From IMG/VR virus record IMGVR_UViG_3300037010_003043, positions 1 through 64,000 of that record: 64,000 bases of DNA; one strand, given 5' to 3'. Each line of letters opens with the position of its first letter. Position 1 is the first letter of the stretch. A program made the position numbers and the translations under genes. Below, piece after piece: positions 1-64,000 of the stretch. Origin of the DNA: a virus. Below the pieces are notes generated by a model. That model had not been told where the DNA came from. It saw only the letters and a list, made by a program, of their open reading frames with translations, and did no database searches.

Positions 1-749
1 CAATTTCCATAGCTTGATCATATTCAGCTATTTTAATATAAAAATTTGACAAATTATAATAACTCCAATTTATTTCATCGTCAAAATTTCCATATTGTAT
101 AGCTTTTTTATATACATTTATTGCTTCATATTTATTTAAAGAATAATAAGATTGTGCTAAATAAAATAATGCACGAGAATTATTTTCGTCAACTTCTTTT
201 AAATATTTTTCTATTAAATCAATATCTCTTTTAAATTTACCTTCCCAGTCTTTGTTTTCTTTTGGATATTCGTAAACAGTAATTTTGTCATCTAAAATTT
301 GTTCAATGTTAAATTCTAAATATTCATGTGTATAAGGTCCATTAAATTTTATTTCTGGTAAATTTGGCCACATTCTATATTTATAGTACTCAATATCAGA
401 TTCCATTTTATTCAAAATAACAGCATTTACATTATCTTCGGCGTATATTCTTAATTTTAAGAAACAAGGATTTTTTAAAACTTCATCGGCATCCATCCAT
501 AAAATATATTTTCCTGTTGCTAATTTTAATGCTTCATTTTTAGTTTCAACAAAATTAACGAACTGCGTTCTTGCTACAGGCTTTTTTGTAAACTCTTCAA
601 TCAACTCGACAGTTCTATCTGTTGATCCAGTATCTAATATACAATATTCGTCAACTATAAACTTTACAGATTCTAGACAACGTATAATTGTAGACTCTTC
701 ATCTTTTACAATCATACATAAAGAAATCAAAGGTTGTTCTTGCATCATT
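1..749 (-). CDS. Family 2 glycosyltransferase with C-terminal TPR repeats, partial (3' end outside window)
   Basis: The minus-strand frame opens with ATG ATG at 749 and stays open to the window edge, so the C-terminus is missing. The N-terminal 100 residues read as a GT-A glycosyltransferase: PLISLCMIVKDEE, then LDTGSTDRT, then the nucleotide-sugar metal motif WMDADE. This fits GT2 enzymes that move a sugar from a nucleotide sugar to an acceptor. After residue 170 the sequence has TPR-like helices (ALFYLAQSYYSLNKY and following). Such GT2-TPR proteins are widespread in bacteria and also occur in phages, where they may modify DNA, capsid or host surface glycans; the substrate cannot be told from the sequence. 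It is divergent from the plus-strand gene at 800. Confidence 0.85.
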
Positions 750-799
750 TATCTTTAAATATATAAAATATATTTTTTTTATATGAATTTGGAGTTGTT
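750..799. promoter_or_regulatory. Divergent AT-rich promoter region
   Basis: These 50 bases separate the minus-strand glycosyltransferase from the plus-strand gene at 800. They contain TTTAAATATATAAAATATA on the plus strand, close to the TATA-type elements seen before other genes here, and GGAG at 791-794 as the ribosome binding site for the TTG start at 800. Promoter function is inferred from position and composition. Confidence 0.4.
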
Positions 800-1135
800 T
801 TGTTTATAATAAAATTTAAAAGTTCGGAAGGTATTATATTTCATCAAGGTTCTAATCCTTTAATTGTTTTTAATATTTTTGTGGAATTAGAAAATAAAAA
901 ATATTCATTAAATATTCAAAAACAATTATTAAATGATGATTTATTTTTAACAAATGATAACAATTTTCATGCATTTGAAACACATTTAAAAAATTATGTA
1001 AAACTTAATAAAAAATTGTTTGATTTTTGTTTAAATGAAATTGAAAAATATTCATTATTTTTTATAAAAAATGTTATTTTGGCAAAATGTAACATTTTTT
1101 CTAAATCGATAAAAATAAAAATCCCTTCTGAATAG
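800..1135 (+). CDS. Small hypothetical protein on the plus strand
   Basis: One of only two plausible plus-strand genes. The start is a TTG preceded by GGAG with 5 bases spacing; no in-frame ATG lies upstream. The 111-residue product is rich in Lys, Asn, Phe and Ile, has no signal peptide or motif I recognise, and looks like a small soluble alpha/beta protein. The stop codon TAG lies inside a strong hairpin terminator (1121-1142), which supports a real transcription unit ending here. An overlapping minus-strand frame (994-1185) runs through that terminator and is less likely. Function unknown. Confidence 0.5.
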   Translation: MFIIKFKSSEGIIFHQGSNPLIVFNIFVELENKKYSLNIQKQLLNDDLFLTNDNNFHAFETHLKNYVKLNKKLFDFCLNEIEKYSLFFIKNVILAKCNIFSKSIKIKIPSE

Positions 1136-1142
1136 AAGGGAT
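1121..1142. terminator. Bidirectional intrinsic terminator between convergent genes
   Basis: ATCCCTTCT (1121-1129) pairs perfectly with AGAAGGGAT (1134-1142) around a GAAT loop. On the plus strand the stem is followed by a T-rich run within about 15 bases; on the minus strand it is followed by TTTTTATTTTTAT. It sits between the plus gene ending at 1135 and the minus gene ending at 1163, so it can serve both. Confidence 0.8.
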
Positions 1143-1162
1143 TAAAGATTTTTTTTGTTTTT

Positions 1163-1387
1163 TTAATATTCGTTATTAGATACAACAGTTTGTATTTTCA
1201 TTACCGCTCCAACAACTAAATCTTTAGCTTCATTTAAATCATCGATTACAGCTGAAGTTAAACCATAAAATGTATGATCAGAATGTAAATCAATTTCAGC
1301 GTCGCCTTTTGCTGTAAAAAATTCTTGTAATTCACTAATCTTTGTTTCTAATGTTAACAAAAGATCATTAATAGATGATGCCTTCAT
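1163..1387 (-). CDS. Small helical hypothetical protein
   Basis: A 74-residue protein starting at an ATG preceded by AAAAAGGAAT. It is mostly helical by composition (heptad-like Leu/Ile in the first 35 and last 25 residues) and mildly acidic. It resembles the next gene upstream (1424-1708) in design: both have an N-terminal IND/INDLLL helix followed by a short E/K segment with glycine and a second helix. The two may be distant paralogs. The bidirectional terminator follows at once, making this the last gene of the leftward unit. Function unknown. Confidence 0.6.
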   Translation of the reverse strand: MKASSINDLLLTLETKISELQEFFTAKGDAEIDLHSDHTFYGLTSAVIDDLNEAKDLVVGAVMKIQTVVSNNEY

Positions 1388-1423
1388 TTTTATTCCTTTT
1401 TATTTTTTATTTCCTTTTTATTT

Positions 1424-1708
1424 TTAAATAGTTGGCAAACCAATTCCGCCATCTATAGCTTTAAAATTATTTTCTTTTCCAACTGCTGGAATTTGTTGCA
1501 ATTTATATATTAAAGTTTTTACTTTATTTTGAATAAACTCTAATTCATCGATTAGTTCGTTGAATAATTCATAGTCACTACTTTCACCTTTTTCTTCTAT
1601 AAATGTTTCGTAATCTACAACTTTGCCATTTAAAATAAGTAATAAATCGTTTATTTTTTTAACTATACCAGTATTACTATCTGTTATTAATGTTATATCT
1701 ACAGACAT
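1424..1708 (-). CDS. Small helical hypothetical protein
   Basis: A 94-residue protein with two predicted long helices (KKINDLLLILNGKV and the ELIDELEFIQNKVKTLIYK stretch) and a Gly-rich C-terminus ending GGIGLPTI. The INDLLL helix is shared with the 74-residue protein downstream. It follows the 301-residue gene with a 14-base gap and is probably co-transcribed with it. No enzymatic motif, signal peptide or membrane segment is visible. Function unknown. Confidence 0.6.
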   Translation of the reverse strand: MSVDITLITDSNTGIVKKINDLLLILNGKVVDYETFIEEKGESSDYELFNELIDELEFIQNKVKTLIYKLQQIPAVGKENNFKAIDGGIGLPTI

Positions 1709-1722
1709 GTTTTTTTATTATT

Positions 1723-2628
1723 TTATTTTTGAGAATTATCTTCGGCAGCATCTTCTTTTTCAAACTCTGCATTAATTCTTTCAATATCATCGTTATCTAA
1801 AGATAGATTTTTAGCTTCAAAATCTTTATATCTTTTATGCAATCTTTGACCTTTATCACTTAAAGAATATACTTTCTCACCTAATTCTTTATCAAATTTT
1901 GATCTAATATATTGTTTATTATTAATTAACCAAGACGAATTAGGTCTTTTACCAACTTCTTCATCTAATAAAGAAAAATATTCTTTCAATTTTGAAGCAG
2001 TAGCGCTGCCTTCTGTTGCCAAAAATTCCAATACTTTACTCCTAACAACAGAACCAGTATACGCATGTTTTTGCGGATATTTTTCAGTATACTTTCTTTT
2101 GGCAACTATTTTTGATTCATTCACAAATTGTGAATAAGTTAAAAATTCATTTTTTTCCATTTTATTTAAATTATTTTGTTTTTTATGTCTTTTATATTTT
2201 TTATCATCTTCGTTATCATCATCTTCGTCATCATTATTATCAATAATATCATCGTAATTTTTTACCTTTTTTCTTCTATGAATTGAATTATCCCATCTAT
2301 CACCAGATCCAGAAAATTCACTACCATGACCCATTGATTGAGCAGCCATCCTTACAGGACCTTGTCCATTTACATTTCCCATCGATACCGTGTCAGATGC
2401 ACCCGATGAAAATGTATCTTCCCATACCTTTTGAAGGTTTAATTTATTTAAATATTCTTTGTATTTAGAATAAGCATCTTTTTTAATACTAAATTCGTCA
2501 TAAATTTCTAATTCATTATTATCGTCTGAATAAAAATAACTTATATTATTTTGGTCCATCCAATTTAAAAATGTCTGTAACAATGCTTTATCTATATTTT
2601 CTATATTATAAACTATACCTTCATCCAT
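1723..2628 (-). CDS. Hypothetical protein with acidic linker and winged-helix-like C-terminus
   Basis: 301 residues in three parts. Residues 1-70 form a small alpha/beta region. Residues 72-155 are low complexity: a Gly/Ser/Met segment, then a very acidic D/N/E run at about 125-145, then a basic patch. From residue 157 the text restarts with MEKNEFLTYSQFVNES, which looks like the N-terminus of T4 capsid-targeted proteins, and residues 195-270 read like a winged helix (VLEFLATEG, then KLKEYF, then VYSLSDKGQRL). The ATG at 2628 has AAGGAG at good spacing and overlaps the upstream gene by 16 bases. An internal start at residue 157 is possible. Role unknown; an internal head protein is a guess. 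Confidence 0.6.
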   Translation of the reverse strand: MDEGIVYNIENIDKALLQTFLNWMDQNNISYFYSDDNNELEIYDEFSIKKDAYSKYKEYLNKLNLQKVWEDTFSSGASDTVSMGNVNGQGPVRMAAQSMGHGSEFSGSGDRWDNSIHRRKKVKNYDDIIDNNDDEDDDNEDDKKYKRHKKQNNLNKMEKNEFLTYSQFVNESKIVAKRKYTEKYPQKHAYTGSVVRSKVLEFLATEGSATASKLKEYFSLLDEEVGKRPNSSWLINNKQYIRSKFDKELGEKVYSLSDKGQRLHKRYKDFEAKNLSLDNDDIERINAEFEKEDAAEDNSQK

Positions 2629-4427
2629 AGATTGCTCCTTAAATACTCAAAATATTTATACATTTTTTCTGGTACATATTTTCTATAAGTTAAAAGATCG
2701 TTTGTCTTTATTGCATTTTGTATTATTTTTGAAATACCTACAACTTCTAATTTTTCAATTTGTCGTAAACTTAAATTATAATTTATATATTTCAAAAATA
2801 CTTTCAAAAAATCAATATAATTCTTGTTTGCTAAAATTATATTTATTTTAAATTTATCTATTAATTTTTGTAATTCTGGAATTAAATCTAATGATTCAAT
2901 AACTTCATAACCAGCTATATAATCACTATATTCGTTTGATATTTCGTTCATAATTTTTATAGAAACATCAAAAGATATTGGATTAATATCGTTAATCTTT
3001 CCATTAAATACTTGAATTATTATTACTTTTTTCTTTGTAGTTTCTACAATTTTTTTAATATTTTCTAAATGATTTATATTAAAAGGTTGAAATTTACCTA
3101 TAATTATATTTAATTCTTTTTTATTTTTTTCTAAATTACTTTGTTTTTCAGTTTTTTGCATATATTTTTGCCAAAATATAATATTATCACTTTCAAAATT
3201 TTCATTTATTAAATTATTATTATTATAATCTTCGTTGACTATATTTAAATTTAAAAATTCAGAAAATGTTTCAATCACAGACTTTTCATTATTATTTTGT
3301 ATTGAATTTTTTATTAAATCAACTATTTCGTTAAAAAATCTTACTATTTCTGTATTATTTAAAAATCCTGTTATTTGCTTTTTCTTTTTTCTAAACGATC
3401 CAACAAATAATTTAAAAATATCTTTATTAACATCGTTTATTGTTAAAAATTTCTGTGTTGTTTTATTTTTAATAAAATAAAAATTAATATCAAATTTTAA
3501 CGATTTTAATAAAGCTGATGTCGACAAATTAACACCTTTTAACTTTGATATATTTTTCTTTATAAATATATTAAATAAATTAGACATTAATTCTAAATAT
3601 TTTTCATCTTCATCGATTTCTTTATACTTAAACGTTTTTATATATTCTTTATATGATTGCATAAATTCAATCATATAAATTAAAACAATAGGAATATAAT
3701 CGTTTATTTCATTTGAGTTATTTTTTTTAATAATTTCGTTAAACATAGGATCTACTATCTTAGCATAAATTTTTCCTTCATCACCATCAAATTGAAATAT
3801 TACACCTGGTATTAATTTATCAATAGAATCATTTAAAGTTGTTTTTTTTAACTTTTCATTTGCAATAGATATTAAAAAAGCTGTAAAACTATTTACTTTA
3901 TATTTTTGTAAAATTTCTTTAGGTGATAACTTTAAATATTCTAATATTTTTGTTTTTTGTTCTTCTGAAAATTCTCCTTGAAATAAAATAGGAGGTTCAG
4001 AAACATTTAACATTTTAGCATATTTAATAAGAATATCTTTATTTGTTATTAAATTTCTACCTTTTTTGATATACGACAATATCAAATTGTTTTTGGGTAC
4101 AGTATCATATTTAATATAATTAGGAACTGTATCAGGAAAATATTCAAATCCAAAAACTAAATTTTCTTCTATTTTTGACAAAATCAAATCTTGAATACTT
4201 TCAATATATGAAATTGCATTTTCATAATACTTCATTAATGCTCTATCAACTTTTGTAATTAACGATTCTGTATTACCTTTGTAAAAATAAATTTTTTTAT
4301 TTTTTACTTCAAACGAAAAATCACTACCAGCTAATTTTTCATAAATAGTTACTTTTTTATTTAAAAGAGCTTTTAGAAACTCTTCGCCTTTATTATTATA
4401 CAATTCTGATAAATCTAATATTGCCAT
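2613..4427 (-). CDS. Cytidylyltransferase-fold protein with degenerate active-site motifs
   Basis: 604 residues. The last 166 residues carry the signature of the HxGH nucleotidyltransferase superfamily: a beta strand LNIII, then GKFQPFNINH at 444-453 where active enzymes have G-F-P-H-x-G-H, and near the end VVGISKIIQNAI where active enzymes have I-S-x-T-x-x-R. Both motifs are altered (first His lost, Arg lost), so catalysis is doubtful. The middle has GVIFQFDG and KIVDPMF, a domain often seen with this fold in marine T4-like phages. The first 300 residues are not recognised. It overlaps the next gene downstream by 16 bases. Its role is unknown; NAD or nucleotide metabolism is unlikely if the motifs are really dead. 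Confidence 0.6.
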   Translation of the reverse strand: MAILDLSELYNNKGEEFLKALLNKKVTIYEKLAGSDFSFEVKNKKIYFYKGNTESLITKVDRALMKYYENAISYIESIQDLILSKIEENLVFGFEYFPDTVPNYIKYDTVPKNNLILSYIKKGRNLITNKDILIKYAKMLNVSEPPILFQGEFSEEQKTKILEYLKLSPKEILQKYKVNSFTAFLISIANEKLKKTTLNDSIDKLIPGVIFQFDGDEGKIYAKIVDPMFNEIIKKNNSNEINDYIPIVLIYMIEFMQSYKEYIKTFKYKEIDEDEKYLELMSNLFNIFIKKNISKLKGVNLSTSALLKSLKFDINFYFIKNKTTQKFLTINDVNKDIFKLFVGSFRKKKKQITGFLNNTEIVRFFNEIVDLIKNSIQNNNEKSVIETFSEFLNLNIVNEDYNNNNLINENFESDNIIFWQKYMQKTEKQSNLEKNKKELNIIIGKFQPFNINHLENIKKIVETTKKKVIIIQVFNGKINDINPISFDVSIKIMNEISNEYSDYIAGYEVIESLDLIPELQKLIDKFKINIILANKNYIDFLKVFLKYINYNLSLRQIEKLEVVGISKIIQNAIKTNDLLTYRKYVPEKMYKYFEYLRSNLWMKV

Positions 4428-4433
4428 TTTGTT

Positions 4434-4904
4434 TTATAATTTTTCTATTATTTTATCAACATATAAATGTAGTTTTGATAGTACAGAATTTAAATGTTTA
4501 CAAACAGAACCTTTTAGTTCAGGATTTCTTATTTCAGGCTTTATAGTTTCTTTTTCAATCGAATATTTTTGTATAGTTCCAATATATTTAAATCCTGCAT
4601 ATAAAAAATCTTCACAATCACAATACAATTTTATATTTTGATTTTTTATCAAATTTTTTAATTTTTCTTTAGTTATATCTTCTTTTTTTAATTTTTCTTC
4701 AAATCTTATTATTTGTTTATGTTTTCGTCCCGAACCATGAACATTATTAATAGACTCAAAATATAAATTTAATTTTCCTTTTTCTAATTTAGCATCTAAA
4801 AATTTAGTTTTTGTATAAGATGATCTATTTTTTCTATCACTATCAACTTCTTTTTTTAATTCAATTGCTTTTTTTTCATTTAAAATAGTTAGTATACTTT
4901 TCAT
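4434..4904 (-). CDS. SWIM-like zinc-binding phage protein
   Basis: 156 residues. The C-terminal half contains YCDCEDF (Cys95, Cys97) and, after an insert with KPEIRNPELKGS, CKHL (Cys135, His137). The C-x-C...C-x-H pattern is that of a SWIM zinc finger, and this spacing with RNPxLKGxxCKH is familiar from many T4-like phages of marine bacteria, where its role is not known. SWIM domains bind nucleic acid or protein partners. The N-terminus MKSILTILNEKK is short, and the middle region is rich in Lys and Glu. It lies between the nucleotidyltransferase-fold gene and the paralog array. Confidence 0.7.
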   Translation of the reverse strand: MKSILTILNEKKAIELKKEVDSDRKNRSSYTKTKFLDAKLEKGKLNLYFESINNVHGSGRKHKQIIRFEEKLKKEDITKEKLKNLIKNQNIKLYCDCEDFLYAGFKYIGTIQKYSIEKETIKPEIRNPELKGSVCKHLNSVLSKLHLYVDKIIEKL

Positions 4905-4938
4905 TTAATAAGATTTTATGTTTTATAATTTAAACTAT

Positions 4939-6234
4939 TTACGATACTGTATATGTTATTCGTTTATTTTTATCTTTTTTTCCTTTTTTATTTCCATTTT
5001 TATCATAACCATCTTTATTATAACCATTTTCATCGTAACCATCGCGATCATAACCTTCTTTATTATAACCAAAATCATTATAACCTTCTATATCCCAACC
5101 ATATTGATCATAACCATTACGATCATAACCGTTACGGTCATAACCATCACGATCATAACCCTCTTTGTCATAACCATTACGATCATAACCCTCTGGATCA
5201 TAACCATCATAATTATAACCATCACGATCATAACCCTCTTCATCATAACCATCACGATCATAACCATTTTCGTCATAATTATCGTATCGTTTAAATCTAC
5301 CATCTGTCTTTTCTAATACATAAACATCAAAAGCATCTTTAAACTCAGAAAAAGGGTTATTAACATAAGAATGTAAAATAGATTTATTTCCATAAATTAC
5401 TAAATATTTAAAAGTATCCATATATGGGTATTCAAGTTTAGATGCATTTTTTACATTTACAAATGGAACTTCAACTTGTAGATCAATATTAGGATCTAAC
5501 TTTTCTTTAAAAAAATCATGTAATTTAAATCTATTTTGTGCTTCTTTTAACATAATCATTTTAATATCATTATCTATAGCATATCTTCTATCTAAATATA
5601 ATCCTTTATTTGTTTTCCATAACAACACTCTAGCTATAGTTTTATTTTCTTCATTAGTCTTTAAAAACAGTTTAACGTTTTTATTTTCTGCATAAAATTT
5701 TAAAAAATCTTGAGTATAAAAATATGACATACAAGAGTTACCCAATTCTCCTGCTTTTACCATATTTTTTTCATGATAATAATATAAAATATCTTTACCT
5801 TCAACAAGTTTAAAAGATAGATCTTCGCCCATTTGAATCATCTTTAAACTATTTGTAAAATCTGCAAGTTCATCGGGCTTTAATCTTAAATTTTTTAACA
5901 AAACTTGTACTAATTTACCAATTTTAATTTCTTGTTTAACTTTTTTACCATTAGGTTTCATTATAATAATCTCTAAAAAACCAGGCTTTTTTGATAAATC
6001 AATTGATTCTATATCACTTATTGATTTATCGTCATCAAGTTCTAAAACTGTAGACTCTATATCTTTTTGAATTAATTCAATAATAGAATCAATTATTTTT
6101 TTTCTTTTAGGATTTCCTGGTGATACTTGAAGCTCCTTAATTGCCTTTTCAAAATCAGTTTCAATTACAATCTTTTTTTCAAGTATATTAGATATAGATT
6201 CAAGAAGCATATATTCGTCGTAAGTTAAAATCAT
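4939..6234 (-). CDS. Repeat-tailed family protein, copy 1
   Basis: First of seven tandem paralogs (431 residues). Residues 1-315 are the conserved core. It begins MILTYDEYMLLESI, similar to capsid-targeting N-termini of T4-like head proteins. Other landmarks are KKPGFLEIII (82-91), ILYYYHEKNM (149-158), GELGNSCMS (162-170) and LLWKTNKGLYLDRRYAI (204-220). Residues 318-418 are about 18 units of G-Y-D-x-x, acidic and Tyr-rich, then a basic tail ending KNKRITYTVS that other copies lack. The nearly invariant Cys in NSCMS and the DRRYA motif suggest a specific fold, but I know no enzyme with this pattern. A TATAAATA element lies just upstream at 6248-6255. Confidence 0.8.
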   Translation of the reverse strand: MILTYDEYMLLESISNILEKKIVIETDFEKAIKELQVSPGNPKRKKIIDSIIELIQKDIESTVLELDDDKSISDIESIDLSKKPGFLEIIIMKPNGKKVKQEIKIGKLVQVLLKNLRLKPDELADFTNSLKMIQMGEDLSFKLVEGKDILYYYHEKNMVKAGELGNSCMSYFYTQDFLKFYAENKNVKLFLKTNEENKTIARVLLWKTNKGLYLDRRYAIDNDIKMIMLKEAQNRFKLHDFFKEKLDPNIDLQVEVPFVNVKNASKLEYPYMDTFKYLVIYGNKSILHSYVNNPFSEFKDAFDVYVLEKTDGRFKRYDNYDENGYDRDGYDEEGYDRDGYNYDGYDPEGYDRNGYDKEGYDRDGYDRNGYDRNGYDQYGWDIEGYNDFGYNKEGYDRDGYDENGYNKDGYDKNGNKKGKKDKNKRITYTVS

Positions 6235-6247
6235 AATTTCTATATTT

Positions 6248-6255
6248 TATTTATA
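6248..6255 (-). promoter_or_regulatory. Putative T4-type late promoter element TATAAATA
   Basis: The minus strand reads TATAAATA here, identical to the T4 late promoter core recognised by gp55 sigma. It lies 14 bases above the ATG of copy 1 at 6234 and in the spacer after copy 2. In so AT-rich a genome, chance occurrence is possible, but the same octamer occurs before the amidoligase and the 62356 gene. Confidence 0.4.
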
Positions 6256-6287
6256 TTTTTTGTTTTTTTATTTTTATCTTTATCGTA

Positions 6288-7445
6288 TCAATCTTCTTCT
6301 CTATCATAATCGTATCTTCTATTTCCATATCTATCATATCCATTTTCATCATATCCATCTTGATCATAACCTTCTGAATCATAACCATATTCGTTATGTC
6401 CACTTCTATCATATCCATCTCTATCATATCCATCTCTATCATATCCATCTCTATCATATCCATTACGATCATAACCTTCTTCGTCATATCCTTCTACATC
6501 TTCAAATCCACCATTTGCGTTTTCTAATCTATAAATATCAATAATACCATCCTTTTCTAAAAAAGCAGTTTCTCTATCAGAATGTAAAATAGATTTATTA
6601 TTATAAATCACTAAATATTTAAAAGTATCCATATATGGATATTTGAATTTAGGTGCATTTTTTTCATTTATAAATGAAACTTCAACTTGTGCATTAAAAT
6701 CAAAATTATATTTTTCTTTGAAAAAATCATATAATTTAAATCTATTTTGTGCTTCTTTAAATAAAGCTAATTGAAGATCATTGTTAATTGCATATCTTCT
6801 GTCTAAATATAATCCTTTATTTGTTTTCCATAACAACGCTCTAGCTATAGTTTTATTTTCTTCATTAGTCTTTAAAAACAATTTAACATTTTCGTTTTTT
6901 GCATAAAATTCTAAAAATTTTTGAGTATAATCACGTGACATACAAGAATCACCTAGTTCTCCAACTTTTATCATATTTTTCGGATTATAATAATACAAAA
7001 TATCTTCACCTTCAACAAGTTTAAAAGATGGATCTTCGCCCATTTGAATCATCTTTAAACTATTTGTAAAATCTGCAAGTTCATCAGGCTTTAATCTTAA
7101 ATTTTTTAATAAAGTTTGTATTAATTTACCAATTTTAATTTCTTGTTTAACTTCTTTACCATTAGGTTTCGTTATAATAATCTCTAAAAAACCAGGTTTT
7201 TTTGACAAATCAATTGAATTTATATTTTCTATTGCTTTATCATCGTCAAGTTCTAAAACCACATCCTCAATATCTCTTTGAATCAATTCAACAATAGAAT
7301 CAATTATTTTTTTTCTTTTAGGATTTCCTGGTGATACTTGAAGCTCCTTAATTGCCTTTTCAAAATCAGTTTCAATTACAATCTTTTTTTCAAGTATATT
7401 AGATATAGACTCAAGAAGCATATATTCATTGTAAGTTAAAATCAT
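6288..7445 (-). CDS. Repeat-tailed family protein, copy 2
   Basis: 385 residues. The core matches copy 1 throughout (MILTYNEYMLLESI start; GELGDSCMS; RALLWKTNKGLYLDRRYAI). The tail from about residue 317 has roughly 11 G-Y-D-x-x units including one G-H-N variant, then ends RRYDYDREED, so the terminus differs from the K-D-G-N-x-K-D-S end of copies 4 and 6. It lacks the TATAAATA element of copy 1, and reading it as co-transcribed with its neighbours is simplest. Function unknown. Confidence 0.8.
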   Translation of the reverse strand: MILTYNEYMLLESISNILEKKIVIETDFEKAIKELQVSPGNPKRKKIIDSIVELIQRDIEDVVLELDDDKAIENINSIDLSKKPGFLEIIITKPNGKEVKQEIKIGKLIQTLLKNLRLKPDELADFTNSLKMIQMGEDPSFKLVEGEDILYYYNPKNMIKVGELGDSCMSRDYTQKFLEFYAKNENVKLFLKTNEENKTIARALLWKTNKGLYLDRRYAINNDLQLALFKEAQNRFKLYDFFKEKYNFDFNAQVEVSFINEKNAPKFKYPYMDTFKYLVIYNNKSILHSDRETAFLEKDGIIDIYRLENANGGFEDVEGYDEEGYDRNGYDRDGYDRDGYDRDGYDRSGHNEYGYDSEGYDQDGYDENGYDRYGNRRYDYDREED

Positions 7446-7485
7446 AATTTTAATTTATTTTTTAACTATCTTTTTTATTTTAATC

Positions 7486-8586
7486 TCAGTCATATTCTTC
7501 ATCATCATTTTCATCTCTATAATTTCCATCTCTATCATATCCATCACTATCATAACCTTCCATATCATAACCTTCTCTATCATAACCTTCCATATCATAA
7601 CCATCTTCATCATAACCTTCATTATCGTATCCTTCTGTGTCTTTAAATCCTCCTCTTGTATCTTCTAACGTATAAATATCAAAAGCACTATTTTTTTCTA
7701 AAAAAGCAGCTTCTTTATTAGAATATAAAATAGATTTATTATTATAAATTACTAAATATTTAAAAGTATCCATATATGGGTACTTAAAATTATATGCATT
7801 ATTTTCATTTATAAACGAAACTTCAACTTGTGCATCAAAATCAAAATTGTATTTTTCTTTAAAAAAATCATGTAATTTAAATCTATTTTGTACTTCTTTA
7901 AATAAAGTTAATTGAAGATCATTGTTAATTGCATATCTTCTGTCTAAATATAATCCTTTATTTGTTTTCCATAATAACACTCTAGCTATAGTTTTATTTT
8001 CTTCATTAGTCTTTAAAAACAATTTAACGTTTTCATTTTTTGCATAAAATTCTAGAAATTTTTGAGTATTAGGATGCGACATACAAGAATTGCCCAATTC
8101 TCCTGTTTTTACCATATTATTTGGATGATAATAGTATAAAATATCTTCGCCTTCAACAAGTTTAAAAGATGGATCTTCACCCATTTGAATCATTTTTAAA
8201 CTATTTGTAAAATCTGCAAGCTCATCAGGTTTTAATCTTAAATTTTTTAATAAAGTTTGTATTAATTTACCAATTTTAATTTCTTGTTTAACTTCTTTAC
8301 CATTAGGTTTCGTTATAATAATCTCTAAAAAACCAGGCTTTTTTGATAAATCAATTGATTCTATATCACTTATTGATTTATCGTCATCAAGTTCTAAAAC
8401 TGTAGACTCTATATCTTTTTGAATTAATTCAATAATAGAATCAATTATTTTTTTTCTTTTAGGATTTCCTGGTGATACTTGAAGCTCCTTAATTGCCTTT
8501 TCAAAATCAGTTTCAATTACAATCCTTTTTTCAAGTATATTAGATATAGACTCAAGAAGCATATATTCATCGTAAGTTAAAATCAT
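7486..8586 (-). CDS. Repeat-tailed family protein, copy 3 (short tail)
   Basis: 366 residues and the shortest complete tail: about 7 G-Y-D-x-x units, several with Met-Glu in the variable pair (G-Y-D-M-E), then an acidic end NDDEEYD. The core is nearly identical to copy 1 in its first 130 residues, including the region around LELDDDKSISDIES, pointing to recent duplication or gene conversion. NSCMSHPNTQ and LDRRYAI motifs are intact. Function unknown. Confidence 0.8.
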   Translation of the reverse strand: MILTYDEYMLLESISNILEKRIVIETDFEKAIKELQVSPGNPKRKKIIDSIIELIQKDIESTVLELDDDKSISDIESIDLSKKPGFLEIIITKPNGKEVKQEIKIGKLIQTLLKNLRLKPDELADFTNSLKMIQMGEDPSFKLVEGEDILYYYHPNNMVKTGELGNSCMSHPNTQKFLEFYAKNENVKLFLKTNEENKTIARVLLWKTNKGLYLDRRYAINNDLQLTLFKEVQNRFKLHDFFKEKYNFDFDAQVEVSFINENNAYNFKYPYMDTFKYLVIYNNKSILYSNKEAAFLEKNSAFDIYTLEDTRGGFKDTEGYDNEGYDEDGYDMEGYDREGYDMEGYDSDGYDRDGNYRDENDDEEYD

Positions 8587-8601
8587 TGTTTTATATTATT
8601 T

Positions 8602-9921
8602 TTAACTATCTTTTTCATTTCCATCTTTATCGTAACCATCTTCATCGTATCCGTCTTTATCATAACCGTCTCTGTCAAAATCTTCTCTATCATAACCATC
8701 TCTATCATAACCATCTCTATCATAACCATCTCTATCATAACCATTCCAGTTATATCCATCTCTATCATATCCATCTATATCATGACCATCTTCGTTATAA
8801 CCATCACGATCATAACCACCTAAATCATATCCATTTTCATCATATCCATCTTCATCAAAACCTTCTCTATCATAACCATCACTATCATAACCAAACATAT
8901 TATAACCTTCTCTATCATAACCTTCTGCATCATAACCTTCTGCATCATAACCTTCATCGTCATATCCTTCTATATCTTCAAATCCACCATTTGTACTTCC
9001 TAATATATAAATATTAAAAGCATTCTTTTTTTCTAAAAAGGCAACTTCTCTATCAGAATGTAAAATAGATTTATTATTATAAATTACTAAATACTTAAAA
9101 GTATCCATATATGGGTATTCAAATTTAGATATATTTTTTTCATTTATAAATGGAACTTCAACTTGTACATTAAAATGAATATCATCTTTCTCTTTAAAAA
9201 AGTCATGTAACTTAAATCTATTTTGTGCTTCTTTTAATATAGCTAATTGAAGATCATTGTTGATTGCATATCTTCTGTCTAAATACAATCCTTTATTTGT
9301 TTTCCATAATAACGCTCTAGCTATAGTTTTATTTTCTTCATTAGTCTTTAAAAACAATTTAACATTTTCATTTTTTGCATAAAATTCTAAAAATTTTTGT
9401 GTATAATCATGTGACATACAAGAATTACCCAATTCTCCAGTTTTTACCATATTCTTTGGATGATAATAATATAAAATATCTTCACCTTCAACAAGTTTAA
9501 AAGATGGATCTTCGCCCATTTGAATCATCTTTAAACTATTTGTAAAATCTGCAAGTTCATCAGGCTTTAATCTTAAATTTTTCAACAGAACTTGTACTAA
9601 TTTACCAATTTTAATTTCTTGTTTAACTTCTTTGCCATTAGGTTTAGTTATAATAATCTCTAAGAAACCAGGCTTTTTTGATAAATCAATTGATTCTATA
9701 TCACTGATTGATTTATCATCATCAAGTTCTAAAACTGTAGACTCTATATCTTTTTGAATTAATTCAATAATAGAATCAATTATTTTTTTTCTTTTAGGAT
9801 TTCCTGGTGATACTTGAAGCTCCTTAATTGCCTTTTCAAAATCAGTTTCAATTACAATCTTTTTTTCAAGTATATTAGATATAGACTCAAGAAGCATATA
9901 TTCATCGTAAGTTAAAATCAT
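8602..9921 (-). CDS. Repeat-tailed family protein, copy 4 (long tail)
   Basis: 439 residues with a tail of about 23 units that includes variants G-F-D, G-H-D and D-F-D, and ends DGNEKDS. The first 130 residues are almost the same as copies 1 and 3. The core motifs GELGNSCMSHDYTQ and RALLWKTNKG are intact. The gene downstream begins only 15 bases after its stop. Function unknown. Confidence 0.8.
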   Translation of the reverse strand: MILTYDEYMLLESISNILEKKIVIETDFEKAIKELQVSPGNPKRKKIIDSIIELIQKDIESTVLELDDDKSISDIESIDLSKKPGFLEIIITKPNGKEVKQEIKIGKLVQVLLKNLRLKPDELADFTNSLKMIQMGEDPSFKLVEGEDILYYYHPKNMVKTGELGNSCMSHDYTQKFLEFYAKNENVKLFLKTNEENKTIARALLWKTNKGLYLDRRYAINNDLQLAILKEAQNRFKLHDFFKEKDDIHFNVQVEVPFINEKNISKFEYPYMDTFKYLVIYNNKSILHSDREVAFLEKKNAFNIYILGSTNGGFEDIEGYDDEGYDAEGYDAEGYDREGYNMFGYDSDGYDREGFDEDGYDENGYDLGGYDRDGYNEDGHDIDGYDRDGYNWNGYDRDGYDRDGYDRDGYDREDFDRDGYDKDGYDEDGYDKDGNEKDS

Positions 9922-9940
9922 TGTTTTATGTTATTTTTTT

Positions 9941-10072
9941 TTAACTATCTTTTTTATTTCCATCTTTATCATAATCATATTCGTTGTATCCATTTACTAT
10001 CATATCCATTTGGATCATATCCATCTCTATTATATCCATCTATCTCTATCATAATCATATCTATCATAACTA
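9941..10072 (-). pseudogene. Frameshifted remnant of the repeat tail of copy 5
   Basis: Below the stop of copy 5 the minus strand still encodes broken pieces of the tail, each in a different frame: a YDRYDYDRD-like piece, then DGYNRDGYDPNGYDS, then NGYNEYDYDKDGNKKDS and a TAA at 9941. The last piece matches the normal C-terminus of other copies (DGN-x-KDS). At least three single-base indels separate the pieces, so the tail decayed after it was once intact. Confidence 0.75.
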
Positions 10073-11035
10073 TCTATCAGCTCGTCTAAATTTACCATCT
10101 GTATTTCCTAATATATAAATATCAAAAGCATCTTCAAGTTTATAAAAAGCATAGTCATCATTAACATGAGAACGTAAAATAGATCTATCTTCATAAATTA
10201 CTAAATACTTAAAAGTATCCATATATGGATATTCAAATTTAGATGCATTTTTTGCATTTATAAATGGAACCTCAACTTGTAGATCAATATTGCGATCTAA
10301 TTTTTCTTTAAAAAAGTCATACAATTTAAATCTATTTTGTGCTTCTTTTAATATAGCTATTTGAAGATCATTGTCTATAGCATATCTTCTATCTAAATAT
10401 AACCCTTTATCCGTTTTCCATAATAACGCTCTAGCTATAGTTTTATTTTCTTCATTAGTTTTTAAAAATAGTTTTACATTTTTATTATTTGCATAAAATT
10501 CTAGAAATGTTTGAGTATTATCATGTGACATACAAGAATTACCTAAATTACCTGCTTTTACCATATTTTTTGGATGGTAATAATACAAAATGTTTTCACG
10601 ATCAATAAGTCTAAAAGATGGATCTTCACCTATTTGAATTATCTTTAAACTATTTGTAAAATCCTCGAGTTCATCAGGCTTTAATTTTAAACTTTTTAAT
10701 AAAGTTTGTATTAATTTACCAATCTTAATTTCTTGTTTAACTTCTTTGCCATTAGGCTTAGTTATAATAATTTCTAAAAAACCAGGTTTTTTTGACAAAT
10801 CAATTGATTTTATGTCATTTATTGCTTTATCGTCATCAAGTTCTAAAACTGCAGATTCTATATCTCTTTGAATCAATTCAACAATAGAATCAATTATTTT
10901 TTTTCTTTTAGGATTTCCTGGCGAAACTTGAAGCTCTTTGATTGCTTTTTCAAAATCATCTTCAATTGCAATTTTTTTTTCGAATATATTAGATATAGAC
11001 TCAAAAAGCATATATTCGTCATAAGTTAAAATCAT
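10070..11035 (-). CDS. Repeat-tailed family protein, copy 5 (tail lost)
   Basis: 321 residues: a full core and then an early stop at RRADR. It starts MILTYDEYMLFESISNIFEKK and keeps GNLGNSCMSHDNTQ and RALLWKTDKGLYLDRRYAI. The core is not visibly damaged, so a tail-less protein may still be made. The DNA after the stop carries the shifted remains of its repeat tail (9941-10072). This copy shows that core and tail evolve separately. Confidence 0.75.
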   Translation of the reverse strand: MILTYDEYMLFESISNIFEKKIAIEDDFEKAIKELQVSPGNPKRKKIIDSIVELIQRDIESAVLELDDDKAINDIKSIDLSKKPGFLEIIITKPNGKEVKQEIKIGKLIQTLLKSLKLKPDELEDFTNSLKIIQIGEDPSFRLIDRENILYYYHPKNMVKAGNLGNSCMSHDNTQTFLEFYANNKNVKLFLKTNEENKTIARALLWKTDKGLYLDRRYAIDNDLQIAILKEAQNRFKLYDFFKEKLDRNIDLQVEVPFINAKNASKFEYPYMDTFKYLVIYEDRSILRSHVNDDYAFYKLEDAFDIYILGNTDGKFRRADR

Positions 11036-11051
11036 AGTTTTATTTTATTTT

Positions 11052-12386
11052 TTAACTATCTTTTTCATTTCCATCTTGATCATATCCGTCTTTATCATAC
11101 CCATCTTCATCATAACCATCTTCATTGTAACCATCTTCGTCGTAGCCATCTTCGTCATATCCATCTTCATTATATCCATTTTTATCGTAACCCTCTCTAT
11201 CATATCCATATTCGTCATATCCATCTTCATCATATCCATCTTCATCATAACCATCTCTATTATAACCTTCTCTATTATAATCACCTTCATCATAACCATC
11301 TCTATCATAACCGTTTCTATCATAACCATCTTCGTTATAACCATCTTCATCATAACCATATCTATCGTAACCATCGTTATCAAATCCATCTTTATTATAT
11401 CCATCACCGTCATATCCATCTTCATCGAAACCATTAGAATCTTCAAATCCTCCTTTTGTACTTTCTAATGTATAAACGTCAAAAATACCGCTTTTTTCGG
11501 AATAAGCAGCATATTTACTAGAATATAAAATAGAATCATTATCGGAAATCATTAAATATTTAAAAGTATCCATATATGGGTATTCAAATTTAGGTGCATT
11601 TTTTTCACTTATAAATGAAACTTCAACTTGCAAATCAATATTAGGATCTAATTTTTCTTTAAAAAAATCATGTAATTTAAATCTATTTTGTGCTTCTTTT
11701 AGTATTACTAATTGAAGATCATTGTCTATAGCATATCTTCTATCTAAATATAATCCTTTATTTGTTTTCCATAACAGCGCTCTAGCTATAGTTTTATTTT
11801 CTTCATTAGTCTTTAAAAATAATTTAACATTTTTATTTTCTGCATAAAATTTTAAAAATTTTTGTGTATTATCATATGACATACAAGAATTGCCTAAATT
11901 ACCTGTTTTTACCATATTCTTTGGATGATAATAATACAAAATATCTTCACCTTCAACAAGTTTAAAAGATGGATCTTCACCCATTTGAATCATTTTTAAA
12001 CTATTTGTAAAATCTGCAAGTTCATCAGGCTTTAATCTTAAATTTTTCAACAGAATTTGTACTAATTTACCAATTTTAATTTCTTGTTTAACTTCTTTGC
12101 CATTAGGTTTAGTTATAATAATTTCTAAAAAACCAGGTTTTTTAGATAAATTAATTGAATTTATATTTTCTATTGCCTTATCGTCATTAAGTTCTAAAAC
12201 TGTAGACTCTATATCTCTTTGAATTAATTCAACAATAGAATCAATTATTTTTTTTCTTTTAGGATCACCTGGCGAAATTTGAAGCTCCTTAATTGCTTTT
12301 TCAAAATCATCTTCAATTATAATCTTTTTTTCAAATATATTAAATATAGACTCAAGAAGTGTATATTCGCCATAAGTTAAAATCAT
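11052..12386 (-). CDS. Repeat-tailed family protein, copy 6 (longest tail)
   Basis: 444 residues with about 24 G-Y-D/N-x-x units, many with E-D in the variable pair, ending DQDGNEKDS. The core shows more change at its N-terminus (MILTYGEYTLLESIFNIFEKK) than copies 1 to 4, and groups with copy 7 by SINLSKKPGF and SNGFD at the start of the tail. Motifs GNLGNSCMSYDNTQ and LDRRYAI are intact. The tail is strongly acidic overall. Function unknown. Confidence 0.8.
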   Translation of the reverse strand: MILTYGEYTLLESIFNIFEKKIIIEDDFEKAIKELQISPGDPKRKKIIDSIVELIQRDIESTVLELNDDKAIENINSINLSKKPGFLEIIITKPNGKEVKQEIKIGKLVQILLKNLRLKPDELADFTNSLKMIQMGEDPSFKLVEGEDILYYYHPKNMVKTGNLGNSCMSYDNTQKFLKFYAENKNVKLFLKTNEENKTIARALLWKTNKGLYLDRRYAIDNDLQLVILKEAQNRFKLHDFFKEKLDPNIDLQVEVSFISEKNAPKFEYPYMDTFKYLMISDNDSILYSSKYAAYSEKSGIFDVYTLESTKGGFEDSNGFDEDGYDGDGYNKDGFDNDGYDRYGYDEDGYNEDGYDRNGYDRDGYDEGDYNREGYNRDGYDEDGYDEDGYDEYGYDREGYDKNGYNEDGYDEDGYDEDGYNEDGYDEDGYDKDGYDQDGNEKDS

Positions 12387-12403
12387 TATTTTATATTATT
12401 TTT

Positions 12404-13678
12404 TTATTGCTTTTTTTTGTTTCCATTTTTATCATATCCTTTATAATCATATCCATCTTCGTCATATCCATCTCTATCATACCCATAATCATCATATCCA
12501 TCTCTATCATATTCATCTCTATCATATCCATCAATATCATATCCATCTTTATCATATCCATCTTTATCGTATCCATCTTTATCGTATCCATCTTTATCGT
12601 ATCCTTTATAATCATATCCATCATCGTCAAATCCATCACGATTATGCCCATATTCGTCATAACCATCTCTATCATAACCATCTTTATCATATCCATCAAG
12701 ATCATAACCATCAGCATCAAAACCATTAGACCCTTCAAATCTTCCCTCTGTACTTTCTAATTTATAAATATCATAAGCATAACCTCTTTGTGAATAAGCA
12801 ACTTCTTTATTAGAATATAAAATAGAATTATTATCAAAAATTGTTAAATATTTAAAAGTATCCGTATATGGGTACTTAAATTTAGATGCATTTTTTGCAT
12901 TTATAAATGAAACTTCAATTTGTAGATCAACATTAGGATCTAATTTTTCTTTAAAAAAATCATATAACTTAAATCTATTTTGTGCTTCTTTTAACATAAC
13001 CATTTGAAGATTGTTGTCTATAGCATATCTTCTATCTAAATATAATCCTTTATTTGTTTTCCATAACAACGCTCTAGCTATAGTTTTATTTTCTTCGTTA
13101 GTCTTTAAAAACAATTTAACATTTTTATTTTCTGCATAAAATTCTAGAAATTTTTGTGTATTAAGATGTGACATACAAGAATTACCCAGTTCTCCAGCTT
13201 TTACCATATTTTTTGGATGATAATAATATAAAATATCTTCACCTTCAACAACTTTAAAGGACGGGTCTTCGCCTATTTGAATCATCTTTAAACTATTTGT
13301 AAAATCTGCAAGTTCATCAGGTTTTAATCTTAAATTTTTCAATAAAGTTTGTATCAATTTACCAATCTTAATTTCTTGTTTAACTTCTTTGCCGTTAGGC
13401 TTAATTATAATAATTTCTAAAAAACCTGGTTTTTTAGATAAATTAATTGAATTTATATTTTCTATTGCCTTGTCATCATCAAGTTCTAAAACTGCAGATT
13501 CTATATCTCTTTGAATCAATTCAACAATAGAATCAATTATTTTTTTTCTTTTAGGATCACCAGGTGAAACTTGAAGCTCCTTGATTGCTTTTTCAAAATC
13601 AGCTTCAATTGCAATCTTTTTTTCGAGTATATTAGATATAGATTCAAGAAGCATATATTCGTCGTAAGTTAAAATCAT
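12404..13678 (-). CDS. Repeat-tailed family protein, copy 7 (first in transcription order)
   Basis: 424 residues, about 20 repeat units, including a run of four D-K-D-G-Y-type units and two Y-K-G-Y-D units, ending NGNKKKQ. It is the most upstream copy and its ATG overlaps the stop of the 52-residue gene at 13675-13833 (ATGA), so translation is probably coupled to that small gene. The core has GELGNSCMSHLNTQ and RALLWKTNKGLYLDRRYAI. Function unknown. Confidence 0.8.
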   Translation of the reverse strand: MILTYDEYMLLESISNILEKKIAIEADFEKAIKELQVSPGDPKRKKIIDSIVELIQRDIESAVLELDDDKAIENINSINLSKKPGFLEIIIIKPNGKEVKQEIKIGKLIQTLLKNLRLKPDELADFTNSLKMIQIGEDPSFKVVEGEDILYYYHPKNMVKAGELGNSCMSHLNTQKFLEFYAENKNVKLFLKTNEENKTIARALLWKTNKGLYLDRRYAIDNNLQMVMLKEAQNRFKLYDFFKEKLDPNVDLQIEVSFINAKNASKFKYPYTDTFKYLTIFDNNSILYSNKEVAYSQRGYAYDIYKLESTEGRFEGSNGFDADGYDLDGYDKDGYDRDGYDEYGHNRDGFDDDGYDYKGYDKDGYDKDGYDKDGYDKDGYDIDGYDRDEYDRDGYDDYGYDRDGYDEDGYDYKGYDKNGNKKKQ

Positions 13679-13833
13679 AATTTTATTTTATTTTTCATTT
13701 TTTTGTTTATTTTTTCAATAAAATCATAAATTTTATCATCTTTTGCAGGTTCGATGACTCTTTTAGGAGGTTCATAGTTCGAAATTTCAGTTTTTGAATC
13801 TACAAATTCTTTAAAATTTTTTAAATCTTCCAT
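13675..13833 (-). CDS. Small protein leading the repeat-tailed family operon
   Basis: A 52-residue gene starting at ATG 13833 with GGAG and 8 bases spacing, ending in TGA that overlaps the start of copy 7 (ATGA). The product begins MEDLKNFKEFVDSK and continues with a Pro-rich EPPKRVIEP and a charged helix. The opening F-K-E-F-V pattern is again like a capsid-targeting N-terminus. Coupling and the good ribosome binding site make it a likely real gene despite its size. Function unknown. Confidence 0.65.
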   Translation of the reverse strand: MEDLKNFKEFVDSKTEISNYEPPKRVIEPAKDDKIYDFIEKINKKMKNKIKL

Positions 13834-13915
13834 TTTTAACTCCAATTTTCTATACTTCTTCGTATATTAAAATACAAAATTCAATATATTTTTAAACCTT
13901 ATTTTTCCATATTTT

Positions 13916-14779
13916 TTACAAATTTTCAGGTATCTCTAAATTAAATTCAATTAATTTAGATTTTATATTTTCTTTTATAGTTTCAATTTTCTTTTTAAAT
14001 TCAAAATTTTTTGAATTTATTATATTAAGACATTTTTCAAACGTAGAAACATCTTCAATTTTTATATTTTTTCCAAATACCATTTCAACAAATTCTTGTG
14101 GATTTGACGTTACTATTCTTTTTGAACTTTCTAAAATAATTGATTTTTTAAGAACACCATTTTTACCTTCAAATGTTTTACTTACAACGCCTACGCCTTC
14201 ACTGTGACTGTAATAATACTTTTGATATTCTTTAACTTTTTCATTTGTATCAAAATATGAAATTATTTTTCTATCTAACGACTCAACTAAAGCATGAAAA
14301 ACTGCTTCTCTATATTTTGAAGTATACTCAGATTCATTTTTTCTTAAATTTGGAGAATAACGTGAAAACTTAATCCATTCTAAATTCTCTACTAATTCTA
14401 AATGAATATCTACATTATTTTGTTTTTTAAAATTTCCATTTATTGGAAATTTAAATATAAACTTATTGTTTTCTTTTACAACTTTTATATTAATTCTTTT
14501 AAATTGCAATTGTATAAATTTTTCTAAATCTTCTAATTCAAGATTATTTTCTTTTAAAACATTATTTAAATCAACAGCGACATTTATATTATTACTTAAA
14601 TCTTCTGCTAATTTTTTCTTACCAGCAGATCCTATAAATGCAACATCATTTTCCGTTAATCTTAAAAGATTTAATATATTTTCTATTAATATTTTTTGAG
14701 TCTTTGGTACATCTTTTTGTTTAATCCCATTTGATATACTCAAAGACTCGTTTAAAAATTCAATATATGATTTTAACAT
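13916..14779 (-). CDS. Pol-beta-type nucleotidyltransferase-fold protein, catalytic residues lost
   Basis: 287 residues. It starts MLKSYIEFLNESLS, a capsid-targeting-like N-terminus. FIGSAGKKK at about 48-56 followed by SNNINVAVDL at 62-71 aligns with the pol-beta nucleotidyltransferase signature G-S...G-D-I-D-I-A-I-D found in T4-like phages of marine bacteria. Here both metal-binding Asp positions read Asn (Asn64, Asn66), so it is probably inactive as a transferase. The rest is alpha/beta with VDIHLELV near residue 124. It begins an apparent unit between the epimerase cluster and the paralog array. Fold call moderate; function unknown. Confidence 0.6.
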   Translation of the reverse strand: MLKSYIEFLNESLSISNGIKQKDVPKTQKILIENILNLLRLTENDVAFIGSAGKKKLAEDLSNNINVAVDLNNVLKENNLELEDLEKFIQLQFKRINIKVVKENNKFIFKFPINGNFKKQNNVDIHLELVENLEWIKFSRYSPNLRKNESEYTSKYREAVFHALVESLDRKIISYFDTNEKVKEYQKYYYSHSEGVGVVSKTFEGKNGVLKKSIILESSKRIVTSNPQEFVEMVFGKNIKIEDVSTFEKCLNIINSKNFEFKKKIETIKENIKSKLIEFNLEIPENL

Positions 14780-14805
14780 CTTATTGTTTATTTTGTCTTA
14801 AAGAA

Positions 14806-15201
14806 CTATTCTTCATCCATCAGTTTTTTAAATTCTTCTTTTTTTTCTTTAGCTTTTTCTTCTTTTTGTTTTTCTTTTTCCTCATCTGATAAAGTTGCAG
14901 GATTTTGTTTTATTAAATCATTTTCTTTAGCTTTTTTAATTTTATCAGCAATTTTAGGATCTTTAAAATTACCTGTATCTTTATTCCAGTTATCTTTTAA
15001 CCAATTAAAAAATTCAGTTTTATCATCTTTTGACAAATCACCAGGAGATTCTGCACCATATTTAGCTAATCCAAAAAGCATTAAATCTTGGTATCTTTTT
15101 TGTTTATCTGACAATTCCTTTTTTCCATCGTCGTCTTCCTCGAAAATTTCACCATAATAATTTTCGATAAGAAATTCATCATATGTTTTAAATTTTTTCA
15201 T
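14806..15201 (-). CDS. Lys/Glu-rich protein with capsid-targeting-like N-terminus
   Basis: 131 residues. The N-terminus MKKFKTYDEFLIENYYGE is close to the T4 internal-protein leader (M-K-T-Y-x-E-F-I-x-E). The centre has KTEFFNWLKDNWNKDTG, a short helical repeat-like region, and the C-terminal 45 residues are an almost pure K/E helix ending LMDEE. It may be an internal head or scaffold-associated protein by analogy with T4. No catalytic motif is visible. Confidence 0.6.
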   Translation of the reverse strand: MKKFKTYDEFLIENYYGEIFEEDDDGKKELSDKQKRYQDLMLFGLAKYGAESPGDLSKDDKTEFFNWLKDNWNKDTGNFKDPKIADKIKKAKENDLIKQNPATLSDEEKEKQKEEKAKEKKEEFKKLMDEE

Positions 15202-15216
15202 ATTGTATTTTTTATT

Positions 15217-16152
15217 TTAATTTTTATAAATCATTTTTACTAAATATGTATCTTGTCTTTTTGCACCACGTATTATTTTTAAAATTTTAAATATTTCGTT
15301 TATTATATCTATATCAGTTGCTATAAAATTAACATTTTTCAAATAATCTGGCTCTATTTGTGTTATAAAATCTAAATTTTTTTTATAAATTATATATTTA
15401 GGTTTCTTTTTAAAATTTAATAATAAAAACTGGAATAATATTTTTGTATTTATTTTTTCCTTTGAACTAAAAATATAAACTCCTGTACTTTTAGGAACTT
15501 CATATTGTTTTAATAATTCAAGTGCTTTATCTAAAGTAATAAAGCTTTTTTCAGTTTCTTTAATTATATAAAATGTTCCAGTTTTTTGATTATTAGTATT
15601 AATTTGTTTTAAAGAATATAACATTTGATGCAAGTAATGATTATAATAATATGCATCTATAATATTATGAAATCTAAAAATCTTCCAATTTTGAAAATTT
15701 GCTCTTTTAATTAAATTTTCAAGTTGGAAAGACCATTTATACTTTTTTTCTGTATAACTATAATTATTGTCTTTTTTTAAAAATAAATTTAATGGATATG
15801 TATTAGAAATGAATATTATTTTTTTAGGTTTAGCTTTATTAAAATAAAATCTTAAATTTTTATATAATTCAAATGCTTTATCTTCACTTAGTAAAAATGT
15901 TTCTTGTGGAAAATAATCAAAATAATATATTAAATCAAATTTTATTTCAAGAACTTTTTTTAAAGAATCTAAAATATTACCATTTTTTGGAAAAAAAATT
16001 TTTTTATATTTTCTTCGATATTTTGATAAATAAATTATATCATAACCATAAACTTCATAACTTTTATATAAAGTTTCTAATAATTTTATAGCAAATAAAT
16101 TATTAATTCCAAGGATTAAAATTTTTTTTATTTTTGGTAATTTTTTGTACAA
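15217..16152 (-). CDS. NAD-dependent epimerase/dehydratase-like protein (extended SDR fold)
   Basis: 311 residues. The N-terminus KKILILGINNLFAIKLLETL has the position and pattern of the Rossmann strand and glycine loop of extended SDR sugar-nucleotide epimerases, but the G-x-x-G-x-x-G is incomplete. KKIIFISNTYPL (strand and S), YTEKKYKWSFQLE (Y-x-x-x-K region) and WKIFRFHNIIDAY (usual R-x-x-N-x-Y-G-P) follow in the expected order. The fold is likely; activity is uncertain because the glycines and the final GP are missing. It is next to a HAD phosphatase and 14 kb from a glycosyltransferase, so a role in sugar decoration is possible. Confidence 0.5.
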   Translation of the reverse strand: MYKKLPKIKKILILGINNLFAIKLLETLYKSYEVYGYDIIYLSKYRRKYKKIFFPKNGNILDSLKKVLEIKFDLIYYFDYFPQETFLLSEDKAFELYKNLRFYFNKAKPKKIIFISNTYPLNLFLKKDNNYSYTEKKYKWSFQLENLIKRANFQNWKIFRFHNIIDAYYYNHYLHQMLYSLKQINTNNQKTGTFYIIKETEKSFITLDKALELLKQYEVPKSTGVYIFSSKEKINTKILFQFLLLNFKKKPKYIIYKKNLDFITQIEPDYLKNVNFIATDIDIINEIFKILKIIRGAKRQDTYLVKMIYKN

Positions 16153-16154
16153 AT

Positions 16155-16781
16155 TTACACCTTAAACGCTTTTATACTTTTATCGTTTAATTCATTAACC
16201 GAATCTACATTAGATTGATCATCGTCATAAAAAAATATTGTTTTAAATCCATATTTTTCTTTAAAAATATTTTTTAAAATAAACGCCTTTTTTTCTTGAT
16301 CTGAAATGTTTGATTTTCCAATTACTGTCTTTATAAATTTTTCAACTGATGAATCATTAACAGCAAAAACATATTTTTCATTAAATATATTTTTTGGTAT
16401 TTCAACTAGTTCATCTTTTTCATTTCTATACAATAATGTATTTTTAAGAGCTTTAAAAATCGCTTTTTGATTACCTCTTGCTGTAATTATACCTATTTTA
16501 TAATTACTATTTATTGCATGATCCATTATTTTTAGTACTTTAATATTAGGTTGGCCATTAACTAAAGAAAAATAAATAGAATCATATTGTCTAAAATCAC
16601 TAAAATCAAATTCAGTTTCTTTAGGTAATTCGTTTCTAATTTTTGAATATTCTTCTGTACTTACAAATTTAAATTTATCCATTTCAGGTGTTTTATAACC
16701 TACTTTTGAAGTAGAAAAAATTAAAGTATCATCTATATCAAAAATATAAATTGTATTTGTATTTGCTTCATTTAAGTTCAC
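16155..16781 (-). CDS. HAD-superfamily phosphatase
   Basis: 208 residues. Motif I IFDIDDTL (Asp15, Asp17), motif II GIITARG, and motif IV FFYDDDQSN are all present, so the protein is probably an active phosphohydrolase. A large insert between motifs I and II forms the cap. Substrate unknown; polynucleotide 3'-phosphatase, nucleotide or sugar phosphate are options. The start is GTG at 16781, overlapping the stop of the helicase gene (GTGA), which indicates coupled translation. Confidence 0.75.
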   Translation of the reverse strand: MNLNEANTNTIYIFDIDDTLIFSTSKVGYKTPEMDKFKFVSTEEYSKIRNELPKETEFDFSDFRQYDSIYFSLVNGQPNIKVLKIMDHAINSNYKIGIITARGNQKAIFKALKNTLLYRNEKDELVEIPKNIFNEKYVFAVNDSSVEKFIKTVIGKSNISDQEKKAFILKNIFKEKYGFKTIFFYDDDQSNVDSVNELNDKSIKAFKV

Positions 16782-18340
16782 AATTTAACTTTTATTTTTT
16801 TTATATTATAATTTTCATTTTTATATATTTGTATACGCTCCTTTGAATGTTTATAAATATAATTTTCAAAATTATTTATTCTAAAATCATCTACAAAATC
16901 ATATATATTTACTATTTTTTTAATTTCATCCAAACGCATACCTCTGCCAATAGTTTGTTTTATAATAATCTCAGATTTAAAACTTTCTAATAAATAAATA
17001 TTTTCTATATTTGATATATCAATACCAGTAGACATCGTTCCAAAACTTGCTATTATTATATAATTTCCATTTTCATTATTTATAGCTTCGTTTCTATATT
17101 CTCCTCTTAAATTTTTATTTACAGAGCCATCTATATAAAATAAATTAGTATTCTCTGAAATTAAATCTTTCATTTTTTCGTAAATATTTTTACCATATTC
17201 ATCTTTTACATTATGAAATAAAACCAACGAATTTTTTGTAGTTTTAGAAATTACGTTTATTATATAATTTAAGCGTTTTTTATTTTCAATTATTAATTTT
17301 TTTTCTAAATTTAATAACTGCGAACCTTCAATACCATTTTTATATTTTTTTAAATGTGCTAATTTTTCTCTTATTTCATTTTCTAAATAATCTAATTCTA
17401 TAACTATTACATTTACAGGTGTTGCATATTTATTATTAAATAAAAATTCTGCACTTATTTTATTAACCATTGGTCCTAAAGAAGCTTGAAGAGTAAAAGA
17501 ATCAGCTGTTTCATCTGCTTTTAAAGTTCCCGATAAACCAAATCTATATTCTGCGTTAACACATTTTTTTAAAACTTTTTGTACTGAATTTGAATTTGTA
17601 TAATGTGCTTCATCGACACATAATAACTTTACAGTCTCAAAATAATCATCTGTTAAATTTCTAAGTGTATGAAATGTACCTATTATAACATTTGAATTTT
17701 TTTTAATTTTTGGAGCAGATCCACCAAACATTTGAATTGTTAATTTTAATGGTTCGTTCAGTAATTCATTATATTCTATAAATTTTTCGTATGTTTGAAC
17801 TACTAAATCTACATTAGGGACTATTACTAAAAATTGTTCTTTTAAAAAAATATCTTTTATTTGTATTTCTTTAAAAAAATTATTTTTATATAAATATATA
17901 AAAATTATAAAAATTATTAATGTTTTACCTGCTGAAGTTGCAATTTCAGATATTGATCTTTTGTACTTTAAAATAGAAAACGCTGCATCAATCTGATAAT
18001 CTCTTGGATATATTTTTTCTTTATTAAAATTTTCTTCTATAAATTTATAAAAATCATTTTTATTTATATTTAAATTTATTAAATATTCTTTATTTATAAT
18101 TTCTAAATTATATGAATATTTATTACAAACATTTTTTAATTCACCCCAAAGTCCAGTTGATAAAGTTAAATTTTTATTTAAAAAACTAATTTCTCCATTC
18201 CATAATTTTTTCTTAACCAACGGATTAAATCTCCAATTCTTAATTTTTCTTGTAAAATATAACTTTAACTGTTCTAATTCTTCGTTAGAACAGTCAACTA
18301 TTTGCATTTGTCTTTTATCTTCTAAAATTTTTACTTTCAT
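16778..18340 (-). CDS. uvsW: UvsW-like superfamily 2 recombination helicase
   Basis: 520 residues, close to the length of T4 UvsW. It has an N-terminal accessory domain (1-110), then YPRDYQIDAA (Q-motif-like), Walker A ATSAGKT (134-140), LCVDEAH (240-246), FGLSGTL (268-273), GTMSTGIDI and QTIGRGMRL in the C-terminal RecA domain. UvsW remodels branched DNA, moves Holliday junctions and promotes the switch to recombination-dependent replication. The ATG overlaps the stop of the UvsY-like gene (ATGA), matching the uvsY-uvsW proximity of T4. Confidence 0.88.
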   Translation of the reverse strand: MKVKILEDKRQMQIVDCSNEELEQLKLYFTRKIKNWRFNPLVKKKLWNGEISFLNKNLTLSTGLWGELKNVCNKYSYNLEIINKEYLINLNINKNDFYKFIEENFNKEKIYPRDYQIDAAFSILKYKRSISEIATSAGKTLIIFIIFIYLYKNNFFKEIQIKDIFLKEQFLVIVPNVDLVVQTYEKFIEYNELLNEPLKLTIQMFGGSAPKIKKNSNVIIGTFHTLRNLTDDYFETVKLLCVDEAHYTNSNSVQKVLKKCVNAEYRFGLSGTLKADETADSFTLQASLGPMVNKISAEFLFNNKYATPVNVIVIELDYLENEIREKLAHLKKYKNGIEGSQLLNLEKKLIIENKKRLNYIINVISKTTKNSLVLFHNVKDEYGKNIYEKMKDLISENTNLFYIDGSVNKNLRGEYRNEAINNENGNYIIIASFGTMSTGIDISNIENIYLLESFKSEIIIKQTIGRGMRLDEIKKIVNIYDFVDDFRINNFENYIYKHSKERIQIYKNENYNIKKIKVKL

Positions 18341-18792
18341 TCCAATAACTTTTTAATTTCTATATAATTTTTTATTCCCCACAATATATCTTTTAAATTT
18401 TTGATTATATTATCCATATAATCTATTTGTAGCAACAAAACTTCTTCTCTTTCTAAAATATCTTTTAAATTATTTTCTATTATATATGTTTGATCATCTT
18501 TTGTTTTTACCTTTAAATCTAAATTTGTTTTAAGTTCAATTAAATTTTCATATTTTTTTTGTCTAAGTATTTTATTTATATTGACTAAATGATTTGAAAT
18601 AGTAGCTTTATCATTTAACGCATTCGTTATTTCATTGTAAATTTCAATTTGCAAATCAGTAAATTTTTCATAATTTTTTAACATATCTGTTAATTTAAAA
18701 ATCTTGTCAGTCCATTTAGATTTTTCCCGTAAAAAAACTTTTACCATTTCTGTTGTTTTTTCAGAAAATTGTTTTTCTATTTTTTCTTCCAC
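18337..18792 (-). CDS. uvsY: Putative UvsY-like recombination mediator
   Basis: 151 residues (T4 UvsY has 137), almost wholly helical. A SKWTDKIFKL helix near residue 25, a basic middle, and a C-terminal pattern ILWGIKNYIEIKK resemble UvsY, which loads UvsX recombinase onto gp32-covered DNA. The gene is immediately upstream of uvsW and in a replication/recombination cluster, which supports the call. The start is GTG at 18792 with AGGAAG at proper spacing; it lies inside the end of the 48-residue gene. Sequence similarity alone is weak. Confidence 0.55.
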   Translation of the reverse strand: MEEKIEKQFSEKTTEMVKVFLREKSKWTDKIFKLTDMLKNYEKFTDLQIEIYNEITNALNDKATISNHLVNINKILRQKKYENLIELKTNLDLKVKTKDDQTYIIENNLKDILEREEVLLLQIDYMDNIIKNLKDILWGIKNYIEIKKLLE

Positions 18793-18907
18793 GTTTAACT
18801 TCCTTTATTGTAGTTTTAGATTTTTTTATTTCATCTACTTTAAGTTCTATATCTTTAAGTTCAATCTCATTACTTTTAATATCAAATTTTATTTTCAATT
18901 TTTTCAT
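18761..18907 (-). CDS. Small basic protein between primase and UvsY-like genes
   Basis: A 48-residue, Lys-rich protein (MKKLKIKFDIKSNE ... KEVKRGRKNRKTIF). Its ATG overlaps the primase stop (ATGA at 18904-18907) and its 3' end overlaps the UvsY-like start by 32 bases in another frame. The coupling on both sides argues for real translation. Two short beta strands followed by a basic tail suggest nucleic acid binding, but no family is recognised. Confidence 0.6.
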   Translation of the reverse strand: MKKLKIKFDIKSNEIELKDIELKVDEIKKSKTTIKEVKRGRKNRKTIF

Positions 18908-19935
18908 AGATAAATTAAATCTATTTTTTTAGAAGAAAAATATTTATCAAATTCAATTTTTTTGTACATTTCGTCAGGTAACTTTATAATCAATTCGTTT
19001 AAATCTTTAATTTTTTCATTTATATTTAAATCTTTTAATAATTTTTTCCAAAGAAAAACCTCTTCTCCATTTGACAGTAATTCAATTGATTTTTTCAAAC
19101 CTACTGTATCGTTATCTAAAAAATATCGTTTATTTTCAATATCTATTGGTAAAATTTTATTAACTCCACTTATTGCAATCGAATTATTTATAAAAATAGA
19201 ATCAAATGCACCTTCAAATATTGTTATTTTTTTATTAAAATCTATATTAAATATGTTAAAAATTGTTGATATATTATTTAAAAATTCAAAATCACTATCT
19301 ATTTCTATTTTAAGATCTTCTTTAATTTTAGAAAATTTATAAATATAATATTTTTTAAATTTACCTGTTGTTCTTTTTGAAAAACCTAAAACTTTATCGT
19401 TTACTAAATTTAATATAACAATACTTTTTGTAAATTCATCAAACACAAAATTTTCATATTGAAATATTTTTCTTTTATTTAAATAAGTTTTAAAATTAGT
19501 CGTCTCAATATCTTTAAAATTATAAAAATTTTTTATATCATTTTTTGATGGTAAATTTTTAGATAAAAAATCAAAATCTATTAAATTATATTTAACTTTC
19601 TTTTTTTCAAACTTATTTATAGATTCATATTCAAAAAATTCATTTTCATTTATAGAATTAAAATCTAAAAATAAATTTTTTATATTTTTATAAATACCGC
19701 AATTAAAACATTTATATTTTAAAGAATCTAAATATAAATTTCCTCTTTTTTTCTTTTCATCATTAGACGAATCACCACAATACGGACAAGCAAAACTTAT
19801 TCTATCATCATATATTACAATTCTTGTTTTTTCTCCTTGAAACCTTTTATTTAATATATTTTGTACTTTATCTAATAATTTAGAAAAAGAAGGGGCCGAA
19901 GCCCCTTTAAAATCAATTAAATCTATTTTACTCAT
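18904..19935 (-). CDS. DNA primase with zinc ribbon and TOPRIM domain (T4 gp61-like)
   Basis: 343 residues from the chosen ATG (T4 gp61 has 342). A zinc ribbon CPYC...CFNC lies near residues 50-80. IFEGAFDS and YFLDNDTVGLKK further on are the E and D-x-D motifs of the TOPRIM catalytic centre. It makes RNA primers for lagging-strand synthesis with the replicative helicase. The open frame extends to 19959 inside gp32; I chose ATG 19935 because ATGAGTAA there overlaps the gp32 stop. Codons 12-17 of this gene also form a terminator stem. Confidence 0.8.
   Translation of the reverse strand: MSKIDLIDFKGASAPSFSKLLDKVQNILNKRFQGEKTRIVIYDDRISFACPYCGDSSNDEKKKRGNLYLDSLKYKCFNCGIYKNIKNLFLDFNSINENEFFEYESINKFEKKKVKYNLIDFDFLSKNLPSKNDIKNFYNFKDIETTNFKTYLNKRKIFQYENFVFDEFTKSIVILNLVNDKVLGFSKRTTGKFKKYYIYKFSKIKEDLKIEIDSDFEFLNNISTIFNIFNIDFNKKITIFEGAFDSIFINNSIAISGVNKILPIDIENKRYFLDNDTVGLKKSIELLSNGEEVFLWKKLLKDLNINEKIKDLNELIIKLPDEMYKKIEFDKYFSSKKIDLIYL
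19890..19907 (-). terminator. UUCG-loop terminator for gp32, inside the primase coding region
   Basis: On the minus strand AAGGGGC, TTCG, GCCCCTT form a 7-bp GC-rich stem with a UUCG tetraloop followed by CTTTTTCT. It lies 21 bases below the gp32 stop and inside the primase reading frame, where it encodes GASA-P residues. T4 gene 32 also has strong termination just downstream. The GC content of this patch stands out against its surroundings. Confidence 0.75.
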
Positions 19936-20956
19936 TTTCATCTTCGTTAAACAAATCATCTAAATCATCTAAGTCATCTAAGTCATCTAAATCTTCGTCT
20001 ATTATTTTTTGTTTATTTTCAACGTCTTCTTTTTCTTTATTATTATCAAACTTTATATCTTCAAAATCGTCATCATAATTGTCAGGAACAAGTTCATTTT
20101 TTTTACCTTTTGATTTAACGTTTACTTTGTCTATAATTTCAGATTCGTTTAAAGTTTCTTTTGATTTTTTTAGAATTTCATTTATTAAATTTTGTGATGG
20201 AATATTTGCTTTAATATATTCAACGACTTTTTTTCTTGTTTCAGAATCCCATTCTTGATATTGATATGCATCTAAATCTGGTGAATTTTCTTTTAACCAA
20301 TTTGCCAATTTAAGCATATCGTTTTTTTCTTTTTTTATTATTTTACCATTAATTTCAAATTGATGTGATTTGTTTAAAAATTTAGATAACTTATAATTTG
20401 GAAAATTTCTACCATCTACATTAACTTCATTAACAACCAATTTAAATATTTTATTATTCATAATATCTAAAAAATTAATAGGCTCATCTGTATCTTGAGC
20501 TGCTCCTTCTAAAATATCAAATAACTGTTGTCCAAATTTGAAAATTTTTATTTTACCTTCCATTTCTGGTTGATGTTGATCTTGAACAATATAAATTAAC
20601 GCATAAATATCACGTTTTCTTTTAAAAAGATTTTGTAATTTTCTTTCGTTAGCATTTTGTGAATTTCTACAAGCAAAAAACGCATCTTGTAATAACGAAT
20701 GTTTTTTAACCGTCGAAGGACAATCTACACTCATTTTTTTATTATTTTTTATATCATCGATCCATACCGTCCATTTATCTACAATATGTAAAGAAGGATT
20801 TTTTGCATTAGGTAAAAATATAATTTGACTTGTATAAACTTTATCCACTCCTTTATCGGGCGTAGGTTTATAAAAAACGGTATCTTCAAATATTTCTTTT
20901 TTAGTAAAAAGATCACTTGCGTTTGTACTAAATATTTTATTTAATTCATCATCCAT
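19928..20956 (-). CDS. 32: Single-stranded DNA-binding protein, gp32-like
   Basis: 342 residues (T4 gp32: 301). The OB-fold core (about 25-210) shows FYKPTPD, VYTSQIIFLPN, a WTVWIDDI strand and KRKRDIYALIYIVQD. T4 gp32 uses His/Cys zinc ligands; here Cys79, His86 and Cys96 lie in the corresponding insert, so zinc binding may be altered. The C-terminal 35 residues are very acidic with four LDD units ending FNEDENE, the usual protein-interaction tail. It coats single-stranded DNA and recruits replication proteins. AAAGGAG precedes the ATG, and an unusual repeated leader lies upstream. Confidence 0.85.
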   Translation of the reverse strand: MDDELNKIFSTNASDLFTKKEIFEDTVFYKPTPDKGVDKVYTSQIIFLPNAKNPSLHIVDKWTVWIDDIKNNKKMSVDCPSTVKKHSLLQDAFFACRNSQNANERKLQNLFKRKRDIYALIYIVQDQHQPEMEGKIKIFKFGQQLFDILEGAAQDTDEPINFLDIMNNKIFKLVVNEVNVDGRNFPNYKLSKFLNKSHQFEINGKIIKKEKNDMLKLANWLKENSPDLDAYQYQEWDSETRKKVVEYIKANIPSQNLINEILKKSKETLNESEIIDKVNVKSKGKKNELVPDNYDDDFEDIKFDNNKEKEDVENKQKIIDEDLDDLDDLDDLDDLFNEDENE

Positions 20957-21090
20957 AAAAACTCCTTTTAATTTAGTTTAAAATTTAGTTTATCTTATTT
21001 TTTGTTTAAATTTAGTTTATCTTATTTTTTATTTAAATTTAGTTTAAAATTTAGTTTATCTTATTTTTTGTTTAAATTTAATTTAAAATT
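20957..21090 (-). promoter_or_regulatory. A/U-rich repeated leader of gp32, putative autoregulatory operator
   Basis: The gp32 leader is built from repeats rich in AAATTTAAA and TAAACTAAATTT with no predicted stable hairpin, ending at the AAAGGAG of gp32. In T4, gp32 represses its own translation by binding cooperatively to an unstructured A/U-rich leader with UUAAA-type repeats. The design here is alike. Any promoter lies within or above these repeats. Confidence 0.55.
20971..21076. repeat. 40-bp direct repeat, with a third partial copy
   Basis: Bases 20971-21010 and 21037-21076 are identical over 40 bp. A 30-bp part of the unit also occurs at 21008-21037 with one mismatch. The distal copy runs into the last codons of the RuvC-like gene, whose final residues NFKLNLNKK are therefore repeat-encoded. 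Confidence 0.9.
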
Positions 21091-21675
21091 TAAGTATGTT
21101 TGTAATACCCAAAAACTATCAACTATATCATCTAAAGGTTTGATCAATTTATTCGATTGATAATTTATATAAATTTCCTTTAAAATGTTTAAATTTTTAT
21201 AATTATTTTCATTTTTTATAAAACTTTCAACCATTTGTAATTTATTAAAATTTCCTTTACCTGCTATTTTTTTTATAGTAGCTGGAGAAAAAAGTTTAAA
21301 TGTTATATTATTTTTTAACAATAAATATCTAAAAATATATTGGTATCCATATACATCACTTAAAGATCTACCAGTTGAATTAAACGAAAATCCTTCTATT
21401 GCTATTTCCTTAATTTCATTTTCATTTATAATTTTTATTATTTTTTTTGCAATATTTTCAGCATCTAAAATTTTTAATTCATTAATGTTTTCTACTTTAT
21501 CAATTATTTCATAAGTAAACATTCCAGTATCAACTAATTTTTCTAAAATTAATTTTTCTTTTTTTGTAAATTTTTTATCTCTAATTATAGAATAGAATTT
21601 TATACTATTTTCCTTTAAAACACAAAATGTGGAATAATTTATACTATAATCTAAAGCTAAAAAAGTTATTAACAT
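21061..21675 (-). CDS. RuvC-like Holliday junction resolvase
   Basis: 204 residues with an RNase H fold pattern: LALDYS (Asp9), IAIEGFSF (Glu94), and PLDDIVDSFWV (Asp182/183, Asp186), the four acidic positions of RuvC-type nucleases. GRSLSDVYGYQYIFRYLL and the SPATIKKIAGKGN segment are typical of the family. It probably cuts branched DNA before packaging. T4 uses the unrelated endonuclease VII (gp49) for this, so this phage lineage uses a different enzyme. It sits upstream of gp32 in the replication module. Confidence 0.8.
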   Translation of the reverse strand: MLITFLALDYSINYSTFCVLKENSIKFYSIIRDKKFTKKEKLILEKLVDTGMFTYEIIDKVENINELKILDAENIAKKIIKIINENEIKEIAIEGFSFNSTGRSLSDVYGYQYIFRYLLLKNNITFKLFSPATIKKIAGKGNFNKLQMVESFIKNENNYKNLNILKEIYINYQSNKLIKPLDDIVDSFWVLQTYLNFKLNLNKK

Positions 21676-21910
21676 TTTTAAACAATTCCGAAAACCGTGA
21701 TAAAAAATATTATGATGTTTTAATATTGTGTGTGTAACACATCTATTAATTTATTAAATTAAAAAATAAATAAATAAAATAGAATTAACTTTATTCTAAT
21801 CTTTTAATGGCTTAAAGTTCTCTCTAAATATTTTAAGAAATTCTAAAAAATTCTAAAAGATTCTAAGAAATTCTAAAAGATTCTAAGAAATTCCATGCCA
21901 ACTTTTTGAA
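21676..21910. other. Gene-free region between replication and tail modules
   Basis: These 235 bases hold no open frame longer than a few codons. They contain a 10-bp tandem repeat (21841-21894), a short TGTGTGTAACACA hairpin near 21731, and very AT-rich stretches. This is the longest empty stretch in the window and separates replication genes from tail genes. Promoter activity for the RuvC-gp32 unit, or origin function, is possible. Confidence 0.6.
21841..21894. repeat. 10-bp tandem repeat (iteron-like)
   Basis: Five consecutive 10-bp units of TTCTAARRRA type occur: TTCTAAAAAA, TTCTAAAAGA, TTCTAAGAAA, TTCTAAAAGA, TTCTAAGAAA, then TTCC. The 20-bp pair at 21851-21870 is repeated exactly at 21871-21890. 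A-tracts every 10 bp are expected to give intrinsic curvature. Confidence 0.9.
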
Positions 21911-22486
21911 CTAAACTTTTATTTTTCCAAAGTTATCATATTCTCGAATAGTTTTTACAACATCTGCTTTAAATGAAGCTGTAAAGGTTCTAAATTCTGG
22001 AACATTTGAAGCATAAGATAATTCTAATTCACTTAATCCAAAGAAAACAATATAATCATACTGAAATGTAACTAATAAATATCCATATCTATCTAATAAC
22101 ATTAAATGAAAACTAGGTAAATGTGAAATACTTTCTTTATTTTTGTTCATTTTCCAATAATATTCCAATAAATCATACATAACAAAATAATTAATATAAC
22201 TTTCTGTTGTTTTAAATGTTACAATTAATTCTTTAGAAGTATACATTTGCAAATTCCAACCACCTGGAAAATATTTAACCCCATGATCATTAAATTGTTC
22301 TACAACTTCAGTTGAAATAGATGGCCAAGAAACAGATTGAACTGTAAAATTCATATAATCTACTAAATTATTATATGGCATTTTAAGTCTTTTTATAAAA
22401 GGATCGTATTTATCAATTATTTCCTTTGTAAAAAAATTAGGTGGAAATTTAAAAATAAAATCATTGTATTTACTATTTAGTATCAT
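21911..22486 (-). CDS. Tail-tube-fold virion protein, probably baseplate/tube junction
   Basis: 191 residues. The order MNFTVQSVSWPSIS, then GGWNLQMYTSKELIVTFKTTESYINYFVMYDLLEYY, then a beta-rich end with FTASFKADVV is that of T4-like tail-tube-fold proteins (gp19, gp48, gp54). A location outside the main gp18/gp19 block favours a tube-initiator or baseplate-tube role. The gene starts by overlapping the stop of the 681-residue gene (ATGA). Last gene of the long structural unit before the gene-free region. Confidence 0.5.
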   Translation of the reverse strand: MILNSKYNDFIFKFPPNFFTKEIIDKYDPFIKRLKMPYNNLVDYMNFTVQSVSWPSISTEVVEQFNDHGVKYFPGGWNLQMYTSKELIVTFKTTESYINYFVMYDLLEYYWKMNKNKESISHLPSFHLMLLDRYGYLLVTFQYDYIVFFGLSELELSYASNVPEFRTFTASFKADVVKTIREYDNFGKIKV

Positions 22487-24528
22487 AAATTAATTTTTTT
22501 AATAGCTTCTAAAAGATCATTTATTTTTTGTTTTTCAACCTCTGTTTTAGCATAAGATTTTAAAGTTTCAATTAAAGACTTGTTATCATCTAATAATGCA
22601 TCCAAATTATTTTTAGTCTTTAAAATTTCATTATAATAATTTTGAAGAACTTCATATTTTGAATTATAATTTTTATCTGAAAAATTATTTATTTTGTCAT
22701 ATTTACCTTTATAAATCATATTTGTATGTTCTACAAAAGAAGTATAATTATTTGTATTAATAAATTCCTCACTTATAGTAAAATCTCCACCAAACATTTT
22801 AATAATTTTATTAGAATTTATAGCATCAACTTTAAAAAATAATTGATTATAATCTAAAGGTATATTATACGAATTATCTTTAGTATTATATATTTTTACA
22901 AAAGAACCATCATTTAATACAAAATTAATAAAATATTTAGCATTATTTGTATCTAAAACTAATTTTGTATTACCATTATTAGTATCATTTTTAAAAAATG
23001 AAAATAATAAAAAATTATCATATTCATTTAAATAAATAGTCAATTCGTTCTGTCCAAAATAAGAATCAGTTTTCCAAACATCTTGAAAATTATAAGTTTT
23101 TATAGATTTTCCATTTATTATAGAATTTTCACTTGAACTTATTATTTTAGAATTTACATTTAAAACAATATTGTTTTGATCTATAAAAATATTTGCAGAA
23201 GAATTATTTAAATTATTTGTAGCAAATGGAAGTGAAATATTTTCAGCATAAAAATTATTAACTTGAGTATCATATAAAATTTTATTTACAATTTTAATAG
23301 GTTCTAATGTTAAATCTGTATTTAATTTTACAAGTTTTCTACCATATTTTTTAGCATCAAAATATGTTAAAGAAGCTTTTCTAACAATCTGAGTATTTGT
23401 AACATCGTTTACTAAACGAACTGTATAATCAATTGTAAATGTTAATGTGTTTTTACCTTTAATTATCGGTCTAAAAGCAAAAGGCTCAAAAAAATCTTCA
23501 GTCTGAACATGAGTAGTTCTATAAGTTGAATTTTCATTATAATTACCATCTATAAAAGATTGCTCAAAAATTTCAACTTCATTAATAACGATATAACTTA
23601 TACCTTTTAACTTTTGTTGTTCTATAAAAGAATCCAAATAAGTATCATTATAAGTAGGAAACAACTCAAAATAATCACCATAATTTGATTCTTGAACAAT
23701 TGCACCTATACTGGAAAATTCATCTATTGGATCTAAATTAACTAATATCGAAGTTTGATCTTCTTGAAACAATTGAGTGGGTGCTGTAATATAATAACTA
23801 CCAAAACTATCTGTTAATAAATCTTGAGCCTCTATATATAAAAACGAAATACTTGAATTTTCCCATAAAAATGATTTTGTGCCATTAACTAAATATTGCT
23901 TTTTAGCTTGATCACTACCATCACCATAAGTTGCAAAATAATCAGCAATTGAATTTAATCCATCAGTTTGTAAAAAATTTAAACTTGGAATTTTAAATTC
24001 GATATAACGATCATATAATCTTTCGCCTAAAAGAAGAGGACGATAAGAATATTGAATATAATCACTATCTTTTAAAAATGCAATATTTGCAGAATAAATA
24101 AAATTTCCATTTATATCACGGTATCCAACTTTTGTAATAAATCCAGCTAAATTTGGAAAATTCCAACCCGATAACAAATGTATTTTAATATTATCGTAAA
24201 CGACATTTATATTAGAAGAAATTTCACCTTCAGAACTTGTAACTGTAAAATGAGGATAGTTTTTTGCAAAATGAAATAATTTATCTCTATCTAATAATAA
24301 CCAAGTTGAATCAGTAATTTGAACTATAGAATTATCTATTATATTCGAAGTTTTTAATTTTGGAATATTATTATCTTTTGCATTATAATTTGTATAACAA
24401 ATAGAATTATAATACATATTGTCTATCTTTGCAAATGCAGCATCAGAAGTATTAATAATATCTTTGTTATATTGATATTCTAATAAAGCATATTTATTTA
24501 ATTGTATAAATTTTGAACTTGTTCTCAT
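22483..24528 (-). CDS. Large virion structural protein, fibre or baseplate associated
   Basis: 681 residues, beta-rich and low in Cys, no signal peptide. The first half is a globular part with WNFPNLAGFITKVGYRD and many aromatic strands; the last 60 residues are a coiled coil (EVLQNYYNEILKTKNNLDALL and following). Such a layout suits a trimeric or dimeric tail protein. I recognise no named family. Context between tube-fold and fibre-like genes supports a virion role. Confidence 0.5.
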   Translation of the reverse strand: MRTSSKFIQLNKYALLEYQYNKDIINTSDAAFAKIDNMYYNSICYTNYNAKDNNIPKLKTSNIIDNSIVQITDSTWLLLDRDKLFHFAKNYPHFTVTSSEGEISSNINVVYDNIKIHLLSGWNFPNLAGFITKVGYRDINGNFIYSANIAFLKDSDYIQYSYRPLLLGERLYDRYIEFKIPSLNFLQTDGLNSIADYFATYGDGSDQAKKQYLVNGTKSFLWENSSISFLYIEAQDLLTDSFGSYYITAPTQLFQEDQTSILVNLDPIDEFSSIGAIVQESNYGDYFELFPTYNDTYLDSFIEQQKLKGISYIVINEVEIFEQSFIDGNYNENSTYRTTHVQTEDFFEPFAFRPIIKGKNTLTFTIDYTVRLVNDVTNTQIVRKASLTYFDAKKYGRKLVKLNTDLTLEPIKIVNKILYDTQVNNFYAENISLPFATNNLNNSSANIFIDQNNIVLNVNSKIISSSENSIINGKSIKTYNFQDVWKTDSYFGQNELTIYLNEYDNFLLFSFFKNDTNNGNTKLVLDTNNAKYFINFVLNDGSFVKIYNTKDNSYNIPLDYNQLFFKVDAINSNKIIKMFGGDFTISEEFINTNNYTSFVEHTNMIYKGKYDKINNFSDKNYNSKYEVLQNYYNEILKTKNNLDALLDDNKSLIETLKSYAKTEVEKQKINDLLEAIKKINL

Positions 24529-24530
24529 TT

Positions 24531-25346
24531 TTAAAAATTAAAAATTTTAATCCCGATCTGTAAGCCAATACCAATTTGAAAATTACTAAACCAATAATTA
24601 TTAAATTTATCTTGTGATAAACCATAACCAACATAAGGTCCTAATACTACAGAAAAAAGACTACTTTTTTTGTTATATTTATCCCAAGCATCTTTAATTT
24701 TATCATCTACCTCATAAGATTTTAAATTTAACGATAATCCCTTTGTTTCCTTTAATGTTTTTACACCCGAAACTATTAAACCATCTTTATCTATTTTTGT
24801 ATATGAAATTAAATCTAAACTATACTTAAATGAACTCATATATGTTTCCATTTTTGAAATTTTACAATTTATTGTGTCCAAATAAGCATCTGTATAACCT
24901 TCAATATTTGCATTAAAAGATCCATCATTTATATTATTTTTCCAAACATCTGTATAAATTGTACCTTTATCATACTGCTTTATTTTAATTTCACTAACAA
25001 GTTTTTTAATTTCATCAATTTCATATTTTATATTATACTCAGAAATTTCTTTTACTTTTCCTGAGATTTTTTGAGTTTCGTTATATAAATCTTTGTTAAT
25101 ATTTTTTAAATTTTCAACATCTGTAATTAATGTATACTTTTCATAACTTAATTCTCCAACTTTATTTTTAATAATAAATAAAGAATCTAAAAGTGCTTTT
25201 TGATTTTGTTGATATATTTTCTTAAGTGTTGTATTATCTTCACATTGCTTTACATATAAAGAAAATAATAAAAAAATCATAGCAATTAGCAATACTGTGC
25301 GCACTAAACTATTAGATAAAATATTTTTTAAAAATGCTAATATCAT
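24531..25346 (-). CDS. Membrane-anchored coiled-coil protein with beta-rich end
   Basis: 271 residues from ATG 25346, chosen because it overlaps the upstream stop (ATGA); an upstream TTG adds two residues. A single N-terminal membrane segment (VRTVLLIAMIFLLFSLYV) is followed by about 90 residues of coiled coil, then a beta region, and a C-terminus VVLGPYVGYGLS ... FQIGIGLQIGIKIF like outer-membrane beta hairpins. Such an inner-membrane anchor plus long coil plus outer-membrane-like end would suit a spanin-like lysis role or a host envelope protein. I cannot name the family with confidence. Confidence 0.5.
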   Translation of the reverse strand: MILAFLKNILSNSLVRTVLLIAMIFLLFSLYVKQCEDNTTLKKIYQQNQKALLDSLFIIKNKVGELSYEKYTLITDVENLKNINKDLYNETQKISGKVKEISEYNIKYEIDEIKKLVSEIKIKQYDKGTIYTDVWKNNINDGSFNANIEGYTDAYLDTINCKISKMETYMSSFKYSLDLISYTKIDKDGLIVSGVKTLKETKGLSLNLKSYEVDDKIKDAWDKYNKKSSLFSVVLGPYVGYGLSQDKFNNYWFSNFQIGIGLQIGIKIFNF

Positions 25347-26122
25347 GAACAAGTTGTTGTATTATTATATGATGTATTAGGATCGACAATTTTTGTTGTT
25401 AAAATTTTATAATCATCACCATTTTTTTCATCACAAGAACATAAAATTAATGTTTCAAAAATATGAAATTTAATAAACGAACCTTTAAATGTTGGATCGT
25501 TCACTTCAACCAAATATTTTAATGTTAAATTTGAATCAATATTTGATTCTAAAGCTCCAAAAAATTTAAATGGTGCAAATGTAACAGGTATTAGATTTGT
25601 AGATATTCTATAACGTGGTAATGCATGTATCACTAATGCTTCATAACCATTTTGTTTATCTAAAGTTACATTATTAAAATGTATAGCTTGTTTACTACCA
25701 TCTTTATTATTTAAAATATTATTAATTAAACTTGCATAATCTGTTCCAAATATAGTTGCCAATGTTTCAACACTGTTAAAACCATTTAAACCAATTAAAA
25801 AATCAATTGAAAAATTATTAGTTATATTATTGAAGTATATACAATTTTGATGATTGCTAGTAGAACTATCTACTATAAATTTTGTTATTTGAAATTCATC
25901 TCCTATAATAAATTGAAATTTATTAGATTCTGGTATAAATGTATAAAACGAATGTAATTGTAGATAAGTTTCGTTTGTAAGAGAATTATTATATTTATAT
26001 TTATCACAAATAACTGTTGAATTTAATAAATTATTACTTGGTAAATTATCAAAATAATTTTTTAAATTATTTTTAACATTTATTGTAATTCCGCCTTCTG
26101 ATTTAATTAATACTCCACTCAT
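25343..26122 (-). CDS. Virion-associated protein, tandem paralog A
   Basis: 259 residues. It shares its layout with the next gene upstream: GGITINVKNNLKNYF near the start, LQLHSFYT, HFNNVTLDKQNGYEALVIHALPRY, FKFFGALE, and an end with CSCDEKNGDDYKILTTKIVDP. It is beta-rich without signal peptide, and is probably a fibre, tip or decoration protein. The stop overlaps the membrane-anchored gene. Function not known beyond context. Confidence 0.55.
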   Translation of the reverse strand: MSGVLIKSEGGITINVKNNLKNYFDNLPSNNLLNSTVICDKYKYNNSLTNETYLQLHSFYTFIPESNKFQFIIGDEFQITKFIVDSSTSNHQNCIYFNNITNNFSIDFLIGLNGFNSVETLATIFGTDYASLINNILNNKDGSKQAIHFNNVTLDKQNGYEALVIHALPRYRISTNLIPVTFAPFKFFGALESNIDSNLTLKYLVEVNDPTFKGSFIKFHIFETLILCSCDEKNGDDYKILTTKIVDPNTSYNNTTTCS

Positions 26123-26141
26123 TTAAATTAAAATTTTATTT

Positions 26142-26888
26142 TTAGCAATAAATCCAAGGAGTACTTGGAGTTATTATTTCAGTTGTAACAATTTTATAAT
26201 CATTTTTTGTGCAATCGCACGAAACAACAGTTTCATAAATATAAAATTTAACATAATTACCACCTTGATAATATGGTGGTACTTCTACTTTAAAATTTAA
26301 TTCTATATCTGTATATAGATCTGTTTCATTATTACCAAAAAATTTATAATGAGCAAAATCATTTGTTGATTCTGTAATATCATATCTTGGTAACGAATGT
26401 AATATAATAGCATCGTAACTACTTCCTTTATAAAATACAAGCTGTGAATTTGGATAACCAGAATCACTACTAATAAAATGGTTTAATAAATCTTCGTAAT
26501 CATATTCTTTTAAAACAGTTATTAAACCCAAAATATTATTACTGTTGTTATTTAAAGCTAATAAACTATCTTTAGAAAAATTATCACTTCCTAAATTTTT
26601 ATAAGTAAAACTTGTTAAATCTACATTATATTGTCCAAATTTAACAAAAGTAGAACATTTAGAAATATGATTATCATCATTTGTAAATGCTGAATTATCA
26701 TTATATATAAATTTTATATCTTTATCTGTTAAAATTGTATAAAAAGAATGAAGTTGTATATACTCTGAAGATTTATATTTAGCGCATGCTTTCAAAAAAT
26801 CATTAGGAAATAAAGATAGATAATAAGAATAAATATTATTTTTAACATTAAATTTTATACTTCCTTCTATTTTTCTATTATAAGACAT
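26142..26888 (-). CDS. Virion-associated protein, tandem paralog B
   Basis: 248 residues and clearly related to paralog A: GSIKFNVKNNIYSYY, IQLHSFYTILTDK, YDAIILHSLPRYD, YKFFGNNE, YVKFYIYETVVSCDC and NDYKIVTTEIITPSTP. Duplication followed by strong divergence is the simplest history. The paired Cys near the C-terminus (CDC here, CSCDE in A) are conserved in place. Likely a tail fibre or adhesin-type component, by position. Confidence 0.55.
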   Translation of the reverse strand: MSYNRKIEGSIKFNVKNNIYSYYLSLFPNDFLKACAKYKSSEYIQLHSFYTILTDKDIKFIYNDNSAFTNDDNHISKCSTFVKFGQYNVDLTSFTYKNLGSDNFSKDSLLALNNNSNNILGLITVLKEYDYEDLLNHFISSDSGYPNSQLVFYKGSSYDAIILHSLPRYDITESTNDFAHYKFFGNNETDLYTDIELNFKVEVPPYYQGGNYVKFYIYETVVSCDCTKNDYKIVTTEIITPSTPWIYC

Positions 26889-26909
26889 ATTTTAATTTAT
26901 TTTTTAAAT

Positions 26910-27458
26910 TTAGTACGAAGGATTAATATCATCGCTAATAATTGTTTTTGATGGTGTATCAGGACAATAACTAGCACTATTTACACCCCATAAAGTAACA
27001 TTACTTAATGCAGGTAATTTAGGATCAAATATACCATTAGTATTAATTTCTATATTTAAATTTATACCATTAATAGTACCAAATATACCACCATTTAAAG
27101 AAGCAAATTTAACAGAACCATCAGTATTTATTATTGCAAAATTAATATACCAAATATAACCAGAATTTGAATCAAGTATTTTACAAATGTTATTAGATGC
27201 TATCGACGGATTATCGTTATAAATATTATAAACTTTTAAATCATGCAATAATTGATTTTCATCACCTGCACTCATAATCGTATAATAATTAGAATTAATT
27301 GATAACAAAGGAATTAAATCATATGTAATACCATTAATAGAATTAGTAATTCTATTATTTATAGTTTCAGGTTTTATTCTATAACTAATAGCAATCATTT
27401 TATAATTTTGATAACTATTAGAAGTTTTTATAAAATTTTTTAAATAATAATTTACCAT
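26910..27458 (-). CDS. Virion-associated protein, third member of the cluster
   Basis: 182 residues. Its C-terminus (TPSKTIISDDINPSY) echoes the TEIITPSTPW and TKIVDPNTSY ends of the two preceding paralogs, and its centre has IDLIPLLSINSNYYTIMSAGD-like beta strands with a Gly-rich GGIFGTINGINLN loop. It looks like a shorter, diverged relative rather than a clean paralog. Likely part of the same appendage. Confidence 0.45.
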   Translation of the reverse strand: MVNYYLKNFIKTSNSYQNYKMIAISYRIKPETINNRITNSINGITYDLIPLLSINSNYYTIMSAGDENQLLHDLKVYNIYNDNPSIASNNICKILDSNSGYIWYINFAIINTDGSVKFASLNGGIFGTINGINLNIEINTNGIFDPKLPALSNVTLWGVNSASYCPDTPSKTIISDDINPSY

Positions 27459-27475
27459 TTTATTTTATTTTTTTG

Positions 27476-29344
27476 TTATAATCTGAGTTGTCCTATTCTA
27501 TATTTTACATCAGTATTTAGATATGATTTGCCACTATGCCCATAATAAGTTTCACTAGGTAACTTAAACGGATCGCTTATGTCGTAAAACATTGAATTTG
27601 TTTTACAGAAATAAATAACATCACCAGTTTTTATATATTGTTCGTCGAAATGTAAATCCAAATCCATACCTGTATATTCGTAATAATAACCATTTTTTTC
27701 CCAATAATTTCTAATATCTTGATAATAATGTGCATTATTACCTACACAATATAAACGTGAATCACCAATACCAGTTTCTAAACATTTTAACGATTGACAT
27801 GTTGTTGTCATTGAAGAAATAGAAGTTATTCCATAACAATTTACAATATCACTAATACATTGATTATTTACTAAATCAAAATGATAACCAGTCTGACATA
27901 CACAAGTACTTCCATTCCAAGACATATTAGATATATTATTACAAGGTCCTGTTGCTCCAAAATTCCAAACACAAGTACCAGAATTACGATTAAAAGTTTT
28001 TTCTGGCGGACAAGCAATTGTTATTTGAGGAACAAATGAACGATTATTGTTATATTGTGGAGGATCTGGGCATTTTGGAGCTTCAAATGTACGATTACCA
28101 TCATATTCAACAAATGTATTACAATAACTTATTTTTACAGTTTGACTTTGAATATTATCTTTTAAAGCATAACAAGATGTTTCATTATCTGGATCATAAA
28201 TTTTACCAAAAATCTTTACTTTAAAATGATCAGGACTTGTACCCGGTTGCCATGATTGTTGAGGGACAAAAACATCAGGAAACGTTAAACTAGTTGAAAC
28301 TGTATAATATTGTTGATCTTCAAGAGTAATACCTGAAACAGTTGCACTATCAAGAGAAATTCTATTAGATTCGCCATTTCGCCAATGTTCACCTATATAA
28401 TTACTTTCATCTTCTACGTTATTACAACCTATACAATTTATTTGTCCTACTTCATAATAAGAATCTATTTTAAACCAACTTGGAATTTCATGAACAAGTG
28501 TATACTGATATTTAAAATTCATCGCTGCTTCACCTAAAATAATTTCAGATTTGTATGTTGATGTTGGTGATAGTTGAATTGTAACTCCATCTCTTAACAA
28601 TTTAAATTTTAAATATAGAGGTTCTGAATAATTTCTAAAATTATCTAATGCATAAGCTCTTACCCAATAAAAACCATCAGGAAAAGGTTTTTCAAAAAAT
28701 TTAATAAAAACATTCGCTATACCATTTTTTTGTGATACATCATATTCGTAAAATCCAACTTGATTATCTGCTAAAACATTCGAAGTAGGATCAGAAGATT
28801 CTAAAAAAATTCCATTTGAAAAAGAGCTCACAAAACTTGAATCAGATTTATTTTTTAGTTCCACTCTTATATACTTAGTATTAGCATTACCTTTAACAGT
28901 AAATTGCATAACATTATCTTGTATATGACATTGATCTTTAAATCTAATTTCACCAGTGTTAATATTTACAATATCACCATCATTAATACCTTTAAAATAT
29001 TCTAAATTTAAATCTAAAGTAGGTACAGTTAAAGAAACAGATAATCTTAATGCTTCATAACAACCAATAATGTTACCATTAATATCTAATTTTTCTACTT
29101 CACAAATTAAAGTTCTATCACTATAAGGTATAGTTTCAGTTGGTGCAGGTTGTTTCCAAACAACTTCTACAAATTCATTTGTGTTAGCTCCAATAATACT
29201 ACCATATATTTCATTGGTTGTATTATTTAAAATAGACCATTTAAATGAATATGCAGTTTTATCAATATAGTCACCTGTGAGTTTTTTTACAGAATAAATA
29301 TTACTTTTACCAACTGTAGCGGTTGCTCTTAAATTATTAGCCAT
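27476..29344 (-). CDS. Cysteine-rich tail adhesin-like protein
   Basis: 622 residues. The N-terminal 250 residues are Ig-like beta domains (KWSILNNTTNEIYGS; FSNGIFLES; GFYWVRAYALDNFRNYSEP). From about residue 400 to 520 the protein is rich in Cys, with ACPPEKTFNRNSGTCVW and WNGSTCVCQTGYHFD followed by NNQCIS, a spacing like EGF or TIL-type extracellular modules. The C-terminus is aromatic. Such modules suit a host-binding protein. Cys-rich proteins need an oxidising setting, which is unusual for a phage protein made in the cytoplasm. Confidence 0.5.
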   Translation of the reverse strand: MANNLRATATVGKSNIYSVKKLTGDYIDKTAYSFKWSILNNTTNEIYGSIIGANTNEFVEVVWKQPAPTETIPYSDRTLICEVEKLDINGNIIGCYEALRLSVSLTVPTLDLNLEYFKGINDGDIVNINTGEIRFKDQCHIQDNVMQFTVKGNANTKYIRVELKNKSDSSFVSSFSNGIFLESSDPTSNVLADNQVGFYEYDVSQKNGIANVFIKFFEKPFPDGFYWVRAYALDNFRNYSEPLYLKFKLLRDGVTIQLSPTSTYKSEIILGEAAMNFKYQYTLVHEIPSWFKIDSYYEVGQINCIGCNNVEDESNYIGEHWRNGESNRISLDSATVSGITLEDQQYYTVSTSLTFPDVFVPQQSWQPGTSPDHFKVKIFGKIYDPDNETSCYALKDNIQSQTVKISYCNTFVEYDGNRTFEAPKCPDPPQYNNNRSFVPQITIACPPEKTFNRNSGTCVWNFGATGPCNNISNMSWNGSTCVCQTGYHFDLVNNQCISDIVNCYGITSISSMTTTCQSLKCLETGIGDSRLYCVGNNAHYYQDIRNYWEKNGYYYEYTGMDLDLHFDEQYIKTGDVIYFCKTNSMFYDISDPFKLPSETYYGHSGKSYLNTDVKYRIGQLRL

Positions 29345-29352
29345 TATAATTT

Positions 29353-30801
29353 TTAATTTTGTTCACTTATTATTAATTCAGGACATGATGCACATTGTTC
29401 AATTGTTAATAAATCGCATAATTCATCGTCTTTGTCTTTTATAGTAGCCCATACTTGTCCTGTTATATAATACTTTTCACTATATTCTTCGTCATTATTA
29501 CTAAAAATAACATTAAAAATATTATAATGAAATTTATTTAAAATACTAAAACTATTAAAATCTGCATTACTTAATTGTTCTATTTTGAAAAATCCAAATA
29601 CATCAGCACTATTTTTATCATAATTTAACTCTTCGTTTTCCATAACAGATGAAATATGCCAACCATTGGTTCTACATTTTAATGTTTCTTTATTAATAAC
29701 AAAAACAATATTTCTTAATGTAAAATTATTATATTTAGAGTTTCTTAATAATCCTATTCTAAAATCAACAAGAACCCAATTATTCATTCTTTTAAATCTT
29801 ACATAAGAATCAGTTGTTATATCAACCCAATGTTCTACATTTTGATCTGTCGGAACCAAAACAATACCTAAATTAATATCTAAATACGAAGAGCTAAAAA
29901 TTTCAATATTTTTAGCATCAATAATTTCCCACTGTTCACTTCGTTCCATTGTATCTTCCCAAATTGGAAGATAACCCTTTCTATCAGGAAAACTAACGTC
30001 ATTATTTTTAGTTTGAGTATCTAAAACAAATCCATTCGAATATTTTGATGCATAAGCATCTTTTGTATCAATAAATAATTGTTGACTAAACGGAGTTTTT
30101 CCTATTAATAATTTATCAGCAGACAGTTCAATATCTAATAAATGATTGCTTATATCAATATTTTTTTCAGATTTGATTCTTAATCTTTCATGATTATTTG
30201 TAAGATAATCGTTTGAAATTGTAAATCCAGATCCACATAAAAATCTAGTGTCAAATTCAATTAATTTTGAATTTTGTAAATGTATATGTTCACCCGCATA
30301 AGCATTTAATCCGCCATTAAAACCAACTCCACAGTTTGAAATTTTTAATTTATAGTTATTAAATGAATCAGAAACCTTTATTAAAGTAAAATTTTCAATT
30401 TTACCATCATTAGCTTTAATTTGATCTTGATTATCTGAATATAAATTTGAAAGTAATAAAGACGAATAACTATATCTATTTGAAATTACATCATTATTAA
30501 AATCAGCTGAACTATAATTTAGAGTACCTGAATCACATTTAATAGAATTTAACGCTTGCCAATTTAAATCAGATTCTCCTGGAGGTCCTGGAGGTCCAGG
30601 TTCTCCAGGACATCCAGGCTCACCTTGAATACCAGGAGGTCCCATAGGACCTCCACCAAATTCAGCTATTTCTTTAAAATTATTGTTTAATTTATTAACC
30701 ATTATACCAATATCGTCAATATTTATATTAATATAACTTAAATTTAATCCATCATAAAGTGGATCGATTTTTATTCTTGTATTTGAGTCGTTATCAATCA
30801 T
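29353..30801 (-). CDS. Tail fibre-like protein with collagen-like repeat
   Basis: 482 residues. The first 48 residues include VNKLNNNFKEIAEF, a coil similar to the N-terminus of the 258-residue protein at 37338. Residues 51-77 are nine Gly-X-Y triplets rich in proline (GPPGIQGEPG, GEPGPPGPPG), the collagen-like trimer stalk found in many phage fibres. The rest is beta-rich with GLNAYAGEHIHLQNSK and similar strands. The triplet DNA (about 30570-30650) is far richer in GC than its surroundings. It probably forms a trimeric fibre or fibre tip. Confidence 0.7.
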   Translation of the reverse strand: MIDNDSNTRIKIDPLYDGLNLSYININIDDIGIMVNKLNNNFKEIAEFGGGPMGPPGIQGEPGCPGEPGPPGPPGESDLNWQALNSIKCDSGTLNYSSADFNNDVISNRYSYSSLLLSNLYSDNQDQIKANDGKIENFTLIKVSDSFNNYKLKISNCGVGFNGGLNAYAGEHIHLQNSKLIEFDTRFLCGSGFTISNDYLTNNHERLRIKSEKNIDISNHLLDIELSADKLLIGKTPFSQQLFIDTKDAYASKYSNGFVLDTQTKNNDVSFPDRKGYLPIWEDTMERSEQWEIIDAKNIEIFSSSYLDINLGIVLVPTDQNVEHWVDITTDSYVRFKRMNNWVLVDFRIGLLRNSKYNNFTLRNIVFVINKETLKCRTNGWHISSVMENEELNYDKNSADVFGFFKIEQLSNADFNSFSILNKFHYNIFNVIFSNNDEEYSEKYYITGQVWATIKDKDDELCDLLTIEQCASCPELIISEQN

Positions 30802-30813
30802 ATTTTTATATAT

Positions 30814-33207
30814 TTAAAAATATTTTGTTGGAATTAATTTATAAATGTTAGGAAAAAATTCATAATAAAAATCAACTAAACCTGTACTACTTGATTGTGA
30901 AAAATTATTATTGTTATCGATGTCTAAAATAACGAAATCATTTAAATATTCAAATTCGACAATTTCATTTTTAACTTTAATAGGTTCTTCTAAATAATTA
31001 GAATAATTTTTAACCGAAGATCCAAAATTAAATAATTTTAATTTTGTCCATTTATTATTATTAAAAATAATCTCATCACCATTTAAATTTTCAATAGCCC
31101 AATCTTTTAATATAGAAAATCTTGAAGTATTATTTGTTATATTTCCACCAGAAAAATAATACCAATTAGTTCTATTTCTTGAAAATATTGGTTCACCAAA
31201 ATCATCATAATAAGTAATATTTTGTAAAAAAATATCGTTTATTTTAAATTTACTTGAATCAAAATTTAAATTATTAAAATTAAAACGTATTCTTGCAAAC
31301 GTTTCATTAGGTGTTACTATAATTATTTTATTTTGTTGAATATATGCTTTTAGAAAAGTGGTATTAAAGTTATTTATTTCATTTACAATAGAATTTATAA
31401 CATTATTTAAAGTACCTGTATTGTCAAAATATCGATAATTAAATGATTTTTGAATATATTTAATAGATATATTTTTAATAGTTTTACATTTATAAAAAAA
31501 TTCACCATTATAATCTAAAACATAAATATAAGAAACGCCATTTTTATATTCATATCTAATAATTTCAAATTCTATATTTTTAAAATATTCTGTTGTTAAA
31601 TAAACCATATTACCTTCTTCGAGTCGATGAAAACCATCAACAGCTATTATACCTATTATTGAATTGTGTGATCTTTCAAAATTAAATTTACAACTATCAA
31701 TTTCTAAAATATAATCTTTTAATTCTCCAGAAGAATTTCTGGAACAACATTTAGAACTATTTGCAATTAATCTAAATCTTTGATTATAAACATTTATTTC
31801 TATATAATCTGATGAATTAAAATATCTATTATCGCTTTTTAAATCTTCAAACGAAAATATTATATTATTATCTGAATAAGAATTCAATTCTTTATATTTC
31901 GCAGATTTGTTACTGGGTAAAATATCTATAAAATTATTAAAATCAACAAAAGGCTTTATAATTTCGATATTTTGATTATCAAAATAAAAATTATTTATAT
32001 TATAAAAATTACCATTTTTGTCACTTATTACAAAAAGATCATTTGTTATAAAATTTTTATCTATATTATAGTTTGTAATAAAACCGTATTCGTCAATCCA
32101 AGATTTGTATCCAGGTGATATATTATCAATAGTGTATTTTTTAGGCACCCAATCACCATATACTGTTTCATATTCCGTCTTCATAACATAACTATATTCA
32201 CCATCTGTATCACTAATTATTTCACTTGGATATATTGTACATTCTTCTAAATTATTATAAAAACCATAATCAGAATCTGTTTCAATTATATTAAAATTAA
32301 AATTGTTTTCATTAATGTAACTATATGGTAAAATTATATGATTATTGTCAGATTTTATTTCATAAGAGTTATTTGAGTTGAAGTCTAAATCTTTTATATT
32401 TAGATTAAATCTACTATTTATATCTTCTTTATTAAATTTTAATATACTTATTTGATCTTTATTAAAAAAAGCTCCAAATAAATAAGCTGTATTGTATTCT
32501 GTATCAAAATAAAATTCAAAATTAAAAATTTTTGGTGAAATATATTTATTAGTTTTAAAATAATTATAAATAAATGTATCGTCTATAGTATTACTAGGAA
32601 TGTCAATAGTCTTAATTTCGCGATAACCATTAAAATTTATAATATTAAACTCTAATTTATTATCTACTTGTTTAAATATCTGTTCAGGTGCATTTGTTGA
32701 AATATAGTTTAATAAAGAATTAAAATTTTCACCAGAATTAAAAATAATTTCAGAATCTTTTAATGTATATTTTATTAAATTATCATTTAAACCATTTGAG
32801 TTTATAACATTACTTAATTTAGGAGAATAAAATATTATAAACTGTGAAGGTGGTAAATCGTTAGAAAAAATAAGAGAAGTTTTATATTTAAAACCTTTAT
32901 TTGTTTTAGAACTTATATTTTTAGATACATTATTTAAATATTGAGTAGAATCACTTAATATTTCAAATAATTTTTCACTTTCGTTATTTGCAATAAGTTT
33001 ATCATAAAAAGAATAAAAAGAAAGATCTAATTTATAAAAATTATCTTTGTTTATATTAATAAAAATATCATCTTTAATAGAATCAGAACTATAATTAGAT
33101 AAATAAATTAAATCATCTATTACTTTAAATGTGATATTAGCTGTTAGACTATTAATAGATGATTTTAATGTTATATTTTCGTTTTTATTTAAAAATTCAG
33201 TAAGCAT
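30814..33207 (-). CDS. Large virion structural protein
   Basis: 797 residues, beta-rich with many Asn, Ser, Phe and Tyr and few charged clusters. CSRNSSGELKDYILEIDSCKF and the region EWVPKKY-like around residue 350 look like repeated small beta domains. No signal peptide, membrane segment or catalytic motif is visible. Placement between the collagen-like fibre and other long structural genes makes it a likely baseplate-peripheral or fibre protein. Family not recognised. Confidence 0.45.
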   Translation of the reverse strand: MLTEFLNKNENITLKSSINSLTANITFKVIDDLIYLSNYSSDSIKDDIFININKDNFYKLDLSFYSFYDKLIANNESEKLFEILSDSTQYLNNVSKNISSKTNKGFKYKTSLIFSNDLPPSQFIIFYSPKLSNVINSNGLNDNLIKYTLKDSEIIFNSGENFNSLLNYISTNAPEQIFKQVDNKLEFNIINFNGYREIKTIDIPSNTIDDTFIYNYFKTNKYISPKIFNFEFYFDTEYNTAYLFGAFFNKDQISILKFNKEDINSRFNLNIKDLDFNSNNSYEIKSDNNHIILPYSYINENNFNFNIIETDSDYGFYNNLEECTIYPSEIISDTDGEYSYVMKTEYETVYGDWVPKKYTIDNISPGYKSWIDEYGFITNYNIDKNFITNDLFVISDKNGNFYNINNFYFDNQNIEIIKPFVDFNNFIDILPSNKSAKYKELNSYSDNNIIFSFEDLKSDNRYFNSSDYIEINVYNQRFRLIANSSKCCSRNSSGELKDYILEIDSCKFNFERSHNSIIGIIAVDGFHRLEEGNMVYLTTEYFKNIEFEIIRYEYKNGVSYIYVLDYNGEFFYKCKTIKNISIKYIQKSFNYRYFDNTGTLNNVINSIVNEINNFNTTFLKAYIQQNKIIIVTPNETFARIRFNFNNLNFDSSKFKINDIFLQNITYYDDFGEPIFSRNRTNWYYFSGGNITNNTSRFSILKDWAIENLNGDEIIFNNNKWTKLKLFNFGSSVKNYSNYLEEPIKVKNEIVEFEYLNDFVILDIDNNNNFSQSSSTGLVDFYYEFFPNIYKLIPTKYF

Positions 33208-33210
33208 TTT

Positions 33211-35052
33211 TTATTGTTTGTTTTGCAAAACTAATACTTGTTCTTTTAAACTTTTTATATCGTCATTTAAAGTTTGAATTGTTGGAAGTTGAGAATAAAA
33301 AACAATATATTTTAAAACTATAGCTAATAAACTATCCAATAATTTAATTTCAGAATTATAATTATCAACATCCGCTTCTATTATAGATACATTTGACCAT
33401 TCAGAAGCAATATTTTTTTCAAAAATCTTTCTATATTTAAATTGAATTTCATCACCAATATTAGCATTAACAAAAACAACATTTAATGGATTATCATTAT
33501 CATTTATATTATCAAAATTATTATCAGCGCCTGAATATCTTTCGTAAGTTTCAACTATATTCCAATTTGAATAAGTACCATCAATTATTTTATATCTAAA
33601 AGCAAATTGATATTTAATTATATTTAATTTAATATCTGGTACTGCACCTGCATCTAAAGTAAATTTTATTTTTAATCCAAAATTTAATTTAGATTTTAAG
33701 TCAATGATTTTAGCTTGATAACCTTGTAACAAATTTAATTCGCCTTTTGAATCTGCTGTAATTGTAGAAAAATCACAACTATTATTAGTAACATTTGTAG
33801 TAATTTCTTTATTTAATGTATCTATTTCAGAAAATAAATTAATATTTCCTATTGAAATTATATCATATTTTGGATCAGTTGGTATATGTTTATACACAGC
33901 AGAATAATCATTATTTATAGTTGAATTAGTATTACTATCTTCTATTTTAACAGTATCAGTTAAAAATTTAGAAAAATCTTTAATATGTGAATTATAAAAT
34001 TCAGAGACCGTTATAAATGCACTACCATCACTATCTTGTATTAATAAATCATCATCATTTAAAAATATACCATAACCAAAATCTTTAGATATTACATTAT
34101 TAATAGGATCTATAGGTTTAATAAAAATGAATGTATATTCCGAAACACCAATTGTTACTTCTAATTCTTTTAAATCAGAAACATCATTAACTAAATTTAA
34201 AACACCTTCTATTTTTAAATTAGAAAAACCTTGAATTTTTAATAATTTTACTATATTATTAGATTGTCCATTTTTTGAACTATTATCGATAGAAAAAATT
34301 TTATATAAATTAGAATTGTTATAGACCAATTGCGAATTTGTATAGATATTGTCAATATTTTTTAATTTAACAACATCGTATGCAATACCTCCTGATATTT
34401 CAACAGGTAAAATATCTGTTATTGTAAATTCAGATTCATTTGTAATTTCAATTGGAGTTAATCGGTTAATTTCAATATTTTCATAATATGTAATCTTGTC
34501 ATTTTTAAGTTTTTGTATTAAATCATCGTGTTTTGTAATATTAGAATAAGTATTAATAGAAAAACCTTTTGGTTGATTATCTTTCTTTTTAATTGTTATT
34601 TTTTTTACTAAAACTTCTTTTAAATCACTATTAATATTTGTATTTTTTATTAATTCATCAATATCTAATTTAACATAAATTAATGGATTTAAAAGATTTT
34701 CAAAAAAGTAATTTGGCTTAAAAAACGCATTATTTACATCTAAACTTTTTATATTTATTTTATCTAATTTTATAGCTGGTAAAGGTTTATTGTCAAATAT
34801 TATAGGTCTATTTTTATCACTACTGACAAAGTTATTAACTATATTTTCTAAACTTTCAATTTTATTATTTATAAATCTAAATGATGGTAATTTAAATGTA
34901 AATGAATTTCCATCAACGACGGAACTAAATGAAGTTTCATTAGAATCTGAAGTCATAGATTCTGTAATACCTAACAAAATATTCAAAGTTTCTTGATGAA
35001 GTAATACAAAATCATTTAAAATTTTTGATATTGAATTATAAGTGTTGCTCAT
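33211..35052 (-). CDS. Large virion structural protein with terminal coiled coils
   Basis: 613 residues. The N-terminal 100 residues (ILNDFVLLHQETLNILLGI; NNKIESLENIVNNF) and the last 30 (LNDDIKSLKEQVLVLQNKQ) are coiled coils; between them are beta domains, one with a fibronectin III-like pattern (FAFRYKIIDGTYSNWNIVETY). Coils at both ends suggest a multimer in the tail. It may be a fibre connector. Family not recognised. Confidence 0.45.
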   Translation of the reverse strand: MSNTYNSISKILNDFVLLHQETLNILLGITESMTSDSNETSFSSVVDGNSFTFKLPSFRFINNKIESLENIVNNFVSSDKNRPIIFDNKPLPAIKLDKINIKSLDVNNAFFKPNYFFENLLNPLIYVKLDIDELIKNTNINSDLKEVLVKKITIKKKDNQPKGFSINTYSNITKHDDLIQKLKNDKITYYENIEINRLTPIEITNESEFTITDILPVEISGGIAYDVVKLKNIDNIYTNSQLVYNNSNLYKIFSIDNSSKNGQSNNIVKLLKIQGFSNLKIEGVLNLVNDVSDLKELEVTIGVSEYTFIFIKPIDPINNVISKDFGYGIFLNDDDLLIQDSDGSAFITVSEFYNSHIKDFSKFLTDTVKIEDSNTNSTINNDYSAVYKHIPTDPKYDIISIGNINLFSEIDTLNKEITTNVTNNSCDFSTITADSKGELNLLQGYQAKIIDLKSKLNFGLKIKFTLDAGAVPDIKLNIIKYQFAFRYKIIDGTYSNWNIVETYERYSGADNNFDNINDNDNPLNVVFVNANIGDEIQFKYRKIFEKNIASEWSNVSIIEADVDNYNSEIKLLDSLLAIVLKYIVFYSQLPTIQTLNDDIKSLKEQVLVLQNKQ

Positions 35053-35059
35053 TTATGTT

Positions 35060-37315
35060 TTATTTTAAAATATCTATTTCAAATACGTTATTAATTGCAT
35101 CTATACAAATTATTTCAAAAATAGGACTATTTGAAAAATTTGCTGATGATATTTTTGCTATATTAGTATAAGTATTGTTTAAAAATTTAGTATTAATTAT
35201 AAACGATTTGTTGTTTGTTTTCAAATCAAATATACCATTAAATACAATTCTAACAACTTGTCCATTAACCCAAGTATTATCAGAATCTTTTATATTTAAA
35301 ACTATATTTTTTTCTAAAATCCAATTTGATGTTTTAAGTTTAATATAATTATTAGCCATTAATAAATTATATGTGTAAGTATAATTATTTGTATCTCCAG
35401 TTAAACTAGTTAATTTATTTTTTTCATTTGAATTTTTATCATAAACAATAGATTGATCTGAAATATTATATGTATTTTTTAAATTTAAAATAAAAGTGCC
35501 ATTACCCGCTATTCTATTAACGTAAATTCCTACATCACTTCTAAATAAATTTTCTGATACTTTTACTGCAGATAAATTACCATTTTTAATATCATTCATA
35601 AATGAATTATTATCGGTAATTAATTTATTGATGTCATCTAATTTAAGTATATTTAAATCTGTTTGAAATTTTTCTAACAAATCAATTCTTGATTTTAAAT
35701 TTTCGATAATATTTGAATTTTTGTAAAATTCACTTGATTTTAATTCATTTAACAATGTTGTAGAGCTATTTATTTTACCTAAATTTTCTATTAAATAACT
35801 TGACATTTTTCTTGTAGTACTTAAAGCATCTAAGAACATGTCCATTGAAATTGTATTACCATTTGAAATTTCTGTAATTTTATTAACATACGCATCTATA
35901 GGTGATGCATCAATTTTAAATTTAATCCGTCCATTAAATGCATTTCCACTATTTTGAGTAACTTTATTTGGTACACATTTTTGAATACTTGAAATTATCG
36001 CAGATCCTAAAGGGACATAAACATGACTACTTTCTTCTTCAGAAGTTACATTTACATTATCTAAAAAATAAATACCAAATAAATTTGTAGCTAAAACATT
36101 TCCATTTATAGTTGTACTGTTATTATTTGAATCAGAAGAACTTGTATTTGTAGTTTGTTGTCCATTATCAATCAAATCATAATATATTAATACTGCATTA
36201 AATTCAAAATCTTTTGTTTCGGGTGAAGTTGCTATATCAGTAAAATTAGAATAATTACGTCCAGTATAATCTTTCAAATAATTATTAATATCAAAATTAA
36301 TATTTATTCCATCTAATGTTGATCTAGTAAATATAGTCCAGCCATTAAAAGTACCATTTTCGTTAATTTCTATATTATGTGGAGTTAAAGCGTAAATTTC
36401 GTTGTTTGCATGAAAGTATTTATCTTTCTGTTCTGTTTCATAAGAATAAGAAACACTTTCGCTTGTCCACCAACCAGGTTCAAATGAAGTTTCATTAAAA
36501 GAATTTAAACTTGAATTGTACTTATATTTTTTTACATCACTATAATCATCTTCTATATAATCATAAAAAGCTTTATTACTAAAACCATCTATTGGGTGAA
36601 TGTCATTAGAAGTTTTACCTAATATATAATATTTATCACTTGAAGTATCATTTCTAGTTAAAACCATACCAGGTTTATAATTTTCATCTTGTTGTGATGT
36701 AAAATAAATATTTTTAAATTGTCCCGCGTCAGCTGGAATTCTATAATAAACTTCAAAATAAGAATTTTCAGTACCGAAATAATTATTTGATACATCAAGT
36801 TCACCAATATATTTTACAATCCTTTCATATTTTTTAACCAAATCATCTTCTTCTGTAAATAAATTACTATTAGAATTAGAAATTGATTTAAATCTTATTG
36901 CTCCAAGTTCTTTAAGCCATTTCCAAAATGCATATTCTGAAACGGTATGAGGATTATTTTGATTATAATTTTCGTTAGATATAATGTTAGTTTCAAAATT
37001 TAGCATATAATTTTGTAAACTTTCAGCAAAATAAAGATTCATATTTACATTAGAGGTATTTCGCATTTCAATTTCGTTAAACGCACCAGGAATAGCTTTA
37101 AGTCTAACCAAATTTTCTTGGTATCTATTAGGATCATTAGAAAATTCTGGTATTTTAATTAATGCAAATTTTGAAAAAATAAATTTTCTTGTAGAATTAT
37201 CACTAAAACTTAATCCAAAATCTTCTGAAGCTGAATTAAATGTATAAAAAGTGCCACCACTTTGAGTTATCGGCCTAATATAAGGTGTAGTTTTTGTAAA
37301 ATATTTTTCTGCCAT
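35060..37315 (-). CDS. Baseplate-associated structural protein, T4-like
   Basis: 751 residues. The start TKTTPYIRPITQSGGTFYTF and WLKELGAIRF further on belong to a conserved structural protein that I recall from T4-like phages of marine bacteria, where it lies in the baseplate gene block (T4 gp8/gp9/gp10 region). It contains a helical coil near residue 500 (LLNELKSSEFYKNSN) and a C-terminal beta domain. Exact T4 equivalent cannot be assigned from the sequence alone. Confidence 0.5.
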   Translation of the reverse strand: MAEKYFTKTTPYIRPITQSGGTFYTFNSASEDFGLSFSDNSTRKFIFSKFALIKIPEFSNDPNRYQENLVRLKAIPGAFNEIEMRNTSNVNMNLYFAESLQNYMLNFETNIISNENYNQNNPHTVSEYAFWKWLKELGAIRFKSISNSNSNLFTEEDDLVKKYERIVKYIGELDVSNNYFGTENSYFEVYYRIPADAGQFKNIYFTSQQDENYKPGMVLTRNDTSSDKYYILGKTSNDIHPIDGFSNKAFYDYIEDDYSDVKKYKYNSSLNSFNETSFEPGWWTSESVSYSYETEQKDKYFHANNEIYALTPHNIEINENGTFNGWTIFTRSTLDGININFDINNYLKDYTGRNYSNFTDIATSPETKDFEFNAVLIYYDLIDNGQQTTNTSSSDSNNNSTTINGNVLATNLFGIYFLDNVNVTSEEESSHVYVPLGSAIISSIQKCVPNKVTQNSGNAFNGRIKFKIDASPIDAYVNKITEISNGNTISMDMFLDALSTTRKMSSYLIENLGKINSSTTLLNELKSSEFYKNSNIIENLKSRIDLLEKFQTDLNILKLDDINKLITDNNSFMNDIKNGNLSAVKVSENLFRSDVGIYVNRIAGNGTFILNLKNTYNISDQSIVYDKNSNEKNKLTSLTGDTNNYTYTYNLLMANNYIKLKTSNWILEKNIVLNIKDSDNTWVNGQVVRIVFNGIFDLKTNNKSFIINTKFLNNTYTNIAKISSANFSNSPIFEIICIDAINNVFEIDILK

Positions 37316-37337
37316 TATTTTTTACATTTTTAAAATT

Positions 37338-38114
37338 TTATTCAATCGTTGCACCGTTTAAACTCAGAACAACCCAATTTTTATCATAAGAAATTAATCT
37401 TATAGTTTGATAACTCATTGTAAATTTAACTCCTTTATCTGAAGGCATTTTGTTAGGATATTCTAAAGATGATCCATCAATATAAAAATTATATACTGAG
37501 TTTTCAGGTAATTTAACTACAATTTCTAAAATTTGTCCATTTATTGAAGGTGATCCCAACATTATAGTGTTAATTATGTTATCATTGTCACTAGGATTAT
37601 AATCTGTCCAATCGATTAAAAGACTATTTCTATTAGGTGTAGGAACAAATCCAACTCCAGAATCCATCATTTGTTGCGTTTGCGAATCTAGTTTTGAATA
37701 AAAATCTTTAGAAGAAGTTACAATACCATTATTTGTACCAATATCATTTAAATAAAAAGCACCACCAATATTTAAACTACCATTTATATTTAAATTAGTC
37801 GTTGAAGAACTCAATATTAAATTTTTTAAAACAGTTAAATCTTCACTAATAGTCGCTGTTTTTGCAGTAAAATTTTGTCCAATTGTCAAATTACCTTTAA
37901 AAATTCCCGAACTATCACTATTAAAATTTATAATACTTAAATCCGAAGATGAAATTGTTATTCCGTTAAGCGTAGGAATTAAACCACCATCTACTTTAAA
38001 TGTTGAATTTAAAGTATCTAAAAATATTTTTGTAGTTTGAAAATTTGAATTAATTGTTTCTCTAACAGATTGTAAAGAATCGTATAAATTAATATCTTTA
38101 AATGTAATAGCCAT
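37338..38114 (-). CDS. Short beta-helix-type structural protein (gp10-like position)
   Basis: 258 residues. The N-terminus FKDINLYDSLQSVRETINSNFQTTKIFLD is a coil that binds partners in many T4-like baseplate/fibre proteins; then come repeated short strands (GIFKGNLTIGQNF, NLNINGSLNIGGAF) as in a triple beta-helix. It lies directly downstream of the gp7-like gene. It may be a baseplate connector or short fibre. No catalytic feature. Confidence 0.5.
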   Translation of the reverse strand: MAITFKDINLYDSLQSVRETINSNFQTTKIFLDTLNSTFKVDGGLIPTLNGITISSSDLSIINFNSDSSGIFKGNLTIGQNFTAKTATISEDLTVLKNLILSSSTTNLNINGSLNIGGAFYLNDIGTNNGIVTSSKDFYSKLDSQTQQMMDSGVGFVPTPNRNSLLIDWTDYNPSDNDNIINTIMLGSPSINGQILEIVVKLPENSVYNFYIDGSSLEYPNKMPSDKGVKFTMSYQTIRLISYDKNWVVLSLNGATIE

Positions 38115-38136
38115 TTTTTTATCTTTTTTATTTGTT

Positions 38137-41100
38137 TTATATATCGTTAGAAATAATTTCTATAAGATTTTTTTTGACAATAGAAATTATTTGATCATTA
38201 ATTTTAACTTTCATTATTACTGTATATAATGAATTTTTTGTAAAGGTCCATATTAAAAAATTTTTCTTTGATTTTGTAAGTAATTTTGAATTATTTTCAT
38301 CCCAAATTTCCCACTCAAATTCTGTATCATTATCAAAATCCATAGACTCTTCAAATGTAAAAAACAAAGTATGACCTGGGTTTAATTTTAATCTATTTTT
38401 TGTAATAATAGAATTTTTAGATAAAAACCCATTAATTCTTGAGTTATATTTATTTTGAGAAATGTCATATAAATCGTTCCAATTTGGTGGATTGTTGTAA
38501 CCATCAAAATAAATTTGCTGCCATCTATCAATAAATCCATTAGGTAAATTATTTATAGAAACAGTACAACCTTTAATACCTTGTATATCATATATTTCAG
38601 ATTTTGAATTAATTTTTGCTTTTGCTTTTATTTTATTTTCAATTAAATAAAATTCAAAATTTCTAAAATTTGATTGTTTAGAATTTTTAAGAATTTCAAG
38701 TGCTTTATTAATTCTAAAGGTTGGGTTTATATTAATTAAATCGAAATATTCAATTTGATCCCCTATCTGTAAGCCTGATTGTAATCCTACATCTATTATA
38801 GTAAACCCAAAATTAGGAAAATCTTTTAAATTAAATTGACTTAAATCAAAATCTACAATATCTTGAAATTTTACATTTTTAAGTTTATTCCAATTGATAT
38901 TTGAATTATTATAAATATTAGCATAATTATAAGAAAAATCTTCTATCCATTTTGCATCATAAAAAGGAGTTAATTTACAAATATCGTCATCTAATTTTAT
39001 GACTGAATTATTATTTATAGAATCTACAGATTTAATGTTATAAACTAATTCACCATAAGTAGGTTCAGGTAAAATATACCAATCAACTTCTTTATTTTTA
39101 GCATATATTTTTAATATATTAACACTATCTATATTTATTATAGTTGAATTGTCAGCATAAGTAAAATCTTTAACATATAATAAAATTGGATTCCGTTGAA
39201 TTTCTAATTTTTCAAATTTATTAAAACTTGTAGAAGTTACATTATCGTTGATATAATTAAGTGAACTATCATTTTTTATTTCTAAATAAATATAACCACC
39301 AGTTAAATCATAATTTATACTTTGAATTTTATATGTATAATATTTATCTTTATACTTTAAATCTACAAAATCGTTTTGTTGAAAAAATGTATAATATTTT
39401 GATCTAACTATTATAACATCATCTTTAATAAAAAAATTAGAACTATCAAATTGTAAAATTTGAGTTAATAAAAATCTTGAATTTTTTTCAATAGGTATTT
39501 TTTCATTTATAACTAATTGTTGATTAGTAAAAGATTCCAATTTATAAAAATTATTATCTAAATAAGATTTTTCAAATACTAAAGTATTTTCGACATACTG
39601 ATCTTTATATTGATTGTAATTATTATAAAAATCATTGTCTTGTAATGTTACTATATTATTTTGTCTATCTATATCAATAATTTTAGAATATTTAACATAA
39701 TCTTTTAACGCATTTTGATTTAAATAATAAGAATAATTAAGTTTATTCCAAATTAAATTAGTTTTAAATATATCAAATTCTTGATTTTCTTTTATTAAAG
39801 AATAATTATTTAAATTCCCTTCAACATCATTAAATAATATATTAGAATTGACAGAGTCGAATGAATTATATTTTTTATATTGCTTACTACCTAAAGCGTA
39901 AAAATCATAAACACGATTCTTTACTTCAAAACATTTTCTTTTTCTTTTTATTCTACGAGTATTTGTTAAATCTACGACTTCACACATAATATCATATTTG
40001 CCTATTTTAGGGACGAAGATGACATAGTCTTTTAATTTCGATATATTACCTTCAATTGTAAATTTAAAGTTACTAGGATCATCAGAATTAACTATAGTCC
40101 ACCTTAAACCATACCCATTATAGTCCAACATTCCACCTAAAGAAAAAACTTTACTACCATCATTGTTTGAAAAATTATCAATATATTTAATAAAATCAAA
40201 ATTAAATCTTAAATCAGCCCATACCAAATCTCTTGGAAGCAACTTTAAATTAATAGCAGATCCTTTTATATTATTTAAATCAATTAAATTATAAATATTT
40301 TTATCAGAATATTCTTTAGTAAACTTTAAAATTTGATCTAAAAAAGCTTGTTTTAATTGTTGTTCTGTTGGGTATGATTTTAAAATTTTATAAATTGGTA
40401 CTAAATTCGAGTCACCAAATATTTGAACAGTTGTTAAATTTAAATCTTCTACAAAATTCCAATAACAATCTTTATTAGCATATATTTTATTACAATATTG
40501 ATTACCATTTTTATAAGATGTAGATTCATAAAAATAACCTGTTAATTCATCAATATAATAAGAATTACCGTCAGGATACGATGCATTGCAACAAGGTTCA
40601 CCTTCTCCAAAAAATAATTTATATTCACCTCTAATTTCTTTATTATTTGATATAGATAAAACTTCGTTTCTTAAAAAATTTAAATTAATATCTTTTAAAT
40701 TATTTAATTTATTTGTAATTGAAACTTCTTCAAATTGATGAAATAATCTTTTATAAATAAAAATTAATTTTTTTAAATCTGACAAATAACTATATTCAGG
40801 ACTACATTCAAAATTTACAGAAGTATCTGGTTCTAAATTTATCATTTTATCAAAATCATCCCAAGTTAATACTTTATATTTTATAAAGTATACACCTTCT
40901 GCTGCAATATCAATTATTTTTACATGATGAGGTAAAAAATATTTTTCTAAAATTTTCTTTAAACCATATAACTTAATCATGAATTCATCAATAGAATATT
41001 CATAATTATCTTCCATTATCGGGTAACCAAATTCGTCCCACTGACCAGTAAATTTATTTATAGAATAAGACAAACCAAGTCTTGAAGTTTTTATAAAATT

Positions 41101-42531
41101 AGGATTTTCTATTAAATCTCCATATACCCAAGTTTGCCAATCTACTGTATTTCTTATATTTTTTGGTACTTCAATCTCTTTTGGAATATCGACATATTGA
41201 AAACGCGCTTTATTATTAGCTAAATCAGAAAGTTTTATATTATAAAAATATTCTTTTATATTTAAATCTTGATAACCTAACCATTTTAATGCATTTCTAA
41301 AAGCTTTATAACTGCCTAAATAAGGAAAAATTTCATCACCTACTAAAAGAAGCTCTTTATATTTATTGTTAATAAATATATTATCTTCAAAATCATCATC
41401 TATATCACTTTCTTTAAATATATAAAAATCCGCTTTTTCTATTTTTCGTCCAAAATTTTCTAATATTTTTGGAAGTCTTTCATCTTCACCAACAGTTTCA
41501 CCATATAAATTAATTTCAGCAATTTTATAAGTATTTTCAATATAACTATTTAAATCATCTGGATCTCTATAATTTCTTTTAACAAAAAATAATTCTAAAG
41601 TTCTATTAAATGATCCTTCAACATCTGAAGTTATTGCAAAATTTAATTTAATAGGGTCATGATTTATATCGTTTTCAACTAAAATACGTCTTAATTTATA
41701 ATTTGGTAAATTTTGAATTATTTGTGGAGTAAAACTTCCATCCTCGTTTTCGGTATAATATATTTCAAAAGTTGGATCTTCAAAAGCATCACTTATACCA
41801 TTATCGAATCCATATTTTTCTATAAAAAAATTTCTATCTAATACACCATTAGTTATATCTAAATCAGAATTTTTATATTTAATTATATTAGGGTAAGTTT
41901 TACCTTTATCTTCGCAAATTGCTTTTTCATTTCTATAATAAACTGTTTTATCTAAATTTGATATTTCAAAATTAAAAATATTATCTTCATATTTATTATT
42001 TACCCATTTAAAATAAAAAAACGATTGATCTAATTTTGTTTCGAAATTTGATCTTGGTCTAACGAGTTCGGGTATATAACCAAAATTTTTATTTTTTAAA
42101 TCTAAAACATTTTTTTTATAACTTTCTAAATAATTATAACCATCTTGTGTTAAAGAAACATACCAATTACCTGCTTCCCAAAATCTTTCTATATAATTAG
42201 GTCTATATGCAACAAATTCTTCTACTGCATCCGTACCAAGTGTTTGCCAATCAAAAAAATTCAATAATTCTGTTTCATTAACTTTATCTTTATCACTTAA
42301 AAAATTCATTATCTTTATTTCTAAAGGTTCAAATTCACTCATTTTTGAATATAAATCAACTGATCTACCTACATTTTTAAGAATCTCTTCAAATATATAA
42401 AGAGTTTCAGTTTCAAAAAGATTAGTAGATACCTTTTTAAAATAAAGACTTAATTTAAAAATTCCATCTTCTAATTCTGGAGTAATTTCACTACCTTGTT
42501 TATTAAAAAATCTTAAATGTTCTAATGCCAT
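38137..42531 (-). CDS. 7: Baseplate wedge protein, gp7-like
   Basis: 1464 residues, the longest product in the window (T4 gp7: 1032). It follows gp6 and a small gene, as gp7 follows gp6 in T4. The N-terminal third has helical and beta parts with KAFRNALKWLGYQDLNIKEY near residue 415, a feature shared by gp7-like proteins of marine T4-like phages; the middle holds several beta domains and the C-terminus an Ig-like part (LILNPGHTLFFTFEESMDFDN-like). It would link the wedge to the baseplate periphery. Assignment rests mainly on size and order. Confidence 0.55.
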   Translation of the reverse strand: MALEHLRFFNKQGSEITPELEDGIFKLSLYFKKVSTNLFETETLYIFEEILKNVGRSVDLYSKMSEFEPLEIKIMNFLSDKDKVNETELLNFFDWQTLGTDAVEEFVAYRPNYIERFWEAGNWYVSLTQDGYNYLESYKKNVLDLKNKNFGYIPELVRPRSNFETKLDQSFFYFKWVNNKYEDNIFNFEISNLDKTVYYRNEKAICEDKGKTYPNIIKYKNSDLDITNGVLDRNFFIEKYGFDNGISDAFEDPTFEIYYTENEDGSFTPQIIQNLPNYKLRRILVENDINHDPIKLNFAITSDVEGSFNRTLELFFVKRNYRDPDDLNSYIENTYKIAEINLYGETVGEDERLPKILENFGRKIEKADFYIFKESDIDDDFEDNIFINNKYKELLLVGDEIFPYLGSYKAFRNALKWLGYQDLNIKEYFYNIKLSDLANNKARFQYVDIPKEIEVPKNIRNTVDWQTWVYGDLIENPNFIKTSRLGLSYSINKFTGQWDEFGYPIMEDNYEYSIDEFMIKLYGLKKILEKYFLPHHVKIIDIAAEGVYFIKYKVLTWDDFDKMINLEPDTSVNFECSPEYSYLSDLKKLIFIYKRLFHQFEEVSITNKLNNLKDINLNFLRNEVLSISNNKEIRGEYKLFFGEGEPCCNASYPDGNSYYIDELTGYFYESTSYKNGNQYCNKIYANKDCYWNFVEDLNLTTVQIFGDSNLVPIYKILKSYPTEQQLKQAFLDQILKFTKEYSDKNIYNLIDLNNIKGSAINLKLLPRDLVWADLRFNFDFIKYIDNFSNNDGSKVFSLGGMLDYNGYGLRWTIVNSDDPSNFKFTIEGNISKLKDYVIFVPKIGKYDIMCEVVDLTNTRRIKRKRKCFEVKNRVYDFYALGSKQYKKYNSFDSVNSNILFNDVEGNLNNYSLIKENQEFDIFKTNLIWNKLNYSYYLNQNALKDYVKYSKIIDIDRQNNIVTLQDNDFYNNYNQYKDQYVENTLVFEKSYLDNNFYKLESFTNQQLVINEKIPIEKNSRFLLTQILQFDSSNFFIKDDVIIVRSKYYTFFQQNDFVDLKYKDKYYTYKIQSINYDLTGGYIYLEIKNDSSLNYINDNVTSTSFNKFEKLEIQRNPILLYVKDFTYADNSTIINIDSVNILKIYAKNKEVDWYILPEPTYGELVYNIKSVDSINNNSVIKLDDDICKLTPFYDAKWIEDFSYNYANIYNNSNINWNKLKNVKFQDIVDFDLSQFNLKDFPNFGFTIIDVGLQSGLQIGDQIEYFDLININPTFRINKALEILKNSKQSNFRNFEFYLIENKIKAKAKINSKSEIYDIQGIKGCTVSINNLPNGFIDRWQQIYFDGYNNPPNWNDLYDISQNKYNSRINGFLSKNSIITKNRLKLNPGHTLFFTFEESMDFDNDTEFEWEIWDENNSKLLTKSKKNFLIWTFTKNSLYTVIMKVKINDQIISIVKKNLIEIISNDI

Positions 42532-42537
42532 TAATTT

Positions 42538-42777
42538 TTAATTGAATTTATTGAAATTTTTATCAAAAGTATAATTATAACTTTTTTTAATATTTTTTAC
42601 ATATTCTATCATAAAATAAACTAACCGTTCTATTTGATCTAAAATTGAAGCTCTTTTTTCTTCTAAATACATAGCACTTGATAATGTATTTCTAAAAATT
42701 TTACCTTTATAATTGAAACCTAAATTTTTTCTATTATCGTTTCTTGAAAATAAATGATCTTCAAATTTTTTATTCAT
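42538..42777 (-). CDS. Small protein between gp6 and gp7-like genes
   Basis: 79 residues, basic, with NRKNLGFNYKGKIFRN and a C-terminal helix LDQIERLVYFMIEYVKNIKKS. Very short gaps to both neighbours show it belongs to the wedge operon. It could be a small wedge component or chaperone. Not recognised as a T4 gene. Confidence 0.6.
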   Translation of the reverse strand: MNKKFEDHLFSRNDNRKNLGFNYKGKIFRNTLSSAMYLEEKRASILDQIERLVYFMIEYVKNIKKSYNYTFDKNFNKFN

Positions 42778-42779
42778 TT

Positions 42780-44621
42780 TTATAAACTTTTATTATAACT
42801 ATAACGTATTTCAGAATCAGAATTTTGTCTTGAACTTTCTTTTGTAAAAATAACATTAACTGCACAACTCTGATTTTTACTTAAACCAGAAAGATATGTA
42901 GTACCAACTCTGTCTTTCCAACCACCTCTAAACAATGGTATTGTTCCATTTTGAATAACAATATCACCATTTATATCTATATAATCAGCTGCAAATTGTC
43001 TTATTTCTAATTGAGAAAATATAATTCTAAGTTTTGTATCTGTATTTAAATCATTGTATTTTTTAAATTCAGTTGTAATATTATTAATAACAGACGGATT
43101 ACCATTTTTAAACAATTCGGGTATGTCATCAAGATTTTCATTTGTTGTATTAAGTGTCAATAAAGCAGACATAACTTTTTCAATATCTTCTGAAATAAAA
43201 AATAACGAAACAGAATCAAGACCATCAATACCTTCTAAAGATGCTATAATATCTGATTTTGGTAGAATATCATTTCTTTTAAATGATGAAAAATATGAAC
43301 TTAATCTTTCAATAATTGAATTATAAACATTGTCTTTATTATAACCCTCCCAAGTTTTTACATATAAATATAATACATATTTTTTAAAAATAGGATCAAC
43401 AAATTTTAAAATAGAATTTATTATTTTTTTACCAGATTGTTCGACTAAATTATAAATTTTAATTTTTTCTAAATCAGTTAATTTAAAATACTCCTCAGGT
43501 ATTGTAAAATAATTTTCACCTTTTCTATATCTTTTTGAAATATCCGGTATTAATAAACAATATACTATATTGTCTAACCAAGGCCTAACATAATCAAATT
43601 TTGTAAAAATATCTATATATGAAAATAATTGAAATTTTTCAAAAAACGAAAAATAATGAGATGTATTTGCTAAAACAAAAGATCTTGATGTATTAGGAGC
43701 GATTAATTTTGTTAAAAATAAAGGTTCTGGGTTACTTGCAAAATTAACAGGAGTTGCTAAATAAATATTAAAAATTTCATTTAAATCAATTTCTGTTCCT
43801 TGTGAATCATAACCGGAATCTAAAAATTCAAACGATGCACTATCATTATTTACGATATTACCATCTTCACCATTATTAAGTAAATATTCAACTTTTATTT
43901 CAGCTCCAGGAGATGGTGCTAATCCAAAATTATTATTACCAAAATATAAATCCAAACCACCATTTATACCAGTTCTAACAATACAAGCTTTTTCATTATA
44001 AGTTAAATCTAAAAAAGAATCTTTAATACCCCACTTTTCACCATTTACATAGACAGAAATCATAAATTGATCTACATATAATCCAAGTTTTGTAAAAATA
44101 TTAAAACTTTGATATAAATTTCCATTTGATGTAAATGTTTGTGATTCAGCGTAACCTTGATAAATTTTAAACATTCTTTTTTCACCAGGTTGAAAAAGAT
44201 TTAATTTAAGTTCTTCTTCTGAAAAAACGGCGGTATACATTAAACCCGTATCATTATTTTTCAAACGAGATAAATTTTTAATTGTTATTGTAGGTCCTGA
44301 CATATCAGGAATTATACCATTATGCGAAATCATTAAAGATCCAGAAGCTGAAATTGCACGCGTAGGGTTATGTCCTGCTAAAACTGCTAAACCTCTAATC
44401 GAATTTGGTCTAGAAGCTGTTGTCATAAACATTTCAGTAATAGAATCTTCTATATAGTAAAATATTTTTTGAGACAAATTTATTAAAGTTACCATTATTT
44501 GTCCCCAAGGACTTGCCGCAGTAAACATATTTCGAGTGTTTTTATAAACACTTTGTATAAAATCTGTTACTTCAGTACTTAATTCATCGAACTTAATTTT
44601 TGAAAGTTTAAAATAGTTCAT
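42780..44621 (-). CDS. 6: Baseplate wedge protein, gp6-like
   Basis: 613 residues (T4 gp6: 660). The N-terminus has a helical region followed by ITEMFMTTASRPNSIRGLAVLAGHNPTRAISASGS, a strongly conserved gp6/gpJ-family signature in T4-like phages. The C-terminal half has LNTTNENLDDIPELF and a domain near RGGWKDRVG. gp6 dimers form the inner ring that holds the wedges together. It directly follows gp25, as expected. Confidence 0.8.
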   Translation of the reverse strand: MNYFKLSKIKFDELSTEVTDFIQSVYKNTRNMFTAASPWGQIMVTLINLSQKIFYYIEDSITEMFMTTASRPNSIRGLAVLAGHNPTRAISASGSLMISHNGIIPDMSGPTITIKNLSRLKNNDTGLMYTAVFSEEELKLNLFQPGEKRMFKIYQGYAESQTFTSNGNLYQSFNIFTKLGLYVDQFMISVYVNGEKWGIKDSFLDLTYNEKACIVRTGINGGLDLYFGNNNFGLAPSPGAEIKVEYLLNNGEDGNIVNNDSASFEFLDSGYDSQGTEIDLNEIFNIYLATPVNFASNPEPLFLTKLIAPNTSRSFVLANTSHYFSFFEKFQLFSYIDIFTKFDYVRPWLDNIVYCLLIPDISKRYRKGENYFTIPEEYFKLTDLEKIKIYNLVEQSGKKIINSILKFVDPIFKKYVLYLYVKTWEGYNKDNVYNSIIERLSSYFSSFKRNDILPKSDIIASLEGIDGLDSVSLFFISEDIEKVMSALLTLNTTNENLDDIPELFKNGNPSVINNITTEFKKYNDLNTDTKLRIIFSQLEIRQFAADYIDINGDIVIQNGTIPLFRGGWKDRVGTTYLSGLSKNQSCAVNVIFTKESSRQNSDSEIRYSYNKSL

Positions 44622-44623
44622 GT

Positions 44624-44986
44624 TTACACTTCAATATCTAATATTTTTACATCATCAATTTTAATATTTAAAACAAGCATATTATGATAACCTTCACTTT
44701 TAATACCTACATCATAATCTATTTTAAATTCAGATGATTCAGGCACAAATTTCGCTAATTGTGTATAAAAATCATCCCTTATTTGTAGTTCATTATATTT
44801 TGTTTCAAATAAATAATCATCTAAATTCATTCCTAACTCAGGTTGTCCAAGAACTTCACCTTTACGAGTATAAAGAATCATTTTAATTTTAGTAATTAAA
44901 TTTTCTAATTTTGAATCTGATTCTAAAACATTTTTTCTATATTTTGGATCAGTAGAATCTCTAAAATAAATTTCATTGTATGACAT
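44624..44986 (-). CDS. 25: Baseplate wedge protein gp25
   Basis: 120 residues from ATG 44986 (T4 gp25: 132). LENLITKIKMILYTRKGEVLGQPELGMNLDDYLFE carries the conserved E-P-R-like core of the gpW/gp25 family, here QPELG, that binds the sheath. The C-terminal beta part has LVLNIKIDDVK. An upstream TTG at 45022 would place the start within the preceding gene, so ATG 44986 is preferred. Confidence 0.85.
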   Translation of the reverse strand: MSYNEIYFRDSTDPKYRKNVLESDSKLENLITKIKMILYTRKGEVLGQPELGMNLDDYLFETKYNELQIRDDFYTQLAKFVPESSEFKIDYDVGIKSEGYHNMLVLNIKIDDVKILDIEV

Positions 44987-45000
44987 TTTGCATTTATTTT

Positions 45001-45732
45001 TTAATGGTACATAAAGAACCAATCTGCAACATTTTCTTCGTCAATTTTTTGTAAAACCCATTCAACTTCTGTTTGACCATCTGATTTTAAATCAGCAAAA
45101 TTAACTTGAACATTACCAGGTAATGGAAAAGGGTACATACCTAAAATATTTGCCAACGAAATTTTTGATTTACCAATAATAAATCTTAAAAAATAATAAT
45201 CATCGTATAATTTATCGATAGCAATTTTTGAATAACCTTCAATATAAACATCAAATTTAGGATCTCTTCCCAATATTCTTAATTTGTGCGTATTCCTATT
45301 ATAATTATAAGCAATTTGTTCTAAGAAAAAAGCTTTCGCTAAATCAAAATATTGATATTGTGCAGTTCTCATAACTAAATCATCACCATGAAAACTTGAA
45401 AGAAATATTTCTGATGCTATTAATCTGTCTTCAGCAAAATCACGATCTATATTACCTAATCTACCAACACCATTAATTTCCTTCACATTATAAACTGAAA
45501 CTATACATTCTGGTAATAATAAAGTTCTTGTTTTTTTAAATTGAGGATTGTTAAAATCCTTTTTTTCTATAACATAATGCTGAGGTTCGGCAGCAGCACT
45601 ATAATTTTCAAAAAACCATCTTGAAGATTGTAAAATTATTCTTTTTATTTCTTTTTCTTCAAGAACTATTGGTAATGAACCAGAACCTGAAAGTTCATTT
45701 TGCACTTCTTGAATAAAAGTAGATTCAGTCAT
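45001..45732 (-). CDS. Conserved T4-like virion protein upstream of gp25
   Basis: 243 residues. TFIQEVQNELSGSGSLPIVLEEKEIKRII near the N-terminus and LPECIVSVYNVKEINGVG after it match a protein that I recall next to gp25/gp6 in T4-like phages of marine bacteria. It is mixed alpha/beta with a C-terminal WVLQKIDEENVADWFFMYH. Likely a virion or baseplate assembly protein. No T4 number can be given. Confidence 0.55.
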   Translation of the reverse strand: MTESTFIQEVQNELSGSGSLPIVLEEKEIKRIILQSSRWFFENYSAAAEPQHYVIEKKDFNNPQFKKTRTLLLPECIVSVYNVKEINGVGRLGNIDRDFAEDRLIASEIFLSSFHGDDLVMRTAQYQYFDLAKAFFLEQIAYNYNRNTHKLRILGRDPKFDVYIEGYSKIAIDKLYDDYYFLRFIIGKSKISLANILGMYPFPLPGNVQVNFADLKSDGQTEVEWVLQKIDEENVADWFFMYH

Positions 45733-45748
45733 TTAAGTACTTATTTTT

Positions 45749-47059
45749 TTAATTTTCGACTTTTATACAATTATTTAAAATTGCTAATTGCGATGGTTCA
45801 CCACTTCTAATTATACATTCATCTAATGTTCCATTTATTAAATTCTCTTTATTGTCAATATAACATTTAACTAATTTATTATTATACTGGATAGGTGATG
45901 TTATAACTTTACAATTATTTATTAAATTTCCTTGTTGAATTTGACAGTTTTCGATATGCGAATTATTAATTTCACAATCTATAAACATACAATTATTTAA
46001 AAATCCTGATATTTTAGAGTTTAAAATTTCATATTTAGATATATTATGACAATTAGATAATTTAGCATCTTTTATTTGAATTTGACCCATTTCACTATCA
46101 TAATTTATATGTCCTTCTTTAATATTAGCATTAATTAATAAATCATAAATCCTATCCTTAATATTACCCCAAAATGATTTTATAATTTCTTTATCAAATT
46201 TCATATCTATAGTTATAACAATTTCCGGATAATTATAAGCAAGTTTTTCTAAACTAAATGTAGATTCTAATATTTTCTTATGATTTTTTAAAATTTTTGA
46301 CAACTGAAATAAATTTTCTTCTGTATATTGTGGATATTTCAACGTATTATATAATGTTAATACCCAATTATCTTGTAATTCTAAAATTTTATCAATTTTT
46401 TTATTATAATTTTCGCCACCTAAATATCTGAACTCTAAATAATTTTTTTCTTGTTTTAAAAAATTTATACCAAAATATTTTGTGTTAGGAACATGAAAAT
46501 TTTCTGGATTTATAAACTTAATGTTATCTGTTATTACATAAGGGTTATTTGGTTTAATAGTTTTTACAGATCTAGCATAAGTATTAAATTTTCTATTTGG
46601 AAAATATTTATAAATTAAATTTTCATCTATATCTAATGCTAATTTTAATCTATCTAAATTTAAAATTGAAATTTTTTCAAATTGTTGTTTCATAGGTAAA
46701 AAACTAATATTTAAATGTAATCCTGTTTTTTCAGTCGTCCATCCATTATCGCTTATCCAATTTAAAATATTTATTAAAGTAATTCTTGCTTCATTATAAA
46801 GTAAAGGTCCTGTTACTAATTCCTTCATTTCATTACCACCAGAAAAATCAGGAGTTAAAATCCATTTTTTTCTATCAGGCTTTTCTTTAGGCTTTGCAGG
46901 AACATACCAATTATCTAAATCTTTTAACTGATATGGTATAATAACCTTTTTCTTTAATAATTTACCTATTTCCTTTGCAATTTTTTCATTAGATAATTTT
47001 GAAAAAAATTCAAATTCAAATCCAATTTGGCTTAATTGTAAAATATCAAGTGAAGTCAT
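45749..47059 (-). CDS. Amidoligase-family enzyme with beta-helix-like C-terminus
   Basis: 436 residues. Residues 10-245 show the order of motifs of the glutamine-synthetase-fold COOH-NH2 ligases (amidoligase_2): GFEFEF (Glu15, Glu17), TPDFSGGNEMKELVTGPL (Asp71, Glu80), TGLHLNISF (His115) and YLEFRYLGG (Glu209, Arg211). Such enzymes use ATP to form amide or isopeptide bonds. From about residue 320 the sequence changes to short I/N/C repeats (KYEILNSKISGF, NNCMFIDCEINN, SHIENCQIQQGN) like a pentapeptide or right-handed beta-helix. It lies between the virion gene upstream of gp25 and the S1-like gene, with its own TATAAATA element. Substrate unknown; modification of virion proteins is a reasonable guess. 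Confidence 0.75.
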   Translation of the reverse strand: MTSLDILQLSQIGFEFEFFSKLSNEKIAKEIGKLLKKKVIIPYQLKDLDNWYVPAKPKEKPDRKKWILTPDFSGGNEMKELVTGPLLYNEARITLINILNWISDNGWTTEKTGLHLNISFLPMKQQFEKISILNLDRLKLALDIDENLIYKYFPNRKFNTYARSVKTIKPNNPYVITDNIKFINPENFHVPNTKYFGINFLKQEKNYLEFRYLGGENYNKKIDKILELQDNWVLTLYNTLKYPQYTEENLFQLSKILKNHKKILESTFSLEKLAYNYPEIVITIDMKFDKEIIKSFWGNIKDRIYDLLINANIKEGHINYDSEMGQIQIKDAKLSNCHNISKYEILNSKISGFLNNCMFIDCEINNSHIENCQIQQGNLINNCKVITSPIQYNNKLVKCYIDNKENLINGTLDECIIRSGEPSQLAILNNCIKVEN

Positions 47060-47074
47060 TTAAAAAATAATATT

Positions 47075-47082
47075 TATTTATA
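47075..47082 (-). promoter_or_regulatory. Putative T4-type late promoter element TATAAATA
   Basis: The minus strand reads TTTAAATATATAAATAAATA here, including the exact late octamer, directly after the terminator of the S1-like gene and 16 bases above the amidoligase ATG. A terminator followed by a promoter marks a transcription unit boundary. Confidence 0.55.
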
Positions 47083-47091
47083 TATTTAAAA

Positions 47092-47124
47092 ACTTTTAGG
47101 CTCTAAAAATAAGAGCCTAAAAGT
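47092..47124 (-). terminator. Strong intrinsic terminator after the S1-like gene
   Basis: ACTTTTAGGCTCT (47092-47104) pairs perfectly with AGAGCCTAAAAGT (47112-47124) around a 7-base loop, giving a 13-bp stem. On the minus strand it is followed by TTTTTAAA. It stops transcripts of the S1-like gene and isolates the downstream amidoligase/wedge unit. Confidence 0.9.
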
Positions 47125-47149
47125 GAAATGTATAATTCAGATTTAATTT

Positions 47150-48304
47150 CTATTTTTTTAACTTTAAATATATTTTATTAGTTTTAGTATCAACAAAATT
47201 AATAAGTAAATTTAACTTATCGTTAATTTTTGGTTCAAAATTATTTGGATAATCTTTATAATAAAGTAAACCAACAAAAGAATTATTTTCATAATTAAAT
47301 TTTACAAATGTTCCATAATCTGTAATATTAAAAATTTTACCTTCTAAATAAGATTTTTCAAATTTATTTTTAAAATCTTCTATTGTAATACTTTTATTTT
47401 CTTCTTTATTATTTGTTAAAATTATTTTATTATCGTTTGTTATTTGTTTAATGTAAAAAGAAATATCAGAACCAGATTGATAAAATCCTTTATTAAATTT
47501 TAATTTTTCTTCTTCTGTCATTTCGCTTAAATGTAATAAACCCGTAAAAAGGTCATCCCATTCAATAAATATAGAAAATTTAGAAATACCAGTAACTTTA
47601 CCAAAATATAATTTTCCTATTTCTAAATTTTTTAATTTTTCATCAATAACATATAAAATATATTTTTTATTTGAAACAATAAAAGTTTTATCATCTTTTA
47701 AATAATCTTCGATCATTACATCAACTGACTTACCAATAAAATTATTAAAATCTATAATTTTATTGGCAGCAGCCAAACTTCCAGGTAAAAATGTTTTAAT
47801 ACCATCTATTATAGCAATAAAACCACCTCTATTTTTTTCTAAAATTTTAGCTTTATAAATTTTATTAGAATCTTTAATTTGATTAAAAAGTTCTGTTTGC
47901 TTATTTAATATAAAATTTTTAAATAATGATCCTTTTATAACTTCATTTTCCTCTGTAGCAATCAACTTAAAATTGCCTGTTTTAAACCAAGATCGACCAT
48001 TTTCTGAATCTAACCATTTTAAAGCTTCTTCTGTAGTAGAAAAAAATAAATTATTAAGTTCAAAAAATTTCTTTTCTTTTTTATATAATAAAGGTATTTC
48101 TAATAAATTTTCACATAATACATTAAATTCACCTTTTTGTATGTTTACAGAAATTAACTCTAATATCTGTAATTGTTCTTCGTCGACAATATCCTTTTTA
48201 ATAAATCCCCATTTTAAATAATCATCCATCGCATCTGGATGATCAAATTTGTATTCGTTATCTTTTAAAAGTTGTAATACTGTTTCATAATTTTTTTCTA
48301 TCAT
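47150..48304 (-). CDS. Ribosomal protein S1-like protein with three S1 domains
   Basis: 384 residues. Three OB-fold S1 repeats can be seen: about 148-214 (YKAKILEKNRGGFIAIIDG ... FLPGS), 230-298 (GKVTGISKFSIFIEW ... GLLHLSE) and 320-384 (GKIFNITDYGTFVKF ... GLLYY). FLPGSLAA and GLLHLSEM are classic S1 signatures. The first 140 residues are helical and not recognised. S1 binds mRNA on the 30S subunit; a phage copy may redirect translation or act in RNA metabolism. It lies inside the baseplate block but has its own terminator. Confidence 0.85.
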   Translation of the reverse strand: MIEKNYETVLQLLKDNEYKFDHPDAMDDYLKWGFIKKDIVDEEQLQILELISVNIQKGEFNVLCENLLEIPLLYKKEKKFFELNNLFFSTTEEALKWLDSENGRSWFKTGNFKLIATEENEVIKGSLFKNFILNKQTELFNQIKDSNKIYKAKILEKNRGGFIAIIDGIKTFLPGSLAAANKIIDFNNFIGKSVDVMIEDYLKDDKTFIVSNKKYILYVIDEKLKNLEIGKLYFGKVTGISKFSIFIEWDDLFTGLLHLSEMTEEEKLKFNKGFYQSGSDISFYIKQITNDNKIILTNNKEENKSITIEDFKNKFEKSYLEGKIFNITDYGTFVKFNYENNSFVGLLYYKDYPNNFEPKINDKLNLLINFVDTKTNKIYLKLKK

Positions 48305-48334
48305 TTTTTAAACCATTTATTTAAAAACAAAAAT

Positions 48335-48976
48335 TTAAGCTATTTTAACAATTTCACTACAAACATCTTCTTTAGCTGATTGTACTTGCAAAGAACAAGT
48401 ACTTGGTGCTCCATATTTAGAATCTATTGCACTGGCTAATTTATTTAAAAGTTCAAATAATTTATCACATTTCGTATCTGGATGATTAGCTGAATGTCCA
48501 ACTTGCACATCCGGACAATCTATATAATGATGTGGAGATTTTTCTATAATATCTGCACCTCCTGGTGTAATATTAAAAAATGCTGATTTTAACCAAACAA
48601 AAAGTCCTTTATTTTTTGTAAAAATTATTTTCAAATCTTCATCTTCATCGTAAACTAAAACCTGAGCATTTTCATAACTTTCTTTTATTTCACTTTGCAT
48701 TTTTTCATTTATATCCTCAATAATAGAATATTCAGGTGACATTAAATCGCCATTTTGAAAATTAATCCTAACAGGCGTATTTAATTTCGGATATGAAAAC
48801 GATCCAAAACCCTGAGAACCAGCAAAAATTGTGCTTTGTTGAGGAAAACACCAAGGTAAATCATCATCAGGAATACCATCAAATATACCAGGAATCATTA
48901 TTTTACATCTTCCTAAAAATAATGGATCGTCACTTTTTTTAATAATTCCTATAAATGTTTTGTTTAAATCCATCAC
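48335..48976 (-). CDS. 5: Baseplate hub spike protein, gp5 OB-fold type, no lysozyme
   Basis: 213 residues. FIGIIKKSDDPLFLGRCKIMIPGIFDGIPDDDLPWCFPQ is the N-terminal OB domain of gp5, and PVRINFQNGDLMSPEYSIIED closes it. T4 gp5 (575) has a lysozyme domain and a long beta-helix; both are missing here, though strands such as LFVWLKSAFFNITPGG suggest a short C-terminal spike. Peptidoglycan digestion during entry must come from another protein. Confidence 0.75.
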   Translation of the reverse strand: MMDLNKTFIGIIKKSDDPLFLGRCKIMIPGIFDGIPDDDLPWCFPQQSTIFAGSQGFGSFSYPKLNTPVRINFQNGDLMSPEYSIIEDINEKMQSEIKESYENAQVLVYDEDEDLKIIFTKNKGLFVWLKSAFFNITPGGADIIEKSPHHYIDCPDVQVGHSANHPDTKCDKLFELLNKLASAIDSKYGAPSTCSLQVQSAKEDVCSEIVKIA

Positions 48977-48982
48977 GCATCT

Positions 48983-51433
48983 TTATTTTTCATTATTATA
49001 TATATTTTTTGGATTTATTCTACTATTTGGTTTATACCCATCTAAATTAACTCTTCCAAGTTTTATTCTTGTTGGAATATAACCACTAAGATCTGGTTTA
49101 GTGATCGAATTATTTACAGGTGTTTCACTAAGATCTAATTTTGTAATTGAATTATTTACAGGTGTTTCACTAAGATCTAGTTTAGTGATCGAATTATTTA
49201 CAGGTGTTTCACTAAGATCTAATTTTGTAATTGAATTATTTACAGGTGTTTCATTAAGATCTAGTTTAGTGATCGAATTATTTACAGGTGTTTCACTAAG
49301 ATCTAATTTTGTAATTGAATTATTTACAGATGTTTCACTAAGATCTAATTTAGTAATTGATTTATTTATAGATATTTCATTAAGACTCGGTTTAGTGATT
49401 GAATTATTTATAGGCGTTTCGCTAAGACTCGGTTTAGTGATTGAATTATTTACAGGTGTTTCGCTAAGACTCGGTTTAGTGATTGAATTATTTACAGGTG
49501 TTTCACTAAGATCTAATTTAGTGATTGAATTATTTACAGGTGTTTCGCTAAGACTCGGTTTAGTGATTGAATTATTTATAGGTGTTTCGCTAAGATCTAA
49601 TTTAGTGATTGAATTATTTACAGGTGTTTCGCTAAGACTCGGTTTAGTGATTGAATTATTTACAGGTGTTTCTATATTTTCTATAGAAGAAATATTCGTT
49701 TTAATATAATTATTTTCAGATTCAACTTTTAATGTATTTAATTCATTTTTAGTTTCATCTTTACTTAATTTATAAATATTGTCATTTTTGAATACTTTAA
49801 CTTTATTTAAATCTAATAATTTTGGAACATCATAGATATTTTTATCAATAATTTTTTCAATATCTTCGTTAATATTAGTTTTACTATCATAAATATTTTT
49901 CCAACTGCCTTCAGGATAAAATTTATCATTACGGATTATTGGTGCTACAATTTTATCTATTTTATCATTTAAATTATTGGCATTATTTTGATTTGAAAAT
50001 ATATTTTTTAATTTTTTTGAAAGACCAAAAATATCTTCTAATTCACTTAAACCACCAGTTACACTATCTATTAAATTAGTAATTGACGAAACTGCATTAT
50101 AAACATCTTTTAAACTACCAATTTTATCTAAATTTTTAATTATATTGGTTCCATTTTCGTAAGCTGATAAACCAATATCTTTAACTTTCATTATTCTATT
50201 TACTTTGTTCGTTACATTTGATATTTCACTACCAAGTTTTTTATCAAGTTTACCAACTAACGCTGCAGCATAAGGTCCTTGCGATGCAATATCTTTAGTA
50301 ACACTGTCTATACTAAAACCACTATCATCTTTTGTATCAATAGGATTATTATTTTTATCAAATTTTCCTTTAGACTTTGAAGATAATTTTGTAGACTCGA
50401 TTGAACCATCTTTTGGATTAAAATAAGCTGTCCAATTTAAATGTTGATCTTTATATTTATTTAAATTATATTTACCTTTTATATTAGTGTCATCAACACC
50501 AATCCAATCTTCGTTATCAGATAAAATCCAATTCCATATACCATATTGATGTCTTTCTAAATAATTACCAACTTTTATTTTAAATCTCATATTTGCAGGT
50601 GTGTCAGGTTTTTGGTTAGTCAGTGTAGTTGCCCAAGGAAAATCTTCAAATATAAATTCACAATCTCTTAATTCTATAATGTGAAATGTCATATTGTTAT
50701 CTATTGCAGATTGTAATATAGACATTTCAGCTGTTAACGATTTATTGTAATCCGTTGATCCTGAAATTGACGCAACTCTTATATTATCATAAGAAGTTAC
50801 TCCGCCTTGAATGTCATTTTTCTGTTTTTCAATTGCTGTATTTAATACATTTTCAACTGATCCAAGAATTAAATCTAAATTTCTTATTTCTGATATTATT
50901 ATTTTTGCATTAAATCTTCGTTTATCGTAAGGTAAAATATCTCTTTTCCATGTTTCGTTATATGTAGCTTTTCTATATAAATTTGCTAAATAAGACATTC
51001 TCATATCAACTGTTTCTAATGTATCTATAGTTAAAATTTTATCTTTACCTCTCCAAGTATTACCAGGTGGTTGAGGTTTAAAAAGTTCTTCTACGCCCGA
51101 AATAGATTGGAAATACCAAGGCATTTCCTTTTCAACATATTTTAATTGAGCAATAAATTCTGTAAGCATTGCAGCTTCATTTTGTTTGCCTACTCGTTCT
51201 AAATAATTAATAGCTGATTCTATTTCATTTCCTTGTAATAACAATCCACCTAAAATTTTATCACCAAGAGTAACACCAGATGCATCGCGATAATCTTCGT
51301 TTAAAAAAGAAAATTTAAGTGCAAATCCTAAAAATGTAGGCTCATCAACGCCTTGCATATAAGTATAATTTCTACTAAGTTTATCAGGACTTAATAAAAA
51401 TTTTCTAATATTAATTTGATTTGTCTTTATCAT
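48983..51433 (-). CDS. Hub-region structural protein with 14 tandem 14-residue repeats
   Basis: 816 residues. The first 350 form a globular part (FLLSPDKLSRNYTYMQGVDEPTFLGFALKF start; PWYFQSISGVEELF; RRFNAKIIISEIRNLDLI; FKIKVGNYLERHQYG), familiar from T4-like hub regions. Residues 350-570 are helical and Asn/Lys rich. Residues about 585-780 are 14 copies of E-T-P-V-N-N-S-I-T-K-x-x-L-S. The end is GRVNLDGYKPNSRINPKNIYNNEK. It overlaps the gp27-like gene by 23 bases. The protein may link hub and tape measure; the repeat is probably an extended linker. Confidence 0.6.
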   Translation of the reverse strand: MIKTNQINIRKFLLSPDKLSRNYTYMQGVDEPTFLGFALKFSFLNEDYRDASGVTLGDKILGGLLLQGNEIESAINYLERVGKQNEAAMLTEFIAQLKYVEKEMPWYFQSISGVEELFKPQPPGNTWRGKDKILTIDTLETVDMRMSYLANLYRKATYNETWKRDILPYDKRRFNAKIIISEIRNLDLILGSVENVLNTAIEKQKNDIQGGVTSYDNIRVASISGSTDYNKSLTAEMSILQSAIDNNMTFHIIELRDCEFIFEDFPWATTLTNQKPDTPANMRFKIKVGNYLERHQYGIWNWILSDNEDWIGVDDTNIKGKYNLNKYKDQHLNWTAYFNPKDGSIESTKLSSKSKGKFDKNNNPIDTKDDSGFSIDSVTKDIASQGPYAAALVGKLDKKLGSEISNVTNKVNRIMKVKDIGLSAYENGTNIIKNLDKIGSLKDVYNAVSSITNLIDSVTGGLSELEDIFGLSKKLKNIFSNQNNANNLNDKIDKIVAPIIRNDKFYPEGSWKNIYDSKTNINEDIEKIIDKNIYDVPKLLDLNKVKVFKNDNIYKLSKDETKNELNTLKVESENNYIKTNISSIENIETPVNNSITKPSLSETPVNNSITKLDLSETPINNSITKPSLSETPVNNSITKLDLSETPVNNSITKPSLSETPVNNSITKPSLSETPINNSITKPSLNEISINKSITKLDLSETSVNNSITKLDLSETPVNNSITKLDLNETPVNNSITKLDLSETPVNNSITKLDLSETPVNNSITKLDLSETPVNNSITKPDLSGYIPTRIKLGRVNLDGYKPNSRINPKNIYNNEK
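49088..49676 (-). repeat. 42-bp coding tandem repeat (14 units)
   Basis: Fourteen 42-bp units encode E-T-P-V-N-N-S-I-T-K-(PS/LD/PD)-L-S, with KPSL and KLDL subtypes mixed along the array. Sequence drift is greatest in units 7 to 9, in the middle. The other strand shows an open frame through the same region only because of the repeat period. Confidence 0.9.
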
Positions 51434-52820
51434 CTTCTTTTTTATTTTTCACATCAGGCATAGACCATTCTCTTCTACGTAAATTTAACGAAACTGTCCA
51501 AATACCATCTGTAGCCGCATTAGGACGAGCAAATTTTTCTAAACTATCTTGTTTATATTCTATAGTTAAACCGTATATAACATATCTACCAGTTAAAAAT
51601 CTATCTACAGTCCATCCTAATTTTTGACTTTTATCATCAACAGCTTTACCTGCAACTTTACCTCTATTGTCGTCATTAGTTACCATAAACTGAACTGGTA
51701 TATTTTGACATCTATATAAATTAAAATTAAATAAAGGTAAATGTACATCAATTTGCATTTTTGACGCAAATTCTAAATTATATTCATTTTGTAAAGGCGC
51801 TTGTTTATAATAAGCATGGCAATTATGCTCAGGATATAAATATTGAACTCCTAAATAAAAAGGCTTTTTATTATCTTTATAATAATCTTCGTTAGATCTT
51901 CCTAACATTACAACATTTTCTTTTTCAGATCCTTGTGTAATTAATGGAGATATATCAAAATTCCAAAATTTTTTTTCTTTTTTATCATAAAAAGAAATAT
52001 TTGGAAAATGACCGAAATCTTCATTAATAAGTCCAGACTTATTAATGATATTAAAACTATTAAAATAATAATTAGAAGTTTTTAATTCTTTTGCATTTGA
52101 TAATATAATAGGTTGTTTAGAAACTACAAAATTATCAGTAAGTGAATCATCTATATTAAATGCACCTCTCATTATACCATCTTCCATTTCATAATCCGAT
52201 GGTACTGAAAATAATGGTCCTAGATTTATAAAATTTAAATTATAATAATAATCAATAAATGAAATATAAAACGAATCTAAATTAGAAAATGAATATTCGG
52301 TCACATATTCTATCATTTTTAAGTATGTATAATTTGGACTTAACCAAATCTGTTGATCTTTTAAATCACTTACTTTTTCGTTAGAAGCAAATCCTAATTT
52401 TAATTTTGTTGCTATATCAAATAATACTTCGAATGAAGTTTTTCCATTCCAAGATTTAATAAACATAGAATTTAAATTTGGAACATATAGTTCACCTGAA
52501 ATATATAATATTAATCGGTCACCTTCTGAGTCTTGAGAACGGTTAGAACTTACATTTGTAATTACATAATCGTTACGTATAGGTTTATGTTTATCATTTA
52601 AAGATCTAATATAAACATTAATTACATCGTTATCTTTAGGAAAAGATGTACTTAAAAAAATACCTTCTTTTAACTGTAATTTAAAACTACATTTAGGTAA
52701 AAAACCTGTTTGATAAATAGTAAATTCAAGAATTTCATCTTTAGAAAAAGGACCATAACCATTTATTTTAATTAAAGGATATGCGGATCCAAATTGAGCA
52801 ATATGTTTACCAGCAGACAT
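51411..52820 (-). CDS. 27: Baseplate hub protein, gp27/gpD-like
   Basis: 469 residues (T4 gp27: 391). FSKDEILEFTIYQTGFLPKCSFKLQL, then SFEVLFDIATKLKLGF and QQIWLSPNYTYLKMIEYVTEYS follow the pattern of gp27/gpD hub proteins that join the tube to the spike. The end is LRRREWSMPDVK and a charged tail. It is grouped with gp5-, gp53- and LysM-like genes. The gp27 name is by analogy. Confidence 0.65.
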   Translation of the reverse strand: MSAGKHIAQFGSAYPLIKINGYGPFSKDEILEFTIYQTGFLPKCSFKLQLKEGIFLSTSFPKDNDVINVYIRSLNDKHKPIRNDYVITNVSSNRSQDSEGDRLILYISGELYVPNLNSMFIKSWNGKTSFEVLFDIATKLKLGFASNEKVSDLKDQQIWLSPNYTYLKMIEYVTEYSFSNLDSFYISFIDYYYNLNFINLGPLFSVPSDYEMEDGIMRGAFNIDDSLTDNFVVSKQPIILSNAKELKTSNYYFNSFNIINKSGLINEDFGHFPNISFYDKKEKKFWNFDISPLITQGSEKENVVMLGRSNEDYYKDNKKPFYLGVQYLYPEHNCHAYYKQAPLQNEYNLEFASKMQIDVHLPLFNFNLYRCQNIPVQFMVTNDDNRGKVAGKAVDDKSQKLGWTVDRFLTGRYVIYGLTIEYKQDSLEKFARPNAATDGIWTVSLNLRRREWSMPDVKNKKEDDKDKSN

Positions 52821-53057
52821 TTAGCTATTATAGTTATATTTTGTTAAAGTCAAAGTATCTTTTGTAATAGTAGATTCTGAAATACTATTTATTTTTAATT
52901 TACTTACATCACAACTTACTACTTTGCCTATTTTTTTTGAAATTTTAGGCATATCCGTATTTTTTTTCGTTAAATCTGAATCTACTCCATCTTGTGTTCC
53001 TGATTGATCGGAATTATTTTTAATATCTTCTGAAACAGCACTTGAATTATCTGCCAT
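52821..53057 (-). CDS. Small Ser/Asp/Lys-rich hub-region protein
   Basis: 78 residues; the first 40 are disordered (DIKNNSDQSGTQDG) and the end has three short strands (KVVSCDVSKLKINSI; TLTLTKYNYNS). The stop is directly followed by the ATG of the gp27-like gene. It may be a small hub component. Not recognised. Confidence 0.6.
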   Translation of the reverse strand: MADNSSAVSEDIKNNSDQSGTQDGVDSDLTKKNTDMPKISKKIGKVVSCDVSKLKINSISESTITKDTLTLTKYNYNS

Positions 53058-53059
53058 AA

Positions 53060-53581
53060 TTATAAATAAATTTTACTATCAACAATTGTTATTTCTGAAC
53101 TTCCTGATTTAGCCATATTTGGACTTAAATCTTCCTTTGTTAAAACTGCATTTTTATTGATAGATAATAATTGTTTTGCATAATTATCATATTCTAATCT
53201 TTTTTGATCAATTTCAGCATTTTTAGTAGAATCTATAGCTGAATTTAAACTATAATCCAAATCAGCTAACCCTGAATTATCGACAATTTGATTTTCCATC
53301 CAAAATAAATCAGGAATATAAATTAAATCACCTTGAGCTATTGAAAATGGATTTGAAATACCATTAAATTTTAATATTTTATCCCAATCATCTTGATTAC
53401 TGTAAGAAACATACGAAATTAAATCAGGACGCATTTCCATATCATCTCCAACATAAAAATAATCAATAATATTATATTGAGTATTATCGTATCTAACAGA
53501 TGGATTGATTAAATCAACTATTTCAACACCATCTTTTAAATTTGTAATTATAGGTTTAGTTTCTAAAAGTTTAAATTCCAT
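53060..53581 (-). CDS. 53: Baseplate wedge protein gp53-like with LysM-type domain
   Basis: 173 residues (T4 gp53: 196). VRYDNTQYNIIDYFYVGDDMEMRPDLISYVSY, then DDWDKILKFNGISNPFSIAQGDLIYIPDL, is the LysM-like signature of gp53 family wedge proteins. The C-terminal half is charged helix and loop (IDQKRLEYDNYAKQLLSIN). gp53 closes the wedge in T4. It starts by overlapping the stop of the 861-residue gene. Confidence 0.7.
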   Translation of the reverse strand: MEFKLLETKPIITNLKDGVEIVDLINPSVRYDNTQYNIIDYFYVGDDMEMRPDLISYVSYSNQDDWDKILKFNGISNPFSIAQGDLIYIPDLFWMENQIVDNSGLADLDYSLNSAIDSTKNAEIDQKRLEYDNYAKQLLSINKNAVLTKEDLSPNMAKSGSSEITIVDSKIYL

Positions 53582-56166
53582 TATTTAAAAAATAATTTTC
53601 CAAGTTTTGCTGCATTTTCAGTATTTGTATTATAAAACTTTTTAGCTGTATTAGATACTTTGTTTATTGTATCACTGTTGTTATCGTTTGATTTTGATTT
53701 TGATTTTCCTTTAGATTTCCAAGAAGTATCAATTCTTGAATCTTTCGTTGCACTTGAAACATTCCATTTTTCATCCTTTACACCAAATGGAGCATAATGA
53801 AGACGACCTTCGCCTCGATTAAACATTGATTCAATATCACCTTTGTCTCTTGGCTTTCCATGTTCTAATGTAATTTCAAACGAAATATCTGTTGGAAAAT
53901 CATCAATACCAAAATTTTCACTTAATTTTATTTTTGCATTTGTAACTATCAAATTACCTATAGTTAAAAGCGGATTAAATGGATTTCCAACCATTAAATG
54001 CCATTCTCCAACAGGATCACCTGTTAAAGTAGCTTTAAAACCTAAAATACCGGGTCTTTTATCTTTTTGTTTAACAGCCATCCAAGTTTTGGCAGCACCA
54101 GAAAGTAAAGTATTTAATGCTTCTCTTGGATTTGTCATTAAACCTCTGATTAAATCCATAACTTGACCGCCTACATTTGCAATTTGTTCACCTAAAGAAT
54201 CTATAAATCCTGTAAAATCTCCAGAATACCATTGTTCAAATCCTTTTTTTCCACCAGGAAATGGATAACTCGGTTTATTAGGAAAATATCTATTTGCTCC
54301 ACCCCAAAAATCAGCATTGCTATATGTCAAAGCTAACATATTAGCTATAACGTCAATTAATGCAGCTTTAGGATTAACACCACCAATACTTTTTAAACTA
54401 TAATGAAAATTTACAGTAATAGAATTTTCAAATTCTAAACCTCTTTCTCGAGCTTTAGTTTTAGCAATAACATTAACAGGTCCATAAATTCTATTTGCAT
54501 ACATACCATCTTTATATGGATCAAATTTAGCTCGTTGTTCATCCCAACCTGAAATTTTTGAAAATCCTGCGCCACCAGAAGCAATAGAAGAAATTATACC
54601 AAGAGCTTTTCCAAGACCTCCAAATGGTGTATTCTCTGGACCTTGCTCGTTACCTTGAACTTCATTTATCGAAGAACCTATTTCTCTCCAATTATATTTC
54701 CAACCAAACCCTGCTATATTTTCTAATTTATTACCTGTGTCTTCACCTAACCAAGTAATTGCCTTTGCAATAGGTGATGTAAAATTTCCAGAACTTGATT
54801 GTCCAAATATCATGGCATTATCTGTAACAGGATTAGGAAAACGTCTTAAAGTAACTAAATAATTATTTGGTATTAATCCAAAATAAGTTGCATATAAAAA
54901 ATCATAATAATTATATAAATATTGTTCTTTACCACTCCAATTATTAGGATCGCATAAATTATCAACTGTAGGTTCTAAAGCAGTTTCTAAAACTTGATCA
55001 AAATCGTCTGTTAAAATATATTGTTTATTATAAGAATCTTTTATTGCCCAAGCATCACCATCAGACGGTACGTTTTTATTTATATTGTTAAAAACACTAG
55101 CAGCTTCATCTATTTTTGCAATTTTAACTCTATTTTTGTCATCTGCTATACTTTTCTTGACAGCAGTACAACTTCCTTCACCATCGTTGTCATCTCCATA
55201 ATAATCAAAATCTTTTTTTAAAATATCACCACAATTTTTAAGATTATTCTTTTTTAACCAATAATCAAGTGTATTAGGTTTATAATCAATGTCTTTACCA
55301 TAATCATCTTTAGTAGGTACTTGAAATTCTGTTACATCAGGATTTATTTGAACTTCTGTTATTTCATAATTATCACTATTTTTAACGACCTTTTGACATT
55401 TAGCATCTTTATCTTTTAAATATATAGTTTTTTGTGTTACGTCTAAAACTAAATTATAAATTGCACCTGTATTAGCATCTTGCCATAAATTATCGTTATC
55501 TGTTAAATTATATTTTTGTTTTGTTTCAGAATCTGAAATTGTTACTTTTTTATCTCCTTCACCAACACCTTTTTCTTTAACATCATTTTCAGTTGCATCT
55601 GAACCAACTTGTATTTTATCGTTATCTTTTCCATTAGCTGTTAAATTCCTTCTAACTACACCACCAGAACGAAAATTAGTTCTACCTTTTTGATCAATTA
55701 AATCAATATTTTGTTTTAAAGAAGCAACGTGTCCAAATCTAATTAAAGCATAAGGATTCATTATAGATGGAGATCCAACCCATTCTGGACCTGCAGGCAT
55801 ACTATTACCAACAGATTGTGTATTTGTATAAGCAACACCAAGACGCCAATCCCAAGGTGTATTTATTAAATCACCTTTTGTAGCTGCATTTATAATACGA
55901 GATGCATTTAATTTTATTATTGAATCTTCATAACTAACTTGTCCGTCTATTAAATAACCTGAAAAATAAGATTCAGATTGTTTTTCGGAAGATGCTTGTC
56001 CTATAGCTGATGTTGTTAAATTGCCAGCTTCGTCATATGTATTAACATAAGTAACTTGATCATTATACTTTAATCCTTGTGGTTTTGTTGTTTCACTGTT
56101 ACTTGTGTCAGTATCATTAACGGTATTATTAGTTCCTGTATTTACAGAATTAGAATTATTATCCAT
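53581..56166 (-). CDS. Large T4-like structural protein at the head of the hub/wedge unit
   Basis: 861 residues. DNNSNSVNTGTNN start (disordered), then GYLIDGQVSYEDSIIKLNASRIIN and PWDWRLGV, a charged K/D middle (about 170-340), and a C-terminal part with FHYSLKSIGGVNPKAALIDVIANMLALTYSNADFWGGANRYFPNKP and EWHLMVGNPFNPLLTIGNL. This resembles a long structural protein common in T4-like phages of marine bacteria. Location before gp53 suggests a baseplate-hub or tail assembly role. No named equivalent. Confidence 0.55.
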   Translation of the reverse strand: MDNNSNSVNTGTNNTVNDTDTSNSETTKPQGLKYNDQVTYVNTYDEAGNLTTSAIGQASSEKQSESYFSGYLIDGQVSYEDSIIKLNASRIINAATKGDLINTPWDWRLGVAYTNTQSVGNSMPAGPEWVGSPSIMNPYALIRFGHVASLKQNIDLIDQKGRTNFRSGGVVRRNLTANGKDNDKIQVGSDATENDVKEKGVGEGDKKVTISDSETKQKYNLTDNDNLWQDANTGAIYNLVLDVTQKTIYLKDKDAKCQKVVKNSDNYEITEVQINPDVTEFQVPTKDDYGKDIDYKPNTLDYWLKKNNLKNCGDILKKDFDYYGDDNDGEGSCTAVKKSIADDKNRVKIAKIDEAASVFNNINKNVPSDGDAWAIKDSYNKQYILTDDFDQVLETALEPTVDNLCDPNNWSGKEQYLYNYYDFLYATYFGLIPNNYLVTLRRFPNPVTDNAMIFGQSSSGNFTSPIAKAITWLGEDTGNKLENIAGFGWKYNWREIGSSINEVQGNEQGPENTPFGGLGKALGIISSIASGGAGFSKISGWDEQRAKFDPYKDGMYANRIYGPVNVIAKTKARERGLEFENSITVNFHYSLKSIGGVNPKAALIDVIANMLALTYSNADFWGGANRYFPNKPSYPFPGGKKGFEQWYSGDFTGFIDSLGEQIANVGGQVMDLIRGLMTNPREALNTLLSGAAKTWMAVKQKDKRPGILGFKATLTGDPVGEWHLMVGNPFNPLLTIGNLIVTNAKIKLSENFGIDDFPTDISFEITLEHGKPRDKGDIESMFNRGEGRLHYAPFGVKDEKWNVSSATKDSRIDTSWKSKGKSKSKSNDNNSDTINKVSNTAKKFYNTNTENAAKLGKLFFK

Positions 56167-56213
56167 AAATTATATAAAATTATTGAAAATTAAAATAATT
56201 TTAATATATATTT

Positions 56214-56576
56214 TTAAATAAACTTGTCAAAAAATTTATAAATTGTTTCATCTGCTTTAAGTTCAAAATCTATTAAATTAAACGACGATACATATAAATT
56301 TAATTCTTTAAACAACATTCTTATATTATAAATCGATTCTCTATTAATTTGATTCAAAAAATAAATAATAGTTTTGTATCTTTTGCGTTTATAAGCTAAA
56401 AGAATTTCATTAATTAAAATATTTTTTAAAATAAATAAATCGTATTTATTAGTTGTATCTAATTTATTTTTTTCTATAATTTCACTTGGATTTATATAGT
56501 AAACCTCTTTTTTCAAAGAGGTTAAATAATGTTTTCTAATAATAGATTTGTTATTTTCTGTAATAAAAATTTCCAT
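56214..56576 (-). CDS. Small basic hypothetical protein
   Basis: 120 residues. FITENNKSIIRKHYLTSLKKEVYYINPSEI, then NKYDLFILKNILINEILLAYKRKRYKTIIYFLNQ, then an alpha/beta end. The arrangement resembles a small alpha/beta protein with a KTIIYFL strand, but there is no P-loop. A 9-bp hairpin is embedded near its start. It lies between hub genes and small assembly-type genes, so a chaperone role is possible. Not recognised. Confidence 0.5.
   Translation of the reverse strand: MEIFITENNKSIIRKHYLTSLKKEVYYINPSEIIEKNKLDTTNKYDLFILKNILINEILLAYKRKRYKTIIYFLNQINRESIYNIRMLFKELNLYVSSFNLIDFELKADETIYKFFDKFI
56502..56523 (-). other. Hairpin inside the start of the 56214-56576 gene
   Basis: AACCTCTTT, GAAA, AAAGAGGTT on the minus strand form a 9-bp stem with a GNRA-type tetraloop. 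Neither side is followed by a T-run, so it is not a normal terminator. It lies 55-75 bases after the ATG. It may act in RNA processing or translation control of this gene. Confidence 0.5.
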
Positions 56577-56578
56577 TT

Positions 56579-57019
56579 TTATTTATTTAAAATTTTATTG
56601 GCTCTTTTTTCAACTCTTTTCATATATTTATTATACTCAATTTCGGCTTGCTCTTTACCAAAAATTTCATCTAATAAATTTCTGTATCTTGCATCATATA
56701 TCTCCATTTGATGTCTATAATTATTATAATTATTTTCATCATTATATCTTTTAATACTCCTACCAGCTTCAATTGCTTTGTTGACACGTTCAGACCAAAC
56801 TTTAAAACTATGTCGTTCTTTATTATGTTGAACTCTATATTTATTTGTAACTTTTATAGTGCCAATAAGCGTTTTAATTTCTATTTTTTCATCTTTTAAT
56901 AACTGCTTTATAATTTTTCTACGTTCAGAATGATTATAATGTTTTAAATCTTCTTCAGACGTGTTACCTGCATAATTTTCATTTTTAAAATATTGCTTTT
57001 GTTGTTTAAATTGTTTCAT
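56579..57019 (-). CDS. Basic helical hypothetical protein
   Basis: 146 residues, very basic and helical, with AAAAGG upstream of the ATG. NHSERRKIIKQLLKDEKIEIKTLIGTIKVTNKYRVQHNKERHSF is the central part and the C-terminus is a long K/R/E helix. The composition suits RNA, DNA or protein binding. No family recognised; part of the same unit as the next two genes. Confidence 0.5.
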   Translation of the reverse strand: MKQFKQQKQYFKNENYAGNTSEEDLKHYNHSERRKIIKQLLKDEKIEIKTLIGTIKVTNKYRVQHNKERHSFKVWSERVNKAIEAGRSIKRYNDENNYNNYRHQMEIYDARYRNLLDEIFGKEQAEIEYNKYMKRVEKRANKILNK

Positions 57020-57030
57020 TTTAATACCTT

Positions 57031-57435
57031 TTAAAATTGTTTAAAAAATTTTTCATAATAAGCTAAAAAAATACCTTTAAGTAAAATATCCTTATAATTT
57101 TTTATTTCTGATATATTAATTAAATCTATATTTTTAAAATAATCTTCATTTTTTGTAGACATCGAATAAAAATGAAAAATATTTTCAGTTTTAGATAAAA
57201 AATCTAAATTTAAATCAAATGTACCTAAAAATTCTATTTCATCTAAATTTACAGGTATTTTATTTTTTTCTAAATATGATATTAATATATCAAATGAAAT
57301 TTCAGAATCCTCAGGTTTTAATAAAATTGCATTTTTTAATTTTACACCAATTTTATTAGGATTATCAAATTCATCTAATAATACTGGTAAAAAAATTACA
57401 AATTCTCTTTGAATATCAATTTTCTGTTGGCTCAT
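57031..57435 (-). CDS. Hypothetical protein, possible hub assembly factor
   Basis: 134 residues, acidic alpha/beta: EFVIFLPVLLDEFDNPNKIGVKLKNAILLKPED, then LGTFDLNLDFLSKTENIFHFYSM. It overlaps the 263-residue gene by 20 bases. Small proteins in this place in T4-like genomes are often baseplate hub assembly factors (gp26/gp28/gp51), but no residue-level signature is visible. Confidence 0.45.
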   Translation of the reverse strand: MSQQKIDIQREFVIFLPVLLDEFDNPNKIGVKLKNAILLKPEDSEISFDILISYLEKNKIPVNLDEIEFLGTFDLNLDFLSKTENIFHFYSMSTKNEDYFKNIDLINISEIKNYKDILLKGIFLAYYEKFFKQF

Positions 57436-58207
57436 CTTGTTGTTTTATTTTATAGTACTCCGTAATAGCATCTTTTATGCTATTTTTAATATCTTCTAAA
57501 TTATTAATTATTATAAAATTATATATTTTATCTTCTAAATTTTCAAATTCAAAATTTTCTAAAATTGAATTTAAAACTATATTTTTAGGAATATTAAATA
57601 AAACATTCAAGTAAACTTCACTTTTTTTAATTTTGCTAAATATTAAATTAAATGGATCATCTTTAAATTGATCATTTTTGATATTTTTATTTGTATTTAT
57701 TGTTTTATTTTTTGATATATCTTCGATATTAGAAATATCTTTTTTATTTAAAACTTGTACATCATCTCCTAAAAAACCTAATCCCATTTTTCCAAATACT
57801 TCATGATATTCTGGTGCTTTATCTAATACTTTAAAATCTGTATTTTGTTTTATAACCTCGGATATAGGTTTATTTAAAATATCATCTTCAAGACCTTTTG
57901 TTTTATCGATAAAAGTATCGAATTCTTTCATTTCTGTAACTAAAGTTTCTGTTGGCATTACAACTCCAGATTTAAAAACAACATAATATTTACTATTCTG
58001 TTCGGCTGTATGATCTACGACTTCAACAATACCATATTTTTTTTCATCTAAATAAATAAATTTTTTATCTTTTAAACTATCTTCGTTTGGATCTAATTTT
58101 CTTACTTTTGTTTTTCCCGAAAAAGATGAATTATTAAAACTATTATTTTCACTTGAAGCAGAAGAAGATAAATTTTTTAATGCATTTACTAAATTATTAA
58201 ATTCCAA
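57416..58207 (-). CDS. Hypothetical protein starting at TTG
   Basis: 263 residues. The start is TTG 58207 with AGGAG at 9 bases, no ATG fits better. After a Ser/Asn-rich stretch the region KKFIYLDEKKYGIVEVVDH ... KYYVVFKSGVVMPTETL is a small beta barrel of about 60 residues; the rest is helical with GKMGLGFLGDDVQV. First gene of the leftward unit, divergent from the Ntn-hydrolase. Not recognised. Confidence 0.55.
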   Translation of the reverse strand: MEFNNLVNALKNLSSSASSENNSFNNSSFSGKTKVRKLDPNEDSLKDKKFIYLDEKKYGIVEVVDHTAEQNSKYYVVFKSGVVMPTETLVTEMKEFDTFIDKTKGLEDDILNKPISEVIKQNTDFKVLDKAPEYHEVFGKMGLGFLGDDVQVLNKKDISNIEDISKNKTINTNKNIKNDQFKDDPFNLIFSKIKKSEVYLNVLFNIPKNIVLNSILENFEFENLEDKIYNFIIINNLEDIKNSIKDAITEYYKIKQQDEPTEN

Positions 58208-58258
58208 TTTATACTCCTAAAATTTAAATATATATATTTAAAATAAAAAACACTCATT
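58208..58258. promoter_or_regulatory. Divergent promoter region with a 20-bp AT palindrome
   Basis: TTTAAATATATATATTTAAA at 58223-58242 is a perfect palindrome between two divergent genes. It can present a TATA-like element to both strands. AGGAG for the TTG start at 58207 is nearby. Function inferred from position. Confidence 0.45.
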
Positions 58259-59182
58259 ATGTGCACAATTGTAGCAGCAACTCAAAATAATAAACATTTT
58301 TTATTTAAAAATAGAGACAAAAAAAATTATGGAACATTAAAAATAAAGCATGAAATAGTTAAAAATGTTGAAATTGCTTATTTAACTGATCAAACAGGCT
58401 GGGTAGAAGGTATGAACGAATTTGGTATTGGATTTATTTTTGCTTATTTAGAAAAAAAGGATTTTTCTAACGAAATGTATAAAATGGACTGGACTGTTAC
58501 AGAAACACCCAAAACTCATATAAATAAAAATTATAAATCTAAAATAGAAGATTTTAAAAAAATATTAACTTCTAAAACGTTAGAAGAAGCTAAAAATGTT
58601 ATAATATCAAATAAATGGAATGGTAATTATTTTGTATCAGATAGTGAAAAAACATATGAAATAGAATGTTTTTTAGGTGAAATAAAATATCAAGAAGTAA
58701 CATTTGATAAATTTATAAAATATAAAGTTAAAACAAATCATGGTATTTTAATACCTAACGCAGGCCATAAAAAAAATAGTCAATCTGTTGCTAGAGCTTC
58801 AACTGAAATAAGAAAACTGCAAGCTGAACAACAATTAATGGGATTTAAAAATTTTTCCGATTTGATTCAAAGAATGGGCCAACAAACATACGATCAAAGA
58901 AGTTCATTAAATATGTTTAGAACAGATGATTATGAAAGAACAGTAAGCCAAATGTTATTAAATTTAGATCAAAAAATATTAAATGTAATTATATATGAAG
59001 AAAACTCTGATTTTTTTGGTATAGAAAAACAAATACCCGAAAATAGAAATCCTAAAATCAAAATTATTATTAGAAAAAAGGAAGAATTTGAAAAAGATGA
59101 ATTTTTAAACTTTAAAATGAAAGAAGAAGATTTATTTTTTCAATGGAAAAATTTAAAACATTCAAAAGGTGAAAATTTTTAA
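58259..59182 (+). CDS. Ntn-hydrolase (acyltransferase/peptidase C45 or choloylglycine-hydrolase-like)
   Basis: 307 residues. It begins Met-Cys (MCTIVAATQ), so removal of Met would expose Cys2 as the N-terminal nucleophile. FKNRDKK (Arg19, Asp20) and GWVEGMNEFGIGFIFAYL (46-63) follow as in C45/CBAH-family linear amide hydrolases, and TNHGILIPNAG with SVARASTEIRKL later completes the pattern. It should cleave amide bonds of small or peptide substrates. It is alone on the plus strand, opposite to all neighbours, with its own promoter region, and its end overlaps the converging gene by 4 bases. Possible partner of the amidoligase. Confidence 0.75.
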   Translation: MCTIVAATQNNKHFLFKNRDKKNYGTLKIKHEIVKNVEIAYLTDQTGWVEGMNEFGIGFIFAYLEKKDFSNEMYKMDWTVTETPKTHINKNYKSKIEDFKKILTSKTLEEAKNVIISNKWNGNYFVSDSEKTYEIECFLGEIKYQEVTFDKFIKYKVKTNHGILIPNAGHKKNSQSVARASTEIRKLQAEQQLMGFKNFSDLIQRMGQQTYDQRSSLNMFRTDDYERTVSQMLLNLDQKILNVIIYEENSDFFGIEKQIPENRNPKIKIIIRKKEEFEKDEFLNFKMKEEDLFFQWKNLKHSKGENF

Positions 59183-59493
59183 AATATTATGTAAGGTTTA
59201 AATAAATCAATGTACTTGATCATCCAATTTTCTTTTTCATCAGTATAGTACCAATCAACTATATCTAATCTTAATTGTATTAATACTTTTTGAAATTGAA
59301 TTTTATAATCAGAACCAGTATCCGATAAAACTATTTTATAAGGAATTTTAAATTTATAAGATTCTACATTTTTTAAATACCAAACTAAATAATTTTCATT
59401 ATATAGTTTAACTATAGCATATAAAATAGTAATAGGATTTTTCCAACCAGACACAATTATATCAACTTTTTTATATAGATGATCATCGATCAT
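59179..59493 (-). CDS. Small hypothetical protein
   Basis: 104 residues, Trp- and Tyr-rich: KVDIIVSGWKNPITILYAIVKLYNENYLVWYLKNV, then YKIVLSDTGSDYKIQFQKVLIQLRLDIVDWYYTDE. The pattern suggests a compact alpha/beta protein. It follows the endolysin gene by 3 bases and converges with the Ntn-hydrolase. Not recognised. Confidence 0.5.
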   Translation of the reverse strand: MIDDHLYKKVDIIVSGWKNPITILYAIVKLYNENYLVWYLKNVESYKFKIPYKIVLSDTGSDYKIQFQKVLIQLRLDIVDWYYTDEKENWMIKYIDLFKPYIIF

Positions 59494-59496
59494 ATT

Positions 59497-60063
59497 TTAT
59501 TTGTTTGTTTGTGCTTTAAAACCAACTAATCCTCTTACTTTTAATCGTCCTATAGGATTTGTTATAGAACGAGATTTTTTTGCAACCATACCACCGGTTC
59601 TAATTGTATTAGAACCGGTATTACCTTCAATTGTAATTACTCCTGTTTGCCATACTCCAACGACTAATCCAATATGTCCGTATACTTCATTTGCAACTTT
59701 CCAAATGATATAGTCACCTTCTTGGACATTATATTTTGTTTTAATACCGTTTTTTATTGCATAATTATATAAATAATTAGCGATAGCAGAATTAGGATAT
59801 GGATTTTTTTGTTTTAATCTTTTAGATGCTTGATTGGAAACATAATATTGAAAAGCACTACACCAAGCATCATGTCTCGATATTCCAACAGATTTTTGAT
59901 ATTCATATATTCTATCTGGATTATTTTCTTCTGTTATTCCAATTTCTTTATTAGCAATATCAATTCTTAATTGTACACTTGAATATAATTCAGGTAATTC
60001 ATATCGTTGCTGCGAATAACTTGTTGATATTATTAAAAATAAAAATATAAATAAATATTTCAT
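59497..60063 (-). CDS. Secreted CHAP-domain endolysin
   Basis: 188 residues. A Sec signal peptide (MKYLFIFLFLIISTSYS, cleavage probably before QQ) is followed by a CHAP/NlpC-type domain with Cys68 (DAWCSAFQYYV), His130 (YGHIGLVVGV) and IEGNTGSN. It should act as an amidase or endopeptidase on peptidoglycan. Export by the host Sec system means it can reach the wall without a holin hole, so the neighbouring membrane protein may trigger or time lysis. The signal end has the style of Bacteroidota secreted proteins. A 12-bp perfect palindrome lies within the gene. Confidence 0.85.
   Translation of the reverse strand: MKYLFIFLFLIISTSYSQQRYELPELYSSVQLRIDIANKEIGITEENNPDRIYEYQKSVGISRHDAWCSAFQYYVSNQASKRLKQKNPYPNSAIANYLYNYAIKNGIKTKYNVQEGDYIIWKVANEVYGHIGLVVGVWQTGVITIEGNTGSNTIRTGGMVAKKSRSITNPIGRLKVRGLVGFKAQTNK
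59593..59619 (-). other. 12-bp perfect hairpin inside the endolysin gene
   Basis: ACCGGTTCTAAT and ATTAGAACCGGT flank a 3-base loop (59593-59604, 59608-59619). It has no T-run beside it and is much more GC-rich than its surroundings. It encodes TGSNTIRTG. Possible RNA element; could be fortuitous. Confidence 0.6.
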
Positions 60064-60077
60064 TTTTAAATGTTTTT

Positions 60078-60416
60078 TTATAAAACTTCTAATTGTAATA
60101 TGAAAAATGTGCCTGCAACTAATACATGAACACCTAAAAATATTAATCCTGTTATAATCGACGCTCCTAATTGTTCAGATGTATTTACTGTTCCATCATC
60201 ACCGCTATACATTTTTTTAATAAAATTTACTTTAGTATACGCAAACAATGCTAATCCAGACATACCTACAGCCATACCTTCAAGTACAGTAATAATAAGA
60301 AATTTACCAATCAATTCACGTGTAGGTTGAATAAAATAACCTGCAACCAAAATTAAAGCAACCCATACTAAATGCCTTAATAACCAATTTCCAACTATTT
60401 TTAATTGTTCTTTCAT
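60078..60416 (-). CDS. Putative holin, three-segment membrane protein
   Basis: 112 residues. Membrane segments at about 15-29 (LVWVALILVAGYFI), 38-60 (KFLIITVLEGMAVGMSGLALFAY) and 85-109 (ASIITGLIFLGVHVLVAGTFFIL) are separated by a charged loop KKMYSGDDGTVN. AAGGAA precedes the ATG. Size, topology and position next to the endolysin fit a class I holin. Other small membrane proteins cannot be excluded. Confidence 0.6.
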   Translation of the reverse strand: MKEQLKIVGNWLLRHLVWVALILVAGYFIQPTRELIGKFLIITVLEGMAVGMSGLALFAYTKVNFIKKMYSGDDGTVNTSEQLGASIITGLIFLGVHVLVAGTFFILQLEVL

Positions 60417-60441
60417 TTTAATTCCTTAATTTTTAAAAAAA

Positions 60442-60612
60442 TTATTTAGTTTCATTTGTTTTTTCATCTGTATTTGTTTCAATTATGAAAAAATCAACAG
60501 CATCTGAAACAAGTCTTGCTTCTTTTAAATTAAAAACACCAGCTTTTTGCGCCAATTGAACAGCTTGTATTAAAACTTCTAATGCAGTTTTTGCATCTTT
60601 TATTTCTGACAT
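60442..60612 (-). CDS. Small helical protein
   Basis: A 56-residue gene with GGAG above its ATG. The product MSEIKDAKTALEVLIQAVQL followed by AQKAGVFNLKEARLVSDAVDFF and a polar end looks like a two-helix protein; A-x-x-L and V-x-x-A spacing suggests a bundle. It lies 25 bases from the holin-like gene and 30 bases after the 340-residue gene. Small proteins of this kind are common near phage structural or lysis genes. Function unknown. Confidence 0.65.
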   Translation of the reverse strand: MSEIKDAKTALEVLIQAVQLAQKAGVFNLKEARLVSDAVDFFIIETNTDEKTNETK

Positions 60613-60642
60613 AAAAAATTCTCCATTTAAATTTAAATACTT

Positions 60643-61665
60643 TTATTTATTTATGTTTAAAATTCGTTTAATAGCATCAGCGATTTCATTTTCATTTTTT
60701 AATTCCATAAATTCATCACCTAAAAAACCATCAGAAGATTCTAAACTAAAGATAAATGAATCATCATATCCAAAAATTTTCTTTGCTTCTACAGAATTTA
60801 AAATTGCTACTAATTTTAATGGAGTTCCTTTAATAGATGTATAAACGTAAATTGATGTAGCGTTAGGTTTTCTATCAGTAAAATAATCTAATAACACTCC
60901 AGTTTTTTGTCCAGCTAAATTTATAGCAGCATCTGAAATTTTCCAAATCATTTCTAAATCCTTTTGATAATTTGCATATGTTGAATAAATAGATTGTCCA
61001 AGTTCAATATTAACAGAAGCAACTTTTATTGCCTCGCCTTCAATTAAATTATCTTCTGACTCTAAAACTTTATCGATATTTCCTTTAGGAACTGGTAATA
61101 TAACTAACTCAGTTTTATTAATAAATTCTAAAAGAATATAAATATAAGAACCTATTTTTTCTAATAAATAATTTAAATATTCTGTAAAAATTGCTTTACC
61201 TTCCGGTGATAATTTATCTTCTTCGTTTTCAAAAAACATATTTTCAATCGAACTAGAAGCTTGATAAGCATCTTCTTTAGAAGCTCCTAAATAAATCATC
61301 ATTTTATTACAATCATTCAATAAAGTTCCTTCGACTATTTCAAATATATCTACTGAAGATGCTTCAACTATTACCTTTAATTTAGATAACAATTCAGAAT
61401 TATTTCTAGCTAAAATAGCATTTTGATATATTCTTGTCAAATAAGACAATCTTGCAGAATTAATTTTATAATCCTTGGCATATTTTTTAATTAAATCGTA
61501 ATCTAACCAAAGAATATCAGAATTTGATGCTTGAATTTCAAATTCATTATTTTTTAAAATAGCACTAACTTTATGAAAACCTGGAATATCAAATATATCA
61601 TAATTTAATTTTTCTAATAAATTTTGATATTCTTTAAGTTCATCAACATTTTTAACATAATTCAT
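60643..61665 (-). CDS. Hypothetical protein, alpha/beta
   Basis: 340 residues, mostly helical in the first half (SARLSYLTRIYQNAIL) and with a beta part near the end (SIYVYTSIKGTPLKLVAILNS). An acidic run NEEDKLSPEG separates the halves. No signal peptide, membrane segment, Cys pair or catalytic motif is obvious. Neighbouring small genes suggest a head or accessory role. Not recognised. Confidence 0.5.
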   Translation of the reverse strand: MNYVKNVDELKEYQNLLEKLNYDIFDIPGFHKVSAILKNNEFEIQASNSDILWLDYDLIKKYAKDYKINSARLSYLTRIYQNAILARNNSELLSKLKVIVEASSVDIFEIVEGTLLNDCNKMMIYLGASKEDAYQASSSIENMFFENEEDKLSPEGKAIFTEYLNYLLEKIGSYIYILLEFINKTELVILPVPKGNIDKVLESEDNLIEGEAIKVASVNIELGQSIYSTYANYQKDLEMIWKISDAAINLAGQKTGVLLDYFTDRKPNATSIYVYTSIKGTPLKLVAILNSVEAKKIFGYDDSFIFSLESSDGFLGDEFMELKNENEIADAIKRILNINK

Positions 61666-61819
61666 AATTTTTCCAAATTTTTTTTAATATTCTTAATTTA
61701 TATATTGTTTTTAAATGAAACGAAATTAACTACTTTTTATATCATTTTCAAAAAATTCTTGAAAAGTTTTTATTTCAGTTATTTGCATTTGTATTTTATT
61801 TTTGTATTTTATTTATATT

Positions 61820-62356
61820 TTATTTTTCATCTTCCTTTTTTTTACCCTTTTTTAATTCTTTCATATGTTTTTCAAATTCAGCTAAAGCAGCTTTCATAGC
61901 TAAATTTTTTGCTTCAGCTGCCATTTCAGTAGCTTTTAAAGTTAATTTATCACTAGCTGCCGCAGCTGCTAACATTTGTTGTTCTATTGTATCTGCTCTT
62001 AATTGAGCATTAGCAACTTGTATTGCAGAACTTGCTGTAAATGTCGCTATACTAGGATTATTTGGATCGTCGTTTGTCATTTTATCAATAACTTTATCAA
62101 CTTCAGTTTGCATCATAAGTGCTTTATATTGAGCATTATATAATTCTTTTGCTAATCCATTAACAATAGCTTCTTTAGATAATTGCGATTTATCAATTGT
62201 TTTTTCACCAGTTTTTTTATCTTTTTCTGGATATATAGTAACTTTATCTTCTTTTGAATCAGAAAAATCAGAACTTGTGTCTATAGTAATTTTACCTTTT
62301 TTTGAATTAGAATCTTCAAAAACATTTATAAATTCATTAAAATTTAATATTTTCAT
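61820..62356 (-). CDS. Ala-rich helical protein with capsid-targeting-like N-terminus
   Basis: 178 residues. It starts MKILNFNEFINVFEDS, similar to capsid-targeting leaders. The centre has SQLSKEAIVNGLAKELYNAQYKALM and from residue 115 a long Ala-rich helix (IQVANAQLRADTIEQQMLAAAAASDKL) that ends in KKGKKKEDEK. It looks like a helical rod. A head-internal or scaffold-like role is possible. TATAAATA lies above the start. Confidence 0.55.
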   Translation of the reverse strand: MKILNFNEFINVFEDSNSKKGKITIDTSSDFSDSKEDKVTIYPEKDKKTGEKTIDKSQLSKEAIVNGLAKELYNAQYKALMMQTEVDKVIDKMTNDDPNNPSIATFTASSAIQVANAQLRADTIEQQMLAAAAASDKLTLKATEMAAEAKNLAMKAALAEFEKHMKELKKGKKKEDEK

Positions 62357-62372
62357 TGATAAAAAAATTCTT

Positions 62373-62380
62373 TATTTATA
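62373..62380 (-). promoter_or_regulatory. Putative T4-type late promoter element TATAAATA
   Basis: The minus strand reads TATATAAATAAAG directly after the terminator of the histone-like gene and 17 bases above the next ATG. Terminator plus promoter again marks a unit border. Confidence 0.5.
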
Positions 62381-62389
62381 TATCAAAAA

Positions 62390-62415
62390 AATAGAGGATA
62401 TTTTTATCCTCTATT
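62390..62415 (-). terminator. Intrinsic terminator after the histone H1-like gene
   Basis: AATAGAGGATA and TATCCTCTATT form an 11-bp stem with a TTTT loop (read on the plus strand). On the minus strand it is followed by a run of T. It ends the transcript of the H1-like gene at 62459-62674. Confidence 0.85.
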
Positions 62416-62458
62416 TATAATGACTAAAATACAAATCTAGTATTTTAAAAAAATACTT

Positions 62459-62674
62459 TTATTTCTCTACTTTTTCTTTAGATTTTTTAAAAGTTTTTGC
62501 AATTTCTACTGATTTCTTTTTATAATCAGTAATTATTTTTTTTAATTGATTAATCGCACCTCTTGCACGAACACCTGCTGCAGCATTAGATTTTTCTACA
62601 AATTTTTCATGTTCAGTTTTAAAAGTTTCAATCAACTCTGTCATTTCATCGTAAAGATTATTAAAATCTTTCAT
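62459..62674 (-). CDS. Bacteroidota-type histone H1-like (Hc1) DNA-binding protein
   Basis: 71 residues. MKDFNNLYDEMTELIETFKTEHEKFVEKSNAAAGVRARGAINQLKKII (shown in pieces: EKFVEKSN, AAAGVRARGA, INQLKKII) matches the Hc1-type pattern of Bacteroidota, in which FEKFYEKxNKAAGTRxRxxxxxLKxx is conserved. A Lys-rich tail (KTFKKSKEKVEK) completes it. The protein should bind DNA and could compact phage or host DNA. Start has GGGAG above it. It supports the host assignment. Confidence 0.75.
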   Translation of the reverse strand: MKDFNNLYDEMTELIETFKTEHEKFVEKSNAAAGVRARGAINQLKKIITDYKKKSVEIAKTFKKSKEKVEK

Positions 62675-62740
62675 TTTTAACTCCCAAGAATTTTAAATTT
62701 AAAAATAGTTTAATAATTTAATATTTTATATATATTGAAT

Positions 62741-63052
62741 TTATTTTTGTTTTTGTTCTTTTTTATTCTTTTTTTGTTCTTTTAGTTTAATTTTTAATTC
62801 TTTTTTTTCTTCTATAAGATTTTTTAAAATTAATTCATCAGCGGGTGTTTTTTTGTAATTAATGTAAAATTCAAACATTCCTGATATAGGATTGTTTATA
62901 GCAACTAATTTAAAATGATTTGACACTTCATTTATTTCTTTAATTTCAGATTCTGACATATAAGCAACTTGTTGTTTCGAATCTGCATTTTTTGAAATAT
63001 AAATTTTATAACCTTTTTCTTTTTCTATTTTAAATGCATCGTTTATAATCAT
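62741..63052 (-). CDS. Hypothetical protein with Lys/Glu tail
   Basis: 103 residues. An alpha/beta part (AFKIEKEKGYKIYISKNADSKQQVAYMSESEIKEI) is followed by a KLVAINNPISGMFEFYINYKKTPADE region and a K/E helix. Its ATG overlaps the upstream stop (ATGA at 63049-63052), so it is coupled to the cut-off gene. Not recognised. Confidence 0.55.
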   Translation of the reverse strand: MIINDAFKIEKEKGYKIYISKNADSKQQVAYMSESEIKEINEVSNHFKLVAINNPISGMFEFYINYKKTPADELILKNLIEEKKELKIKLKEQKKNKKEQKQK

Positions 63053-64000
63053 AAATTTGCCTCTTTTAGTTTATCTTTTAAAAAATTACTTATTGTTCCT
63101 AAAATTTTTAATTCTGATAGCAAACCAAAATTACCTTTAAATCTTATTCGAATATCCGCTAATTGATTATCGTCTAAAAACAATCCAACTTTTATTGACG
63201 ATGTGTTATCTTTAATTTTATCGACATCTTCAACATTATCATCTAATTCAACATTTAAAAATTTTATATCTAATTTACTTTTATTTATTTTATTTAAAAA
63301 TTCAAAAATTGTTCTATATTTTATTATATTACCTATTTTTATTTTTTCATTAGTAGTATTATAACTTGTTAACAATATAAAATCAAAATCAAATCCTTTT
63401 TTACTAAAATCTTCAGCCGCTATTTTTATTTTAAATATAGCATTATATATTGTTTCTAAAAAAGAAATTTTTATATTTTCATCTTCAAATACTTTAAATA
63501 ATTTATCATAAAATATATTTTTTTTATTACTTAATGCTTTATTTATTAATATTCTAATTAATGAAACTATATAATAATTACTATCTTTATTAGGTTTTTT
63601 AAAAAACTTATTTAATTCATCTTTTTTATTACTAAATTTATCTTCAAATTCTTTTTTATAATCTATAGGAAATATTACTTTTTTACCTTTTTCGGTAAAG
63701 AAATATTTAAAATTATTTATTTTATTAGATTCTGGTAATATTGTTTTTAAATAATCTATTATTTCTTTAGTTTCTTGTTCAAAAAACTCCAACATAATAT
63801 TTTGTAAATCATCTTTAACATCCTTTGTTAATATTTTTGAAAAACTTTGATTTATAGCTGTAGGATCTACTGATAATTCATGAGGTTTTATTTTTAAAGA
63901 TATACCAAGAAATTTATTTTCAGAATATTCGATAACCAAATCAGATGAATTATAATTTTTTCCGCCTATTTTGTCTAAACCAAACTCTTTTAATCTTGTA
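63049..64000 (-). CDS. Partial protein with PD-(D/E)XK-like motif (5' end outside window)
   Basis: The frame is open to the right edge, so the true start is outside; visible part 317 residues. Near its start, GGKNYNSSDLVIEYSENKFLGISLKIK reads like the catalytic core of PD-(D/E)XK nucleases (Asp in SSDLV, then S-L-K after a strand), followed by DPTAINQSFSK. The rest is helical with a C-terminal beta part (IRIRFKGNFG). A TTG at 63939 would be a false start. The nuclease call is tentative. Confidence 0.5.
   Translation of the reverse strand, partial: TRLKEFGLDKIGGKNYNSSDLVIEYSENKFLGISLKIKPHELSVDPTAINQSFSKILTKDVKDDLQNIMLEFFEQETKEIIDYLKTILPESNKINNFKYFFTEKGKKVIFPIDYKKEFEDKFSNKKDELNKFFKKPNKDSNYYIVSLIRILINKALSNKKNIFYDKLFKVFEDENIKISFLETIYNAIFKIKIAAEDFSKKGFDFDFILLTSYNTTNEKIKIGNIIKYRTIFEFLNKINKSKLDIKFLNVELDDNVEDVDKIKDNTSSIKVGLFLDDNQLADIRIRFKGNFGLLSELKILGTISNFLKDKLKEANL

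What the first reader, a model, noticed from the sequence alone, without database searches (positions are those of the whole stretch)
4939..13678. Seven tandem paralogs with conserved cores and hypervariable acidic Gly-Tyr-Asp repeat tails
Seen: seven co-oriented genes share about 315 core residues (NSCMS, LLWKTNKGLYLDRRYAI) and end in G-Y-D-x-x units numbering about 18, 11, 7, 23, 0, 24 and 20. The cores change little while tails vary in length and in the two x residues. The N-termini look like T4 head-targeting leaders. I know no described system with this layout. A gene family kept in seven copies by a compact phage, with tail length free to change in steps of five residues, looks like an arms-race or dosage-driven system, for example injected proteins against host defence or diverse binding modules.
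Basis: partly seen in the sequence, partly recalled or inferred. Interest (0 to 1): 0.9.

Follow-up and report, generated by a model that had tools for sequence, protein, structure and literature searches.

The report
Seven-copy phage head-protein family, repeat tails
A T4-like phage carries seven side-by-side copies of an undescribed protein that seems tagged for packing inside the virus head, each ending in a different number of five-letter repeats; relatives in the largest known phages are also multi-copy, which points to a widespread class of packaged and possibly injected proteins.

Summary
Seven minus-strand genes (4939-13678) share a core at about 80% identity and carry 18, 12, 8, 23, 0, 24 and 20 GYDxx units. 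The tail-less copy keeps a tail broken by frameshifts. The core matches no Pfam, PHROG, NCBIfam, PADLOC or PDB sequence, but defines a family of about 220 distinct phage proteins, with 7-13 copies in each of four 634-735 kb megaphages. The family has two forms. One carries a T4-type capsid-targeting leader and occurs in phages with T4-type Gp23 and S77 prohead protease (13 of 19 records). The other lacks the leader, often sits beside an M20/M42-like peptidase, and occurs in phages without that head (0 of 19). This phage has Gp23, S77 and leaders on all seven copies. Tails are exchanged across the family. Two related phages differ by exactly three GYD units, yet their tail is under purifying selection. 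The core is predicted to have a weakly GNAT-like fold. Best reading: head-packaged, probably ejected proteins with swappable repeat tails. Packaging is well supported by inference; effector activity and an arms race are not shown. The SPN3US and phiKZ head paralog families are the nearest known kind.

The parts
12404..13678 (-). copy 1: leader, core, 20 GYDxx units
11052..12386 (-). copy 2: leader, core, 24 units
10070..11035 (-). copy 3: leader and core, no in-frame tail; core still under purifying selection (dN/dS 0.16-0.23 against the other copies)
9922..10069 (-). degenerate tail of copy 3, fragments in three frames
8602..9921 (-). copy 4: leader, core, 23 units
7486..8586 (-). copy 5: leader, core, 8 units; tail end altered by a frameshift
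6288..7445 (-). copy 6: leader, core, 12 units; tail end altered by a frameshift
4939..6234 (-). copy 7: leader, core, 18 units, extra KKGKKDKNKRITYTVS end
13643..13678 (-). example of the N-terminal leader (copy 1): Y5..Y8, L10-x-E12 before S13, all invariant in the seven copies; candidate prohead-protease site
   Evidence: cleavage rule L/I-X-E from PMC9026906
12839..13393 (-). most conserved core segment (copy 1, about residues 96-280): invariant Y153, S167-C168, R202, W206, Y218, P270, D273; GNAT-like predicted topology
4994..5278 (-). GYDxx repeat array of copy 7 (15-bp units)
11053..11434 (-). GYDxx repeat array of copy 2 (15-bp units)
13916..14779 (-). upstream neighbour, unrelated 287-aa protein with the same kind of leader (YIEFLNE)
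14806..15201 (-). upstream neighbour, unrelated 131-aa protein with the same kind of leader (YDEFLIE)

Best explanation
The array encodes internal head proteins of a T4-like phage of, probably, a Bacteroidota host. Step 1 (supported by sequence statistics, not by experiment): an N-terminal capsid-targeting leader brings each copy into the prohead core, and the S77 protease cuts after L-x-E. Step 2 (inferred from T4 and giant-phage precedents): the mature proteins are ejected with the DNA. Step 3 (inferred, weak): the conserved core, a GNAT-like transferase-type fold with an invariant Cys, Arg, Trp and Tyr, acts on a host or phage partner. Step 4 (inferred): the exchangeable C-terminal repeat tail (GYDxx here, CxxCxGxG in many relatives) is a binding module whose length changes by whole units through repeat slippage or unequal crossing-over. 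Tandem duplication with recombination between copies raises dose and gives a set of tail lengths.
For: Leader: 86/207 family N-termini against 66/2552 other ORFs, 1.1 by shuffling; 9/61 genes in this genome, 0.36 by shuffling. Y5, Y8, L10 and E12 are invariant in all seven copies. The motif matches residues mapped in T4 IPIII (4 and 7 targeting, 8 and 10 processing; PMC9026906) and the L/I-X-E rule. This genome has Gp23 (2.5e-39) and Peptidase_S77 (2e-13), both above Pfam cut-offs. Leader-bearing records have Gp23 in 13/19 and S77 in 13/19; leader-less records 0/19 and 0/19 (Fisher 1e-5). On the tree the window copies lie on the leader-less side (0 of 39 others carry a leader), so they appear to have gained the leader separately, in a T4-type-head phage. 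Multi-copy and tandem state recurs: 13, 13, 8 and 7 copies in megaphages and four-gene arrays 7-12 kb from S77 and Gp23. Core fold: pLDDT 86, pTM 0.79; top PDB neighbours nearly all GNAT, FemX, NMT or ATE1. Tails swapped among core relatives. Tail under purifying selection with an exact 45-bp length difference. Mosaic similarity among the copies.
Against: No virion proteomics. The window leader has one residue more between the second aromatic and L-x-E than the T4 type. Counts of relatives are not phylogenetically independent. No Foldseek PDB hit reaches E 0.001 and the canonical GNAT acetyl-CoA loop is absent, so enzymatic activity is open. Many relatives lack the leader and go with a peptidase, so the core has a role outside heads. 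Six leader-bearing records show no Gp23 (fragments). One copy has lost its tail and two have frameshifted tail ends.
Confidence: 0.55

Rival explanations
1. The copies are structural fillers or assembly factors of the prohead core (like the scaffold and internal proteins that T4 uses for shape), not effectors. The acidic tails simply provide bulk and charge in the head, and copy number sets the dose.
For: Head-gene association and leaders; acidic tails, net charge -12 to -44; T4 IPIII affects head assembly (PMC9026906).
Against: The core keeps invariant Cys, Arg, Trp and Tyr across phages with and without T4 heads and is under purifying selection, which suggests a specific activity. Leader-less forms exist outside heads.
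Confidence: 0.2
2. The proteins act inside the infected cell and are not packaged: an enzyme that works with an M20/M42-like peptidase, as the leader-less relatives in Cellulophaga phages suggest; the window leader is coincidence.
For: An M20/M42-like peptidase gene lies next to the family gene, same strand, -160 to +57 bp, in 42 loci of unrelated phages; the window copies branch on that side of the tree.
Against: No such peptidase is found in the window. All seven copies and both upstream neighbours carry leaders, none of the 39 tree neighbours do, and the phage has the matching protease.
Confidence: 0.15
3. The GYD tail is an acidic rod (pentapeptide-type solenoid) that mimics DNA and blocks DNA-binding host enzymes; tail length tunes the target.
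For: AlphaFold2 gives the tail high confidence (pLDDT about 94) with bridges spaced about 20 residues, four units per turn; tails are strongly acidic.
Against: AlphaFold2 is known to predict confident but false beta-solenoids for near-perfect repeats (PMC11795689). No solenoid hit in the PDB search. Higher-order repeat periods differ between copies (30, 45, 60, 75 bp), which does not fit a fixed four-unit turn. The pattern is not the A(D/N)LXX consensus.
Confidence: 0.07
4. The tandem array and tail changes are mostly neutral amplification by recombination and slippage, without a selected role for copy number or tail length.
For: Frameshifted tails in copies 3, 5 and 6; GYD-like repeats occur on many unrelated phage proteins.
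Against: Purifying selection on all cores including copy 3 and on the tail in a related pair; recurrence of multi-copy arrays in other phages.
Confidence: 0.1

Closest known systems
SPN3US / phiKZ head paralog families A (PF12699) and B (PMC5694885)
   Same: Many paralogs in one large phage, head-located, copy number varies between phages (2-7 and 2-20), conserved N-terminus on family A, cut by a T4-type prohead protease.
   Different: No sequence match to PF12699 or any Pfam family; different core; repeat tails swapped between relatives; leaders of T4 L-x-E type.
T4 internal proteins IPI-IPIII and Alt
   Same: Short N-terminal capsid-targeting leader with spaced aromatics and an L/I-X-E cut; T4-type capsid and protease in the same genome.
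   Different: Core unrelated by sequence; seven tandem copies; long C-terminal repeats; packaging not demonstrated.
GNAT superfamily and its FemX, NMT, ATE1 branches, including phage effectors such as phiKMV Rac (PMC7824862)
   Same: Predicted topology; most of the top fold neighbours belong here.
   Different: No significant hit; no Q/RxxGxG/A acetyl-CoA loop (two residues between strand 211-219 and helix 222-235); no sequence match.
DnaJ / BSD2 CxxCxGxG cysteine-rich repeats
   Same: Tail of about 25 family relatives, with a varying number of units.
   Different: Not present on the window copies, which carry GYDxx instead.
Pentapeptide-repeat proteins (Qnr, MfpA)
   Same: Five-residue period, acidic, solenoid predicted by AlphaFold2.
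   Different: Consensus differs and the prediction may be an artefact.

Membership tests
T4-type capsid-targeted internal head protein | N-terminal leader with spaced aromatics ending in L/I-X-E | tested here: met
   Y5, Y8, L10, E12 invariant in seven copies; motif enrichment; one-residue longer spacing than the T4 type
T4-type capsid-targeted internal head protein | T4-type prohead protease and Gp23 capsid in the same phage | tested here: met
   PF03420 2e-13 and PF07068 2.5e-39 in the 70-kb record, outside the window
T4-type capsid-targeted internal head protein | presence and cleavage in the virion | not testable with these tools
   needs virion mass spectrometry
SPN3US/phiKZ paralog family A (PF12699) | sequence match to PF12699 | tested here: not met
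   no Pfam match at E up to 1 for the window copies; no PF12699 among matches of 35 family relatives
GNAT acetyltransferase | significant fold or sequence match | tested here: inconclusive
   best PDB fold hits are GNATs but E >= 3.8e-3, TM <= 0.23 on query; no sequence match
GNAT acetyltransferase | Q/RxxGxG/A acetyl-CoA loop between strand 4 and helix 3 | tested here: not met
   alignment and model: two-residue connection, no such motif
pentapeptide-repeat protein | A(D/N)LXX consensus | tested here: not met
   units are G[YF][DN]xx; no Pfam match
known anti-phage defence or counter-defence family | match to PADLOC models | tested here: not met
   no hit; PADLOC covers defence systems, few counter-defence proteins

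The most novel reading that the evidence does not exclude
A previously undescribed, phage-wide family of transferase-like proteins exists in two forms: a cytoplasmic form coupled to an M20/M42-like peptidase, and a head-packaged, injected form that has expanded into recombining multi-copy sets with exchangeable repeat tails in T4-like phages and megaphages.
Probability: 0.3. Interest if true: 0.8.

Novelty: new variant of a known kind. Interest (0 to 1): 0.62.

Why it matters
Head-packaged proteins are the first phage proteins a cell can meet, and outside T4, phiKZ and SPN3US few families are known. This one is widespread, multi-copy in the four 634-735 kb megaphages tested, and absent from the annotation libraries tested. 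Its single-copy relative sits beside a peptidase gene in cultivated Cellulophaga phages (phi38:1, phi40:1, Calle), so the core's activity can be tested in the laboratory now. The exact three-unit tail difference between related phages makes length evolution of the repeat directly measurable.

Tried and rejected
Pfam, PHROGs, NCBIfam, PADLOC and PDB sequence searches for the core: nothing significant. Arms-race selection: not supported by dN/dS. GYD repeat as unique to this system: rejected, because a pattern scan found GYD-type repeats on many unrelated phage proteins. Close relatives in bacterial genomes: none found with these patterns; the two later pattern hits are chance matches in unrelated genes. 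Further copies of the window-type core in IMG/VR: only L294. AlphaFold2 solenoid for the tail: not trusted, for the published reason.
Full report
OBSERVATION. Seven minus-strand genes at 4939-13678 share a core at about 80% identity and differ in the number of GYDxx units: 18, 12, 8, 23, 0, 24 and 20 in coordinate order. The copy without a tail (10070-11035) is followed by 148 bp that still encode tail fragments in three frames, ending in the KDGNKKDS peptide resembling the ends of other tails. Its tail was lost by frameshifts, while its core still shows purifying selection (dN/dS 0.16-0.23). Copies 5 and 6 also have out-of-frame tail remnants after their stops. Which copy is the closest relative changes along the gene (for example copies 4, 5 and 7 are 99% identical over residues 1-70 but 84-88% over residues 211-280), so the copies have recombined with each other.

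CONTEXT. The record is a linear 70,131-bp virus fragment, G+C 23% in the window. Beyond the window it encodes Gp23 (PF07068, 2.5e-39) and the prohead protease (PF03420, 2e-13), and inside it a gp32-like protein: a T4-like head. Its Gp23 is closest to that of a 462-kb uncultured phage and of the Prevotella Lak phages, so a Bacteroidota host is likely (inference).

LEADER. T4 internal proteins enter the head through a short N-terminal leader; in IPIII residues 4 and 7 matter for targeting and 8 and 10 for processing, and gp21 cuts after L/I-X-E (PMC9026906). In all seven copies Y5, Y8, L10 and E12 are invariant. The stricter motif [YF]xx[FY][ILV]xE is in 86 of 207 distinct family N-termini outside the window against 66 of 2552 other ORFs from the same loci, with 1.1 expected by shuffling. 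In this genome a slightly relaxed motif, needed because the window leader is one residue longer, is found in 9 of 61 genes against 0.36 expected; copy 2 misses it only by a Thr. The two genes directly upstream (13916-14779, 14806-15201), unrelated in sequence, also have it. Relatives are not independent samples, so the p-values are indicative only.

FAMILY. The core matches no family in Pfam, PHROGs, NCBIfam or PADLOC at a convincing level, and no PDB sequence. Relatives are single-copy in Cellulophaga phages phi38:1, phi40:1 and Calle, and multi-copy in the 634-735 kb phages (13, 13, 8 and 7 matches), the largest genomes of the Mahaphage clade, predicted to infect Bacteroidetes (PMC7162821). 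IMG/VR scans gave about 155 further loci; large contigs hold 2-8 copies, some in four-gene tandem arrays. A tree of 192 cores puts the seven window copies in one clade with L294 (support 99).

TWO FORMS. An M20/M42-like peptidase gene (weak Pfam hits 2e-4 to 9e-4) lies next to the family gene on the same strand, from overlapping by 160 bp to 57 bp apart, in 42 loci of clearly different phages. None of the 89 members with the strict leader is so coupled; one coupled megaphage member (L024) has a relaxed leader. Leader-bearing records have Gp23 in 13 of 19 and S77 in 13 of 19 (S77 below Pfam's cut-off but 2-4 kb from Gp23); leader-less records have 0 of 19 for both (Fisher 1e-5). The four-gene arrays of W02, G018 and G019 lie 7-12 kb from S77 and Gp23. 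The window copies sit on the leader-less side of the tree, where 0 of 39 others have a leader; having one in a phage with the matching head suggests a separate recruitment into the head.

FOLD. AlphaFold2 on 109 window and IMG/VR sequences gives pLDDT 86 and pTM 0.79. Top PDB neighbours of two models are mostly GNAT, FemX, NMT and ATE1-like, but none reaches E 0.001. The acetyl-CoA loop that defines GNATs is missing. So: GNAT-like topology, not a shown acetyltransferase. Invariant residues Y153, S167, C168, R202, W206, Y218, P270 and D273 could form a site, but I could not inspect coordinates.

TAIL. Relatives replace the GYD tail with CxxCxGxG repeats of 5-20 units (25 proteins, 20 with leader), LIM-like, acidic or other modules. 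GYD-type repeats also occur on many unrelated phage proteins. Two related small phage contigs of another type, L294 and L257 (88-94% nucleotide identity), carry the GYD tail with 16 and 13 units, an exact 45-bp difference, and the aligned tail has dN 0.048 and dS 0.61, like neighbouring genes. So the tail sequence is selected while its length varies. L294's core is 73% identical to that of copy 4, so the gene has moved between unlike phages. AlphaFold2 folds the full tail at pLDDT about 94, but confident false solenoids are documented for near-perfect repeats (PMC11795689), so I give this little weight.

MECHANISM. Shown: copy number, selection, leader enrichment, head-gene association, tail exchange and unit-wise length change. 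Inferred: packaging and cleavage (about 0.7 in my judgement), ejection (0.55), transferase-like action (0.3), tail as binding module (0.4). Known parallel: SPN3US head paralog families A and B, with 2 and 20 members, family A being cut, abundant ejection proteins (PMC5694885). The present family is unrelated in sequence, so it is a new variant of that kind.

Noticed in passing
window 49084-49672 (gene 48983-51433); L009 27660-30293: A 42-bp tandem array of 14 copies (14-residue unit SETPVNNSITKxxL) in an 816-aa gene of the tail gene cluster; a megaphage gene in a similar cluster has its own repeats (VNPVKNFKYVNPNED).
   Followed up: no
L008, L010, L092, L118 and about 38 other loci: Conserved gene pair of the core family with a diverged M20/M42-like metallopeptidase in phages without a T4-type head.
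   Followed up: partly
L210 5688-10820; L298; L205; L245: GYDxx-type repeats on many unrelated phage proteins, including one with over 100 units and a contig with several short GYD proteins.
   Followed up: partly
L294 3-776 and L257 1-228: Small phages with a different head type carry a near relative of the window gene with GYD tail at a contig edge; likely horizontal transfer.
   Followed up: partly
window 2613-4427: 604-aa protein with a nicotinamide-nucleotide adenylyltransferase-like C-terminal domain (phrog_395 7.7e-9) just downstream of the array.
   Followed up: no
window 58259-59182: The only long plus-strand gene in an otherwise minus-strand window; no Pfam match.
   Followed up: no
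window 19928-20956: gp32-like DNA-binding protein (PF08804) with a DDL-repeat acidic end.
   Followed up: no
L063, L049, L026: CxxCxGxG arrays of up to about 20 units on core relatives, the longest found here on a megaphage protein (L026).
   Followed up: partly
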